This document shows, piece by piece, positions 1 through 42,850 of a stretch of DNA of 42,850 bases. The number at the start of each line of letters is the position of its first letter. Position 1 is the first letter of the stretch. Origin of the DNA: a virus; IMG/VR virus record IMGVR_UViG_3300047564_002615, positions 1-42,850 of that record; one strand, written 5' to 3'. A model generated the notes under the pieces. That model did no database searches. It saw only the letters and a program-made list of their open reading frames with translations, and had not been told where the DNA came from. The position numbers and the translations under genes are program-made.

Positions 1-647
1 TCGCTTTGAGGCTTTAGCGTTACGTTTATGCCTTGCTCATGGAAGAATAATGCATTGTCCCAGTCACGTTCAAACCATTCAGGTACCATAACCATGTTGA
101 TAGTAACTTGAACATCGTGTTCTTGACATAGTATTAGTTTGTCTGCAAAGTCCTGCATCTTTGCTGTTGTATCTAAATGCTCAGTATGCAAACTTGCTGT
201 AATGCTTGCTCTGTGAAACGGCTTTGCATAATCTACGTATGTTTCAAACCATTTCATAGGTCGAGAACAGTTTGATGTCATGTGTATGCTAGTATAATTG
301 GTATTAGGCGTATCGTCTGCTAGATACTTTAGAATATCTAAGTAACCTGGATGGAATGTAGGTTCACCTCCACTTAACGAAAAGTGGAAACTATTGAATC
401 CATTGTCACGTGCTTGTCGTTTTATTTCGTCGATGGTTTTGAGACATAACTCTGTAGGTCTATGATCTTTTTTGTCGGATCTTGCATATGGCCAACAGTA
501 GCTACATCTGTAGTTGCAGAATCTGCCGAGGAGCCAAGATACAGTAAATATGTCTCTATATAAGAGTGTCCGCTGTCCGACTTGAACAATTTCGTCAAAC
601 GGGATTTTGGTAAAATCATAGTTGCTCCATTTTAAATCTTCAGTCAT
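1..647 (-). CDS. Radical SAM protein, 3'-truncated by window edge
   Basis: Open frame from an ATG at 647 that runs off the left edge without a stop, so only about 215 N-terminal residues are visible. Residues 44-51 read CNYRCSYC, the CX3CX2C motif that binds the SAM-cleaving [4Fe-4S] cluster. An SGGEPTF motif about 50 residues later is the GGE motif that contacts SAM. The opening resembles the CNxxCxYC proteins at 37576-38463 and 38451-39485, which have a Cys-rich C-terminal cluster domain. The same domain may lie beyond the edge here. A consensus sigma70-type promoter sits immediately upstream (653-681), so it can be transcribed separately from the gene at 696-1772. Substrate unknown. Confidence 0.88.
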   Translation of the reverse strand, partial: MTEDLKWSNYDFTKIPFDEIVQVGQRTLLYRDIFTVSWLLGRFCNYRCSYCWPYARSDKKDHRPTELCLKTIDEIKRQARDNGFNSFHFSLSGGEPTFHPGYLDILKYLADDTPNTNYTSIHMTSNCSRPMKWFETYVDYAKPFHRASITASLHTEHLDTTAKMQDFADKLILCQEHDVQVTINMVMVPEWFERDWDNALFFHEQGINVTLKPQS

Positions 648-681
648 TTCTTATTGTACTATATTTTTTTCTTTTTGTCAA
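648..681 (-). promoter_or_regulatory. Sigma70-type promoter for the 1-647 gene
   Basis: On the minus strand TTGACA (676-681) is followed after exactly 17 bases by TACAAT (653-658). Five bases (AAGAA) then separate it from the ATG at 647. It lies in the 48-bp gap between two same-strand genes. The expected transcription start falls at or within two bases of the ATG, so the mRNA would be leaderless; no Shine-Dalgarno is present. The match is five or six of six at both hexamers with ideal spacing. Confidence 0.6.
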
Positions 682-695
682 AATTAATTTTAAAT

Positions 696-1772
696 TTATA
701 TATCTACTTGTAAGTTTTGTTCTGCTTCTCTTTTTACTATGCCGCAGGTTCTAATACAACGAGGAATAACATTGCTACTAGTCCAACTTTTTAAAAGATC
801 TTTAAAAAACTGATGTGCTAAAACTTGACTCCACGATTGTTCTTTTAAATTTAGCTGGCCAATAGGATACTTTAATTCTGCGTGTGACATAGTTTTAAAA
901 GTTTCGTATTGGTCGCTAATATAACAACATGGAAAAACTTCCATTCTACTATTGATATACATTTTTTGAGATTCTCGGTATATACATTCAATTTTCCAAT
1001 CGGTGTTTGGCAACGGTTTATCTGCATATCTGAAATCTTCTAATGTATTAAAATCGTTTTTATGATCTGTCTTCACCTGTTGTAAAAATTCAGTCATCTC
1101 TTTTAGACTAGGATGTCTATATTCAGGATCTAGTGGCGGTTCTAAATAGTGCGTAACATTACCTTCTGCATCTAACACAGGATATGGATTAAATCTGTCA
1201 AATCTCGGTGTACGTCTAAATCTAAAATTATCTACTCCTAATTCTTTTGCAAGTGCTTTACTGCTTTCCATTTCATGTTCGTTATGTTTAAACACAAGAA
1301 AGTCCCACCGTGTTCTTACAGGACTATCACAAACAATCTTTAGATGCTTCAGTATTTTGTTTACATCAGTGTTTTGCCTATAAAGATGATTTGTTTCAAT
1401 TCCATCAATACCAAAAGTAATTCTATCTCCACTGTCAAGGATGTCAACAAAACGTTTCCACCAACTTTCAGTTTTAAGACTGCCATTGGTAAACATTTCA
1501 ATCTGAGCACCGGCATCTTTTGCTGCTTTTACTGCTTCAAACACATTTTTTGCTGCAATAGGATCGCCGTGAGTTCCACAAAAATAAACAAATTTTAAGT
1601 TAGGTAGGTCTCTGAATGCTTTAGAAACATCAGTTAAATTCCATTCGGCAAGACCCCTTCCGGGATTAGCCAGACCTCCAAATTGATTTCTATCGCACAT
1701 AGGACATGCAGCATTGCACTTGTTTGTAATTTCAACGTGCAACTCACGTATACTATCAGGTTCTAAAAACAT
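696..1772 (-). CDS. Radical SAM/SPASM-type protein (CPMC group)
   Basis: 358 residues. C19-x3-C23-x2-C26 (CNAACPMC) near the N terminus is the rSAM cluster motif, and CGTHGDP takes the place of the GGEP motif. The C-terminal region has a Cys pattern expected for an auxiliary Fe-S (SPASM/twitch) domain: ECIYRES, then FPCC, then CIRTCG. It is a paralogue of 9990-11051, 12469-13548 and 39442-40488, sharing the FDGIE/GLxxxNHLYR region and a C-terminal PCC...CG layout. SPASM rSAM enzymes usually modify peptides or proteins; the substrate here is not evident. The start at 1772 faces the divergent gene at 1833 across 60 bp. Confidence 0.88.
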   Translation of the reverse strand: MFLEPDSIRELHVEITNKCNAACPMCDRNQFGGLANPGRGLAEWNLTDVSKAFRDLPNLKFVYFCGTHGDPIAAKNVFEAVKAAKDAGAQIEMFTNGSLKTESWWKRFVDILDSGDRITFGIDGIETNHLYRQNTDVNKILKHLKIVCDSPVRTRWDFLVFKHNEHEMESSKALAKELGVDNFRFRRTPRFDRFNPYPVLDAEGNVTHYLEPPLDPEYRHPSLKEMTEFLQQVKTDHKNDFNTLEDFRYADKPLPNTDWKIECIYRESQKMYINSRMEVFPCCYISDQYETFKTMSHAELKYPIGQLNLKEQSWSQVLAHQFFKDLLKSWTSSNVIPRCIRTCGIVKREAEQNLQVDI

Positions 1773-1777
1773 AAAAC

Positions 1778-1785
1778 TACCTTAT
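1778..1785 (-). promoter_or_regulatory. Weak late-type promoter box for 696-1772
   Basis: Minus strand ATAAGGTA, five bases (GTTTT) before the ATG at 1772. The position equals that of the TATAAATA / GATAAGTA boxes before other operon heads in this window, but the match is poorer (one extra G). Read by analogy only. Confidence 0.3.
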
Positions 1786-1827
1786 AATAAATATAGTGTA
1801 TTTAACAGTTAAAAAACTTACAGAGAG
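1786..1827 (+). promoter_or_regulatory. Late-type promoter box and ribosome site for 1833 operon
   Basis: AATAAATA at 1786-1793 differs by one base from the T4 late promoter octamer TATAAATA. A purine-rich AGAGAG at 1822-1827 lies five bases before the ATG at 1833 and can serve as a Shine-Dalgarno. Unlike most operon heads here, this gene would have a leader of about 33 bases. Confidence 0.45.
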
Positions 1828-1832
1828 ATTTT

Positions 1833-3347
1833 ATGACAGATATTGTGTTTTTAACACTGCCGCGACTGGAACTTAGGGCACCTATAACAGCCCCTGCAAT
1901 ACTAAAGGCCATGGTAGAACAGCATGGGTTTAGTGCATTTTGTTATGACTTGAATTTAGATCTTTGGCATAGTATTGACACAGAAAAGCACGGACATGTT
2001 TGGTTTGATACTGACTTAACTTTTAGATACGAAGATAAGTTTGAAGAATTTTGGAATGAACATATCGAGCCATGTGTTCCAAAATGGCTAGCAACTATAC
2101 AAAGTAAAAATCCTAAATGGATAGGCATAACAATTTTTAGTCAGCGTAGCAAATGGGTTACAATCCGCATTTGTAAAATGTTTAGAGAAAAGTTACCAAA
2201 TGTAAAGATTGTTGTAGGCGGACCTTTTGCCGAGTTCACTGGCCCTAGCTTGTACAAAAATAATCTAACCGATGCATATGTTATCGGCGAAGGTGAAGAA
2301 GCTATTGTTAATATATTAAACGGAAACCTAAACGCACCCGGTATAAATGGTATTCCGCCTAGTCAAATAAATGACTTAGATACAATTCCTATTCCCGACT
2401 ATAGCGATTTTCCAATGGACAAATATCCGAGTACTTGGTTTGACCCTAGAATAAAGGACAAAACCAAGATGGGCACTGAATTTGTTTACATAACTGGCAG
2501 CCGCGGCTGTGTACGCAAATGTACTTTTTGTGATATTCAAAGCGTATGGCCAAAATTTAGGTATCGCAGTGGTAAAAGTGTTGCAGAAGAAATGCAAACA
2601 CAAAACAATGCTTATGGTAGTAAAAGATTTTTGTTTACAGACAGTTTGCTTAATGGTAGTGTAAAGCAACTAAAAGATATTTGTACTACACTTATTGATT
2701 ATAAAGACAAAGGTACAATGTCGCCTGTTCTGTGGCAAGGACAGTTTATAGCACGACCAGAACATCAGATGAAAGAAGATGTTTACAGGTTAATGTATGA
2801 AGCAGGATTAAGATTTGTAAGTATCGGTGTAGAAAGTGGAAGCGAAAAGATACGTGACGATATGCGTAAAATGTTCAACGATGAAGCTATGGACTTTACT
2901 TTTCGCATGTGTGCAAAATATAAAATAGAAATGGCATGGTTATTGCTTGTAGGCTATCCTACCGAAACTGAAGAAGAGTTCCAAAAAACTCTAGACATGT
3001 TGGAAAAATATAATTGGATTAATCAACAAGGGCTAATACGTAGTGTTGCACTTGGGCCAACGCTAGATATTGTTCCAGGATCTCCTTTGTGGAATAAACA
3101 GAAAGAACTCGGAATCACTTGGGACCAGAACGATCATTGGATATATAAAGATAATACACGAGAAGTTAGAATACGTAGGTGGCTAACACTCAAAGAAAAA
3201 TGTTTAGAACTAAACTACCCTATTGTTGAAAAAGCTACCGATCATTTACTAGCAGAGTTAGAAAAAATTACAGCACAAAAACAACAAACTGTACATATTT
3301 ATGATCATTACAATGAAGGTGCAGGAGCGATGGGGCCAAGCGTATGA
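1833..3347 (+). CDS. Class-B-type radical SAM protein with N-terminal B12-binding-like domain
   Basis: 504 residues. The first ~190 residues have the Rossmann-like layout of cobalamin-binding domains of class-B rSAM enzymes (MTDIVFLTLP opening, KIVVGGPFAEF, YVIGEGEEA). No DxHxxG cobalamin-ligating motif is visible, as in many members. The rSAM motif is C226-x3-C230-x2-C233 (CVRKCTFC), followed by the later strands of the SAM barrel (VSIGVESGSE, LLVGYPTETEEE). The family includes methyltransferases, methylthiotransferases and ring-forming enzymes; the reaction here is not predictable. It heads a six-gene plus-strand operon and overlaps the next gene by 4 bases (ATGA). Confidence 0.85.
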   Translation: MTDIVFLTLPRLELRAPITAPAILKAMVEQHGFSAFCYDLNLDLWHSIDTEKHGHVWFDTDLTFRYEDKFEEFWNEHIEPCVPKWLATIQSKNPKWIGITIFSQRSKWVTIRICKMFREKLPNVKIVVGGPFAEFTGPSLYKNNLTDAYVIGEGEEAIVNILNGNLNAPGINGIPPSQINDLDTIPIPDYSDFPMDKYPSTWFDPRIKDKTKMGTEFVYITGSRGCVRKCTFCDIQSVWPKFRYRSGKSVAEEMQTQNNAYGSKRFLFTDSLLNGSVKQLKDICTTLIDYKDKGTMSPVLWQGQFIARPEHQMKEDVYRLMYEAGLRFVSIGVESGSEKIRDDMRKMFNDEAMDFTFRMCAKYKIEMAWLLLVGYPTETEEEFQKTLDMLEKYNWINQQGLIRSVALGPTLDIVPGSPLWNKQKELGITWDQNDHWIYKDNTREVRIRRWLTLKEKCLELNYPIVEKATDHLLAELEKITAQKQQTVHIYDHYNEGAGAMGPSV

Positions 3348-3973
3348 TAATACCACAAAAATATAATATCGATGACCAGTTTAAAGATACACTCGAACAA
3401 ATTCATCAATATGCTAAAAATATCAACAACGACGATGTAACTTTTGAACCAAAAATTAGGACAGGAAATACATTTAAAAGAGTACCAAAAGAACTTAAAA
3501 GTTTAGTAGAACAAATTCTATACAGTTTACCTGGTGCTGATTTGTTAGAATGGGAATTTGAAGTTTTTTGTTCTCGCAAACCTGTTACGCTACATAATGA
3601 TAGAAATTATTATGAACATTTAGATAAACAGTGTCAGAGAGGTTTTATACTTCCATTAGAGTGGAAAGGGAAAACGCCCGGTACTTTAATATATGACAAA
3701 TGGTATCCTGAAAAACTTGTTATCGGATATGACGAAATTAATGAAGCATTTATATTTAAAAAACTTGTAGGGCGTGAACAGATAGACGATCCTAATATTA
3801 ATTTCAAAGTAGATGATTGTAATTTAATTGACGAATATATTTGGGAAAAGGGTACCTGTTTAATATTTGACAGTAGTCAAATACATAGCAGTAGTGATTT
3901 TGTTATCGATAACGACAGTTACAAATTAAGTATCAACGCCTTGGGATACACAATTGGAAAGAGAGAAGTATAA
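3344..3973 (+). CDS. 2OG-Fe(II) oxygenase-like protein
   Basis: 209 residues. H84-x-D86 (LHND) and a distal H181 (FDSSQIHSS) form an HxD...H facial triad, with K194 (YKLSINALG) in the place that usually holds the 2-oxoglutarate carboxylate. The GTLIYDKW and KGTCLIFDSSQIH strands fit a double-stranded beta-helix. This supports a non-haem iron dioxygenase, but family identity is inferred from motifs only. Its ATG overlaps the upstream stop (ATGA) and its stop overlaps the next start (TAATG). Together with the following gene it gives two oxygenases between a B12-rSAM and two QueC-like enzymes. Confidence 0.65.
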   Translation: MIIPQKYNIDDQFKDTLEQIHQYAKNINNDDVTFEPKIRTGNTFKRVPKELKSLVEQILYSLPGADLLEWEFEVFCSRKPVTLHNDRNYYEHLDKQCQRGFILPLEWKGKTPGTLIYDKWYPEKLVIGYDEINEAFIFKKLVGREQIDDPNINFKVDDCNLIDEYIWEKGTCLIFDSSQIHSSSDFVIDNDSYKLSINALGYTIGKREV

Positions 3974-4692
3974 TGAACCAATCTACAATAATATTAGAAA
4001 ATCATTTTAATTCTGAAGATTTGGAATATCTCCGTAAATTGAAAGCGATATGCAAAGAAGATCCTAACTCAATTAGATCAAGATTGTCTTTACAAAAAAG
4101 AAGTAACAAACTATATGTATGCAGTAATAAAACTATTGTAAATCACAATGATATAGCAAAATGGATAAACGAGCGTTTGCCGTTTGAAAACAAAGACGAA
4201 TACGAATTTCAATCCATTAACTTTTACGAAATACAAGTTCCTTTCGGCATGCATTCAGATACTAGTGCTGACCAAAAATATTTTTATCAAGGCATAATAC
4301 CGTTAGGCGTGGATCCTGCTGACAAGGATGCTTATACTCTTATTTTCGACCAAACATCCGAAGAGAATGTAGAATGGATTCATCCTATATACGAAAAACC
4401 AGATGATTATAAACCGTTTTTTAATAAACCTGTTAGAGATCCATATTATTTTGATAACTGGAAACCAGATTATAAACTTTCAGACGAGGATTGCAAAAAA
4501 TGGTTTGGCAATCATTGGAAATATTGGCAAACTGCCTACGAAGGATTTACTGTACACACCGAATACAAGTGGAACATAGGCGATTTATTTTTGTTTGATA
4601 GCAGACATATGCACTGTGCTACCGCTCTCGAAGAGAAAGGTATTAATTCAAAAGAAGGATTGCTTTTCATCCTAAAAAAGAAAGATGTGTAA
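3973..4692 (+). CDS. 2OG-Fe(II) oxygenase-like protein
   Basis: 239 residues. H94-x-D96 (GMHSDT) and the distal H212/H214 (FDSRHMHCA) give the iron-binding triad of cupin-type dioxygenases; the FQGIIPLGVD and GDLFLFDSRHMH strands fit the jelly roll. A long acidic and aromatic insert lies between the two halves. The TAATG overlap with the previous gene and TAATG with the next imply translational coupling. Similarity to 3344-3973 is limited to the motif layout, so the two may act on different positions or substrates. Confidence 0.65.
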   Translation: MNQSTIILENHFNSEDLEYLRKLKAICKEDPNSIRSRLSLQKRSNKLYVCSNKTIVNHNDIAKWINERLPFENKDEYEFQSINFYEIQVPFGMHSDTSADQKYFYQGIIPLGVDPADKDAYTLIFDQTSEENVEWIHPIYEKPDDYKPFFNKPVRDPYYFDNWKPDYKLSDEDCKKWFGNHWKYWQTAYEGFTVHTEYKWNIGDLFLFDSRHMHCATALEEKGINSKEGLLFILKKKDV

Positions 4693-5519
4693 TGTTTAAA
4701 CATTTAGATACGTTAACTTATATTACTAAATTAAATAGAACATATTCAACTGCTTCTGCAAATACAGGAGCAGGAGAATTATCAATAGTAAATTATTCCT
4801 ATACAGATGTAGATAAAATTGAAATTGGTATACCATTAGGTGACAAACCTGTTGCAGTGTTTATATCCGGCGGGCCTGATAGTGCTATAACAACATATTT
4901 GGTAGTAAAAACAATCAAAGACTTAGGATTCAACAATCCTGTTTATCCGATTACTACAGAGTTTATGGCAAGGCCGTATAATATAAGACATGCATGGAAT
5001 GTATTAAATAAAATCGAAGAATTACTGGATTTTAAATTTGCACAGCATCTTATATTTCCTATGCCTAATCATGCATTAAAAATAAGCGACGAAGATAAAA
5101 AAGTAATAATGTCTAAAAATATAGACGAGTACTTTAATCGTTATCAAATTTATACATTGTTCAACGGATTAACTGCAAACCCACCAGATGATGCTATAGT
5201 GGATACAATTTATGCACAACGCCAAGCTGAACGTAATAGCGTTGATGCTGTATTACAAAAACTAAAACAAAGTTATAATCAATATCCGTTGTTGTTTTCT
5301 CATAAACAAATAGCAGCATACTTTTTTGAAAAATTTGATTTACTAGAATCTCTATTTCCATTAACAAGAAGTTGCGAAGCAGAACTCGAAGAATCACATT
5401 ATTTTACTAAAACATGTTTCGAAATAAGACATGCTGAGCAGTTGTGTTGGTGGTGTCAAGAACGTAAATGGGGATTCAATCATTATCGTCCTGCTGATTT
5501 TATACAAAAGGTGAAATAA
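4692..5519 (+). CDS. QueC-like PP-loop ATPase
   Basis: 275 residues. SGGPDSA at 59-65 is the PP-loop that binds ATP in the adenine nucleotide alpha-hydrolase superfamily. The C terminus reads RSCE...TKTC...LCWWCQERKWGF, close in layout to the Zn-binding tail of 7-cyano-7-deazaguanine synthase QueC (SC...CGxCxxCxxR). One of the expected Cys is displaced: the sibling at 5519 has CGSCWWC, this one only LCWWC, with an extra upstream C that may compensate. QueC adenylates a carboxylate and turns it into a nitrile. A relative could activate a different carboxylate. No QueD, QueE or FolE is seen in the window. Confidence 0.75.
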   Translation: MFKHLDTLTYITKLNRTYSTASANTGAGELSIVNYSYTDVDKIEIGIPLGDKPVAVFISGGPDSAITTYLVVKTIKDLGFNNPVYPITTEFMARPYNIRHAWNVLNKIEELLDFKFAQHLIFPMPNHALKISDEDKKVIMSKNIDEYFNRYQIYTLFNGLTANPPDDAIVDTIYAQRQAERNSVDAVLQKLKQSYNQYPLLFSHKQIAAYFFEKFDLLESLFPLTRSCEAELEESHYFTKTCFEIRHAEQLCWWCQERKWGFNHYRPADFIQKVK

Positions 5520-6313
5520 TGCTTACAAGACAAATAGCAAATTCAAACGAAACAGCTGAAATATACGCAGATATAGAAATCAAATTTACAGCCGACAGCG
5601 GATCTAGTACAATTGTTCCATTAGGAAAAGATTGGAACACAGTTGGCATACAATTATCAGGCGGCTTAGACAGTGCTTTACTTTTATACCTAACTACAAA
5701 GGCTATACAAGAATCCGGATTTAATATTTGCATACAACCAATTAGTGTGTTTATTCCTACTAAGGCAAAAAATATTGTTGCTACAGAAGCTATTATTAAA
5801 AAAGTTAAAGAATTAACTGGTGCCAATTTTATTAATGATGGATTAGTTTTCAATATGTCGATTTCTGATACAAGCACTAATGATGGTAAAAAAGATAGAT
5901 TTTTTGACTCTACTATTTTAAAACTGTTTGAAGATAGAGTAATAGATTTTGAATATAACGGTAACACAAAAAATCCGCCGGAGCATATTAGAAAACACTT
6001 TCGTTATGATCAGTATAGACAAAAAAATAGAGACAATGCTGAATCTATATACAATAATCCTTATGGTGCCAGTCCGCACTACAACATGGATAAAAAAGAT
6101 ATTGTAAATCTATATGTTAAACACAATCTTATAGAAGAACTAGCACCGTTAACGCTTTCGTGTGACGAGGATGTCGATATAGTTTACGCAAACAAATTAA
6201 ATGTACCATGCGGATCATGCTGGTGGTGTGAGGAACGCAAGTGGGGATTTAGTTCTAACAATGTAAAAGACCCTGCACCTATACTAACTTTTGAAGAATA
6301 CAAGAATCTGTAA
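5519..6313 (+). CDS. QueC-like PP-loop ATPase
   Basis: 264 residues, tandem paralogue of the preceding gene. The PP-loop is SGGLDSA (47-53). The C-terminal zinc-site pattern is complete: LSCDED then CGSCWWCEERKWGF. The shared KNPPEHI / ANPPDDA segment and the CWWCxERKWGF tail tie it to 4692-5519 and to 34831-35526. Its start overlaps the previous stop (TAATG), and the next gene begins one base after its stop. ATP-dependent activation of a carboxylate or amide is the family chemistry; the substrate is unknown. Confidence 0.78.
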   Translation: MLTRQIANSNETAEIYADIEIKFTADSGSSTIVPLGKDWNTVGIQLSGGLDSALLLYLTTKAIQESGFNICIQPISVFIPTKAKNIVATEAIIKKVKELTGANFINDGLVFNMSISDTSTNDGKKDRFFDSTILKLFEDRVIDFEYNGNTKNPPEHIRKHFRYDQYRQKNRDNAESIYNNPYGASPHYNMDKKDIVNLYVKHNLIEELAPLTLSCDEDVDIVYANKLNVPCGSCWWCEERKWGFSSNNVKDPAPILTFEEYKNL

Positions 6314-6314
6314 T

Positions 6315-7496
6315 ATGGACATACCCAGTAAAACATTTTGCAGTATGGCATGGGATCATCAATTTATCGATCCTACAGGCAGAGTAAAACCGTGTTGTAG
6401 ATTTGCAGAAAAATACAGGCCCAATGAGAACAATCTTAAAGAAAAAACTTTGAGCGAAGTTTTTTACGGGGGCTGGATGAATGATGTTCGCGATAAAATG
6501 ATGCGTGGCGAACAAGTAAACGGGTGTATTCGTTGCTACCAAGAAGAAGCCGCTGGCAAACGCAGTCTGCGTGAACGCTATCACGATAGCAAGGAGTTAC
6601 CGATTGATCAGTTAGTTGATTTAGATAATCCAAAGATTAGATGGATCGAACTTGCTATTAGCAATGACTGTAACTTAGCATGTCGCATGTGTGACAGTCG
6701 CTATTCTTGGAAATGGTTCAAAGAAGAACAAGCTATATTTGGCACTACTTATAATACTGTTGAAAAAAGTAAAAGTGATATATCAAATATCTATCCATTT
6801 ATAAACGATCTTGTACATATTAAATTCACTGGTGGAGAACCGTTGATGACCAAGGATCAATGGGCATTAGTGGATAAAATGTTAGCCGAACGTGATTGCA
6901 GTGATATACTTTTAAATTATAGCACCAATTGTACTATTATGCCCAAAGACAACTGGATAAAAAAATGGAGTAAATTTAAACAGGTAGAATTTGCTTTAAG
7001 CTTTGATAGTTCAAATAAAGACGAAAGTGAGTATATACGTTGGCCAGCAAAGTATGAAACAACAGAAGCTGTTACTAAAAGGTTTTTAGAACTTAAACAA
7101 AGTCATGGATTTCACGTGTTTTTACGCAGCACAATTAGTTTGTTAAACGTTTGGCATATGCCAGAAAGTATGCAATGGTGGGCAGAGCATGACCAAGGAG
7201 TGCAGATTATGAATCCTACGCACTTGACTTATCCGGAAATCCTTTGTGTTACTGTATTACCGGCACACATTAAAAAACGTGTTACAGAAAAGTTTGACAA
7301 TTATATTTTAAATTCAAGTAACGAAAAAATAAACAAAAGTCTTGAATATATAAGAAACTTTATGAATAGCAAGGATGATAGTTACTTATTGCCGCAACTA
7401 AAAACTTATTTAGAGGGCACTGACAAATATAGAGAGCAAGATTTTTTTAAGTCTTATCCTCAATTTTTAGATCTATTTTTTCACTTAGATAGTTAA
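6315..7496 (+). CDS. N-terminal-twitch radical SAM protein
   Basis: 393 residues, starting at the ATG one base after the upstream stop. An upstream in-frame start at 6291 would overlap that gene and add eight residues ahead of the conserved KTFC opening. A Cys-rich N-terminal domain (C9, C27-C28, C71-x2-C74) with WxxxVRDKMMRGE and EEAAGKRSLR resembles a twitch/SPASM Fe-S domain placed before the core. The rSAM motif follows at C119-x3-C123-x2-C126 (CNLACRMC), and TGGEPLM is the SAM-contact motif. One of seven such proteins in the window. The 3' end overlaps the convergent gene by 50 bases. Confidence 0.88.
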   Translation: MDIPSKTFCSMAWDHQFIDPTGRVKPCCRFAEKYRPNENNLKEKTLSEVFYGGWMNDVRDKMMRGEQVNGCIRCYQEEAAGKRSLRERYHDSKELPIDQLVDLDNPKIRWIELAISNDCNLACRMCDSRYSWKWFKEEQAIFGTTYNTVEKSKSDISNIYPFINDLVHIKFTGGEPLMTKDQWALVDKMLAERDCSDILLNYSTNCTIMPKDNWIKKWSKFKQVEFALSFDSSNKDESEYIRWPAKYETTEAVTKRFLELKQSHGFHVFLRSTISLLNVWHMPESMQWWAEHDQGVQIMNPTHLTYPEILCVTVLPAHIKKRVTEKFDNYILNSSNEKINKSLEYIRNFMNSKDDSYLLPQLKTYLEGTDKYREQDFFKSYPQFLDLFFHLDS

Positions 7497-8667
7497 AAAG
7501 TTCTGGAGTGACATCTTTAAAATGTATACCACGTTCAAGTGTAAAATAATTTAGTGCATCAACTGTTAAGGGTACTTTGTCAACTTTGGTTCCAATATGT
7601 TTTTTGAAATTGTTTAAATTAAAAATTACCTCATCTAAGTTTGCTATTACATCATGTTTATCAGACATGTATTCAATACATTTGTCAATATAAACTAAAA
7701 ACCTTTTGTCTAAGACATCAATAGATAATGCATCGGGTTGATATACAATGTTAGCACTTATGTAAACTCCATTTGTATTGTACTTTTTACACAAATCAAT
7801 AAAAAATTTAAAATAAGATAATGTATCAACAATAGACACACAGTTTATAGACATGTTTGTCGATATGGTAAAGCCTGCTGCAAACCATGTATTTAAATTA
7901 TCAACATATTGTTTATAACTGCTTCCATGTCTTACATATTCGTAATTTTTTCCTGTGCTTTCTCCACTGACTGAGATGTACACATGTAGATTTTTATAAG
8001 TTTTTTTATAATCTCCGAGTTGCTTTATTATTTTTTGTAATAGATTAGTAGGAGTATTGCAATTTGTTTGCAGCCCTATTGTTAAACTTTTATCGTGGTT
8101 GGTATTCTTATAAAAGCTAGTAATACATAATTCTAAAAGATTTTTTTTATTAACAGTAGTCAACATAGGCTCTCCTCCTAATAATACTATTTCAGTTATT
8201 TTATTATCAGGTTGTGTGTTTCCGACGCTAGTTATATAATCAAATATTTTTTCAGAATTATTATTTTTTATATTCGTGTTTTTATTTGAACAAGAAAAAT
8301 TTGGGGGCGTGTGTTTTGTAGTTTTCAATTCTGCTAACCATTGACTGCTATATTGTGCATTACAATAGATGCATTTACTATCACATGTATTATCAAAAAA
8401 TAATTCTATTTTTTTATAGATATCAAGTTTGTAAAATTTATAGAATTCGTTTCCAAGTTGTCTCCAACTTTTGGCATTTGCCTTTTCAGTATCCCAACAG
8501 ATATTGCATTCACGTATACGTCTACCTTTAGTTAAAGCTTTTTCTGCTTTTTTTAGTTCTTTGCTGCCTATCTGATTTATATGAGCCATTTTACAGCAAA
8601 GAGACTCTGTATTTTGTAAGTTGTCAAAAATTCTTTCAATGGAAGACCTTTTGCAGAAATTACTCAT
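7447..8667 (-). CDS. N-terminal-twitch radical SAM protein, divergent member
   Basis: 406 residues from the ATG at 8667, chosen because MSNFC aligns with the opening of the sibling proteins and the start overlaps the upstream stop by 8 bases. A longer frame to 8736 would only read through the neighbour. C5, C24-C25 and C54-x2-C57 mark the N-terminal cluster domain, although the segment is short and lacks the usual PW/G features. The rSAM motif is C95-x3-C99-x2-C102 (CDSKCIYC), and LGGEPML follows. Lys/Asn-rich and more divergent than 8660-10000. Last gene of the long minus operon that starts at 19238. Confidence 0.82.
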   Translation of the reverse strand: MSNFCKRSSIERIFDNLQNTESLCCKMAHINQIGSKELKKAEKALTKGRRIRECNICWDTEKANAKSWRQLGNEFYKFYKLDIYKKIELFFDNTCDSKCIYCNAQYSSQWLAELKTTKHTPPNFSCSNKNTNIKNNNSEKIFDYITSVGNTQPDNKITEIVLLGGEPMLTTVNKKNLLELCITSFYKNTNHDKSLTIGLQTNCNTPTNLLQKIIKQLGDYKKTYKNLHVYISVSGESTGKNYEYVRHGSSYKQYVDNLNTWFAAGFTISTNMSINCVSIVDTLSYFKFFIDLCKKYNTNGVYISANIVYQPDALSIDVLDKRFLVYIDKCIEYMSDKHDVIANLDEVIFNLNNFKKHIGTKVDKVPLTVDALNYFTLERGIHFKDVTPELFNYLSEKIDLKIEDKT

Positions 8668-10000
8668 ATTTGTATCCCAATAATAACTCCCATGTTTTAG
8701 GACAAACATCTTTGAGATTTTCTTTGCGGCTTGCATCTAATGTACGAGTATAATGCCAAAATTTGTCTAAATAATTGCTATAGTCCTCAGCCCACATATA
8801 TTTGATATAGCTATCTAGTATTTTACAAAAGTGTTTGCGATTTAAACTATCTTGAATTTCTGTTTCGGCACGAGTTTTCCACTCTTCAAAATAGTTTTCA
8901 ATCCACTGTTTGCTTTCTTTTGGAAATACTTTAATGTTTAAAAATCTAGGACTGTGAAGAGGATGAGGACTTATAACACTTTTATGTTTTACATCAACAT
9001 TTATGCGTTTAAAGTTTTGTTGTATTTTCCACATCATCATTTCGGGCAAATGCACTAAGTTGTATGCTTGTATTGTTGCAGCCCACCAAATCTTAAATTC
9101 ACCTTCTGCTGCATCTAGTTTACGCATGTTCTCTTCAATCTTACGCCATTTGCTAGGATTGCGTATGTAATCGTTAATCGGTCCAACAGCATCAACACTC
9201 ATGCCTATTTGTACACGTTGGAAGTGTTTCCAAATATTCCATGCACGTTCCGGTATGTTAGTAATATTAGTATTGTATTCGATTACAATTTTATCTGCTC
9301 TGTTTGCATCAATACATTTCTGTAAAAATTCATAGTGCTGATCAATCATCAAAGGCTCGCCGCCTACAATATACAACCGTTCTACAACAGGAATCTGTTT
9401 TTCTAAATCAATCCAAAAATCTTTGCTTTTATACCAACTGTAAATATCAACATCTGGTTCATGTTTTCCTTTGGCATTTTTTACTAATTTTATTTTTTGA
9501 CCGCTATCAGTATATTGCGGACCCCAAAGTTTTACTGTATCTTCGTACCACATGTTACTGTCTGTCGGTCCGCACATGCGACATTTTAAATTACACAGGT
9601 TTCCAAAACGCAAATCCATATATTTTATAGGATTTTTTTCTACTTCTATAGTACCGTCAATATCAGTCAAGCACTTAGAAGATTCCTCAGTTAAAACATG
9701 TTCCCAAATTGTACGTTCCCAGTCTGCTCTGCTTTCCATTCCGCTTTCGGCTTCACGTTTGCAACGCACACAGCTATCATGATATTCTCCTTTAAGCATA
9801 CTCAATCTAATTTCTTTCATTAGATCTGCATTTCTAAAATCATGTATGCTGTCTTTGCCTAAATTATAATACGATCCGTCAGACTTGCTTACAAGACCTT
9901 GGTTGACACTCACGTTTGCATTACAGCAAACTCGTACATCTCCGTTGTTTCTCACATTTAATCCAAGCCAAGGAAGCGGACACCATGCTCTATTTGACAT
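8660..10000 (-). CDS. N-terminal-twitch radical SAM protein
   Basis: 446 residues. The N-terminal domain has C7 (WCPLPW), C25-C26 (VRVCC) and C77-x2-C80 (CVRCKREAESG), followed by DLRFGNLCNLKCRMCG with the rSAM motif C136-x3-C140-x2-C143. IVGGEPLM is the SAM-contact motif, and YNTNITNIPERAW covers the next strand. Resembles 11051-12460 more closely than the other N-twitch proteins. The start overlaps the upstream rSAM by 11 bases and its stop overlaps the following start by 8 bases, so three rSAM genes are translationally linked. Confidence 0.9.
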   Translation of the reverse strand: MSNRAWCPLPWLGLNVRNNGDVRVCCNANVSVNQGLVSKSDGSYYNLGKDSIHDFRNADLMKEIRLSMLKGEYHDSCVRCKREAESGMESRADWERTIWEHVLTEESSKCLTDIDGTIEVEKNPIKYMDLRFGNLCNLKCRMCGPTDSNMWYEDTVKLWGPQYTDSGQKIKLVKNAKGKHEPDVDIYSWYKSKDFWIDLEKQIPVVERLYIVGGEPLMIDQHYEFLQKCIDANRADKIVIEYNTNITNIPERAWNIWKHFQRVQIGMSVDAVGPINDYIRNPSKWRKIEENMRKLDAAEGEFKIWWAATIQAYNLVHLPEMMMWKIQQNFKRINVDVKHKSVISPHPLHSPRFLNIKVFPKESKQWIENYFEEWKTRAETEIQDSLNRKHFCKILDSYIKYMWAEDYSNYLDKFWHYTRTLDASRKENLKDVCPKTWELLLGYKYE

Positions 10001-11051
10001 CTAATATCTCACTTTTAATATTTTTTCCGTGGCCGCTGCTAAATTCAAATTTATCTCCGCATGTTCTACCACAAGTGTAAATTCTTTTAAATTTACTGTC
10101 TTGATTGTTCCAACTTTTATCTAAGTATTGTTGAAAAAAATCATGTTCAAAAACACGCCAGCCATGTTTACGCATGTCGTTAAAATCTTTACCATACAAT
10201 TTAAATAGATGATCAAAACTTGCAGTTTGTTGAGTTGATTTATGAAAATACGTAGGAGCACCTAACCAACAACAAGGCCATAATTTCATACACATATCAA
10301 CAAAAACAGTTTGATCTCGTTGATATTTACAAGTAATAGTAGTGTTTTCTACATATGTGTCAAAACTATTATACGTTTTACGTATATCTATTTTATCTTG
10401 TGTATTTTGATTAGCTTTTTCTTCTACAACATTACCTTTTCGGGTTTCTTGCAATTTTTGATCTTGATCCGCAAAACGTGCTGTATATTTTGCAGTAAAT
10501 TTTGCAAAACCCATGTTCTTGGCTAGTTGTTCTGCTTGTTCTATTTGATGATAATTGTGTTGAAATTCTATAAATGCCCACTCTGCATAACCACCGGCAT
10601 CGATATATGCTCGAGCATTTTCCATAATCTTGTTAAACTGACTACCAACACGATACAGATGATTTGTATCTTCTAGTCCATCTATGCTAAAAATGACGCT
10701 TAGTTTGTTGCCACCTTTTTTTGCTAATTCACTCCACCAATCGGGTGTACGCATACTGCCATTAGTAGCAATACGTATTTTTTTAGCACGAGTTAAGCTG
10801 TAATCATATGTTTCGTCCCAAGTAGGACTTACTAAAGCATCACCATAATTTCCACAATGAAACAATGTAATTTTATTATCGTCAAATGGTTCGAGTAAGA
10901 TTTTGTAATCGTCTACAGTAAGATCGGCAATAGGCATACTAGGATTAACAATTTTGCCATCGACTACTCTAGCACATTGTGGACACATACAGTTACATCT
11001 ACTTGTGTGATCAATCTGTATACGGTTAATGTCTGTAATATTCAAATACAT
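9990..11051 (-). CDS. Radical SAM/SPASM-type protein (CPQC variant)
   Basis: 353 residues. The rSAM motif is C19-x3-C23-x2-C26 (CNCMCPQC), with an additional Cys at position 21. CGNYGDA stands for the GGE motif. The C-terminal auxiliary cluster region shows TCKYQRD, a WPCCW pair and YTCGRTCGDKF. It is a paralogue of 696-1772, 12469-13548 and 39442-40488 and sits between two N-twitch rSAM genes. Start and upstream stop share one base (TAATG). The alternation of the two rSAM types along this operon suggests pairs that may act in sequence; this is inferred from order only. Confidence 0.87.
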   Translation of the reverse strand: MYLNITDINRIQIDHTSRCNCMCPQCARVVDGKIVNPSMPIADLTVDDYKILLEPFDDNKITLFHCGNYGDALVSPTWDETYDYSLTRAKKIRIATNGSMRTPDWWSELAKKGGNKLSVIFSIDGLEDTNHLYRVGSQFNKIMENARAYIDAGGYAEWAFIEFQHNYHQIEQAEQLAKNMGFAKFTAKYTARFADQDQKLQETRKGNVVEEKANQNTQDKIDIRKTYNSFDTYVENTTITCKYQRDQTVFVDMCMKLWPCCWLGAPTYFHKSTQQTASFDHLFKLYGKDFNDMRKHGWRVFEHDFFQQYLDKSWNNQDSKFKRIYTCGRTCGDKFEFSSGHGKNIKSEILDVK

Positions 11052-12460
11052 TAGACTAAACCTTTTAGTAAAGGAAATACTTCTCCAAACTTAGTTTCCC
11101 AGCCTCTTTGTTTATTAATTAGTTGTAGGTATTCTTTAGTTTCCGGTAATCTTGCACTCCAATCTTCTGCATTCATAAACTTTATAATACCTTTAAATCT
11201 TTTTAAACCATAAGATGCATTTAAAAATTCTTCTTTGCTGATTCCTGCTTCTTTTACACCTGTAAATTTTTGCCAATTGTCTTCCATCCAAGGATAGAAC
11301 TCATTTTCATATTTTTCTGTAACCTGTTGTTTGATATCTTTAGGCAAAACTTTGACATTTAATTGCGGAGGCCAATAAGCAAAGTGCATGTTGATACCTC
11401 CAGCACCAAATGGCCAAGCATTTATTTTTTTAAACCTTTGATTAACTTTCCATTGCACAAATTCAGGAATATAAGGAACGTTTAAAGCCATTAGGGTTGT
11501 AGCGGTTGTAACTTCTACTTGAGGTGCAGTGTTATCTAACTTATAAAAAACTTCTTCTTGATGTTCCCATACACTAGGGTAACGTATATAATTGTTCTGT
11601 TCACTATATGCATCAATACTATAATGAAATCTTACACGTTTAAATTCTGCCCAAAGATCAAACAAATCATCACGCCACTCTACTGCATTACTATTGTACC
11701 GCAGTTCAATTTTGTTAGCGTAACCACGTTTGATACATTCTTCTAAGAGGTCATAGTGTTCGTCAATAATTAAGCTTTCACCTCCAGCAAAATATAATTG
11801 ATATAAATTAGGAACTTGTTCAAACAGCTCTTGCCAAAACCTTGGGTTGTTTTTATGCCAATTGTAACTAGCCCCATGCACTCTGCCTTTGTTTTCCCAT
11901 TGGCTGGTGGACTTTAGTTTTTCGTTTTGCATCTGTGGATAAATTGAATTCCACTCTTTTACCCATCCACTACTGTCATGAGGACTGCACATTACACAAG
12001 CAAGTTGACATTTTGTGCCCATACGTAGATCTATATATCTTATCTTTGTAGGAATACTTCCATCTTCTTGTGTTTCTGCAACTAACTGTTCAAGGTCGTA
12101 TCTGGCACCCCAATATTCTGTTTCCCAGTTACGCTTACTTAAATGACCTGCTGCTTCTTCTTTATAGCACTTTAAGCAACTTGCTGGCTGCTCTCCACGT
12201 AACATCATATTACGAACATTACGCATGTAAGAACTGTTCCATGCATCTGCTAATGTTGTATGGTTAAAGTTAGCAGGAATACCATCGTCATTTTTTACAA
12301 CGCCAACTTCTCCCCCACCCACTTTTTTATTTGAATCCGGATCTTGTACACTACTAGCATTACTAGTACAACAAGTACGCATTTTACCATCTGGACGACT
12401 GCTCAAATGCAGCCATGGTAATGCACAAAATGTAGGAGAAATTTTATCTGATACTGACAT
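11051..12460 (-). CDS. N-terminal-twitch radical SAM protein, long form
   Basis: 469 residues, the longest N-twitch member. C12 (TFCALPW), C30-C31 (RTCC) and C95-x2-C98 (CLKCYKEEAAG) make the N-terminal cluster domain. A Gly/Asp-rich insertion of about 25 residues follows the CC pair (centred on residues 40-60). The rSAM motif is C151-x3-C155-x2-C158 (CQLACVMC). The SAM-contact motif is AGGESLI, with Ser where the siblings have Pro. An 8-bp gap separates it from the upstream gene, one of the few non-overlapping junctions in this operon. Confidence 0.9.
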   Translation of the reverse strand: MSVSDKISPTFCALPWLHLSSRPDGKMRTCCTSNASSVQDPDSNKKVGGGEVGVVKNDDGIPANFNHTTLADAWNSSYMRNVRNMMLRGEQPASCLKCYKEEAAGHLSKRNWETEYWGARYDLEQLVAETQEDGSIPTKIRYIDLRMGTKCQLACVMCSPHDSSGWVKEWNSIYPQMQNEKLKSTSQWENKGRVHGASYNWHKNNPRFWQELFEQVPNLYQLYFAGGESLIIDEHYDLLEECIKRGYANKIELRYNSNAVEWRDDLFDLWAEFKRVRFHYSIDAYSEQNNYIRYPSVWEHQEEVFYKLDNTAPQVEVTTATTLMALNVPYIPEFVQWKVNQRFKKINAWPFGAGGINMHFAYWPPQLNVKVLPKDIKQQVTEKYENEFYPWMEDNWQKFTGVKEAGISKEEFLNASYGLKRFKGIIKFMNAEDWSARLPETKEYLQLINKQRGWETKFGEVFPLLKGLV

Positions 12461-12468
12461 GCTACTAC

Positions 12469-13548
12469 TTATTTAAATTGTTCTGCAAAAGGATCAAATT
12501 CGACACCGCACTTCATAGCACACACTTTTAATCTTCCAGTTTCATAACTATTTTCTTGCCACGAGTCTTCTATTAGATCAAAAATTTCTGTTTCAAATAC
12601 ACGCTCTAATCCATGAAGTTTAGCATTTATTGCATCTTTTCCTCCAGCAAAGTCTATGAATTTCCATATCAGTTCTGTTTTTGGATCTTTATTCCACCAT
12701 TTATACATACGACCAGCTGTCCAGCAGCAAGGTAATGCTAAACCTTCTGCTGTAATAAACAGACTTCCTTCGTCTTTTACTTTGCATCGAATAGGGGTTT
12801 GCTGATAGTATGCATCCATACTGCCATATTTAATTTCTAACAATGATTGTTTTTTTAATGCACTGTTAACGTATTTGTCATCGGGTTTTTTTAGTTCAGC
12901 AGTTTGATTTCCTTTGCGATCCATTGCTTGGTGAGATTGTTTAGCTTGAGAATCGGATGTTACAAATCTTCCTGTTTTTTTAGCAACAAATTTTTCAAAT
13001 CCCCAATCGTTAGCTATTTTTTCTGCTTCTTCTATTTGATGTTGATTATGTTCAAAAATTAAAAAATCCCATCGTGCTCTGCCCCCTGCACTAACGAACG
13101 CTTTCATACTGCGTTCTACAGCATCCCAATTAACGCCTTGTCTATATATGTGATTGGTATCACGCAACCCATCTACACTAAAAATAACAGTTCCCATTCT
13201 GCCATATATTTTTGCAAGTTCTTGCCACCACGTTTCATCTCTTGCTCCTGCATTTGTATTCATGCTTAACCACATGTTAGGGTTATGCTCTCTAAAATAC
13301 TTAAAAATTTCCAAGGTGTCTCGTGCAACAATAGGATCGCCCAAATTGCCACACATATACATTGTTTTTAGTTGTTTTATAAAATTGGGTTCGAATATTT
13401 TTTTACAATCTTCGAGTGTTAACTCATCTAAATTTATGTGAGGATTTAATGCACCGCCGTTTTGATTGCGATCACACATAGGACAACTTGCTTGACAATT
13501 TTGTGTAACTTCTAAGTGAATTGTTTTTATATCTTTATATTCATACAT
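12469..13548 (-). CDS. Radical SAM/SPASM-type protein (CPMC group)
   Basis: 359 residues. The rSAM motif C18-x3-C22-x2-C25 (CQASCPMC) is followed by CGNLGDP and FSVDGLRDTNHIYR, shared with 696-1772 and 39442-40488. The C-terminal cluster region has RCKVKDEG, ALPCCW and VCAMKCG. An insertion rich in Lys/Gln (residues ~200-235) separates core and C-terminal domain. Its start overlaps the stop of the small gene 13541-13765 by 8 bases (ATGTATGA), so the small protein and this rSAM are translationally coupled. Confidence 0.88.
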   Translation of the reverse strand: MYEYKDIKTIHLEVTQNCQASCPMCDRNQNGGALNPHINLDELTLEDCKKIFEPNFIKQLKTMYMCGNLGDPIVARDTLEIFKYFREHNPNMWLSMNTNAGARDETWWQELAKIYGRMGTVIFSVDGLRDTNHIYRQGVNWDAVERSMKAFVSAGGRARWDFLIFEHNQHQIEEAEKIANDWGFEKFVAKKTGRFVTSDSQAKQSHQAMDRKGNQTAELKKPDDKYVNSALKKQSLLEIKYGSMDAYYQQTPIRCKVKDEGSLFITAEGLALPCCWTAGRMYKWWNKDPKTELIWKFIDFAGGKDAINAKLHGLERVFETEIFDLIEDSWQENSYETGRLKVCAMKCGVEFDPFAEQFK

Positions 13549-13765
13549 TGTAAATTAACTTTACGTCCTTTCCAGGTCCTGTTTTGCTAGGTAAATCGCC
13601 ATGTTGTTCAACATACCAAATTATAACTGCTCGATACCAATTTTGACTATTGTGATGAGCTGCTTTGTTAAACTGCCAAATATTATTATTAGTAGCTTCC
13701 ATAGTAGTTAGTGCCCTTGCACTTTCCTTTTGCAATTCTCGTAAACTTAACTTATCTAAATCCAA
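13541..13765 (-). CDS. Small uncharacterised protein with TTG start
   Basis: 74 residues from a TTG at 13765, which overlaps the upstream stop by 14 bases; no earlier ATG exists in frame and the first internal Met is at residue 22. It is charged, with an N-terminal helix (LSLRELQKESARA) and an aromatic middle (NWYRAVIIWYVEQHG). No Cys and no leader/core layout. I do not recognise a family. Its place between a methyltransferase-like gene and an rSAM/SPASM gene makes it one of only two small proteins that could be a substrate or carrier for the tailoring enzymes, but nothing in the sequence proves this. Confidence 0.6.
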   Translation of the reverse strand: MDLDKLSLRELQKESARALTTMEATNNNIWQFNKAAHHNSQNWYRAVIIWYVEQHGDLPSKTGPGKDVKLIYNV

Positions 13766-14678
13766 TTTTCATAAACCTTTTATATTTAGGCAACTCTAAT
13801 TTGCCTTCGTAAAGAACAGTAGTCATTGGAGCACTTGCACTAAATTCTTCTAATGTATTGTAAGTATTTACGTGTTCTTCGACTTCGTGGTAATCGTTTG
13901 CTTGTATTACAACTAATTTACCAGTTGGTATTTTGCTATACCATACTATAAAATCATTTAAATGTTCACAACTGGTATTGATAACAGTATCTGGACTATC
14001 TACAATTTCACTTTCAGACCCATCCGATCTTAACGTTTTATAACAATAATAGTCGTAATCTATATCCATAATATTTTTTGTAGTTGCTTTAAATTTCCAG
14101 TTATCCACTAACCAAGGTTTATTAAAAATTTCCGCAATACTTGCACAACTAGAATCAATGTCAAAGCTACGAATTTTATCTACTTTGATTTTGCTTTCGA
14201 ACAACATTGTAGCTAAAGTACCATACCATCCAGCACACAAAAACACTGTGCCTAAATCTACGTCACACTTTTTTAGTTGTTCAACTAACCATAATTTACT
14301 TTGAAGTTGTCCTCTACTAAAACAATCGGGGTCAATTTTTATATTGTTAACAAAAAAGTTTTTAAATGCAGCAACAAACTGTGTATCAACATATCTTTCA
14401 AGAATAGGCCATAGTTTCCATACATTGTCTTCGATAACTAATTTACGTAAATCTTCGTCATCAACAAGTCTAAAGATACTGTGTAGATTTTTTTCTAACA
14501 CTGCTTTTCGTAAATCGTCGATATCACCAGATACTGTATTAGGCAATAATCTAAAAATACTGGTTAAATCACGATCGATATAAGATCTACGTAAGTCAGA
14601 TAGTTTTGTATTATATGGATACAGTAATTCAAATCTGTCTAACAATTCGTATATTTGCATTATATTTTTAAATTCCAT
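13752..14678 (-). CDS. Methyltransferase-like protein with N-terminal short repeats
   Basis: 308 residues. Residues ~25-95 hold three degenerate repeats built on DLR(R/K)xxxxxxLxSIFRL. The C-terminal part has a nucleotide-binding-like VFLCAGWYGTLATML segment, an acidic RSFDIDSS strand end and VINTSCEHLNDF, in the order of class I SAM-dependent methyltransferase motifs I, II and IV. The assignment rests on this order and is tentative. The start at 14678 overlaps the upstream gene by 19 bases; an ATG at 14660 would give the TAATG junction common here, removing six residues. Confidence 0.6.
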   Translation of the reverse strand: MEFKNIMQIYELLDRFELLYPYNTKLSDLRRSYIDRDLTSIFRLLPNTVSGDIDDLRKAVLEKNLHSIFRLVDDEDLRKLVIEDNVWKLWPILERYVDTQFVAAFKNFFVNNIKIDPDCFSRGQLQSKLWLVEQLKKCDVDLGTVFLCAGWYGTLATMLFESKIKVDKIRSFDIDSSCASIAEIFNKPWLVDNWKFKATTKNIMDIDYDYYCYKTLRSDGSESEIVDSPDTVINTSCEHLNDFIVWYSKIPTGKLVVIQANDYHEVEEHVNTYNTLEEFSASAPMTTVLYEGKLELPKYKRFMKIGFR

Positions 14679-15373
14679 TGTTTATTAGTATAACATGCAT
14701 AACAAATACTGTCAACGTACAACTTATTATCTTCTAGTTTGTACTCTCTTGGAGGATTAGCTAGGGTAGGTTTTGCATAAAAATCGTTGTGGTCATTTAA
14801 CTCTTTAAATACGGTGTTTTTTGCAACATCTCTATATACTCTTGGCGAATCAGATAATTTAGTGTTGTCTATTGCAAATTTCATTCCTATAACACTTTTT
14901 TCAAAAATTTGGTTAGGTTCTACTAAATCTAACCATTTGTGCTTTTGTTTAAACTTGTTTGTGTGATCTGTAATCACAAGAGGAATTTTTTCTTTATAAA
15001 CGTCCGCAAGAAGTATACGAGTTGTTCCTGGATGAACTCCATACCTACCTTTTCCAAACCAACTCATACTCATTGGTGTCGTAATACCTGTTCCACAACG
15101 TATGTCATCAATAATTTTAGAAATTGCGTTTATCTTGCCTATGTGACCATCATTTAGCCAAGGATCGCTACTGTAAACTACATGAGAAGAAAAAAATAGA
15201 TTATCAATTAAATGTTTCAAGTAATTATAGATATTTCTATTTACAAAATTATCATTGATTTCTTTTAACGTAAGATAAGTGATATAGGTTTTTGTTTGAT
15301 AGAAACTGTCAAATTGATTAGCTAAATCGACAAATTGTTGGTAAGTTTCTATAGGTAAAACTTGTAAGTCCAT
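14660..15373 (-). CDS. Uncharacterised protein with ParB/sulfiredoxin-like motif
   Basis: 237 residues. The only motif I recognise is GRYGVHPGTTRILL (109-122) followed by PLVITD, which resembles the G-x-H-R-type loop of ParB/sulfiredoxin-fold proteins (HPGxxRxxA...VPVxI). The C terminus has a CYAC pair. The rest is helical and unassigned. If the fold is right, nucleotide binding or hydrolysis would be expected. It sits between an rSAM/SPASM gene and the methyltransferase-like gene, with a one-base overlap (TAATG) at its start. Confidence 0.5.
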   Translation of the reverse strand: MDLQVLPIETYQQFVDLANQFDSFYQTKTYITYLTLKEINDNFVNRNIYNYLKHLIDNLFFSSHVVYSSDPWLNDGHIGKINAISKIIDDIRCGTGITTPMSMSWFGKGRYGVHPGTTRILLADVYKEKIPLVITDHTNKFKQKHKWLDLVEPNQIFEKSVIGMKFAIDNTKLSDSPRVYRDVAKNTVFKELNDHNDFYAKPTLANPPREYKLEDNKLYVDSICYACYTNKQWNLKI

Positions 15374-16344
15374 TATTGCTTAACCTTTAATTCAGTTCCA
15401 AGCATTTGACCTACTTTTGCTGTAGGACTGTTACTCCATATTAATACTTCGGCATCGTCGTAGAGAAAATCGCAGTCCTTGCAGTATGGTATTTCGTCAA
15501 ATCTACCCTGTTCATGCAACTCTCTCAAACGGTTGTATTTTTCTCCCCAATAGATATCTTCAAAACTTTGTGAGTCAAAGTGTCCTAGAACACTTGCACT
15601 TTCAGTAGGAGGACCTAGAACTTGGCAACAAGGTGTTACTGCTGCACGATGTCCATTTATGCCGCCTGCTCTTACAGTAAGTTCATCGGCTTCAGGTCTA
15701 CCGCAGGTTCTACGTTTACCTAGTCTAGTATAATTTGGTTTATAGTTTCCACTCCAGTTGTGCATTTTCCATATATATGCTTCTGTACCTATCGGAAAAA
15801 TAAAGTTTTGCTGATATTGATTTACTTCATACTGTACCCGATTAGGATCTAAAATTAAATGGTAACTGTCTAATCTACATTTGCTTGATGTTCGAGCAAT
15901 ATAATCTCTGGTATCACAAGCATACTGATATATCATGTCCCAATTATCTACATTCATCCATTGCTTGTACATTTCTCTATTATAGCCTATAACACTAAAA
16001 CGAAACAGACTCAATCCAGCATCTATGCTGTCACGCATTAGATCTCCGGTAAAATTACTGCCGTTACTATAGATATAACTACGTAATCCTCTGCGTGTAC
16101 ATGCTTCAATATATTTAGGTAGATCTTTATTCATTGTAGGTTCGCCAGAGCCTTCTAAGTTTATAAGAGGCGTGCCGTATTTAGGCGTAACTTGATCAAG
16201 AATATTTTCAAACTGTTCAAGAGGCATAATTCGCAGAAAATGTTTTTCTCTACCGGGAGAAGTCTGTGGACACATTTTACATGTGTAATTGCATCCGCCA
16301 AATATTTCTATCACTACACGTTGTAAATTTATTTTGTTTTCCAT
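15373..16344 (-). CDS. Radical SAM/SPASM protein
   Basis: 323 residues. C18-x3-C22-x2-C25 (CNYTCKMC) begins the core, with EGSGEPT as the SAM-contact motif and YSNGSN on the next strand. The C-terminal Cys set (RRTCGR, TPCCQ, YCKDCDF) fits an auxiliary-cluster SPASM domain. It is closer to ordinary SPASM proteins than the CPMC group and has no other close paralogue in the window. It overlaps the preceding 969-aa gene by 16 bases and shares one base with the next gene. Confidence 0.9.
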   Translation of the reverse strand: MENKINLQRVVIEIFGGCNYTCKMCPQTSPGREKHFLRIMPLEQFENILDQVTPKYGTPLINLEGSGEPTMNKDLPKYIEACTRRGLRSYIYSNGSNFTGDLMRDSIDAGLSLFRFSVIGYNREMYKQWMNVDNWDMIYQYACDTRDYIARTSSKCRLDSYHLILDPNRVQYEVNQYQQNFIFPIGTEAYIWKMHNWSGNYKPNYTRLGKRRTCGRPEADELTVRAGGINGHRAAVTPCCQVLGPPTESASVLGHFDSQSFEDIYWGEKYNRLRELHEQGRFDEIPYCKDCDFLYDDAEVLIWSNSPTAKVGQMLGTELKVKQ

Positions 16345-19238
16345 GTCTTGTATAAATGTTCTGCATATAATTTATGATATTTTTCATCAAACTGTTTCAT
16401 GAGCCAATCAAAATCGTTGATCTTTTTAAGTAATTCGATGTTACCTTGATTTTGTAATCCGTAAGCACTACCCATTTTAGCACCTTGTATTGCGTACTTG
16501 CCACATTGTCTACCTGCACCAACAGTACACCAAATTCTTAAACGTTCAGCAGTTTCTTCATCTTTTTGTCTATCAATAACTTTACTTGCTAATTTAGTGC
16601 ATTCACGGAATGCACTTTTCCAAGTATTAAAAGGGTCTGTGTTGAATGCAGTAATATTTGATATATCATGCACAGCCTTGAACTTGCTGCTAATACTTGT
16701 AGTCATGTCGGGCTTGCTGATATCCATGTTAATTGTCAATTCTGTAGGAAACAGTTTTACGCCACCATATCCGTATACCATGTCGTTTATAGGGTTTTGG
16801 CTACGCCACACATGAACTGTTTCTCGATCCCAACGAGCTACTTGATAATCGAATTTAAAATCATCAACAATTATAGCATCGCCATCTACGATCCAAAACA
16901 AATCAGTATCACACAATTTAGCTGCTTCAATATGTGCTTGATGAATACCTTTGACTCCGTGTACACGCTTTGTATTAGGAAATCGTTCTAATATACGATT
17001 ATAATTTTTGTCAGCATTAGGTTCTTGATAACTGATAAACACAATATCGTAAGGTTTAGGGGTACTAATAACAATATTAATTTCTTTTTTTGCAGCTACA
17101 AATTTGTAATCAAATTCTCGTTTGCTAAATTTAGCATATTTACTGCACAGTAAAATACCATCATGATATTTTCCATTTAGATAAGCATGAGTTATTGTTC
17201 TATCATACTGTTCATCATGACTAAAATACGTGTCAAATCCAAACCTACTAGTAGGATTAACATAATCAGGTACAATCCAGAACATTTCAGTTTTGCTTGC
17301 ATTAAGTGCGTCAATATAATCCTCATATGTTTTAGGATAGAATATTTCATATCGACATGGGCCACTTGCAACTATGTTCCATTCCTTCCTGTTTAGAATA
17401 AATCTGTGCTCCACTTCCTTTTTTGTTAGCAGGCGATGCTTGGATAGCAAGAACAAACCATTATAAAGGTCTTTGCCTTTTACCCTATGTATGAATGCAT
17501 GATTTTGCTGTCTGTCATATATATTATCGTGAGTAAAGTAAATATCAAACTTGAAATTTTCTGCAATAGAAATGTTATTACTGTTTGCCCAGAACAATTC
17601 AGTAGTGGTATTGTCATATGCGTTTAAATAATCTTCATAACTATCCACTACAAATGTGTCGTACTGTTTAGGGCCACTGCCTACTATTTTCCATTCTTTG
17701 CGATTTACGATATGTCTAAATTCAACTTCTTTTTGTGTCAAGGGTCGATGCTTGCTACATAGAAAGAGTCCGTTATACAGATCCTTGTCTTGTACCTTGT
17801 GAATGAATGCATGATTTTGCATTCTATCATATTTGTTGTCATGAGTAAAATATACATTGGGTATTGTAGCAGAGATATTCCTACTGCTCATCCAAAACAT
17901 TTCTGTTTTGCTATCTTCTACTGCTTTTAAGTATTCGTCGTAACTGTCAATTTCGTATACTGAATAATCAACACCAGTTGATGCTTCGATATTCCATTCT
18001 TTGGCATTTACAAGAAAACGATGTTCTACTTCACGTTGTGTAAGCGGTCTATGCTTACTACATAAAAACAATCCGTTGCGTTTATCTCCACAGTGTAAAA
18101 AGTTGTGATTTGTTTTTCTGTCAAATGCATTGTCGTGTGTAAAGTAGATGTTGGGTATATTTGCAGTAATATTTTTGCTGCTCATCCAAAACATTTCAGT
18201 TTTACTGTTTTCTAAAGCATACAGGTATTCGTCATAGCTATCGATATCAAATACAGGATATGTTAGAGGACCACTAGCAACCACGTCCCACTCTTTTGCA
18301 TTTACAATAAATCTATGCTCAAACTCACGTTGTGTTAGAGGTCTGTGTTTGGTTAACAGAAACACACCGTTGCGATAATCTTTGCCATCTACTCTATGTA
18401 TAAAGTTGTGATTGGATTTTCGATCATACTCATTGTCGTGGGTAAAATATAAATCCATTTTAAAGTTAGGATCTAACTTTACATTTGATGTAAATGTCCA
18501 AAATAGTTCTGTGGTATCTTTACTTTCAATAGCTGCAAGATATTCATCGTAGGTATTGCACTCTACTATGTCATAAAACTTTTTGGTACTTCCTACAATA
18601 TTGTGTTCAATGCGATTCACAGGAAATCTATATTCCACTTCACGTTCAGATAGCTCTCTCCGCTTTGTGCATAAAAATAACCCGTTATACAGGCGTTGAT
18701 CATCGACTTGGTTAATAAAAGCGTGGGTTTGATTTCTTAGCTGACTGTCGTGATGCGAAATATAGAAAGTGTTAACAAGATGTAGGTCATGCGTTATAAC
18801 ATTACTGCTCATCCAAAACAATTCTGTAGTAGAATTTTCAAGAGCAAACTTATAATCTTGATAACCATTTATAGCAAATAAGTCGTAGGGTTTAGGAACA
18901 CTAGCTACTATGTCTATTTCTTTTTTATTAATATAAAATCTATGTTCGATTTCTTTGTTGGATACATATGAATTTTTTGGTATCAGTGCAATACCGTCAT
19001 AAGAATTATTGTTCTTAAAAACATGTACATAATTTTGACTCCACTGGTCTGGAACATAAGTAAAGTCAAATTCACTGTTCACTATTACATCGTCCGGAAC
19101 TAACCAGAAGAAATCTGTTAAAGAAATTTTACGTGCATGTTCGAATGAATCGGCTTTTTTAGCAAGAGGAAATTTACTCTTTAGATCATTCCACTGTTTA
19201 GAATTTTTTTGTAATGTTATAAAAATAATATCATACAT
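16329..19238 (-). CDS. Modular glycosyltransferase-like protein with eight repeated units
   Basis: 969 residues, the largest protein here. Eight units centred on a (T/S)xxFW motif recur at residues 44, 141, 246, 350, 448, 549, 653 and 781, spaced about 97-128. Each runs FW, a YFTHD strand, a DRxxNHxFIH segment, NGLFL, KHRPLTxREVEHR and KEWxIVASxP. Only the last unit has FWIVDGDAII (DGDA, 785-788), a DxD-type metal motif of glycosyltransferases, followed by a conserved-looking tail (GYGGVKLFP, DMTTSIS, FNTDPFNTW, RIWCTVGAG). The first seven look like catalytic-motif-less copies of the same domain. Role: probably sugar transfer, with the repeats binding substrate. First gene of the long minus operon. 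Confidence 0.8.
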   Translation of the reverse strand: MYDIIFITLQKNSKQWNDLKSKFPLAKKADSFEHARKISLTDFFWLVPDDVIVNSEFDFTYVPDQWSQNYVHVFKNNNSYDGIALIPKNSYVSNKEIEHRFYINKKEIDIVASVPKPYDLFAINGYQDYKFALENSTTELFWMSSNVITHDLHLVNTFYISHHDSQLRNQTHAFINQVDDQRLYNGLFLCTKRRELSEREVEYRFPVNRIEHNIVGSTKKFYDIVECNTYDEYLAAIESKDTTELFWTFTSNVKLDPNFKMDLYFTHDNEYDRKSNHNFIHRVDGKDYRNGVFLLTKHRPLTQREFEHRFIVNAKEWDVVASGPLTYPVFDIDSYDEYLYALENSKTEMFWMSSKNITANIPNIYFTHDNAFDRKTNHNFLHCGDKRNGLFLCSKHRPLTQREVEHRFLVNAKEWNIEASTGVDYSVYEIDSYDEYLKAVEDSKTEMFWMSSRNISATIPNVYFTHDNKYDRMQNHAFIHKVQDKDLYNGLFLCSKHRPLTQKEVEFRHIVNRKEWKIVGSGPKQYDTFVVDSYEDYLNAYDNTTTELFWANSNNISIAENFKFDIYFTHDNIYDRQQNHAFIHRVKGKDLYNGLFLLSKHRLLTKKEVEHRFILNRKEWNIVASGPCRYEIFYPKTYEDYIDALNASKTEMFWIVPDYVNPTSRFGFDTYFSHDEQYDRTITHAYLNGKYHDGILLCSKYAKFSKREFDYKFVAAKKEINIVISTPKPYDIVFISYQEPNADKNYNRILERFPNTKRVHGVKGIHQAHIEAAKLCDTDLFWIVDGDAIIVDDFKFDYQVARWDRETVHVWRSQNPINDMVYGYGGVKLFPTELTINMDISKPDMTTSISSKFKAVHDISNITAFNTDPFNTWKSAFRECTKLASKVIDRQKDEETAERLRIWCTVGAGRQCGKYAIQGAKMGSAYGLQNQGNIELLKKINDFDWLMKQFDEKYHKLYAEHLYKTWKTK
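17050..18890 (-). repeat. Tandem ~300-bp coding repeats inside the modular protein
   Basis: Six to seven direct repeats of about 290-315 bp, corresponding to residues ~118-730 of the 969-aa protein. Conservation is clear at protein level (CSKHRPLTQ and YFTHDN recur) and visible in DNA at the most similar units, for example the CTCATCCAAAACA tract near 17890, 18180 and 18810. The middle units are the most alike, which suggests recent duplication or recombination among them. Confidence 0.8.
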
Positions 19239-19244
19239 ACTGTT

Positions 19245-19273
19245 ATTATATAGCAGTTTTATTGTTGTGTCAA
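19245..19273 (-). promoter_or_regulatory. Consensus sigma70 promoter for the 19238 operon
   Basis: Minus strand TTGACA (19268-19273), a 17-base spacer, then TATAAT (19245-19250): both hexamers match the consensus exactly. Six bases (AACAGT) separate the -10 from the ATG at 19238, so transcription would begin at about the first base of the start codon. It drives ten genes down to 7447. Host RNA polymerase would be expected to recognise it early in infection if this is a phage. Confidence 0.75.
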
Positions 19274-19282
19274 CTTTTTTAC

Positions 19283-19302
19283 GATAAATAGTTTACAAGG
19301 AG
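19283..19302 (+). promoter_or_regulatory. Late-type promoter box and Shine-Dalgarno for 19309
   Basis: GATAAATA (19283-19290) matches the T4 late octamer TATAAATA at seven of eight positions. AAGGAG (19297-19302) is a strong Shine-Dalgarno six bases before the ATG at 19309. This is the best ribosome site in the window and marks the fibre-like gene as one intended for high late expression. Confidence 0.55.
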
Positions 19303-19308
19303 ATTATC

Positions 19309-21141
19309 ATGGAATACTACGAAGGTGCATCTTATAAAATAAACATAGAAGGCTATGACAGCACATTAATTTTGGATGGCTATACCAGAACTCTTAAAGC
19401 TACCGTAATTGATCAAAATGACAACATTATGGTAGACCACGAAACTGGTACTCTATATGGAACGTTAGTAGGAAACATTGTTGACACTGATAATAACCTT
19501 ATTTTTGATTCGGAAAGAAGAATCATTCATGCAGAGCAATTCAAAGGCAGTATAGTCGACAAGCACGGTGACATAGTTTTTGACCATAATCAGACTACTT
19601 TTTCAGGAACATTCGTCGGCGACTTGCATGGCAATATCATGTCTGGCGAAACAGTTATTTACGATCGCGAAACACAAAGTATAAATGCAAACATCATTGG
19701 TAATTTGTTTTCAGCAGATGGCGGACTGTCTTATGATCACGACAGAAATATATTTCAAGGAACCTTTGTAGGTAACTTTTTAGACCAAGACGGCAACCTG
19801 TTGTTTTCAAGCAGCGATACTACACAAAACTTTGGTGACAATGTATTAATGTATTCAGATGGCACCATTGCATTAGATTTGCATACTAAAATTATCACAG
19901 GCAGTTTGTGGGGAAATATTGTTACACAAGAAGGTAATGTTCTGCTCAATGCAGAATCCGAAGGCTTTTACGGAAATGTACACGGCCATGTGTTTAGTCG
20001 AGATGGGGCAATATTGCTTGATGTTGATACAAAAACAATAACAGGCAATTTGATTGGCGATATTTATAACGCAGATGGATTTTTAATATTTGACCACGAA
20101 ACATTTGAACTTAGATCAAACGTAATGGGTAACATACTTGCTTCCGATGGCAGTATTATGGTTGATACACAAACAGGTGTTATAGTAGGTACAGTTGTAG
20201 GAAACGTATCAGGAAATATTGTAAATTCAGATATGATGACTGTATTTGACTCCGATAACGTAACTTTTGCTTTTCCAATTCGAGCTGATATTATCGGTTC
20301 AGTAACCGGTAATATATATGACATTGATGGTGATAAAATATTAGACGCAGATGAAAGAACGTTACAGATCAATTCAATTATTAGTAATTCAATATCTTCA
20401 AACTTCTTTGGTACCTTTATAGGCAATATTATAGACCCAGATGGTTTGGTTGTTTTAAATTCAGACTCAAATGAATTTTTAGGAACTGTAACCGGTCAAT
20501 TAGAAGGAAATATCTTCAATAGCAGTGGCCAAATAGTATATAACTTTGAAGCAAAAGAGTTTAATCTTGATACAGTCAAAATTGTAGACCAATTGTTGTC
20601 GATAGATTATGAAAATAACTTGTTGAGTATTGGAAAAGCGTCTTCTAGTGTACCATACAGCGGCGGTACTCTAGCAATATATTCAAACAAAGATATCACA
20701 GATGACTATGGTCCTTTGAGTATTTACGTTTCTAAAGACAATTCAAATTTAGGAGCTATTACTCTAGTAAAATCAAGAGGTACAATTGACCAACCTATGC
20801 CTGTACAACCAGGCGATAAGTTGAATGGCATATTATTTGGAGCACAATCAGGTTCATCATCCGAAACTATATGTGCAGTAGGTTCAATAGAATTTTCAGT
20901 AGAAGAAAATTCTGTTATTTCTGATTATAAAATTGCAGGACAATTTGATTTACTATTATCCAACAGCAATGGCGAACTTGTAAACGTTTTGTCTGTAAAC
21001 TCTGACGGATATTTAAAAACAAAGATCAAAGATCTAAGTATAGTAGGACAAACTTCTAATACACCGACAAATAGTACTCCTAATAGATGGTTAGAAGTGC
21101 TAGTAAATGGTATTACACAGTATATTCCTCTATATTCATAA
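19309..21141 (+). CDS. Virion fibre-like repeat protein
   Basis: 610 residues. From about residue 20 to 420 it consists of roughly a dozen imperfect repeats of 28-40 residues with the pattern GxxxGNIxDxDGxxxxDxxTxxI, typical of extended beta structure in phage fibres. Residues ~420-580 form a non-repetitive domain. The end, PNRWLEVLVNGITQYIPLYS, has the W-x-VxVNG-x-IPLY form seen at the C terminus of many marine phage structural proteins (recognised from memory). No signal peptide, no Cys clusters. The only gene here that looks structural; it is transcribed alone from its own late-type box, opposite the glycosyltransferase-rSAM operon. Possible target of the tailoring enzymes, by position only. 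Confidence 0.7.
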   Translation: MEYYEGASYKINIEGYDSTLILDGYTRTLKATVIDQNDNIMVDHETGTLYGTLVGNIVDTDNNLIFDSERRIIHAEQFKGSIVDKHGDIVFDHNQTTFSGTFVGDLHGNIMSGETVIYDRETQSINANIIGNLFSADGGLSYDHDRNIFQGTFVGNFLDQDGNLLFSSSDTTQNFGDNVLMYSDGTIALDLHTKIITGSLWGNIVTQEGNVLLNAESEGFYGNVHGHVFSRDGAILLDVDTKTITGNLIGDIYNADGFLIFDHETFELRSNVMGNILASDGSIMVDTQTGVIVGTVVGNVSGNIVNSDMMTVFDSDNVTFAFPIRADIIGSVTGNIYDIDGDKILDADERTLQINSIISNSISSNFFGTFIGNIIDPDGLVVLNSDSNEFLGTVTGQLEGNIFNSSGQIVYNFEAKEFNLDTVKIVDQLLSIDYENNLLSIGKASSSVPYSGGTLAIYSNKDITDDYGPLSIYVSKDNSNLGAITLVKSRGTIDQPMPVQPGDKLNGILFGAQSGSSSETICAVGSIEFSVEENSVISDYKIAGQFDLLLSNSNGELVNVLSVNSDGYLKTKIKDLSIVGQTSNTPTNSTPNRWLEVLVNGITQYIPLYS

Positions 21142-23026
21142 TAGACGTGTGATTATGTTTTTTTGTAATATTTGTAATCAAATTAGTGCCAAATCCTGAT
21201 CTGTTAAGAAAATGTAACTTTGATCTAAAATCATAAAAATCATCCCAACTTTTTAGTGGTTCAAATGTATATTCAACAAACATGTTAACTAGGCTGTCTT
21301 CAAACATAATATATTCGTATATATTGTATCTAAAATTGTATTTTTCAAGATTTGGTCTATTATAATCAACTGAAAACATTTTATTAAATAACATAACATC
21401 TTCTTCTAAGGCATTGTTAACATTGTCAAAATACTTGCTTGCCCATTCAGCAATGGCTGCTTCTACTCCGGATCTATTTTGATGCAGCTCGAATTGATTG
21501 TCATACAATACTACATCGTCTCTAGCTTCGCCGCCATTAGATGTTTTGTATTCAACTTGATCCCAGAAGAATGCTTTGTAAGCTTCTTCGTGTGACTTGT
21601 AGATTTTATTTAAAACAGGATTAGTTTGAATAAACTGTTTTAGATCTTCGTACAGATCAAGATAACTAATGCCCTTGTATTTGTGCAAAAATCTTGCAAT
21701 AATCTGTGTCCAACCATAGTTGTGAAAATTTACAAGAATCCAAGAAAACATCCACGATTCTAACATCTCTTCTTTGCTCATATACTTGGTTTCAACTACA
21801 AGTCTACTGATCTCAGGAATACGTGTAGGTTGTCCGCCTTCAATGTGTGGAACAGTTCTTGTTACTATTCCGTGCTTGTCTATTTGGTCTGCTAATGGTG
21901 AATTTCTAAGAACGTCAAGTGGATATATTTCCAATGATTTATGAAGTCCTAAAGTTAGTGCTTTATCTAAGCCAGTTTTCCAAGATGCAACAGTTTCTTT
22001 AGGTAACCCTAATATTAACTCAGTAAAATATGATATTCTATTTACATTACACTCATGGAAAATTTCGCTGATATCATTTATGCCTAAATTTCTTCTTTCA
22101 ATTTCAACCAATACGTCATTGTCTAGAGATTGTAAACTAAGAGTAAAGCCTCTAAAAATTCCTCCTTCGTTTAATACTTTAGCAATGTCTAACAGTTGTT
22201 TAGTACTGTTTTTATACCAGTTGATAATTATACCATTTGGATATCCATATTTCTTTTTACATTTTACTATGTGTTTGGCTATAGCTAAATCTCTTTCGTA
22301 AAAGACACCAAAATTAGCATCTCCTACTGATACAAAATCGATTTTATTCTTTGCCATCCACTCAATCTCATTGAACACTCTGTCGTCGTGCATTTTTTTA
22401 ATTTTACTAAATGTCATGCTACCCCAATCACAGAATGTACATTTAAACGGACAACCTCGATTGGTTTCAATAGTTGTAGCCCAAACAAACTCTGGATGCT
22501 TTTTCATTACAATTTCATAAACGTTTGATTCATACATTGGACTAGGCAAAACGCTTGTTTCTAATCTAGGACTACGTGGATAAGTAGGTTTAACTTTACC
22601 TGTTTCATTTATATCACGTAGCATTTTAAGTAATATTTCTTCACCTTCTCCGTAATGAGCACTATCTATAAACTTGTGCTGTTCAAGATATTCTTCACAA
22701 TGTTTGTCAACTTGATTTCCACCATATATAATAATGCAGTTAGGAAAACGCTCTTTGATTAATTTTGACAAAATTAGACAAAAATTTTCATTCCACACTT
22801 GTACACTAAACAAGCACACATCCGGATCTACTAATTCTTTTACAATATCTGCAGGTTCATTTCTTACAACATATACATCTATTAGTTCAAAGTTATTGTG
22901 TATGTCTTGATGTTGTACTGCATATGTCCAAACCGAAGATAGACTAAAAGGCAGCCAATGACTAGTAAAGTTCTTTCCAAAACCTGCCTGATAATTTGGT
23001 TGGAACAAATAAACTCTTTTCTTCAT
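21113..23026 (-). CDS. Class-B-type radical SAM protein with N-terminal B12-binding-like domain
   Basis: 637 residues. An N-terminal Rossmann-like part (RVYLFQPNY, VCLFSVQVWNE, IIIYGGNQ, AHYGEGEEI) resembles the cobalamin-binding domain of class-B enzymes, without a clear DxHxxG. The rSAM motif is C192-x3-C196-x2-C199 (CPFKCTFC) followed by DWG. The later SAM-barrel strands are VSVGDANFG and LILGLPKET. About 230 C-terminal residues are unassigned and helical. It differs strongly from 1833-3347. Last gene of its minus operon; the start shares one base with the preceding stop (TAATG), and the 3' end overlaps the fibre-like gene by 29 bases. Confidence 0.87.
   Translation of the reverse strand: MKKRVYLFQPNYQAGFGKNFTSHWLPFSLSSVWTYAVQHQDIHNNFELIDVYVVRNEPADIVKELVDPDVCLFSVQVWNENFCLILSKLIKERFPNCIIIYGGNQVDKHCEEYLEQHKFIDSAHYGEGEEILLKMLRDINETGKVKPTYPRSPRLETSVLPSPMYESNVYEIVMKKHPEFVWATTIETNRGCPFKCTFCDWGSMTFSKIKKMHDDRVFNEIEWMAKNKIDFVSVGDANFGVFYERDLAIAKHIVKCKKKYGYPNGIIINWYKNSTKQLLDIAKVLNEGGIFRGFTLSLQSLDNDVLVEIERRNLGINDISEIFHECNVNRISYFTELILGLPKETVASWKTGLDKALTLGLHKSLEIYPLDVLRNSPLADQIDKHGIVTRTVPHIEGGQPTRIPEISRLVVETKYMSKEEMLESWMFSWILVNFHNYGWTQIIARFLHKYKGISYLDLYEDLKQFIQTNPVLNKIYKSHEEAYKAFFWDQVEYKTSNGGEARDDVVLYDNQFELHQNRSGVEAAIAEWASKYFDNVNNALEEDVMLFNKMFSVDYNRPNLEKYNFRYNIYEYIMFEDSLVNMFVEYTFEPLKSWDDFYDFRSKLHFLNRSGFGTNLITNITKKHNHTSIMNIEEYTV
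21137..21164 (+). terminator. Possible weak terminator after 19309-21141
   Basis: CATAAT (21137-21142) and ATTATG (21152-21157) can pair with a 9-base loop and are followed by seven T (21158-21164). The stem is short and has one G:C pair, so it would be weak. It spans the stop codon and lies inside the 3' end of the convergent gene. Confidence 0.3.
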
Positions 23027-23673
23027 TATTTGTCCTCAAACAAAAATTCTGTGCTGTTATAAAATCTAAATGTTGCAACATTTCTCATTTCGTTTGTTGG
23101 ATTATACACCCCATGAGGAACATTGACTCTCAAAACGGCTGGTTTGTCTAAAACCAATCTTGCTACTTCTGTAACCGAATTAGGATCTACACCGCCACAA
23201 AAATAAAAATTAGGATAATAGCAATACTTTGGAGTCTCATCATTTATCTTATAAAATAGTGTTTCACTGTTTTCACAATTTTCTAGAGGAATATTAATTG
23301 CGTTTGTTGGCTCAAATTGAGTTTCTTCCCAGTCTTCTTCGTCCTTGGCATCTATGTGTATAAAAACACAATCTTTATCCAGTGGGTCTTTAACCTCAAT
23401 TTTGTTTGGAGCATTTACAAAATAAATTAGTTGGTGAACATCTAATCCCATTGACTTAAATGTTGCATATAAATCTGGCAATTCTTTTTCTATTGTATCT
23501 TCAAAAAAACAATACCAGCTCACGTGGACTTCTTGTCCTTGTGGCGTCATTTTAGAGTATTCTTTAGTTAATTCATCCGGCGGTGGATTGTTATTTCTAA
23601 AATTTATTAGATCTGCTTGATGTTTTTTCCAATTAGGAATATCAAGATAATTATAATATTTTTTATAAGACAT
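23026..23673 (-). CDS. 2OG-Fe(II) oxygenase/cupin-like protein
   Basis: 215 residues from the ATG at 23673, which overlaps the upstream stop by 11 bases; the longer frame to 23748 would only add 25 residues read through the neighbour. H106-x-D108 (FIHIDA), H187 (NVPHGVYNP) and R203 (ATFRF) give a plausible iron and 2-oxoglutarate site on a jelly-roll framework. The N-terminal half is helical and unassigned. It lies between a glycosyltransferase-like gene and a B12-type rSAM gene. Confidence 0.6.
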   Translation of the reverse strand: MSYKKYYNYLDIPNWKKHQADLINFRNNNPPPDELTKEYSKMTPQGQEVHVSWYCFFEDTIEKELPDLYATFKSMGLDVHQLIYFVNAPNKIEVKDPLDKDCVFIHIDAKDEEDWEETQFEPTNAINIPLENCENSETLFYKINDETPKYCYYPNFYFCGGVDPNSVTEVARLVLDKPAVLRVNVPHGVYNPTNEMRNVATFRFYNSTEFLFEDK

Positions 23674-24871
23674 CTTCTTCCTTTGGTATTTGAATATATT
23701 TACCGAAATCGTAAGGCACAATAAATTTTCTGGCACTATCGTCAACACAAATGTTATTTAAAAAGTCAATTAAGTCAAGATGCTGTTGTTCAATTTTTTT
23801 ACATATATTAAAATTGTGTTCAACTCCATCTCTTATTTTACTTTGATTTTTGTTAGCATTTTTTAAAAAATATTCTACGTTAGTAGCAACTGCACAATTT
23901 TTTTCATCCCAGTTGTCTATTTTATAATAATCCGGTATAGCAAAAAACTCTTCAAACGTACAAAATCCTAGACTTTTTACATATTCAATTCTATCTTTGT
24001 GATCAGCTAAAATAAAAGGAAGTCGATTTCTCATAGGTTTGAATAATCCTTGCGTTAAGTATTTCCAATTTGCATGAGGAGGATACGCCCATCCTTCGGT
24101 TATGACATCAATTGATACTTGGGCATATTCTTCATACGGCGATGATACCATCAAGAGTGCAGCAGGTCCATCCCAAACTTTATTATCCACAATTTGTTTA
24201 CCGGTCATATCTGCATAACCTCTGTAAGCACCAGTATTCTCGTCGTGATTGTTAATTGTGTCTTTTAAAAACTTTCTATAATCCTCATCGGAGTATTCTT
24301 TAAAATAATTTCTAACATATTCTTTGTCACGTTCCGATTTTAATGAATAAAAACTATATAAAGAGTTTTTTAACATATCTTTTTCGTAAAATGCTTTAAG
24401 CAATCCAATCCTATTTGGACGACTTATTTCACCTGTAAAAAACATAAATTTACCAGTATCAGGATTCCATTCATGTTGAGAATACTCTAAACCATTATTT
24501 CTGCGAGAGTCCACAGATTTGATCATTTCTAATCCATAATGCATTTTTAATAATTTAACATCTATGTTTCTATTTTCAAATTCTTTGTCAAAGTCATGTG
24601 CTTGACCTAATAATAGATAGGTTGTATTAATATTGATTTTTTTAAATTCTGCTATTAAATCTTTTAACCAATCATAAAAAATATCATTATCTTTGTATGC
24701 CATTCCATCAATTAACATCAATCCTACTACTGTATCAATATTGTAATTTTTTTGATATTCTTTAACTTGCTTTAATATAAGCTTCCTATGAAACTCATAC
24801 ATTTCTATATCAGTATAAGTTTTGTCTGAGTATATCCACCATAACTCAAACTTTATTATAGCTGCTTTCAT
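23663..24871 (-). CDS. Glycosyltransferase-like protein (exostosin/fucosyltransferase type)
   Basis: 402 residues. The middle holds KFMFFTGEISRPNRIGLL with LLKAFYEKDMLKNSLYS, and the C-terminal half holds VITEGW, LTQGLFKPMRNRLPFILAD and LGFCTFEEFF in sequence. This order (nucleotide-sugar region, then KP...PFI, then LGF.TF) is that of exostosin-like and GT10-like glycosyltransferases; the assignment is from motif order only. No DxD motif stands out. It follows an N-twitch rSAM gene with a 4-base overlap (ATGA) and would add sugar to a product or surface. Confidence 0.6.
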   Translation of the reverse strand: MKAAIIKFELWWIYSDKTYTDIEMYEFHRKLILKQVKEYQKNYNIDTVVGLMLIDGMAYKDNDIFYDWLKDLIAEFKKININTTYLLLGQAHDFDKEFENRNIDVKLLKMHYGLEMIKSVDSRRNNGLEYSQHEWNPDTGKFMFFTGEISRPNRIGLLKAFYEKDMLKNSLYSFYSLKSERDKEYVRNYFKEYSDEDYRKFLKDTINNHDENTGAYRGYADMTGKQIVDNKVWDGPAALLMVSSPYEEYAQVSIDVITEGWAYPPHANWKYLTQGLFKPMRNRLPFILADHKDRIEYVKSLGFCTFEEFFAIPDYYKIDNWDEKNCAVATNVEYFLKNANKNQSKIRDGVEHNFNICKKIEQQHLDLIDFLNNICVDDSARKFIVPYDFGKYIQIPKEEDVL

Positions 24872-26010
24872 TGATTCTTATCCCATATCATATCCATAAA
24901 GTTGTTCCAATATTCTTTTGCATCGTCAAGTGTTTTATTTACTTTATATGATTTTATATAGTTATACAACCATGGATTGGCATTTTTAATGCTTTCTTTT
25001 CGTATAACATCCAGTTCTTGAGTGTAATGTACAAAATAATCAAACAAATTTTCACCAGGTTCGTTTAACCATTGCAAAACTTTTTTGTTTGTTATATTGT
25101 TATTAATATACAACTTAAAATTGTCAGGTGTATTTTGTATGTTTAGCTCTCTTGGATAAGTCACAAAGTTTTCATTAAACACAAACTTAGGATAGTTTTT
25201 TCTATAGTACGATTGTATATTATCAATCTCATTTGCATTGTAAACATTTATGGTACAGTTTATTGTAACAGAGATTGTCTCATTAATAATACTATGATAA
25301 TAATCTAATACCGATTTAACTTTATTAAACTCCGCATTTTTTCTGATATAATTAAACAGTTTATCAGTACCATCTAAACTGACTGTTAACGCAACTGTTT
25401 TAAATCTTTGTATATATTTTTTTATTTTTTTAGTCGGCATTATTGTAGCATTAGTTGTCATCCATAATTCTATGTTTTCAATAGTATTTTCGTTGTCTAA
25501 TCTATCTAGCATAGGTTCAAACTTCGGACTGTACAATGGCTCGCCGCCTTGAAAAACAATTCGTTGTAAATTATGTAAATTAACTGTATCAGTTAAAGTG
25601 TTTTTTAAATATTTTGTAGGTGATAATGTTCGGCCATACAATAGCTTTTCATCTGCATACCAATTGTGACTATAACCACTAGTACACATTCTGCATTTAA
25701 GATTACAAATATTATCTAACATAAAATCAAGTACAATGAGCTTTGGTTCTGTAACAATACCAAATTCTTCATTTGCTTGTTGTCGTTCACTAATTAAGCC
25801 TGCTGCTTCTTTATTGTAACAGCTTTCACAACCTGATATACATTTACCTTGTAGCATATCTTGTCGAATATTATTCATCCATTCACTATCAAAAAAATTT
25901 TCAACAGAATCTGTTTGCGGAGGTTCTAAAAAGTTACAACATGGCATAACTTGATTAAAATTTGCTACATACAAATTAACAAACGGATACGCACAATAAG
26001 TCTTATTCAT
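24868..26010 (-). CDS. N-terminal-twitch radical SAM protein
   Basis: 380 residues. The N-terminal cluster domain has C6 (TYCAYPF), C24-C25 (MPCC) and C61-x2-C64 (CESCYNKEAAG). The rSAM motif is C102-x3-C106-x2-C109 (CNLKCRMC), with QGGEPLY and LDGTDKLFNYIR after it. It pairs in length and detail with 28544-29674: both have an SVxYNAN-type segment, the TYPRELNI / TYPEYLSI match and a C-terminal FDYFxxxxxxLDxxR. These two make a closer subgroup than the other five N-twitch proteins. The start overlaps the upstream oxygenase stop by 8 bases. Confidence 0.9.
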   Translation of the reverse strand: MNKTYCAYPFVNLYVANFNQVMPCCNFLEPPQTDSVENFFDSEWMNNIRQDMLQGKCISGCESCYNKEAAGLISERQQANEEFGIVTEPKLIVLDFMLDNICNLKCRMCTSGYSHNWYADEKLLYGRTLSPTKYLKNTLTDTVNLHNLQRIVFQGGEPLYSPKFEPMLDRLDNENTIENIELWMTTNATIMPTKKIKKYIQRFKTVALTVSLDGTDKLFNYIRKNAEFNKVKSVLDYYHSIINETISVTINCTINVYNANEIDNIQSYYRKNYPKFVFNENFVTYPRELNIQNTPDNFKLYINNNITNKKVLQWLNEPGENLFDYFVHYTQELDVIRKESIKNANPWLYNYIKSYKVNKTLDDAKEYWNNFMDMIWDKNQ

Positions 26011-26485
26011 ATGCTGTTACCTGTAACACTACTCTCGGTGAATGGCTAATGTTTGCTGCACCATGAATATCTTGACTATTGTAGTACTCATAAGCTTCAT
26101 AAGCTAGATAATTCGTTATCATTTTATCTTTGTAAATAAAAACATGTCCAGGTTCATAGTCTTGTAACGGAACCCATAATCTCTTACAATTAGCATCATG
26201 AGTGTGAGGATCGGTATGCATAGGCATAAACTGTCCAGGATATAATTTAGTGATCCACCAGTGATACTTTTTAAAGGGTAAGTCAAGTTTTCCTAACTGA
26301 GCTTCTTCATACACCCACCAATGTATTGCATGTAAATCATATCCAGCTTCTTTTGCTCTACGATATTCGGCACTTTCAACTGCTGTTGCTGCTGGCCAAT
26401 CTCTAGGTCTAGCTTGTCCTACTGTATCAAGAACACGCTGTCTTAAATTTGCAGGAATTAATTCTTTCCAATTGTCAATATACAT
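26003..26485 (-). CDS. 2OG-Fe(II) oxygenase-like protein (aspartyl/asparaginyl hydroxylase type)
   Basis: 160 residues from the ATG at 26485; a TTG one codon earlier is less likely. H90-x-D92 (PMHTDPHTH), H141 (DIHGAAN) and R151 (RVVLQVTAYE) form an iron and 2-oxoglutarate site. The IHWWVYEE, KYHWWITKLYPGQ and KRLWVPLQ segments match the layout of small aspartyl/asparaginyl beta-hydroxylase-like proteins. The domain fills the whole protein. It overlaps the preceding gene by 11 bases and the following rSAM by 8 bases. Confidence 0.75.
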   Translation of the reverse strand: MYIDNWKELIPANLRQRVLDTVGQARPRDWPAATAVESAEYRRAKEAGYDLHAIHWWVYEEAQLGKLDLPFKKYHWWITKLYPGQFMPMHTDPHTHDANCKRLWVPLQDYEPGHVFIYKDKMITNYLAYEAYEYYNSQDIHGAANISHSPRVVLQVTAYE

Positions 26486-27290
26486 CAAGATGTTCTATTC
26501 CTAATGTTTTTCTAAACTCATTGCTAAATTTGCAGTCAATGCGAAGCCCGTATTCAATTTCTTTTGATTCTTCGCCGCCGTGCCAATCCTGATCATTCCA
26601 AAATGCAGCATTAGCGTTTATATAATGTTTATTTTCTGTTTCTGGATCCCAAATATAAAATCCACGCTTGGTTCTATATCTTATGTGTATAAATTCATTG
26701 TTATGACGAGAATATTGTTTGTCATCTAATATACCGTTACGTGCATCTAAGTCTCTATGCTCAAATGCTCTACCATTATGATCGCAATGAAAAAATATCA
26801 CTCGTCCAATTCTATCGATGATACCACTGTGTTGCAAATCTTCAACCCAGTTAACAACACCAGGAAAGTATTTTGATTCTTCAGTTTTTTGACGTTCAGC
26901 ATTTCGTAAGTTCCAATCACCCTGTTCCCAGAGGAAATAATATATGTATGGGTCATTGGCACCCATTACAGTTTTTAAATATCTAGTAAAGATATTACGG
27001 TTTCTAAAATCTTTTAAATCTGTAAAATACATAGGATCGCCTGTGACACGTATAGGATGTGTTTCCGGTAATGCTAAATATTCTTCGACTGCCTTGTAAA
27101 TAGGTTTCCAGTTCATAATATAACTAGCATCGTGCCAATCAAATCCAGGAGCCATCCAAGTGCCTTCTTTTGCATAATCTCTTGCTAATGAAAATCCCTT
27201 TGCAATTTCAGGATGCAATTCTCTAAACTTACTTATAGGCAAATATGGATCTAAATTTATATAAGGTTTACCACCAATTCCTCTAATCAT
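26475..27290 (-). CDS. 2OG-Fe(II) oxygenase-like protein
   Basis: 271 residues from the ATG at 27290, preferred over one at 27296 because the promoter box GCTAAGTA then lies exactly five bases upstream, as at other operon heads. H178-x-D180 (FEHRDLD), H237 (DWHGGEE) and R250 (YGLRIDCKF) give the facial triad and 2-oxoglutarate Arg. The N-terminal 150 residues carry Trp-rich helical segments (TWMAPGFDWHD, YYFLWEQGDW) with no assigned fold. Head of the minus operon ending at 21113. Confidence 0.68.
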   Translation of the reverse strand: MIRGIGGKPYINLDPYLPISKFRELHPEIAKGFSLARDYAKEGTWMAPGFDWHDASYIMNWKPIYKAVEEYLALPETHPIRVTGDPMYFTDLKDFRNRNIFTRYLKTVMGANDPYIYYFLWEQGDWNLRNAERQKTEESKYFPGVVNWVEDLQHSGIIDRIGRVIFFHCDHNGRAFEHRDLDARNGILDDKQYSRHNNEFIHIRYRTKRGFYIWDPETENKHYINANAAFWNDQDWHGGEESKEIEYGLRIDCKFSNEFRKTLGIEHLDVY

Positions 27291-27322
27291 ACACATACTT
27301 AGCCGATAAGTATGTGTATGAT
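27286..27322. promoter_or_regulatory. 15-bp inverted repeat forming a divergent promoter/start region
   Basis: A perfect 15-bp inverted repeat (arms 27286-27300 and 27308-27322, 7-base centre) lies between two divergent genes. Each arm contains TAAGTA, then TGTGT, then the start codon: minus GCTAAGTA (27296-27303) five bases before the ATG at 27290, plus GATAAGTA (27305-27312) five bases before the ATG at 27318. The octamers resemble the T4 late box TATAAATA with G at position six. The two promoters overlap the start codons and leave no leader, so both mRNAs would be leaderless. Confidence 0.6.
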
Positions 27323-27890
27323 GGATTTTCTTGGGACACTACTTATAATTGCTGCAAAATATTATTACAAAGTTGTACACTTTTTTAATAAAAAATTAGC
27401 AGTCAATATTGATTATAAAAAATACTACAAAGACAACAATATAACAAAAATAATTAACAGTTTACATTCTAAAAAAGCAAATATAATAAATGAATTCGAT
27501 TTATCATCATACGTTTATATAAAAATGTGGAATTCTCGTGTTATAGATTTATTAGATGGTGACGAAAAAGTGTATAAAACATTTCAAAAAGAAATTGCAA
27601 TGTTAGAAAAACTTCCAAACATAGAACGAGCATTGTATATGTTTGTTGATCCTAATTCTGATATAACCGAGCACCTTGACGACGATGATAAAACAACTTA
27701 CCGTATATTAATAGGAGTTTGTGGCGAAGGAGAATTTTCTAATGTCAGCAAAAAACAAACAAATGTTTTAACTAAAGGAAAATCTATTGGAGTTGATGTA
27801 GAAGTTGAACTACACAAAGGTAAAAACTATACTAACAATCTTTGGTCAGTGCTGATCGTTTGTATCTCGAAAGAATCATACCGTGTTTGA
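27318..27890 (+). CDS. Aspartyl/asparaginyl beta-hydroxylase-like protein
   Basis: 190 residues from the ATG at 27318 (ATGs at 27312 and 27321 are alternatives; 27318 keeps the five-base promoter spacing). The N terminus has one hydrophobic stretch (FLGTLLIIAAKYYY), possibly a membrane anchor as in AspH-type enzymes. H119-x-D121 (TEHLDDDD), H166 (ELHKGKN) and a WSVLIVCI strand match the aspartyl beta-hydroxylase core. The GKSIGVDVEVEL segment is the usual strand before the distal His. First gene of the plus operon to 30269; overlaps the next by 8 bases. Confidence 0.65.
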   Translation: MMDFLGTLLIIAAKYYYKVVHFFNKKLAVNIDYKKYYKDNNITKIINSLHSKKANIINEFDLSSYVYIKMWNSRVIDLLDGDEKVYKTFQKEIAMLEKLPNIERALYMFVDPNSDITEHLDDDDKTTYRILIGVCGEGEFSNVSKKQTNVLTKGKSIGVDVEVELHKGKNYTNNLWSVLIVCISKESYRV

Positions 27891-28557
27891 GTACTATTAT
27901 AATAATGTACCAGGAAAAGGATTGTGCAGAAACAATCTTATCTACACAAGTTTAATTTCACGAGATCGAAAGACTTTTTGTCAGTGGTATTACAACGACG
28001 AAAACTATCACGGCGGGCACAACGAAGTTGTTGATCCACGGTTAATGGAAGAAAAATGGCATAGAGAAATTAAATTTTTAACTATTATGTCCAGACATTA
28101 TCCCCAGCATGTTCCGACAATTGACACTGTAGATCACATAAACAAAAAAATATACTTTGATATAGATGGAGCAGATTTTTGGGAATTGTCCGGATGTAAC
28201 AAAAACAATTTCGATAGTGTTTTACCCAATTGGCGAGAACAAATGCTAGATATTTTGAAGTCACATCAAAACTTGGGCATTTACAAATATAGTTTGCATC
28301 CTAGCAGTTATTTTATTGTAAATGGAAAACTAAAAAGTATCAATTATTTTTTTGCATATGATGGCAACGATAAACCTATCAGTCTTAAAAGTGTGTTGAG
28401 TCATATAAGTGAAAATAGGCGTAATCTGTTGTTTCCGCAGATGGAACAAATGGGAATCAACTTGTACATGTCAACAGAATTTAAAGTTATTCAAAAGTTA
28501 GCATATCGCAGTTTTGCCACAGATTATCCAGAAGGGTTGTTTGATGAGTTATTGTAG
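27883..28557 (+). CDS. Kinase-fold-like protein lacking catalytic residues (pseudokinase-like)
   Basis: 224 residues with a GTG start overlapping the previous stop. The order KTFCQWYY, a helix with WHREIKFL, a hinge-like KKIYFDIDG strand, then YSLHPSSYFIVNGKLKSINYFFA resembles a protein- or aminoglycoside-kinase small lobe, hinge, catalytic loop and DFG strand. The catalytic-loop Asp is replaced (LHPSSYF) and the DFG-position Asp is Asn (INYFF). It is a distant paralogue of 33457-34134. If the fold is right it could bind nucleotide or a partner without phosphotransfer. Next gene overlaps by 14 bases. Confidence 0.5.
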   Translation: MFEYYYNNVPGKGLCRNNLIYTSLISRDRKTFCQWYYNDENYHGGHNEVVDPRLMEEKWHREIKFLTIMSRHYPQHVPTIDTVDHINKKIYFDIDGADFWELSGCNKNNFDSVLPNWREQMLDILKSHQNLGIYKYSLHPSSYFIVNGKLKSINYFFAYDGNDKPISLKSVLSHISENRRNLLFPQMEQMGINLYMSTEFKVIQKLAYRSFATDYPEGLFDELL

Positions 28558-29674
28558 TATGCTGTACAGAGAACTAACAGTTGCAACTGGTAACAAATTG
28601 CTTCCATGTTGTTTATACAAAGAAGATATCGACGTTGTTGGATCTGTGAAAGAAACATTTTATCACGGGGAGTTCGAAACACTAAGACAACGTATGCTTT
28701 CAGGAGAACGTATAAGTGCATGTGAGCAATGCTATGATAAAGAAGCACTAGGGCTATCATCTCTTAGAACAGAATCAAATACCAAATGGAACAATCCTCA
28801 AAACGTTAAACTAAAAGTATTAGAATTAGAGTTTGATAATATTTGTAATTTAAAATGCAGAAGCTGTAATAGTGTTCACAGTCATCAGTGGTACAATGAC
28901 GAAAACAAAATATTTGGAACATCACTGCTTGGCAAAAAGCATAGACAGATTGACGATTATTTGAGTCTTGATTTATCCGAGATAGAAACACTAAAGTTTT
29001 ACGGCGGCGAACCTTTTTATTCACCAATGTGCAAAGAGTTTTGTACACATCTTAAAAAAAGTACAGATGTTTCTCGATTAGAAATTGTTACATTTTCAAA
29101 TTGCACTGTTTTACCATCCGACGAAATTTATACAATATTAAAAGAATGCAAGTCTTTGTACATGATTTTAAGCATCGATGGCTATGGAAATTTTAACGAT
29201 TATTTTAGACACGGATCTAAATGGGACAAGATTGTCGAAAGTTTAAATTTTTATACAGATTTGTTAAAAATTAGATCGGGCGAAACAGAGTTACTAGTAA
29301 ACACAACTGTTAGTGTTTATAATGCTAACTTATTACAAGAATTTGATAGTTTTATGATTAAACACTATCCACATATTAAATTGCAAAAAAGTGCGTTAAC
29401 TTATCCAGAATATCTTTCGATTGCAAATTTACCAAAAGAATATAAAGTAAAATTAGAATCATATTTACAAAGTTATCCTGATATACTAACTTACATGAAT
29501 CAAGAAGGAAATAGTAAAATGTTTGATTACTTTTTGTATTTTCATCATTCATTAGATCAATTACGAAATGAAAAATTAGAAAACAATTTGCTAAACGATT
29601 TTATAAAACTTTATAACTGTAATATAACAAAAGAAGATATGAAAGTGTTAATTGAATCTTATGTACAAAATTAA
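28544..29674 (+). CDS. N-terminal-twitch radical SAM protein
   Basis: 376 residues from the ATG at 28544, with an upstream TTG (28514) rejected because it would overlap the neighbour further without aligning to the family opening. C4 (SYCSMLY), C22-C23 (LPCC) and C60-x2-C63 (CEQCYDKEALG) make the N-terminal domain, which has Leu-Tyr where siblings have PW/PF. The rSAM motif is C101-x3-C105-x2-C108 (CNLKCRSC), followed by YGGEPFY. Closest sibling is 24868-26010. The two therefore sit in two divergent operons separated by the 27286-27322 palindrome. Confidence 0.9.
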   Translation: MSYCSMLYRELTVATGNKLLPCCLYKEDIDVVGSVKETFYHGEFETLRQRMLSGERISACEQCYDKEALGLSSLRTESNTKWNNPQNVKLKVLELEFDNICNLKCRSCNSVHSHQWYNDENKIFGTSLLGKKHRQIDDYLSLDLSEIETLKFYGGEPFYSPMCKEFCTHLKKSTDVSRLEIVTFSNCTVLPSDEIYTILKECKSLYMILSIDGYGNFNDYFRHGSKWDKIVESLNFYTDLLKIRSGETELLVNTTVSVYNANLLQEFDSFMIKHYPHIKLQKSALTYPEYLSIANLPKEYKVKLESYLQSYPDILTYMNQEGNSKMFDYFLYFHHSLDQLRNEKLENNLLNDFIKLYNCNITKEDMKVLIESYVQN

Positions 29675-30269
29675 AGAATATAATAACAATTTAGATTTAA
29701 CAGAATACTATTGTCTTGCACATGAGCGTGGATTTTATAATAACAACAGCAAAGAAAAACTAGTTGACACTTGGTTACACATGGACCGTTGGCAAGTATG
29801 GATCCTTTACTACAACGATCAAGTTGTGGGCTCAATTGCTGCACACAGTTTAGAAGAACTAGGAGTATTAGGTGATGCATATCGTATTGCTGCTAGAACT
29901 TGTACGTTCGACGATTTAACTGGGCAACGTAAAACTTTAAGAACAGCAAACACTATTATTGCAAAGCATCAAAATTTAACAGCACAGTTGCTATTGCCAT
30001 TGTGCGTTGAGTGGGCAGGCAAAGACAAAGACCTATACATAAGTTCAAACGAAAACGACACAGGCACACAAAAGTACGTTCATAGACTGTATTGCCCAGG
30101 GCTTAAAAAAGCGGGCGTATTAGAAGAACCCGTTGACTTAGAATACAGAGGTGCTATTCAAAGTTTTTGGCGTATGAATGTTGATGAATTTTATCGTCAA
30201 ATGGATGAACATTGGTGGCCCGAAGCACGAGCAGCACTAAATGCATATAGAGCATCTATTGCAGAATGA
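29661..30269 (+). CDS. GNAT-like acetyltransferase domain protein, tentative
   Basis: 202 residues from the ATG at 29661; a TTG at 29652 is less likely. The opening, a helix, then WQVWILYYNDQVVGSIAAHSL, resembles the beta2-beta4 hairpin of GNAT-fold enzymes (xVxxxDGxxVGxxxxxxL). A FDDLTGQRK turn then LRTANTIIAKHQNL could be the acyl-CoA-binding region, but no Q/R-x-x-G-x-G/A loop is clear. Overlaps the preceding rSAM by 14 bases and the convergent SDR by 73 bases. Confidence 0.5.
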   Translation: MYKIKEYNNNLDLTEYYCLAHERGFYNNNSKEKLVDTWLHMDRWQVWILYYNDQVVGSIAAHSLEELGVLGDAYRIAARTCTFDDLTGQRKTLRTANTIIAKHQNLTAQLLLPLCVEWAGKDKDLYISSNENDTGTQKYVHRLYCPGLKKAGVLEEPVDLEYRGAIQSFWRMNVDEFYRQMDEHWWPEARAALNAYRASIAE

Positions 30270-30841
30270 TCTGAGTTAATACGTTTTAATTCTGTATAAA
30301 CGTGATTGGTTAATTTCCATCTAAACTCCACTTGTCTAATACTGGGTTTTTGAGCCCAAAACATAATAGTCTCGACAACATCATCCAACGGGGTTGTGTA
30401 ATCGCTGGTAAAAGCTGATGCATGATCTGTATCAACTGTTGTTCCTTCTAAGAAACTTAAATCAAGATGCAGTATAGGAATACCGTTGGGATTTATGCTT
30501 TCTAATCTGCAAGCTTCTGCAAGTGCTTGCTTGTCATGTACATAGTCAGTAGGAACAAGTTCCGGGTACAGTCTGCTTACACTACCCATTACGACCATCA
30601 TACCAACTTTATCTTTTAGGGCGTGGAACAATTTCAATTGCTGAGAATCTCTATAAGCATTATTGATAAACAATTCTGCACCGGATGCTTGCTCAACAAT
30701 TTTATCAAAGTCTTTTTCAATGTCATAACCGTTGCTGCGACTCATACCTATTATGTTATGACAGCTTACATCTTTAAATTTATCGTAAATGGCTTTTCCT
30801 ATGCCACTTGTATGTCCTGTAATTATTATGTTTTTGCTCAT
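30197..30841 (-). CDS. Short-chain dehydrogenase/reductase-like protein
   Basis: 214 residues. TGHTSGIG at 8-15 is the NAD(P)-binding TGxxxGIG motif, FINNAY the NNAG-like stretch, and GSVSRLY with YVHDKQAL gives Ser and the YxxxK pair. It is shorter than typical SDRs (~250). Partner of 30838-31311, with which it overlaps by 4 bases (ATGA). Ends inside the convergent GNAT-like gene. Likely reduces a carbonyl or oxidises an alcohol, for example in a product or nucleotide sugar; the substrate is not evident. Confidence 0.78.
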   Translation of the reverse strand: MSKNIIITGHTSGIGKAIYDKFKDVSCHNIIGMSRSNGYDIEKDFDKIVEQASGAELFINNAYRDSQQLKLFHALKDKVGMMVVMGSVSRLYPELVPTDYVHDKQALAEACRLESINPNGIPILHLDLSFLEGTTVDTDHASAFTSDYTTPLDDVVETIMFWAQKPSIRQVEFRWKLTNHVYTELKRINSDHSAIDALYAFSAARASGHQCSSI

Positions 30842-31311
30842 ACATTAAATCCTATTTGTGTTATAGATGTATTTTTACACCAAAATTGTATAGTGTTCCA
30901 AATCAATTCATAATCCTCATATGACTTTCCAGTTAGTTTAAGATACAGCCACTGATGCCCTTCTAATACTGTTTTTTCAAAATATTTTTCTAATGTTTGT
31001 TTTTCTTGACTATACTGTGCCATTTTAGTATCAGCAAAGGTAGCTGCAATACTACCCATCACTATAACTTTAATATCTTTTACATGTGTTAACTCTTTGA
31101 GATAATACAGCTGACTTCCGTTAGCGTGAGCATTTAATATTACAAAATCATCAGGTTCTACTTGATAACATATTTTCATAACATCTTTGCTAATATCATA
31201 ACCGTTGTGTCTACTATAACCCCGCACTTCAGTTTTAGGCAATGACGTGTTAAATTTGTCATACAAATATGCTCCTAATCCTCTGCTATTTCCTACAACA
31301 TGAATTGTCAT
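30838..31311 (-). CDS. Truncated short-chain dehydrogenase-like protein
   Basis: 157 residues. GNSRGLG near residue 7 is a variant of the cofactor loop, ILNAHANG replaces NNAG, GSIAATF contains the active-site Ser and YSQEKQTL the YxxxK pair. The C-terminal third of an SDR is missing: it ends at FWCKNTSITQIGF, the region where the neighbour has FWAQKPSIRQVEF. It may therefore need the neighbour to form a working heterodimer. It overlaps the small upstream gene by 4 bases. Confidence 0.7.
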   Translation of the reverse strand: MTIHVVGNSRGLGAYLYDKFNTSLPKTEVRGYSRHNGYDISKDVMKICYQVEPDDFVILNAHANGSQLYYLKELTHVKDIKVIVMGSIAATFADTKMAQYSQEKQTLEKYFEKTVLEGHQWLYLKLTGKSYEDYELIWNTIQFWCKNTSITQIGFNV

Positions 31312-31478
31312 TTAACTAAATCATCAATACCATCAAAATAATCTATACCAACAATATCTACAATTTGCTGATTTTCTTTTAAGGTTTTTAATTTTCTCCA
31401 CAGTACAACATTTGCCCGTTGTATTTCCATAAACTTTTCTAAATAAAATTTGTCGGTTATTTCAGTTTTATTATTCAT
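31308..31478 (-). CDS. Small uncharacterised protein (56 residues)
   Basis: Start at the ATG at 31478, which overlaps the upstream stop by 8 bases; a longer frame to 31520 would read through the neighbour. Mostly helical and charged (FYLEKFMEIQRANVVLWRKLKTLKENQQ) with an acidic tail (GIDYFDGIDDL). No family recognised. Small and translationally coupled between the cold-shock-hydroxylase and the SDR-like genes. With 13541-13765 it is one of two candidate accessory or carrier proteins in the window. Confidence 0.55.
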   Translation of the reverse strand: MNNKTEITDKFYLEKFMEIQRANVVLWRKLKTLKENQQIVDIVGIDYFDGIDDLVK

Positions 31479-32349
31479 AGTCTTTCCTTGAAGAATAGCC
31501 AACTCTAGGACGGTCGGCAAAAAAGCAACTGGCTATCCATTTAGTACCAGACGTAATTAATGTACTCTCGTGTATAGTGCTCCAGTTTGTTGCTTCGTCG
31601 TAACATTGTTTAAAATATAAAAAACTTCCTTTTTTAGGCTTTATATCTACACCAAGCTTAGGAAAACTTGTAATACCGCCTTCAAAGTCATCATTCAAAT
31701 AAAATATGCCTGTTCCAACTCTATCGCCGCCGTGCTTGTAATAATTTATTTGCTTTGGATCATACGGATAGTCATGGTGTAAATCTAAGAATTGTCCTGT
31801 TTCATAATTGTAAATATCACAGGCTTCAATATGACTAAACGGTATTTGTGCATATTGTACAATAGCACTAGCTAGTATGTCATAATGTCTAGGATCCATG
31901 CCTAAACTTATACCTCTGTTTTCTACTTGTTCAGTAACTTGAGCAAAGCTTTCTTTCCTGCTTTGGTATCCGCTATTAGGATTCATGCTATCACGTATAT
32001 GCTTTTCAACAATCGTATCACACTGCTCGTGTGTTAGTACATTTTCAAAAACAACAATACTCGGAGTTTCGTAATACTCGACTTTTTTAACAATGGAATT
32101 TTCTTCAAAGCTGTTTTCAAAATCATAGTGTATTTTAAAATTGTTTGTATCTAATACTCTTATATCAACTCCGTAATAACCGTACTCAGGATCTTCTTTT
32201 AAAATAAATTCAACAGTTTGATATTCAAACAATGTAGGTATATTGTGATTTACCTCATGACGTTGTGCAATTACCATTTTACCTGTTTGTGATTTGATAT
32301 AACCAAAGCCTTTGGCTTCATTGTACCATTTTACTATACCACGTTCCAT
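31471..32349 (-). CDS. Cold-shock-domain fused to prolyl 4-hydroxylase-like domain
   Basis: 292 residues. Residues 1-~70 start GIVKWYNEAKGFGYIKS, the RNP1-bearing opening of cold-shock proteins, although the RNP2 strand (VIAQRHEV) is poorly kept. Residues ~95-285 are prolyl 4-hydroxylase-like: FENVLTHEQC, IYNYETGQFLDLHHDY with H191-x-D193, FYLNDDFEGGITSFP, H260 and K270 (TKWIASCFF). The fusion would link nucleic-acid binding to a hydroxylase. Start at 32349 lies just after the upstream stop. Confidence 0.78.
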   Translation of the reverse strand: MERGIVKWYNEAKGFGYIKSQTGKMVIAQRHEVNHNIPTLFEYQTVEFILKEDPEYGYYGVDIRVLDTNNFKIHYDFENSFEENSIVKKVEYYETPSIVVFENVLTHEQCDTIVEKHIRDSMNPNSGYQSRKESFAQVTEQVENRGISLGMDPRHYDILASAIVQYAQIPFSHIEACDIYNYETGQFLDLHHDYPYDPKQINYYKHGGDRVGTGIFYLNDDFEGGITSFPKLGVDIKPKKGSFLYFKQCYDEATNWSTIHESTLITSGTKWIASCFFADRPRVGYSSRKDYE

Positions 32350-32352
32350 ACA

Positions 32353-32895
32353 TCACCATATGTTAAAAAGATATTTAGGCTTAAAGCCACTGTTGCCGCC
32401 GGCATGCCAACTGGTTCTTGCGGGCCATTCATACACAGATCCTTGTTCTTGATAGTACAGGCATTCTTCGTTTACTATAAACACATGACCAAAATCTGGT
32501 TTACCTATGTGACAATGAAACCGACGTATACCTTCTACTTTTGAAAGTTGTTGTTCATCGTCATGAACGTCCCAATGCAACGCTGCAATTCTTCCAATAT
32601 TAACTCTGCTTATCCACGCCGTCTTGTAAGAATCAATACCTACAAAATTACAAAATTTATCAACTACTGCTTGATCAAATTCGTGTCCCGGTAAAAACAT
32701 ATCCCATTCTACTGTGCCTCCCGAACTTGCTGTTTTTAATCCAGCCGCTTCCCACATATCAAGAATTGAATCCAGTCCCGGTAAGTTATCGCCACGCTTG
32801 TGACTAGGACCCACATAATGCGGTTGTGTGTTTTCACAATCTGCTATTACTGCATCCCAGTCTATTATATTAGAGCAGTTTCCTACATACTTCAT
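32353..32895 (-). CDS. 2OG-Fe(II) oxygenase-like protein (tandem paralogue A)
   Basis: 180 residues. H107-x-D109 (ALHWDVHDDE) and H164 (SWHAGGN) make the metal site in a small aspartyl-hydroxylase-like fold (RRFHCHIGKP, GHVFIVNEE, YEWPARTSW). Shares with 32895-33464 the opening KY(V/I)GN(C/T)S(N/D)IIDW, the HWD motif and the ending FxPxYLF, so the two are a tandem duplication. The shared one-base junction (TAATG) makes translation coupled. Confidence 0.72.
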   Translation of the reverse strand: MKYVGNCSNIIDWDAVIADCENTQPHYVGPSHKRGDNLPGLDSILDMWEAAGLKTASSGGTVEWDMFLPGHEFDQAVVDKFCNFVGIDSYKTAWISRVNIGRIAALHWDVHDDEQQLSKVEGIRRFHCHIGKPDFGHVFIVNEECLYYQEQGSVYEWPARTSWHAGGNSGFKPKYLFNIW

Positions 32896-33464
32896 TATCT
32901 TGGCTTTCCTAAAAAATGAAACAGGTAATGCGGTTCGAACCCAAGATTAATTCCACTATGCCAGTTTTTATAACTATCCCATTCCCACACATCGCCCTGT
33001 GGCATGTTATAGAATGCATGTTTTTCTAAAGGAAGTATATGTCCTGTTTGTGGTTTTTGCATAAACACTACATATCTACGTAACTCGCCTTCAGCTAACC
33101 ATTCTTCTTCGTGATCCTCAATATCCCAATGCCATGGAACAATTTTTCCTGGAAACACTTCACTTACAAAAACACGACGAGGATCTGCGTTAACAAAGTT
33201 TGCAATTTTTTCTTGCACGTCAATTGCAAAATGTTCACCAGGATAATAGTCAAACCATTCTATTTCTTTCATGTTGTATCCTGCATCAATCCAGTTTTTC
33301 ATTAATACATGATAGTCACTTAATAGTTCTCCTTCGGCATATTCTTCAGAACGTTCTATTACACCAGAAGGAGTATTCTTGTCGCCGTGATTGCTTTCTC
33401 TGCAAATTTTTACAATACTGTTCCAATCTATAATGTCGGATGTGTTTCCGATATATTTAGGCAT
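32895..33464 (-). CDS. 2OG-Fe(II) oxygenase-like protein (tandem paralogue B)
   Basis: 189 residues from the ATG at 33464, matched to the paralogue's opening (MPKYIGNTSDIIDW) and overlapping the upstream stop by 8 bases; the longer frame to 33479 is less likely. H112-x-D114 (PWHWDIEDHEE), H169 (NWHSGINLG). The repeated features ELRRYVVFMQKPQTGHI and DVWEWDSYKNWHSG match paralogue A. Trp-rich substrate region. Hydroxylation of a side chain is plausible; the target is unknown. Confidence 0.72.
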   Translation of the reverse strand: MPKYIGNTSDIIDWNSIVKICRESNHGDKNTPSGVIERSEEYAEGELLSDYHVLMKNWIDAGYNMKEIEWFDYYPGEHFAIDVQEKIANFVNADPRRVFVSEVFPGKIVPWHWDIEDHEEEWLAEGELRRYVVFMQKPQTGHILPLEKHAFYNMPQGDVWEWDSYKNWHSGINLGFEPHYLFHFLGKPR

Positions 33465-34134
33465 CGAATATTTCCTCATATATGTAATTCATATTACTTT
33501 TGCCCCAAAGAACATGTGTGCTTAAACTACGTTTAAACATTTTTTCTAAATCGATTAATCCGTTATTGCGTGGTCCAGTTTCGTCTAATCTAAATCTTGC
33601 ACTATCATGAACTATTGCTTCCATGTATCGTTCTTCTATGTATGGACGATCAATCGGAACAACTCCATACCAGTCTATTGCTCTCATATTACCGTGATTG
33701 TCAATGTAATGGCAATGAGGATACATTGTTAATTTATAGTAACCTGTATTATATTGATCCGTTACAATATTTTTTATCATTTCAAACCAACGCAAATCTA
33801 GCATGAAATGTCGATATATTGTATGATTACAATTATTATTATACCACTTTATAAAAATACGTTTGCGTTGATGATCTATATCGATAACTTCTGGTGCATA
33901 AGGTTTATTAGCAAACAGTTCTATATACTTTACTTCTTGTTCGAAAAAATAATCGCACACTTCTTTTGTGTACAAAGGTCTTTCGCCGTCTTGCCGCTGG
34001 TACTTGTTTTGCCAATCATAATTTGCACAAAACGTTTTTCCGTCTAAACTTATCAACGGTTCATACGTCTGTTGAGCCATACCTATATTACTGTCGTGGT
34101 ATTTTAGATATGGTATCCAATTACTGATATTCAT
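33457..34134 (-). CDS. Kinase-fold-like protein (pseudokinase-like)
   Basis: 225 residues from the ATG at 34134, overlapping the preceding stop by 14 bases; 34164 is a longer alternative. KTFCANYDW with a FFEQEVKYIELF helix, then KRIFIKWY, then YYKLTMYPHCHYIDNHGNMRAIDWYGVV follow the order of a kinase small lobe, hinge, catalytic loop and DFG. The DFG-like Asp (IDWYG) is kept while the catalytic-loop Asp is absent (MYPHCHY). Distant paralogue of 27883-28557. Whether it phosphorylates anything is unclear. Confidence 0.5.
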   Translation of the reverse strand: MNISNWIPYLKYHDSNIGMAQQTYEPLISLDGKTFCANYDWQNKYQRQDGERPLYTKEVCDYFFEQEVKYIELFANKPYAPEVIDIDHQRKRIFIKWYNNNCNHTIYRHFMLDLRWFEMIKNIVTDQYNTGYYKLTMYPHCHYIDNHGNMRAIDWYGVVPIDRPYIEERYMEAIVHDSARFRLDETGPRNNGLIDLEKMFKRSLSTHVLWGKSNMNYIYEEIFDA

Positions 34135-34777
34135 ATTTAAACTGCTCCGGTATTTGTTTGACACATTCGTTTATATAGATACTTTCCAAATCAAAGTAAA
34201 CACTTGCCATACTTACTTCAAAATTATTGATTATACCACGCTTTACTGCATTGTTAAGCCACGGGCTAAGTGCATTATCAAATCTGTAACGTGCGTTTTC
34301 TCCAGATAAACGTATAAAAAAATTAACAGGATTGATCAACTTATTGTAAGGCAATAATTCTCTTACTAACAATTGTACTCTAGAATATTCTCCTGCGTTT
34401 ATTGCTGTGTGTATTCTTCCTGCATCCATACGATACCATATGCCATCTTGAGTTAAGGGGTACGAAACATTATATTCAAGATCATGTAGACTGCAATATG
34501 TGCCAGAAAGATTTAAATGATATCTATCGTCAATATCTGCATGAGCAAAATAACACTTGCCAGGTTCTAATTTTACTAATCTTGCTTCACCTATAGGAAA
34601 TGATAAAGCTTCAATTGCAGTGGCAATTGCAGTGTCTTTATATTCTGGCAATATTTCCCAAGGATCATAAAAAAAATTTCCTGTAGAACGATTCAATGCT
34701 AGTTTGCCGTCTTGAGCATACTCCGCACACACAGGCAAAATATCTTTGTAAACACTATATTCTGTTTTTTGTAACAT
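34121..34777 (-). CDS. 2OG-Fe(II) oxygenase-like protein
   Basis: 218 residues. H79-x-D81 (FAHADIDD), H123 (RIHTAINAG) and R133 (SRVQLLVRE) form a complete triad plus 2-oxoglutarate Arg, with YCSLHDLEY and WYRMDAGRIH strands. About 80 C-terminal residues (from FIRLSGENARYR) are unassigned. Heads the eight-gene minus operon down to 30197; the box GGTAAATA lies five bases before its ATG. Confidence 0.68.
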   Translation of the reverse strand: MLQKTEYSVYKDILPVCAEYAQDGKLALNRSTGNFFYDPWEILPEYKDTAIATAIEALSFPIGEARLVKLEPGKCYFAHADIDDRYHLNLSGTYCSLHDLEYNVSYPLTQDGIWYRMDAGRIHTAINAGEYSRVQLLVRELLPYNKLINPVNFFIRLSGENARYRFDNALSPWLNNAVKRGIINNFEVSMASVYFDLESIYINECVKQIPEQFKYEYQ

Positions 34778-34782
34778 ACAGA

Positions 34783-34790
34783 TATTTACC
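34783..34790 (-). promoter_or_regulatory. Late-type promoter box for the 34777 operon
   Basis: Minus strand GGTAAATA, then TCTGT, then the ATG at 34777. Six of eight bases match TATAAATA, and the five-base spacing equals that at 27290, 27318, 40488 and 40528. No TTGACA-like element is visible 17 bases upstream, as expected for a late-type box without a -35. Confidence 0.5.
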
Positions 34791-34818
34791 GCATTATCTT
34801 TAAGTGCGTATATAACTT

Positions 34819-34826
34819 GATAAGTA
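34819..34826 (+). promoter_or_regulatory. Late-type promoter box for the 34831 operon
   Basis: GATAAGTA, identical to the plus-strand octamer in the 27286-27322 palindrome, four bases (CGTT) before the ATG at 34831. The divergent gap (34778-34830) carries no Shine-Dalgarno, so a leaderless transcript is expected. Confidence 0.5.
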
Positions 34827-34830
34827 CGTT

Positions 34831-35526
34831 ATGTACATTGATGGCGTAAATATACCTCTAGAAAAATCTTGGAAGCGTATAGGTGTAAGTTTAAGCGGCG
34901 GTGCTGACAGTGCATTGCTTGCCTATTTGTTGTTGAGAAACACCGATGCAGATTTTTATTTTACAACACAAATACGAATGTGGAAAACTAGACCATGGCA
35001 AAAATACGTTGCCAAGGATGTTGTAGGTTGGTTTACAGAAAAATTTAAAAACAAGATCTTTCATTTAGAAAATTTTGTTCCGCCGGAAATGGAAGAACCT
35101 AATACAACTTTTATTACTGACGAATACGGCAAATCTAAACCTGGAAATAGAATTATTCTTAGGGCATACAACGAATATGCTGCCCATACATATAAATTAG
35201 ATGCATGGTACGCTGGTGTAAATCTAAACCCTAGTGAAATATTCAACGGTGCTCCACAAGACAGAAACAATGCTGTTATTCCTGTTCAATTAGAACACAT
35301 GGGTATTCCAGTAATTCATCCTTTTGTGAATATACAAAAAGACTGGATCATACGACAGTATATAAATCAAGGTGTTGGTGAGTTGCTAGAAATTACACGC
35401 AGTTGCGAAGGTGAGTTTACAAACTTAGATTATACAAATTATAAACCTTATCAACCGGTACCTGTATGTGGAACTTGTTTTTGGTGTAAAGAAAGAGAAT
35501 GGGGCATATCAAATGCACTCAAGTAA
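34831..35526 (+). CDS. QueC-like PP-loop ATPase
   Basis: 231 residues, the shortest of three paralogues. PP-loop SGGADSA at 22-28. The C-terminal zinc-site set is complete: TRSCEGEF then CGTCFWCKEREWGIS, matching the SC...CGxCxxC layout of QueC. It starts directly at the PP-loop domain, lacking the ~30-residue N-terminal extension of 4692-5519 and 5519-6313. As at those loci, an N-twitch rSAM gene follows immediately (14-base overlap). The repeated QueC-like / N-twitch adjacency suggests a functional pair. Confidence 0.78.
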   Translation: MYIDGVNIPLEKSWKRIGVSLSGGADSALLAYLLLRNTDADFYFTTQIRMWKTRPWQKYVAKDVVGWFTEKFKNKIFHLENFVPPEMEEPNTTFITDEYGKSKPGNRIILRAYNEYAAHTYKLDAWYAGVNLNPSEIFNGAPQDRNNAVIPVQLEHMGIPVIHPFVNIQKDWIIRQYINQGVGELLEITRSCEGEFTNLDYTNYKPYQPVPVCGTCFWCKEREWGISNALK

Positions 35527-36778
35527 AACCTTTTGTATGCATCCTTTTACAGGACTTGCTACACGAGAAGACGGAGCAATTAAAGTTTGCTGCCGCAGCC
35601 AACCTGTTGGATGGATACAAAACGAAAGTTTAGAATCGGCTTGGAACAACGATACTATGAAACGTATACGTCGACAGGTGCTCAACGATCAACAACCTGC
35701 AGAATGTGTTCCATGCTTTGATTTAGAAGCACAGGGTGTCGAAAGTTTAAGACAGCGGCACATACGAGATAGTTTTCCTGATGCTCGTGTTAATTTGTAC
35801 CCAAATGCATTAGATAAATTAAACGACGATTACACTATGCCATTTGAATTTCCTACAATTGAAATCAAAATTAACAATCTATGTAACTTAAAATGTCGTA
35901 TGTGCAACCCGTTAGACAGCACTCAATGGAAAGACTGGGAAAGTGTAGAAGAGTTTTATGCTGCGGAAAACAACTATCTTGTAGATGCTGTTCGTAAGCT
36001 AGGATTAACCAAGGCACCGTTTGTAGGACTGTTCGAAGATACAGCTGAGTTTTGGAACAATTTGGAAAAACTGTTGCCTTACTTTAGACGTGTAGAATTT
36101 GCCGGTGGCGAACCGCTGATGGATCCTACACATTACAAGATATTAGATGTACTTGCACGTAACGGTAAGAACATAGAAATAAAGTACGCTACAAACGGCA
36201 CAGTGACGGGTATAAAGGGCGGAAGGACAATACACGACTATTGGCCCAAATTTAAAAGAGTAAGCGTAAACGTAAGCATAGACGGGCTGTATGACGTGTA
36301 TGAATACATACGCGGCAACGGAGACTTTGAAACTGTAAAGCAGAATGTAGAAATATTTAAAAGTTTTCCTAATGTAGATTATGTTGTAGGTGCATGTACA
36401 GTACAAGTTGGCAATATTATGCAGTTGCCCGACATCATTCCTTACTTCTTAAACGAAATGGGCATTGTGTTTTATTCTCACAGAGTAAATTATCCTAATG
36501 TATTAAGTGCTCAAACCGTTCACCCTAAATTAAAACTTAAAGTAGTTAGACAATTAGAAATGTTAAAAGCAGAAGTGGCAAATTATCCTATAATGAATTT
36601 GCACAAAGATGTGTTGCCAGTAACACTGAGACAAATTGATGACAACATAAACTTTTTACAAGCACGTGACTTGCACAGCAAATGGACACAAACTGTAGCA
36701 TTTAATCATCGCTTAGACAGTACACGCAAACAAGGACCTTTTGAAAAGGTTATACCTGAATATGCTCCGTACATTTGA
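35513..36778 (+). CDS. N-terminal-twitch radical SAM protein
   Basis: 421 residues from the ATG at 35513 (MHSSKTFC opening, 14-base overlap with the upstream gene); the 35468 frame only reads through the neighbour. C8, C26-C27 (VCC) and C65-x2-C68 (CVPCFDLEAQG) form the N-terminal domain, and C124-x3-C128-x2-C131 (CNLKCRMC) the rSAM motif, with AGGEPLM after it. A 20-residue insert (NGKNIEIKYATNGTV...GGRT) lies near residues 225-240. Follows the QueC-like gene as 6315-7496 follows 5519-6313. Confidence 0.9.
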   Translation: MHSSKTFCMHPFTGLATREDGAIKVCCRSQPVGWIQNESLESAWNNDTMKRIRRQVLNDQQPAECVPCFDLEAQGVESLRQRHIRDSFPDARVNLYPNALDKLNDDYTMPFEFPTIEIKINNLCNLKCRMCNPLDSTQWKDWESVEEFYAAENNYLVDAVRKLGLTKAPFVGLFEDTAEFWNNLEKLLPYFRRVEFAGGEPLMDPTHYKILDVLARNGKNIEIKYATNGTVTGIKGGRTIHDYWPKFKRVSVNVSIDGLYDVYEYIRGNGDFETVKQNVEIFKSFPNVDYVVGACTVQVGNIMQLPDIIPYFLNEMGIVFYSHRVNYPNVLSAQTVHPKLKLKVVRQLEMLKAEVANYPIMNLHKDVLPVTLRQIDDNINFLQARDLHSKWTQTVAFNHRLDSTRKQGPFEKVIPEYAPYI

Positions 36779-37595
36779 AATAGAAATAGGCAATAATGCC
36801 GACAGTAGTAAAATTGAGTTTTATATCCTACAAACTGATATTGCACAACTATGGGCAAAAGAAATTGCAAAAAAATATCCATTGTACGAAACCAACAGAT
36901 TTACCAACTGGCCTAACAGTACAAAAAGCAAAGCATACTACGAATATTATCTTAAACTTCATATGAATAACATACAAGAATACGGGCATGTTATTGATAT
37001 AGAAGATTTCGATTTTCAAAATGCACTGAACGAGATGCATAAACATTTTGAAGATTTGCGTGGTCATATCGATTATCCTTCCAAATGGTACCAATCTGCA
37101 CCGGCAAAAGTTAAAAACAGTGTTGATAAATTTAACGTGTTAATACACGAATATGAAAACTTGTTAGAAGAAGAAAAACAAAGTTTTCGTAATCCTACTA
37201 TTGTATGCACATTTAGTGACAGGCCTAAGTTTGATTTGTTGGAAGAACATTACAAACATTTTACACATTGCTGGGAACACGGAACTGTTTATATAAATTA
37301 TTGCGAGGTAGGAAAGCCATTATTAGATGTGTTTAAGGACAAGGACGATCATGCAGAAGCAATACGTCCTCAAAGCACATGGAGTGCAGATTTTATGATC
37401 AAGTTTGGTCCAAGTGTTACAGAATCTTTTGCTGCACACAAAGAAAAACAGTTTATAGAATGGTATAAACAAAAAGGATTTGACTTTGAACATCTTAGTT
37501 TAGGTATGATACCAGTTGCTAAAATTAAAAAACCAGTTGATTTAAACAAATATAAAAGTTATAATAGAGTTATAAATGTTACGTGTAGAAAATAG
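36762..37595 (+). CDS. Uncharacterised protein between two radical SAM genes
   Basis: 277 residues from the ATG at 36762, overlapping the upstream stop by 17 bases. I recognise no family. The first half is a helical, charged region (FDFQNALNEMHKHFEDLRG, KFNVLIHEYENLLEEEK); the second has TVYINYCEVGKPLLDVF and TWSADFMIKFGPSV. The N-terminal IEFYILQTDIAQLWAKEI could be a sensing or binding segment. Not a known rSAM partner such as a RiPP recognition element on inspection, though that could be tested by structure prediction. Confidence 0.6.
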   Translation: MLRTFEIEIGNNADSSKIEFYILQTDIAQLWAKEIAKKYPLYETNRFTNWPNSTKSKAYYEYYLKLHMNNIQEYGHVIDIEDFDFQNALNEMHKHFEDLRGHIDYPSKWYQSAPAKVKNSVDKFNVLIHEYENLLEEEKQSFRNPTIVCTFSDRPKFDLLEEHYKHFTHCWEHGTVYINYCEVGKPLLDVFKDKDDHAEAIRPQSTWSADFMIKFGPSVTESFAAHKEKQFIEWYKQKGFDFEHLSLGMIPVAKIKKPVDLNKYKSYNRVINVTCRK

Positions 37596-38463
37596 ATGGC
37601 CGCACTATTATGATAGTTGCAAAATAGAATGGAACATAGGAAAAAGATGCAACCTTGATTGCACATATTGCCCTGCTGAAATTCATGACAATCATAGTCA
37701 ACACAGGCCTATAGAAGAATTAGAATCTGTTGCCAATACCATTTCATCTATTCCTAATGTTAGAGTTAGTTTAACCGGTGGCGAACCTTGTGTACATCCT
37801 AAATTTGAAAGTTTAATTTGGTATTTAAAAGCAAGAGTAAAATGGATTAGTGTTACAACAAATGCAACAAGAAACGGACGCTGGTACGCTAATCTTCCTG
37901 TTGATTACATAGTGTTTAGTTTACATTACGAAGATGTTAGTTGGAAAACAAGATTACTAAGCATTTTAGATTTTGATAATTTTAAATATCAACAACAATA
38001 CCATGTAAACATAATGGCACATCACGAACATATGGACAAAGTAAAAGAATCAGTTCGTGCGTTTCAAGCCCATAATGTTCCATATGCTATTCGAAGAATA
38101 CGCTGGACAGAAAAACACGATTGGTTTGATGATTTAAAATATCAACCTGCTGATTTAGAGTGGATAATCAGTAACGAAGCAACAGCAGCACCAAATACAT
38201 TAATCGATAACAAAGAATTAGCACACACCAACGACTTAATCAAAGAACACAAAAATAAATTTAAAGGCTGGACTTGCAGAGCCGGTATAGAAAGTCTAAT
38301 GATAAATTGGGATGGCGAAGTACATAGAGCTACATGTAGAGTAGGCGGGAGTTTAGGAAACATTTATACAGGAAATTTTCAAATACCTAGTGACCCAGTA
38401 GTATGCACCAGAGAATGGTGTACTTGTGCAGCAGATGTGAACATAACAAAATGGAAGCAATAA
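37576..38463 (+). CDS. Radical SAM protein with C-terminal cluster domain (CNxxCxYC group)
   Basis: 295 residues. C25-x3-C29-x2-C32 (CNLDCTYC), then TGGEPCV and SVTTNATRNG. The C terminus has GWTCRAG, HRATCRVGGSLGNIY and VVCTREWCTC, a SPASM-like auxiliary-cluster pattern. It is shorter than most siblings. Overlaps the upstream gene by 20 bases and the next rSAM by 13 bases. It, the next gene and the right-edge fragment share the GW(T/Y/S)C and C(x)C-rich ending, so they form one paralogue set with 1-647 by the N-terminal motif. Confidence 0.88.
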   Translation: MLRVENRWPHYYDSCKIEWNIGKRCNLDCTYCPAEIHDNHSQHRPIEELESVANTISSIPNVRVSLTGGEPCVHPKFESLIWYLKARVKWISVTTNATRNGRWYANLPVDYIVFSLHYEDVSWKTRLLSILDFDNFKYQQQYHVNIMAHHEHMDKVKESVRAFQAHNVPYAIRRIRWTEKHDWFDDLKYQPADLEWIISNEATAAPNTLIDNKELAHTNDLIKEHKNKFKGWTCRAGIESLMINWDGEVHRATCRVGGSLGNIYTGNFQIPSDPVVCTREWCTCAADVNITKWKQ

Positions 38464-39485
38464 ATTTAAAAAACAACGAACCTATGATGATTACCTGGGA
38501 CACAGGTAGACGTTGTAACTTTGATTGTAGTTATTGTGATTTGTCTAGACATAATTTAACTAGTCCGCTTACATCTTTAGAAGATCTTAGAAATACATAT
38601 AAGTTTATACAAGATTATACAACAATATACAATCAACCAAATGCTAATATAGCATTTACTGGTGGCGAACCAACAATTAATCCAAACTTTTGGATCCTAA
38701 TCAACGAAATAGAAAAGTACACTCTAGGATTAACTACCAATGGCACGTTTGCTCCTAAACATTTAGATACTATAAAACAAAAGTTTGTAGCAGCAACTAT
38801 TAGTTGGCATGCCGAGATTGATAAAAAATTGCGAGACAGAGCTATTAACAATGCCATTGAATTACATCGTTCAGGTTTTGATGTGCGTGTTAATGTAATG
38901 ATGCACAGTGATTTATGGTTAGACTGTGTAATAGCACATGATAAACTGGTCAGCGAAGGTGTAAAAACAAATCCTGTAATTGTAGGCGACGGACTTACTG
39001 GCAATACTGATTTTTTCAAAGACGAAACTGGTATACTAAGAAGAACCAGCCATTCTTATACTGTGGAACAGCAAGAATGGTTTTATAAAGTTAAAAATTT
39101 AGACATTCAAACAATCGATAAAATAAAAGCCGGTAATCAGCTGCCTAGAAGTTGTTGCGGTAATAGAGATCTAATGGGAAAATGCAACGGGTGCTGGTCA
39201 AATATAACTGCAATTGAAACAAACTTTAAAGGTTGGTATTGCAGTGTTAACAAATATTTCATGCATATAGAACAGCATACAGGAAATGTTTATCATCATC
39301 AAACATGTCAAGCAACATTTCAAGGCAAAGGTCCTATCGGCAATTTAAAAAATAGTGTCGGAATATTAGAATATGCAAAACAAAACTTACAAAATACAAT
39401 TGTATGTCCTAATAATCGTTGCGGCTGCGGAATGTGTGCTCCTAAAGCACTTGATAAGATTGAATTTGATCGTTTGGTTTATTAA
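38451..39485 (+). CDS. Radical SAM protein with C-terminal cluster domain (CNxxCxYC group)
   Basis: 344 residues from the ATG at 38451, overlapping the previous stop by 13 bases; the earlier frame to 38403 would add 16 residues inside the neighbour. C22-x3-C26-x2-C29 (CNFDCSYC), TGGEPTI and LTTNG form the core. The C-terminal region is Cys-rich: SCCGNRDLMGKCNGC, GWYCSVNK, YHHQTCQ and IVCPNNRCGCGMCAPKA. It matches the right-edge fragment 42417-42850 closely (GWxCxVxKxF, IxQHTGxV, PIGNLK, CGLCAPKA). 3' end overlaps the convergent gene by 44 bases. Confidence 0.9.
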   Translation: MEAINLKNNEPMMITWDTGRRCNFDCSYCDLSRHNLTSPLTSLEDLRNTYKFIQDYTTIYNQPNANIAFTGGEPTINPNFWILINEIEKYTLGLTTNGTFAPKHLDTIKQKFVAATISWHAEIDKKLRDRAINNAIELHRSGFDVRVNVMMHSDLWLDCVIAHDKLVSEGVKTNPVIVGDGLTGNTDFFKDETGILRRTSHSYTVEQQEWFYKVKNLDIQTIDKIKAGNQLPRSCCGNRDLMGKCNGCWSNITAIETNFKGWYCSVNKYFMHIEQHTGNVYHHQTCQATFQGKGPIGNLKNSVGILEYAKQNLQNTIVCPNNRCGCGMCAPKALDKIEFDRLVY

Positions 39486-40488
39486 ATTTATTACCGCAGG
39501 TTCTTGCACAGGTCCACAATTTGTTAATAGTCCAATACTTTTCCCAAACAGTTTGAAAACTTTTAGATTCTAGTACACTTTGAATACTGCCAGTTGTGTC
39601 GCCTAGCTCTTGCAACAGCTTTTTGTATTGTATTTTTATTGTATCTTTTGCTGGTTGTAAAGAATCATTTTTTGTATAATAATCATATGGTATTGCTGCA
39701 AGAAAACAACAAGGCATAATGCAACGATGAGCATCTATGTACAATTCCGACTGATGTTTAGCATAGCAAGAAATTTCTGTTTCGTCTACTAGATTTTGTA
39801 TTAAATTTAAATCTCGTGCATTAAAGTATTTTGTGTCAGTTAAAGTAGGCGGTTCTAAATAATATTCGGTCTTGCCATACTTATTGTATACTGCAAAACG
39901 TTTTTCAAAGTTAAATCTACTGCTGTCTTTCACACTAAAATATTTAAACCCGTGAGTTTTGGCTAATGCTTCGGCTGCTTGTTCTTGATGCTGGTTGTGT
40001 TTAAATTTTATAAAACACCATTCTGCTATGCCGCCTGCATTTATAAACGTTTTAGCGTTATCCAATATACGATTAAAATCTGTTCCTATTCTGTACATGC
40101 TGTGAGTGTCTCCTAACCCATCGATACCAAAAACAACTCTATGAGAAGCAGGTAAGTGTTTAGGAAACGATGTCCACCATTTGCTGTTTCTCAAACTGCC
40201 ATTGGTGTGAACATCTACATGTATATTTTTATTTTTAATTAAATCAGTCATTAATTGCAGATTAATGTTTAAAAGAGGATCGCCAAAGTTTCCACAGAAA
40301 TTAATTTTTTTTAATTGGTCTGCTACCGGCAAAACAATGTTTTGAAAATCACTTAAACTCCAGTCTGCATTTTTTATTAAAGTGTTATCTAGTCCGCCAT
40401 GATAGTTGCGACTGCACATAGGACATGCTGCCTGGCAACGATTTGTAATTTCTAAATGTAAACTTTTTAAATCAGCTAGTGCAAACAT
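39442..40488 (-). CDS. Radical SAM/SPASM-type protein (CPMC group)
   Basis: 348 residues. C18-x3-C22-x2-C25 (CQAACPMC), CGNFGDP as the GGE-position motif, and FGIDGLGDTHSMYR. C-terminal cluster region: SCYAKHQSE, IMPCCF, WTCARTCGNKF. Closest by layout to 696-1772. It is a single-gene minus transcription unit between two plus operons, with the box TATAAATA five bases before its ATG. Confidence 0.89.
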   Translation of the reverse strand: MFALADLKSLHLEITNRCQAACPMCSRNYHGGLDNTLIKNADWSLSDFQNIVLPVADQLKKINFCGNFGDPLLNINLQLMTDLIKNKNIHVDVHTNGSLRNSKWWTSFPKHLPASHRVVFGIDGLGDTHSMYRIGTDFNRILDNAKTFINAGGIAEWCFIKFKHNQHQEQAAEALAKTHGFKYFSVKDSSRFNFEKRFAVYNKYGKTEYYLEPPTLTDTKYFNARDLNLIQNLVDETEISCYAKHQSELYIDAHRCIMPCCFLAAIPYDYYTKNDSLQPAKDTIKIQYKKLLQELGDTTGSIQSVLESKSFQTVWEKYWTINKLWTCARTCGNKFNKPNDQIQSYQVL

Positions 40489-40493
40489 ATTTC

Positions 40494-40522
40494 TATTTAT
40501 ATGCGTATATTATCTATAAATA
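40494..40522. promoter_or_regulatory. Divergent pair of exact late-type TATAAATA boxes
   Basis: TATAAATA is present on both strands: minus at 40494-40501, five bases (GAAAT) before the ATG at 40488; plus at 40515-40522, five bases (TTGTT) before the ATG at 40528. Both match the T4 late octamer in all eight positions. The 39-bp gap has no Shine-Dalgarno for either gene. The plus box also fixes the start of the next gene at 40528 and not 40501. Confidence 0.6.
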
Positions 40523-40527
40523 TTGTT

Positions 40528-41274
40528 ATGGAAACAGCAGACAGATTTTTTCATCAAAATAATACATTCAAATACAAGCTAAACGGATTACCTAGTTTAA
40601 CAATGAACGATGAAGAAATTGCATTGTGGATACTGCAAGGCGGTGCTGGTGCATGGCTTGAATTAGATTTACATGTTGACCATAAAAGTTTTTTTGAAGA
40701 ATACAATTGTGTCAAAGACATGTTTGTTACGCACAGAGATGGAGCAACAGGCGAAGGTACGCATGACGGATGGGAAGCATGTGCTTTGCATGGTATTGAG
40801 TGGGACAAAACCAATGTGTGGCAAACCTATGATTATGAAACAGAACCCGATTATGCATGGACCAAAGCCGGCGTCAAATGTATAGAAATACAAAAGTTTT
40901 TTAATTCTTTACCTTGCCAACAGTTAGCTAGAGTAAGATTTATGAAATTAAAAAGCAAAGGTTGGATTTCACCTCACAACGACAAACCCGATTCGGATAT
41001 AGACTGGAATATGATTTTTGAACATCCATTGCCGATTAATATTGCAATAGAGCATCCACAGGATTGTCATATGGTTGTAAAAGACAACGGAGTAGTACCA
41101 TTTGTCAATGGAAAAGCGTTTCTGGTCAATATTTTTAATGAACACTCAGTAATAAATTATAGTAATAAAGACAGGATACACGTAATTGGACATTTGTTAG
41201 TAGGTAATCGCAAAAACGAATACTGTTCAATGCTGGCCAACAGCTACAGGAAACAATATGTATTACAAGGGTAA
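40528..41274 (+). CDS. 2OG-Fe(II) oxygenase-like protein
   Basis: 248 residues from the ATG at 40528, chosen for the five-base spacing to TATAAATA; the earlier 40501 start would precede the promoter box. H150-x-D152 (SPHNDKPDSD), H206 (NEHSVINY) and R216 (DRIHVIGHLLVG) give triad and 2-oxoglutarate Arg in the aspartyl-hydroxylase-like layout. N-terminal 140 residues hold LQGGAGAWLELDL and an EGTHDGWEACALHG segment of unknown role. Overlaps the next gene by 17 bases. Confidence 0.7.
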   Translation: METADRFFHQNNTFKYKLNGLPSLTMNDEEIALWILQGGAGAWLELDLHVDHKSFFEEYNCVKDMFVTHRDGATGEGTHDGWEACALHGIEWDKTNVWQTYDYETEPDYAWTKAGVKCIEIQKFFNSLPCQQLARVRFMKLKSKGWISPHNDKPDSDIDWNMIFEHPLPINIAIEHPQDCHMVVKDNGVVPFVNGKAFLVNIFNEHSVINYSNKDRIHVIGHLLVGNRKNEYCSMLANSYRKQYVLQG

Positions 41275-42466
41275 AGAAAACAATACAGATTTATGTGTTT
41301 GTATAATAGATGATACAGATCAATATAACCCATGGATGCGTGAACTTGTAAAAAATACTGCCGACTATACAATTACAAATGTAACAGGGTTTGGGTATGA
41401 TGTGTATGTAAGTCGTAATCAAGACCAAGTATTAAAACAAGTGTCAGGTCTATATAAAAAAGCAGTTGTGATAAGTGCTGGTACAGAATTTATCAATGGC
41501 AGAAAGTTTTTCGATAACATACCAGACGATTTCTTTATACTTGGACATATATTAGATATGGGCGAGGGATATTATGGGTTACATTATCAATGCTATATAA
41601 TAAACCTTGATCTGTATGCAAAATTAAATTGTCCTGCTATAGGCGATACCAATTTTCTGTCACAACATACTCAAAAGACACCAATAAGAAGTAAAGAAAA
41701 TATTCACGACGATTATACACCATTGTGGATTAAGACAGGTAAGATACAAAATGTATACAAAAGTAAATTTCACGGGTGGAGAATAATCAGTGCCGGTCTT
41801 GAGGCAAATTATGAAATACGTGCTTTTGATGCAACACTTAGAGATAGTAAACATTACTTGTATAGAGATGTCGATACCAGCGACTGGATATACAAAAGAT
41901 ACAATTATTGTTTAGCCAACCATATTTTTGAACAAAGCACAGGAAGCTTACTATTTCCACGTCCGTATACATGTCCTATAACACACCTAATACATCCAGC
42001 AGCAGGCATGAATTGGTTAGAAAAAATAAAAAATTCCGGCGGCTACAATTCCGATACGAAAGTTACTTTTTTTGATTACAACGAAAATGCATTAGAAGAA
42101 ATGTATAACAAAACCAAAGGCATAAAAATGAATTTTGATTTTATACCTATAGATGTTATTGCCGAGCCAGAAGAACTTGTTACCAAAGTAGATAGTTCAC
42201 ACGAACCTGTGGGTGTTGTTTTTCATATGAGTAATATTTTTGCTTACGAGGGTACAGCAAGCTTGATGCCATTAAAATATAGAGTAGCACAAGAAAACAA
42301 ATTTATAAAAAGTGTACAGAAATCTATGCCAATATGCTGTATAGATTTTGATCAACGGGCAGCTGAAGGATTTGTTTCATGGAGAGAAGAAACAGGATTA
42401 GCCAAGGATTTGTTGCTCACTGATCTTTCAACTGTGGACTTGCCGTTTTGGCATACTTATGGTTGA
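41258..42466 (+). CDS. Putative glycosyltransferase- or methyltransferase-like protein
   Basis: 402 residues. The N-terminal part has VVISAGTEFINGRKFFDNIPDDFFILGHILD and YYGLHYQCYIINLDLY, reminiscent of nucleotide-sugar transferase halves in the way the 969-aa protein is built. The C-terminal part has HPAAGMNWLEKI then TKVTFFDYNENALEEMY, which resembles class I methyltransferase motifs I and II. I cannot decide between the two, or whether it is a fusion of both. Ends within the 3' end of the minus-strand fragment (50-base overlap). Confidence 0.45.
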   Translation: MYYKGKENNTDLCVCIIDDTDQYNPWMRELVKNTADYTITNVTGFGYDVYVSRNQDQVLKQVSGLYKKAVVISAGTEFINGRKFFDNIPDDFFILGHILDMGEGYYGLHYQCYIINLDLYAKLNCPAIGDTNFLSQHTQKTPIRSKENIHDDYTPLWIKTGKIQNVYKSKFHGWRIISAGLEANYEIRAFDATLRDSKHYLYRDVDTSDWIYKRYNYCLANHIFEQSTGSLLFPRPYTCPITHLIHPAAGMNWLEKIKNSGGYNSDTKVTFFDYNENALEEMYNKTKGIKMNFDFIPIDVIAEPEELVTKVDSSHEPVGVVFHMSNIFAYEGTASLMPLKYRVAQENKFIKSVQKSMPICCIDFDQRAAEGFVSWREETGLAKDLLLTDLSTVDLPFWHTYG

Positions 42467-42850
42467 TAATTTCAAAAGCTACTGGAGTTTCTGCTTTAGG
42501 AGCACACAGTCCACACCAACATTTCTTTTTCTTACAAACAATAGTAAGTGTACCTAATAAAAGTCTATCTATAATGCTTTGAGTATCTTTAAGATTTCCA
42601 ATTGGACCTACACTGTTATCCCAATTCATACGACAATCCTTGTTTGTAAAGACTTCACCGGTGTGTTGTCGTATATACAAAAAGAATTTATCTACTGCAC
42701 AACTCCAACCTTCGAAATTATTACCTTCTATATAGGTTGTATTGTAAGATGAATTAACACACATGTCGTTGCCTCCACAACAGGCACGACCGGTACTATC
42801 TAAGTCAACACCTCGAGTGACAATTGCTTTTATTTTTTGAAGTAATTTAG
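42417..42850 (-). CDS. Radical SAM protein, C-terminal fragment at window edge
   Basis: Open minus-strand frame that enters from the right edge without a start; 144 residues are visible (the ATG at 42764 is internal). It covers only the C-terminal cluster domain: RACCGGND, GWSCAVDKFFLYIRQHTG, DCRMN, GPIGNLKD and IVCKKKKCWCGLCAPKA. The match to the end of 38451-39485 is clear, so the missing N-terminal part should hold a CNxxCxYC rSAM core. The nearest similar N-terminal fragment, at 1-647, is at the opposite window edge and the two are not joined. Confidence 0.8.
   Translation of the reverse strand, partial: KLLQKIKAIVTRGVDLDSTGRACCGGNDMCVNSSYNTTYIEGNNFEGWSCAVDKFFLYIRQHTGEVFTNKDCRMNWDNSVGPIGNLKDTQSIIDRLLLGTLTIVCKKKKCWCGLCAPKAETPVAFEIINHKYAKTASPQLKDQ

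Follow-up and report, generated by a model that had tools for sequence, protein, structure and literature searches.

Radical SAM proteins with a BtrN-like twitch domain ahead of the core in a marine jumbo phage gene island partly shared with Bdellovibrionota

RESULTS AND DISCUSSION

Overview of the gene island

Seven genes in IMGVR_UViG_3300047564_002615, a stretch of viral DNA of 42,850 nucleotides analyzed at full length (the window), probably encode radical SAM enzymes in which a homologue of the BtrN twitch domain stands ahead of the core, and which would carry out oxidative steps in an undescribed tailoring pathway. The partial sharing of this gene set with chromosomes of the Bdellovibrio group points to an undescribed multistep chemical pathway. 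The N-terminal twitch (N_Twi) family is already known; the module common to phages and Bdellovibrionota appears to be unreported.

All seven reading frames named in the initial annotation exist. Positions 6315, 28544, and 35513 are start codons, and 7447, 8660, 11051, and 24868 are the low-coordinate ends of minus-strand genes; the interval assigned to the group, 6315 to 12460, spans only four of the seven proteins. The features of the window are listed below.

6315–7496, plus: N_Twi radical SAM; relatives in 13 other phage contigs at 42 to 86% (mostly 72 to 86%), and at 57% in a Bdellovibrionia chromosome
7447–8736, minus: divergent N_Twi radical SAM; NF033640 score 140 (cutoff, 170 bits); 40% to an orthologue in phage G001
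8660–10000, minus: N_Twi radical SAM; orthologues in other phages (73%) and Bdellovibrionota (42 to 43%)
11051–12460, minus: N_Twi radical SAM, most conserved member; more than 80 phage relatives at 69 to 100%; Bdellovibrionota, 56 to 60%
24868–26010, minus: N_Twi radical SAM; NF033640; close orthologue sought, not found
28544–29674, plus: N_Twi radical SAM; NF033640; distant sister of 24868–26010
35513–36778, plus: N_Twi radical SAM; NF033640
12469–13548, minus: radical SAM whose C-terminal Cys are twitch-like (C-x18-CC ... CxxxC); constant partner of 11051–12460; Bdellovibrionota, 44 to 50%
13541–13765, minus: sm74, 74 amino acids, TTG start; overlaps both neighbors; missed in the initial annotation
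13752–14678, minus: methyltransferase-like, assigned by motif alone (Pfam and PDB gave no match); partner kept in phages and Bdellovibrionota
16329–19238, minus: 969 amino acids, with repeats; C-terminal domain glycosyltransferase-A-like (DGDA motif; only weak matches to GT2)
3–647, minus: radical SAM, truncated by window end; 93% in G001; 63 to 64% in Bdellovibrionota, beside 11051-type gene
696–1772, minus: radical SAM with C-terminal twitch-like Cys
9990–11051, minus: radical SAM with C-terminal twitch-like Cys
39442–40488, minus: radical SAM with C-terminal twitch-like Cys
15373–16344, minus: radical SAM; SPASM of the ordinary type at the C terminus (PF13186, residues 235 to 292)
1833–3347, plus: B12-binding radical SAM; 80% in G001, whose orthologue is 64% to a Bdellovibrionia protein
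21113–23026, minus: B12-binding-like radical SAM
4692–5519, plus: PP-loop (QueC-like) ATPase, by motif
5519–6313, plus: QueC-like PP-loop protein; 42% in Bdellovibrionia island
34831–35526, plus: QueC-like PP-loop protein, under Pfam cutoff
40501–41274, plus: Asp/Asn-hydroxylase-like 2-oxoglutarate (2OG) oxygenase; PF05118; relatives within bacterial N_Twi arrays
31471–32349, minus: cold-shock domain fused to 2OG-Fe(II) oxygenase
37576–38463, plus: radical SAM; in other phages and Bdellovibrionota, a separate gene encodes its C-terminal Cys domain
38403–39485, plus: radical SAM
42417–42850, minus: radical SAM, C-terminal part, truncated by window end; complete (360 amino acids) in a 77-kb record

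PDB profile searches with the 16329–19238 and 13752–14678 proteins returned nothing useful, and both keep the suffix "-like."

Family membership, domain order, and cysteine ligands

The family name N_twi_rSAM, given in the initial annotation, proved correct. NF033640 (N_Twi_rSAM, NCBIfam; twitch domain-containing radical SAM protein) has a curated cutoff of 170 bits, which was passed over the whole length, N-terminal twitch plus radical SAM core, by six of the seven proteins (6315, 307 bits; 8660, 362; 11051, 408; 24868, 247; 28544, 226; 35513, 316); protein 7447–8736 fell below it at 140. E values for the seven ranged from 1e-40 to 1e-122, which excludes chance. PF04055 also matched all seven, with 11051–12460 and 28544–29674 slightly under the Pfam cutoff, and the CX3CX2C and GGE motifs are invariant among them, as in the radical SAM superfamily.

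Twitch and SPASM domains are usually described as extensions C-terminal to the core. In four of the seven proteins, PF13186 (Pfam SPASM) precedes the Radical_SAM domain; three of these matches pass the Pfam cutoff, and that in 8660–10000 is just below it (21.2 versus 21.5). Numbered as in protein 11051–12460, C12, C30, C31, C95, C98, and C151/C155/C158 are invariant in all seven, and the twitch set lies N-terminal of CX3CX2C both there and in 432 full-length relatives. Among these relatives, C12, C95, C98, and C151/C155/C158 are essentially invariant and C30 is conserved in at least 96%. The ligand cysteines are likewise conserved in a set of 86 relatives, and the N-terminal cysteines noticed in the initial annotation do represent a conserved ligand set. 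In the CC pair of the proposed pattern, the second cysteine, C31, is less conserved (about 91%) than C30; outside the core, only C12, C30, C95, and C98 (plus, mostly, C31) are conserved. The EAxGxxSxR segment described alongside the cysteines as common to all seven is replaced by EKANAKSWR in 7447–8736.

An hmmsearch of the N_Twi profile against BtrN (PDB 4M7S/4M7T) aligned the two in swapped order (whole-sequence E of about 2e-6), in agreement with the auxiliary-before-core arrangement originally suggested. Query residues 12 to 79 matched BtrN 167 to 237, the C-terminal twitch, and residues 108 to 133 matched BtrN 24 to 49, in the core. As expected of a BtrN-type twitch, the four ligand cysteines align with the solved twitch domain, at positions that we take to be the ligands of the BtrN auxiliary cluster, and the C-x17-C spacing, found in 391 of the 432 relatives, is identical to that of BtrN. 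BtrN is an aminocyclitol dehydrogenase with a single auxiliary cluster in its twitch domain. An AlphaFold model of 11051–12460 (pLDDT, 92.1; pTM, 0.91) places a beta-hairpin between the first two cysteines and the CxxC on a helix.

Judged from these alignments, each N_Twi protein most likely binds one fully cysteine-ligated auxiliary cluster of the twitch/AuxI type. The equivalence to AuxII initially proposed was rejected, as the segment aligns instead with the single-cluster twitch of BtrN, whose Aux is classed with AuxI as an electron acceptor (PMC9012708), and the SPASM AuxII cysteines (CX2CX5CX3C plus a final Cys) were sought in the alignment of N_Twi relatives and not found to be conserved.

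Phage setting and the sm74 locus

A large, uncultured T4-type jumbo phage of marine origin is the source of the window. A 77-kb record of the same virus encodes about 25 radical SAM proteins, 11 of them N_Twi, adjoining structural genes; its structural block is collinear with that of the 330-kb phage G001, itself placed by a terminase 52% to that of PA5oct. Within the window, 17 proteins longer than 200 amino acids carry CX3CX2C, and 10 of these are not N_Twi. Near DNA matches to the window were sought among isolated phages and none was found. Many uncultured phages carry arrays of N_Twi genes. Seven paralogues in one window, called unusual at the outset, are unusual against isolated phages but not against this uncultured group or against Bdellovibrionota, whose chromosomes also bear N_Twi arrays (13 in 29 kb).

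Phages keep together a core of methyltransferase-like, sm74, C-twitch radical SAM, and N_Twi genes. Encoded by 495 viral stretches, sm74 sits between the methyltransferase-like and C-twitch genes; at 55 loci with full flanks, the C-twitch gene was present in 54 and an N_Twi gene lay within 4 kb in 42. It is the sole conserved small protein near the core genes and is predicted to be all-helical (pLDDT, 92.8), without cysteines. Fold searches with sm74 in PDB and BFVD gave no match.

Some related phages also carry a gene for an A-type Fe-S carrier or SAM synthetase. These genes suggest that such functions may support the radical SAM enzymes.

Sharing with bacteria and evolution of the paralogues

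Orthologues of nine window genes (41 to 64%) occur at 636 to 665 kb of one Bdellovibrionia contig (G021 C15), and Halobacteriovoraceae encode orthologues at 58%, 44%, and 63%. The core shared by phages and Bdellovibrionota comprises N_Twi, C-twitch radical SAM, methyltransferase-like, and glycosyltransferase-like genes, with relatives of 16329–19238 near 11051-type N_Twi genes in three Bdellovibrionota genomes. PF05118 oxygenases are scarce in N_Twi-bearing genomes, yet often lie inside N_Twi arrays. Searches of genome contigs with the 6315–7496 protein alone gave no match, and alignment A2 gave matches. Contigs of metagenome-assembled genomes that bear sm74 (L127, L129, L139, and L173) are probably misbinned phage DNA and were left out of the evidence for cellular sharing, which rests on the genomes behind L153, L134, L137, and L145. 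Bacteroidota carry lone N_Twi genes outside any cluster (L158).

In the tree, the seven N_Twi genes form separate lineages, the sole sister pair being 24868–26010 and 28544–29674. Recent tandem duplication was rejected, as only these two pair and their branches are long. For the 11051, 8660, and 6315 genes, dN was 0.10 to 0.20 against saturated or near-saturated dS. Tree and substitution rates indicate that the lineages are old, distinct, and under strong purifying selection where orthologues exist. Among the phages compared, close relatives are lacking for the 24868, 28544, and 35513 genes and for most of the 2OG oxygenases, and part of the island is thus variable cargo.

Proposed reactions and candidate substrates

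If the seven proteins are oxidative tailoring enzymes, the four N-terminal cysteines would hold one [4Fe-4S] cluster, and the core would reduce SAM to give a 5'-deoxyadenosyl radical that abstracts hydrogen from the substrate. By analogy, the twitch cluster may accept the leftover electron; the net result would be a two-electron oxidation of the kind seen in BtrN and SuiB, either a dehydrogenation or a cross-link. Because the genes are clustered and co-conserved, we read them as one pathway, in which the paralogues most likely each catalyze a step of their own. Partners would include C-twitch and B12 radical SAM enzymes, QueC-like PP-loop enzymes, 2OG oxygenases, and glycosyltransferase-like and methyltransferase-like proteins.

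Two substrate branches of this explanation can be proposed, each tentatively. One is maturation of a ribosomal product, for example, sm74 or a protein of the virion, in concert with the oxygenases that resemble Asp/Asn and prolyl hydroxylases. The closest PDB folds to the 11051–12460 model, SkfB, CteB, anSME, and SuiB, modify peptides or proteins; sm74, the only conserved small protein, sits between the methyltransferase-like and C-twitch genes; and the island adjoins structural genes. However, sm74 was not found in cellular loci that retain the N and C radical SAM genes, and the leader-core precursor and RRE (PqqD-like) domain of a RiPP system were not seen, the latter giving no match in the scanned window proteins. 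As a predicted fully folded helical protein rather than a leader-core peptide, sm74 was judged unlikely to be a classic RiPP precursor.

The other, equally tentative branch is tailoring of a small molecule or sugar by BtrN- or SpeY-like dehydrogenases, whose product would be a surface glycan or a metabolite linked to a nucleotide, sugar, or polyketide. It agrees with BtrN as top twitch match, with the glycosyltransferase-like gene found alongside the 11051-type gene in both phages and bacteria, with carbamoyltransferase and amidinotransferase-like genes (the latter by reading) in related islands, and with an N_Twi gene of Poseidonocella adjoining genes for acyl carrier protein, polyketide synthase, and NDP-hexose dehydratase. 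Yet the glycosyltransferase assignment is weak, the window has no complete sugar pathway, and the matches for core and fold tend toward peptide enzymes.

MoaA is also among the N_Twi family matches, and the twitch cluster could instead bind and position substrate in redox-neutral reactions. We regard this as unlikely: the MoaA auxiliary cluster has three Cys ligands and an open Fe site (PMC9012708). The four conserved cysteines, unlike the three of MoaA, fit an electron acceptor. A role in a 7-deazaguanine-related system that hypermodifies nucleotides or DNA, suggested by the three QueC-like proteins, is more improbable still, as QueD or FolE equivalents were not recognized in the window, a QueC-like gene also occurs in the Bdellovibrionia island, in a cell rather than a phage, and the modification of a single base would hardly call for this many different radical SAM enzymes. 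The view of the paralogues as decaying or selfish copies lacking distinct functions is contradicted by open frames, invariant catalytic residues, low dN, and old, separate lineages, and is very improbable even though variable cargo differs among related phages.

Extending the preferred reading of oxidative tailoring enzymes, it is conceivable, if doubtful, that phages and Bdellovibrionota share an undescribed pathway of at least 12 radical SAM enzymes with exchangeable auxiliary domains (fused before or after the core, or a separate polypeptide), making one complex product, that phages took up and kept for infection. A large family with reversed domain order and BtrN-matching ligands offers a direct test of whether the role of an auxiliary cluster depends on domain order, and the arrays provide ready orthologous enzyme sets, some in possibly cultivable bacteria, for finding a first NF033640 substrate. 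Given the sharing between jumbo phages and Bdellovibrionota, one may also ask why some 25 oxygen-sensitive enzymes should be encoded by a virus.

Comparison with known systems

In the open-access literature, we found nothing on NF033640 or an N-terminal twitch, and neither a family member whose reaction has been tested nor an account of arrays in phages or Bdellovibrionota. That T4-like marine phages are rich in radical SAM genes was already noted in 2017 (PMC5332604). TARA_ERS488813_N000010, a T4-like marine genome of 183 kb that has 12 radical SAM genes along with one for an A-type Fe-S carrier, resembles the window phage by description; the passages on it in that paper deal with neither domain order nor sharing with Bdellovibrionota (PMC5332604).

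The peptide maturases SkfB, CteB, anSME, and SuiB, all SPASM/twitch enzymes, are the top fold matches of the N_Twi model but carry the auxiliary domain C-terminally, and the N_Twi window has no recognized RRE or precursor peptide. BtrN and twitch dehydrogenases such as SpeY share with N_Twi a homologous twitch, the same C-x17-C plus CxxC, and an expected single auxiliary cluster, in the opposite domain order.

Family membership and conserved residues

All seven open reading frames of the initial annotation were present in the window, and its naming of the N_Twi_rSAM family (radical SAM proteins with a twitch domain before the core) was borne out. NF033640 was the best NCBIfam match for each protein in hmmscan (cut-off, 170 bits), with scores of 408 bits for 11051, 362 for 8660, 316 for 35468 (35513-36778), 307 for 6291 (6315-7496), 247 for 24868, 226 for 28514 (28544-29674) and 140 for 7447. 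In Pfam, Radical_SAM was preceded by SPASM (PF13186) in 6291, 8660, 11051 and 35468. The window's N_Twi proteins are members of a known, chemically uncharacterised family.

The shared Cys pattern described earlier also held: C12, C30, C31, C95, C98, C151, C155 and C158 (numbering of 11051-12460) were invariant in a seven-way alignment, as was GGE. Among 86 diverse relatives, the three Cys of the core stayed invariant, as did C12, C30, C95 and C98. Across 432 full-length relatives, C12, C95 and C98 were invariant except for gaps, C30 was conserved in at least 96% and C31 in about 91%, and 391 had the exact C-x17-C spacing. Conservation in both sets indicates that the N-terminal domain has four conserved Cys.

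Twitch domain ahead of the core

When a profile of the seven proteins was compared with PDB sequences, two segments matched BtrN, in swapped positions. Query positions 12-79 aligned with BtrN 167-237 (4M7S), and positions 108-133 with BtrN 24-49, the SAM-cluster motif, a match that was weak alone. This reversal shows directly that a twitch forms the N-terminal part and precedes the core, the order proposed in the initial annotation.

The AlphaFold2 model of 11051-12460 (86 sequences; pLDDT 92.1, pTM 0.91) placed the first two Cys on either side of a beta-hairpin (18-28) and the CxxC on helix 93-103. The top PDB folds in Foldseek were SkfB, CteB, anSME and SuiB. Their TM-scores were near 0.3, low values that are expected because an order-dependent comparison was applied to a rearranged protein.

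Mobility of the auxiliary domain

In N_Twi arrays, the auxiliary domain was also encoded as a separate gene directly after a core-only radical SAM gene. Four phage contigs and two to three genomes of Bdellovibrionota had such split genes, which overlap by a few bases, and the window encodes a fused form.

37576-38463: fused core and auxiliary domain
L024:12920-14030, L060:11798-12872, L134:7550-8655: its split counterparts

In Bdellovibrionia genome G019, an auxiliary-like gene directly preceded a core-only gene (L208:17475-18584; C1 772475-773584), and in the phage counterpart of this pair (G013) it followed the core gene. Across these arrangements, auxiliary domains precede the core, follow it or are encoded separately. 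A separate auxiliary polypeptide would presumably act in trans.

Phage of origin

The window, a virus record from IMG/VR, was near-identical to the 76,827-base record G012 (99.96% across the tested 2,797-base overlap, with 100% identity of the 11051 protein), which continues it into a structural-gene block collinear with the 330-kb contig G001. The G001 terminase shares 52% identity with its counterpart in PA5oct, a jumbo phage of Pseudomonas, and by reading, the polymerase, portal, capsid and sheath genes of G001 are of T4 type. The same jumbo phage, which has a radical SAM island, carries a SAM synthetase gene at L090:11860-12954 (G001 31860-32954). In about 66 kb, the window's virus has 11 N_Twi genes (7 + 4) and encodes 25 radical SAM proteins of >200 aa (17 + 8).

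Paralogue age and distribution

The window paralogues interleaved with bacterial proteins in a 72-protein tree, which was built by a quick method and has some weak branches; 11051, 8660, 6291 and 7447 each had their own orthologues in other phages. For orthologues of 11051, 8660 and 6291, dN was 0.10-0.20 and dS was saturated or near-saturated. Recent duplication of the seven was rejected. The only sister pair was 24868 and 28514, with branches of about 1.1.

The 11051 protein had >80 relatives in viral contigs at 69-100% identity, and each of the 18 large viral contigs examined had N_Twi genes scoring above the cut-off, generally in large numbers. Isolated phages were almost without them (three records, each a weak match). 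The best matches in cellular genomes were mostly from Bdellovibrionota, then Bacteroidota and some alphaproteobacteria; G019 had 13 N_Twi genes within 29 kb. In Poseidonocella sedimentorum, a named strain, genes for an acyl carrier protein, a polyketide synthase and an NDP-hexose 2,3-dehydratase adjoin N_Twi in a natural-product cluster (L148:6583-20165).

Conserved module and sharing with Bdellovibrionota

A recurrent phage gene order comprised a methyltransferase-like gene, sm74, a C-twitch radical SAM gene (twitch-like Cys after the core) and N_Twi.

13541-13765 (minus): sm74, 74 aa, TTG start, highly conserved, overlapping both neighbours

A search seeded with sm74, and hence independent of the N_Twi seed, found it encoded in 495 viral stretches. 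The methyltransferase-like gene was present in 80/80 of the best 80 of these; among the 55 of those 80 with full flanks, the C-twitch gene was present in 54 and N_Twi lay within 4 kb in 42. The sm74 protein is predicted with high confidence to be helical, and fold searches returned nothing known resembling the prediction. It had no PHROG match and was not found among 50,697 phage records. In the cellular loci searched, it was undetected save in four MAG contigs, probably phage DNA. These four contigs (L127, L129, L139 and L173) combine phage core genes with sm74 in Rickettsiales, Neisseriaceae and Gammaproteobacteria MAGs and are probably misbinned.

Relatives of nine window genes were found at 636-665 kb of Bdellovibrionia genome G021. 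In Halobacteriovoraceae, the 11051, 12469 and 3-647 types were adjacent, at 58, 44 and 63%.

Relatives in G021 (identity to the closest phage copy)
11051, N_Twi: 57%
6291, N_Twi: 57%
8660, N_Twi: 43%
12469, C-twitch radical SAM: 49%
3-647 type, radical SAM: 64%
1833, B12-binding radical SAM: 64%
13752, methyltransferase-like: 44%
5519, QueC-like: 42%
16329, glycosyltransferase-A-like: 41%

Oxygenases, Fe-S carriers and other window genes

PF05118 2-oxoglutarate oxygenases had few copies in most N_Twi-bearing genomes, yet lay within or adjoining N_Twi arrays in some: two of three in G019 and in G029 (which look closely related and so are not independent) and the sole copy in G023, while that of G021 lay within 4 kb. 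Among the matches listed, this link was absent in G022, G024 and G026-G028.

40501-41274: PF05118 protein, the one clear case in the window
31471-32349 (minus): cold-shock domain (PF00313, 28.1 bits) fused to a 2OG-Fe(II) oxygenase (PF13640, 45.4 bits)
32353-32895 and 32895-33479: neighbouring genes for two related small proteins, resembling 2-oxoglutarate oxygenases in appearance, without a Pfam match
16329-19238 (minus): 969-aa protein with several degenerate repeats, then a glycosyltransferase-A-like domain with DGDA at the end
4692-6313 and 34831-35526: three QueC-like PP-loop proteins with the QueC-type Cys cluster

The best PHROG label of 31471-32349, DNA endonuclease, is probably a misannotation. 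The repeats of 16329-19238 look like units that have lost the DGDA motif. No other queuosine genes were recognisable in the window.

Among 18 related viral contigs, three encoded an A-type Fe-S carrier and three, all of one lineage, a SAM synthetase. One study describes a marine virus, T4-like, whose genome has 12 radical SAM genes and encodes an A-type carrier (PMC5332604); on that account, the radical-SAM richness of such phages is not new.

Proposed mechanism and comparison with known systems

The core would cleave SAM reductively, hydrogen would then be abstracted from the substrate, and an electron would pass to the twitch cluster, leaving a product oxidised by two electrons. The evidence favours a peptide or protein substrate about as much as a small molecule.

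Within the scope of this analysis, the scale of the N_Twi arrays, sm74 and the gene set common to phage and Bdellovibrionota, and the putative assignment of twitch ligands by homology to BtrN are new. The N_Twi N-terminal domain is the probable counterpart of the single Aux cluster in twitch enzymes, which is classed with AuxI as an electron acceptor (PMC9012708). The matched BtrN segment has the same C-x17-C and CxxC spacing, whereas MoaA, in place of the four conserved Cys of the N_Twi domain, has three ligands and leaves an Fe site open.
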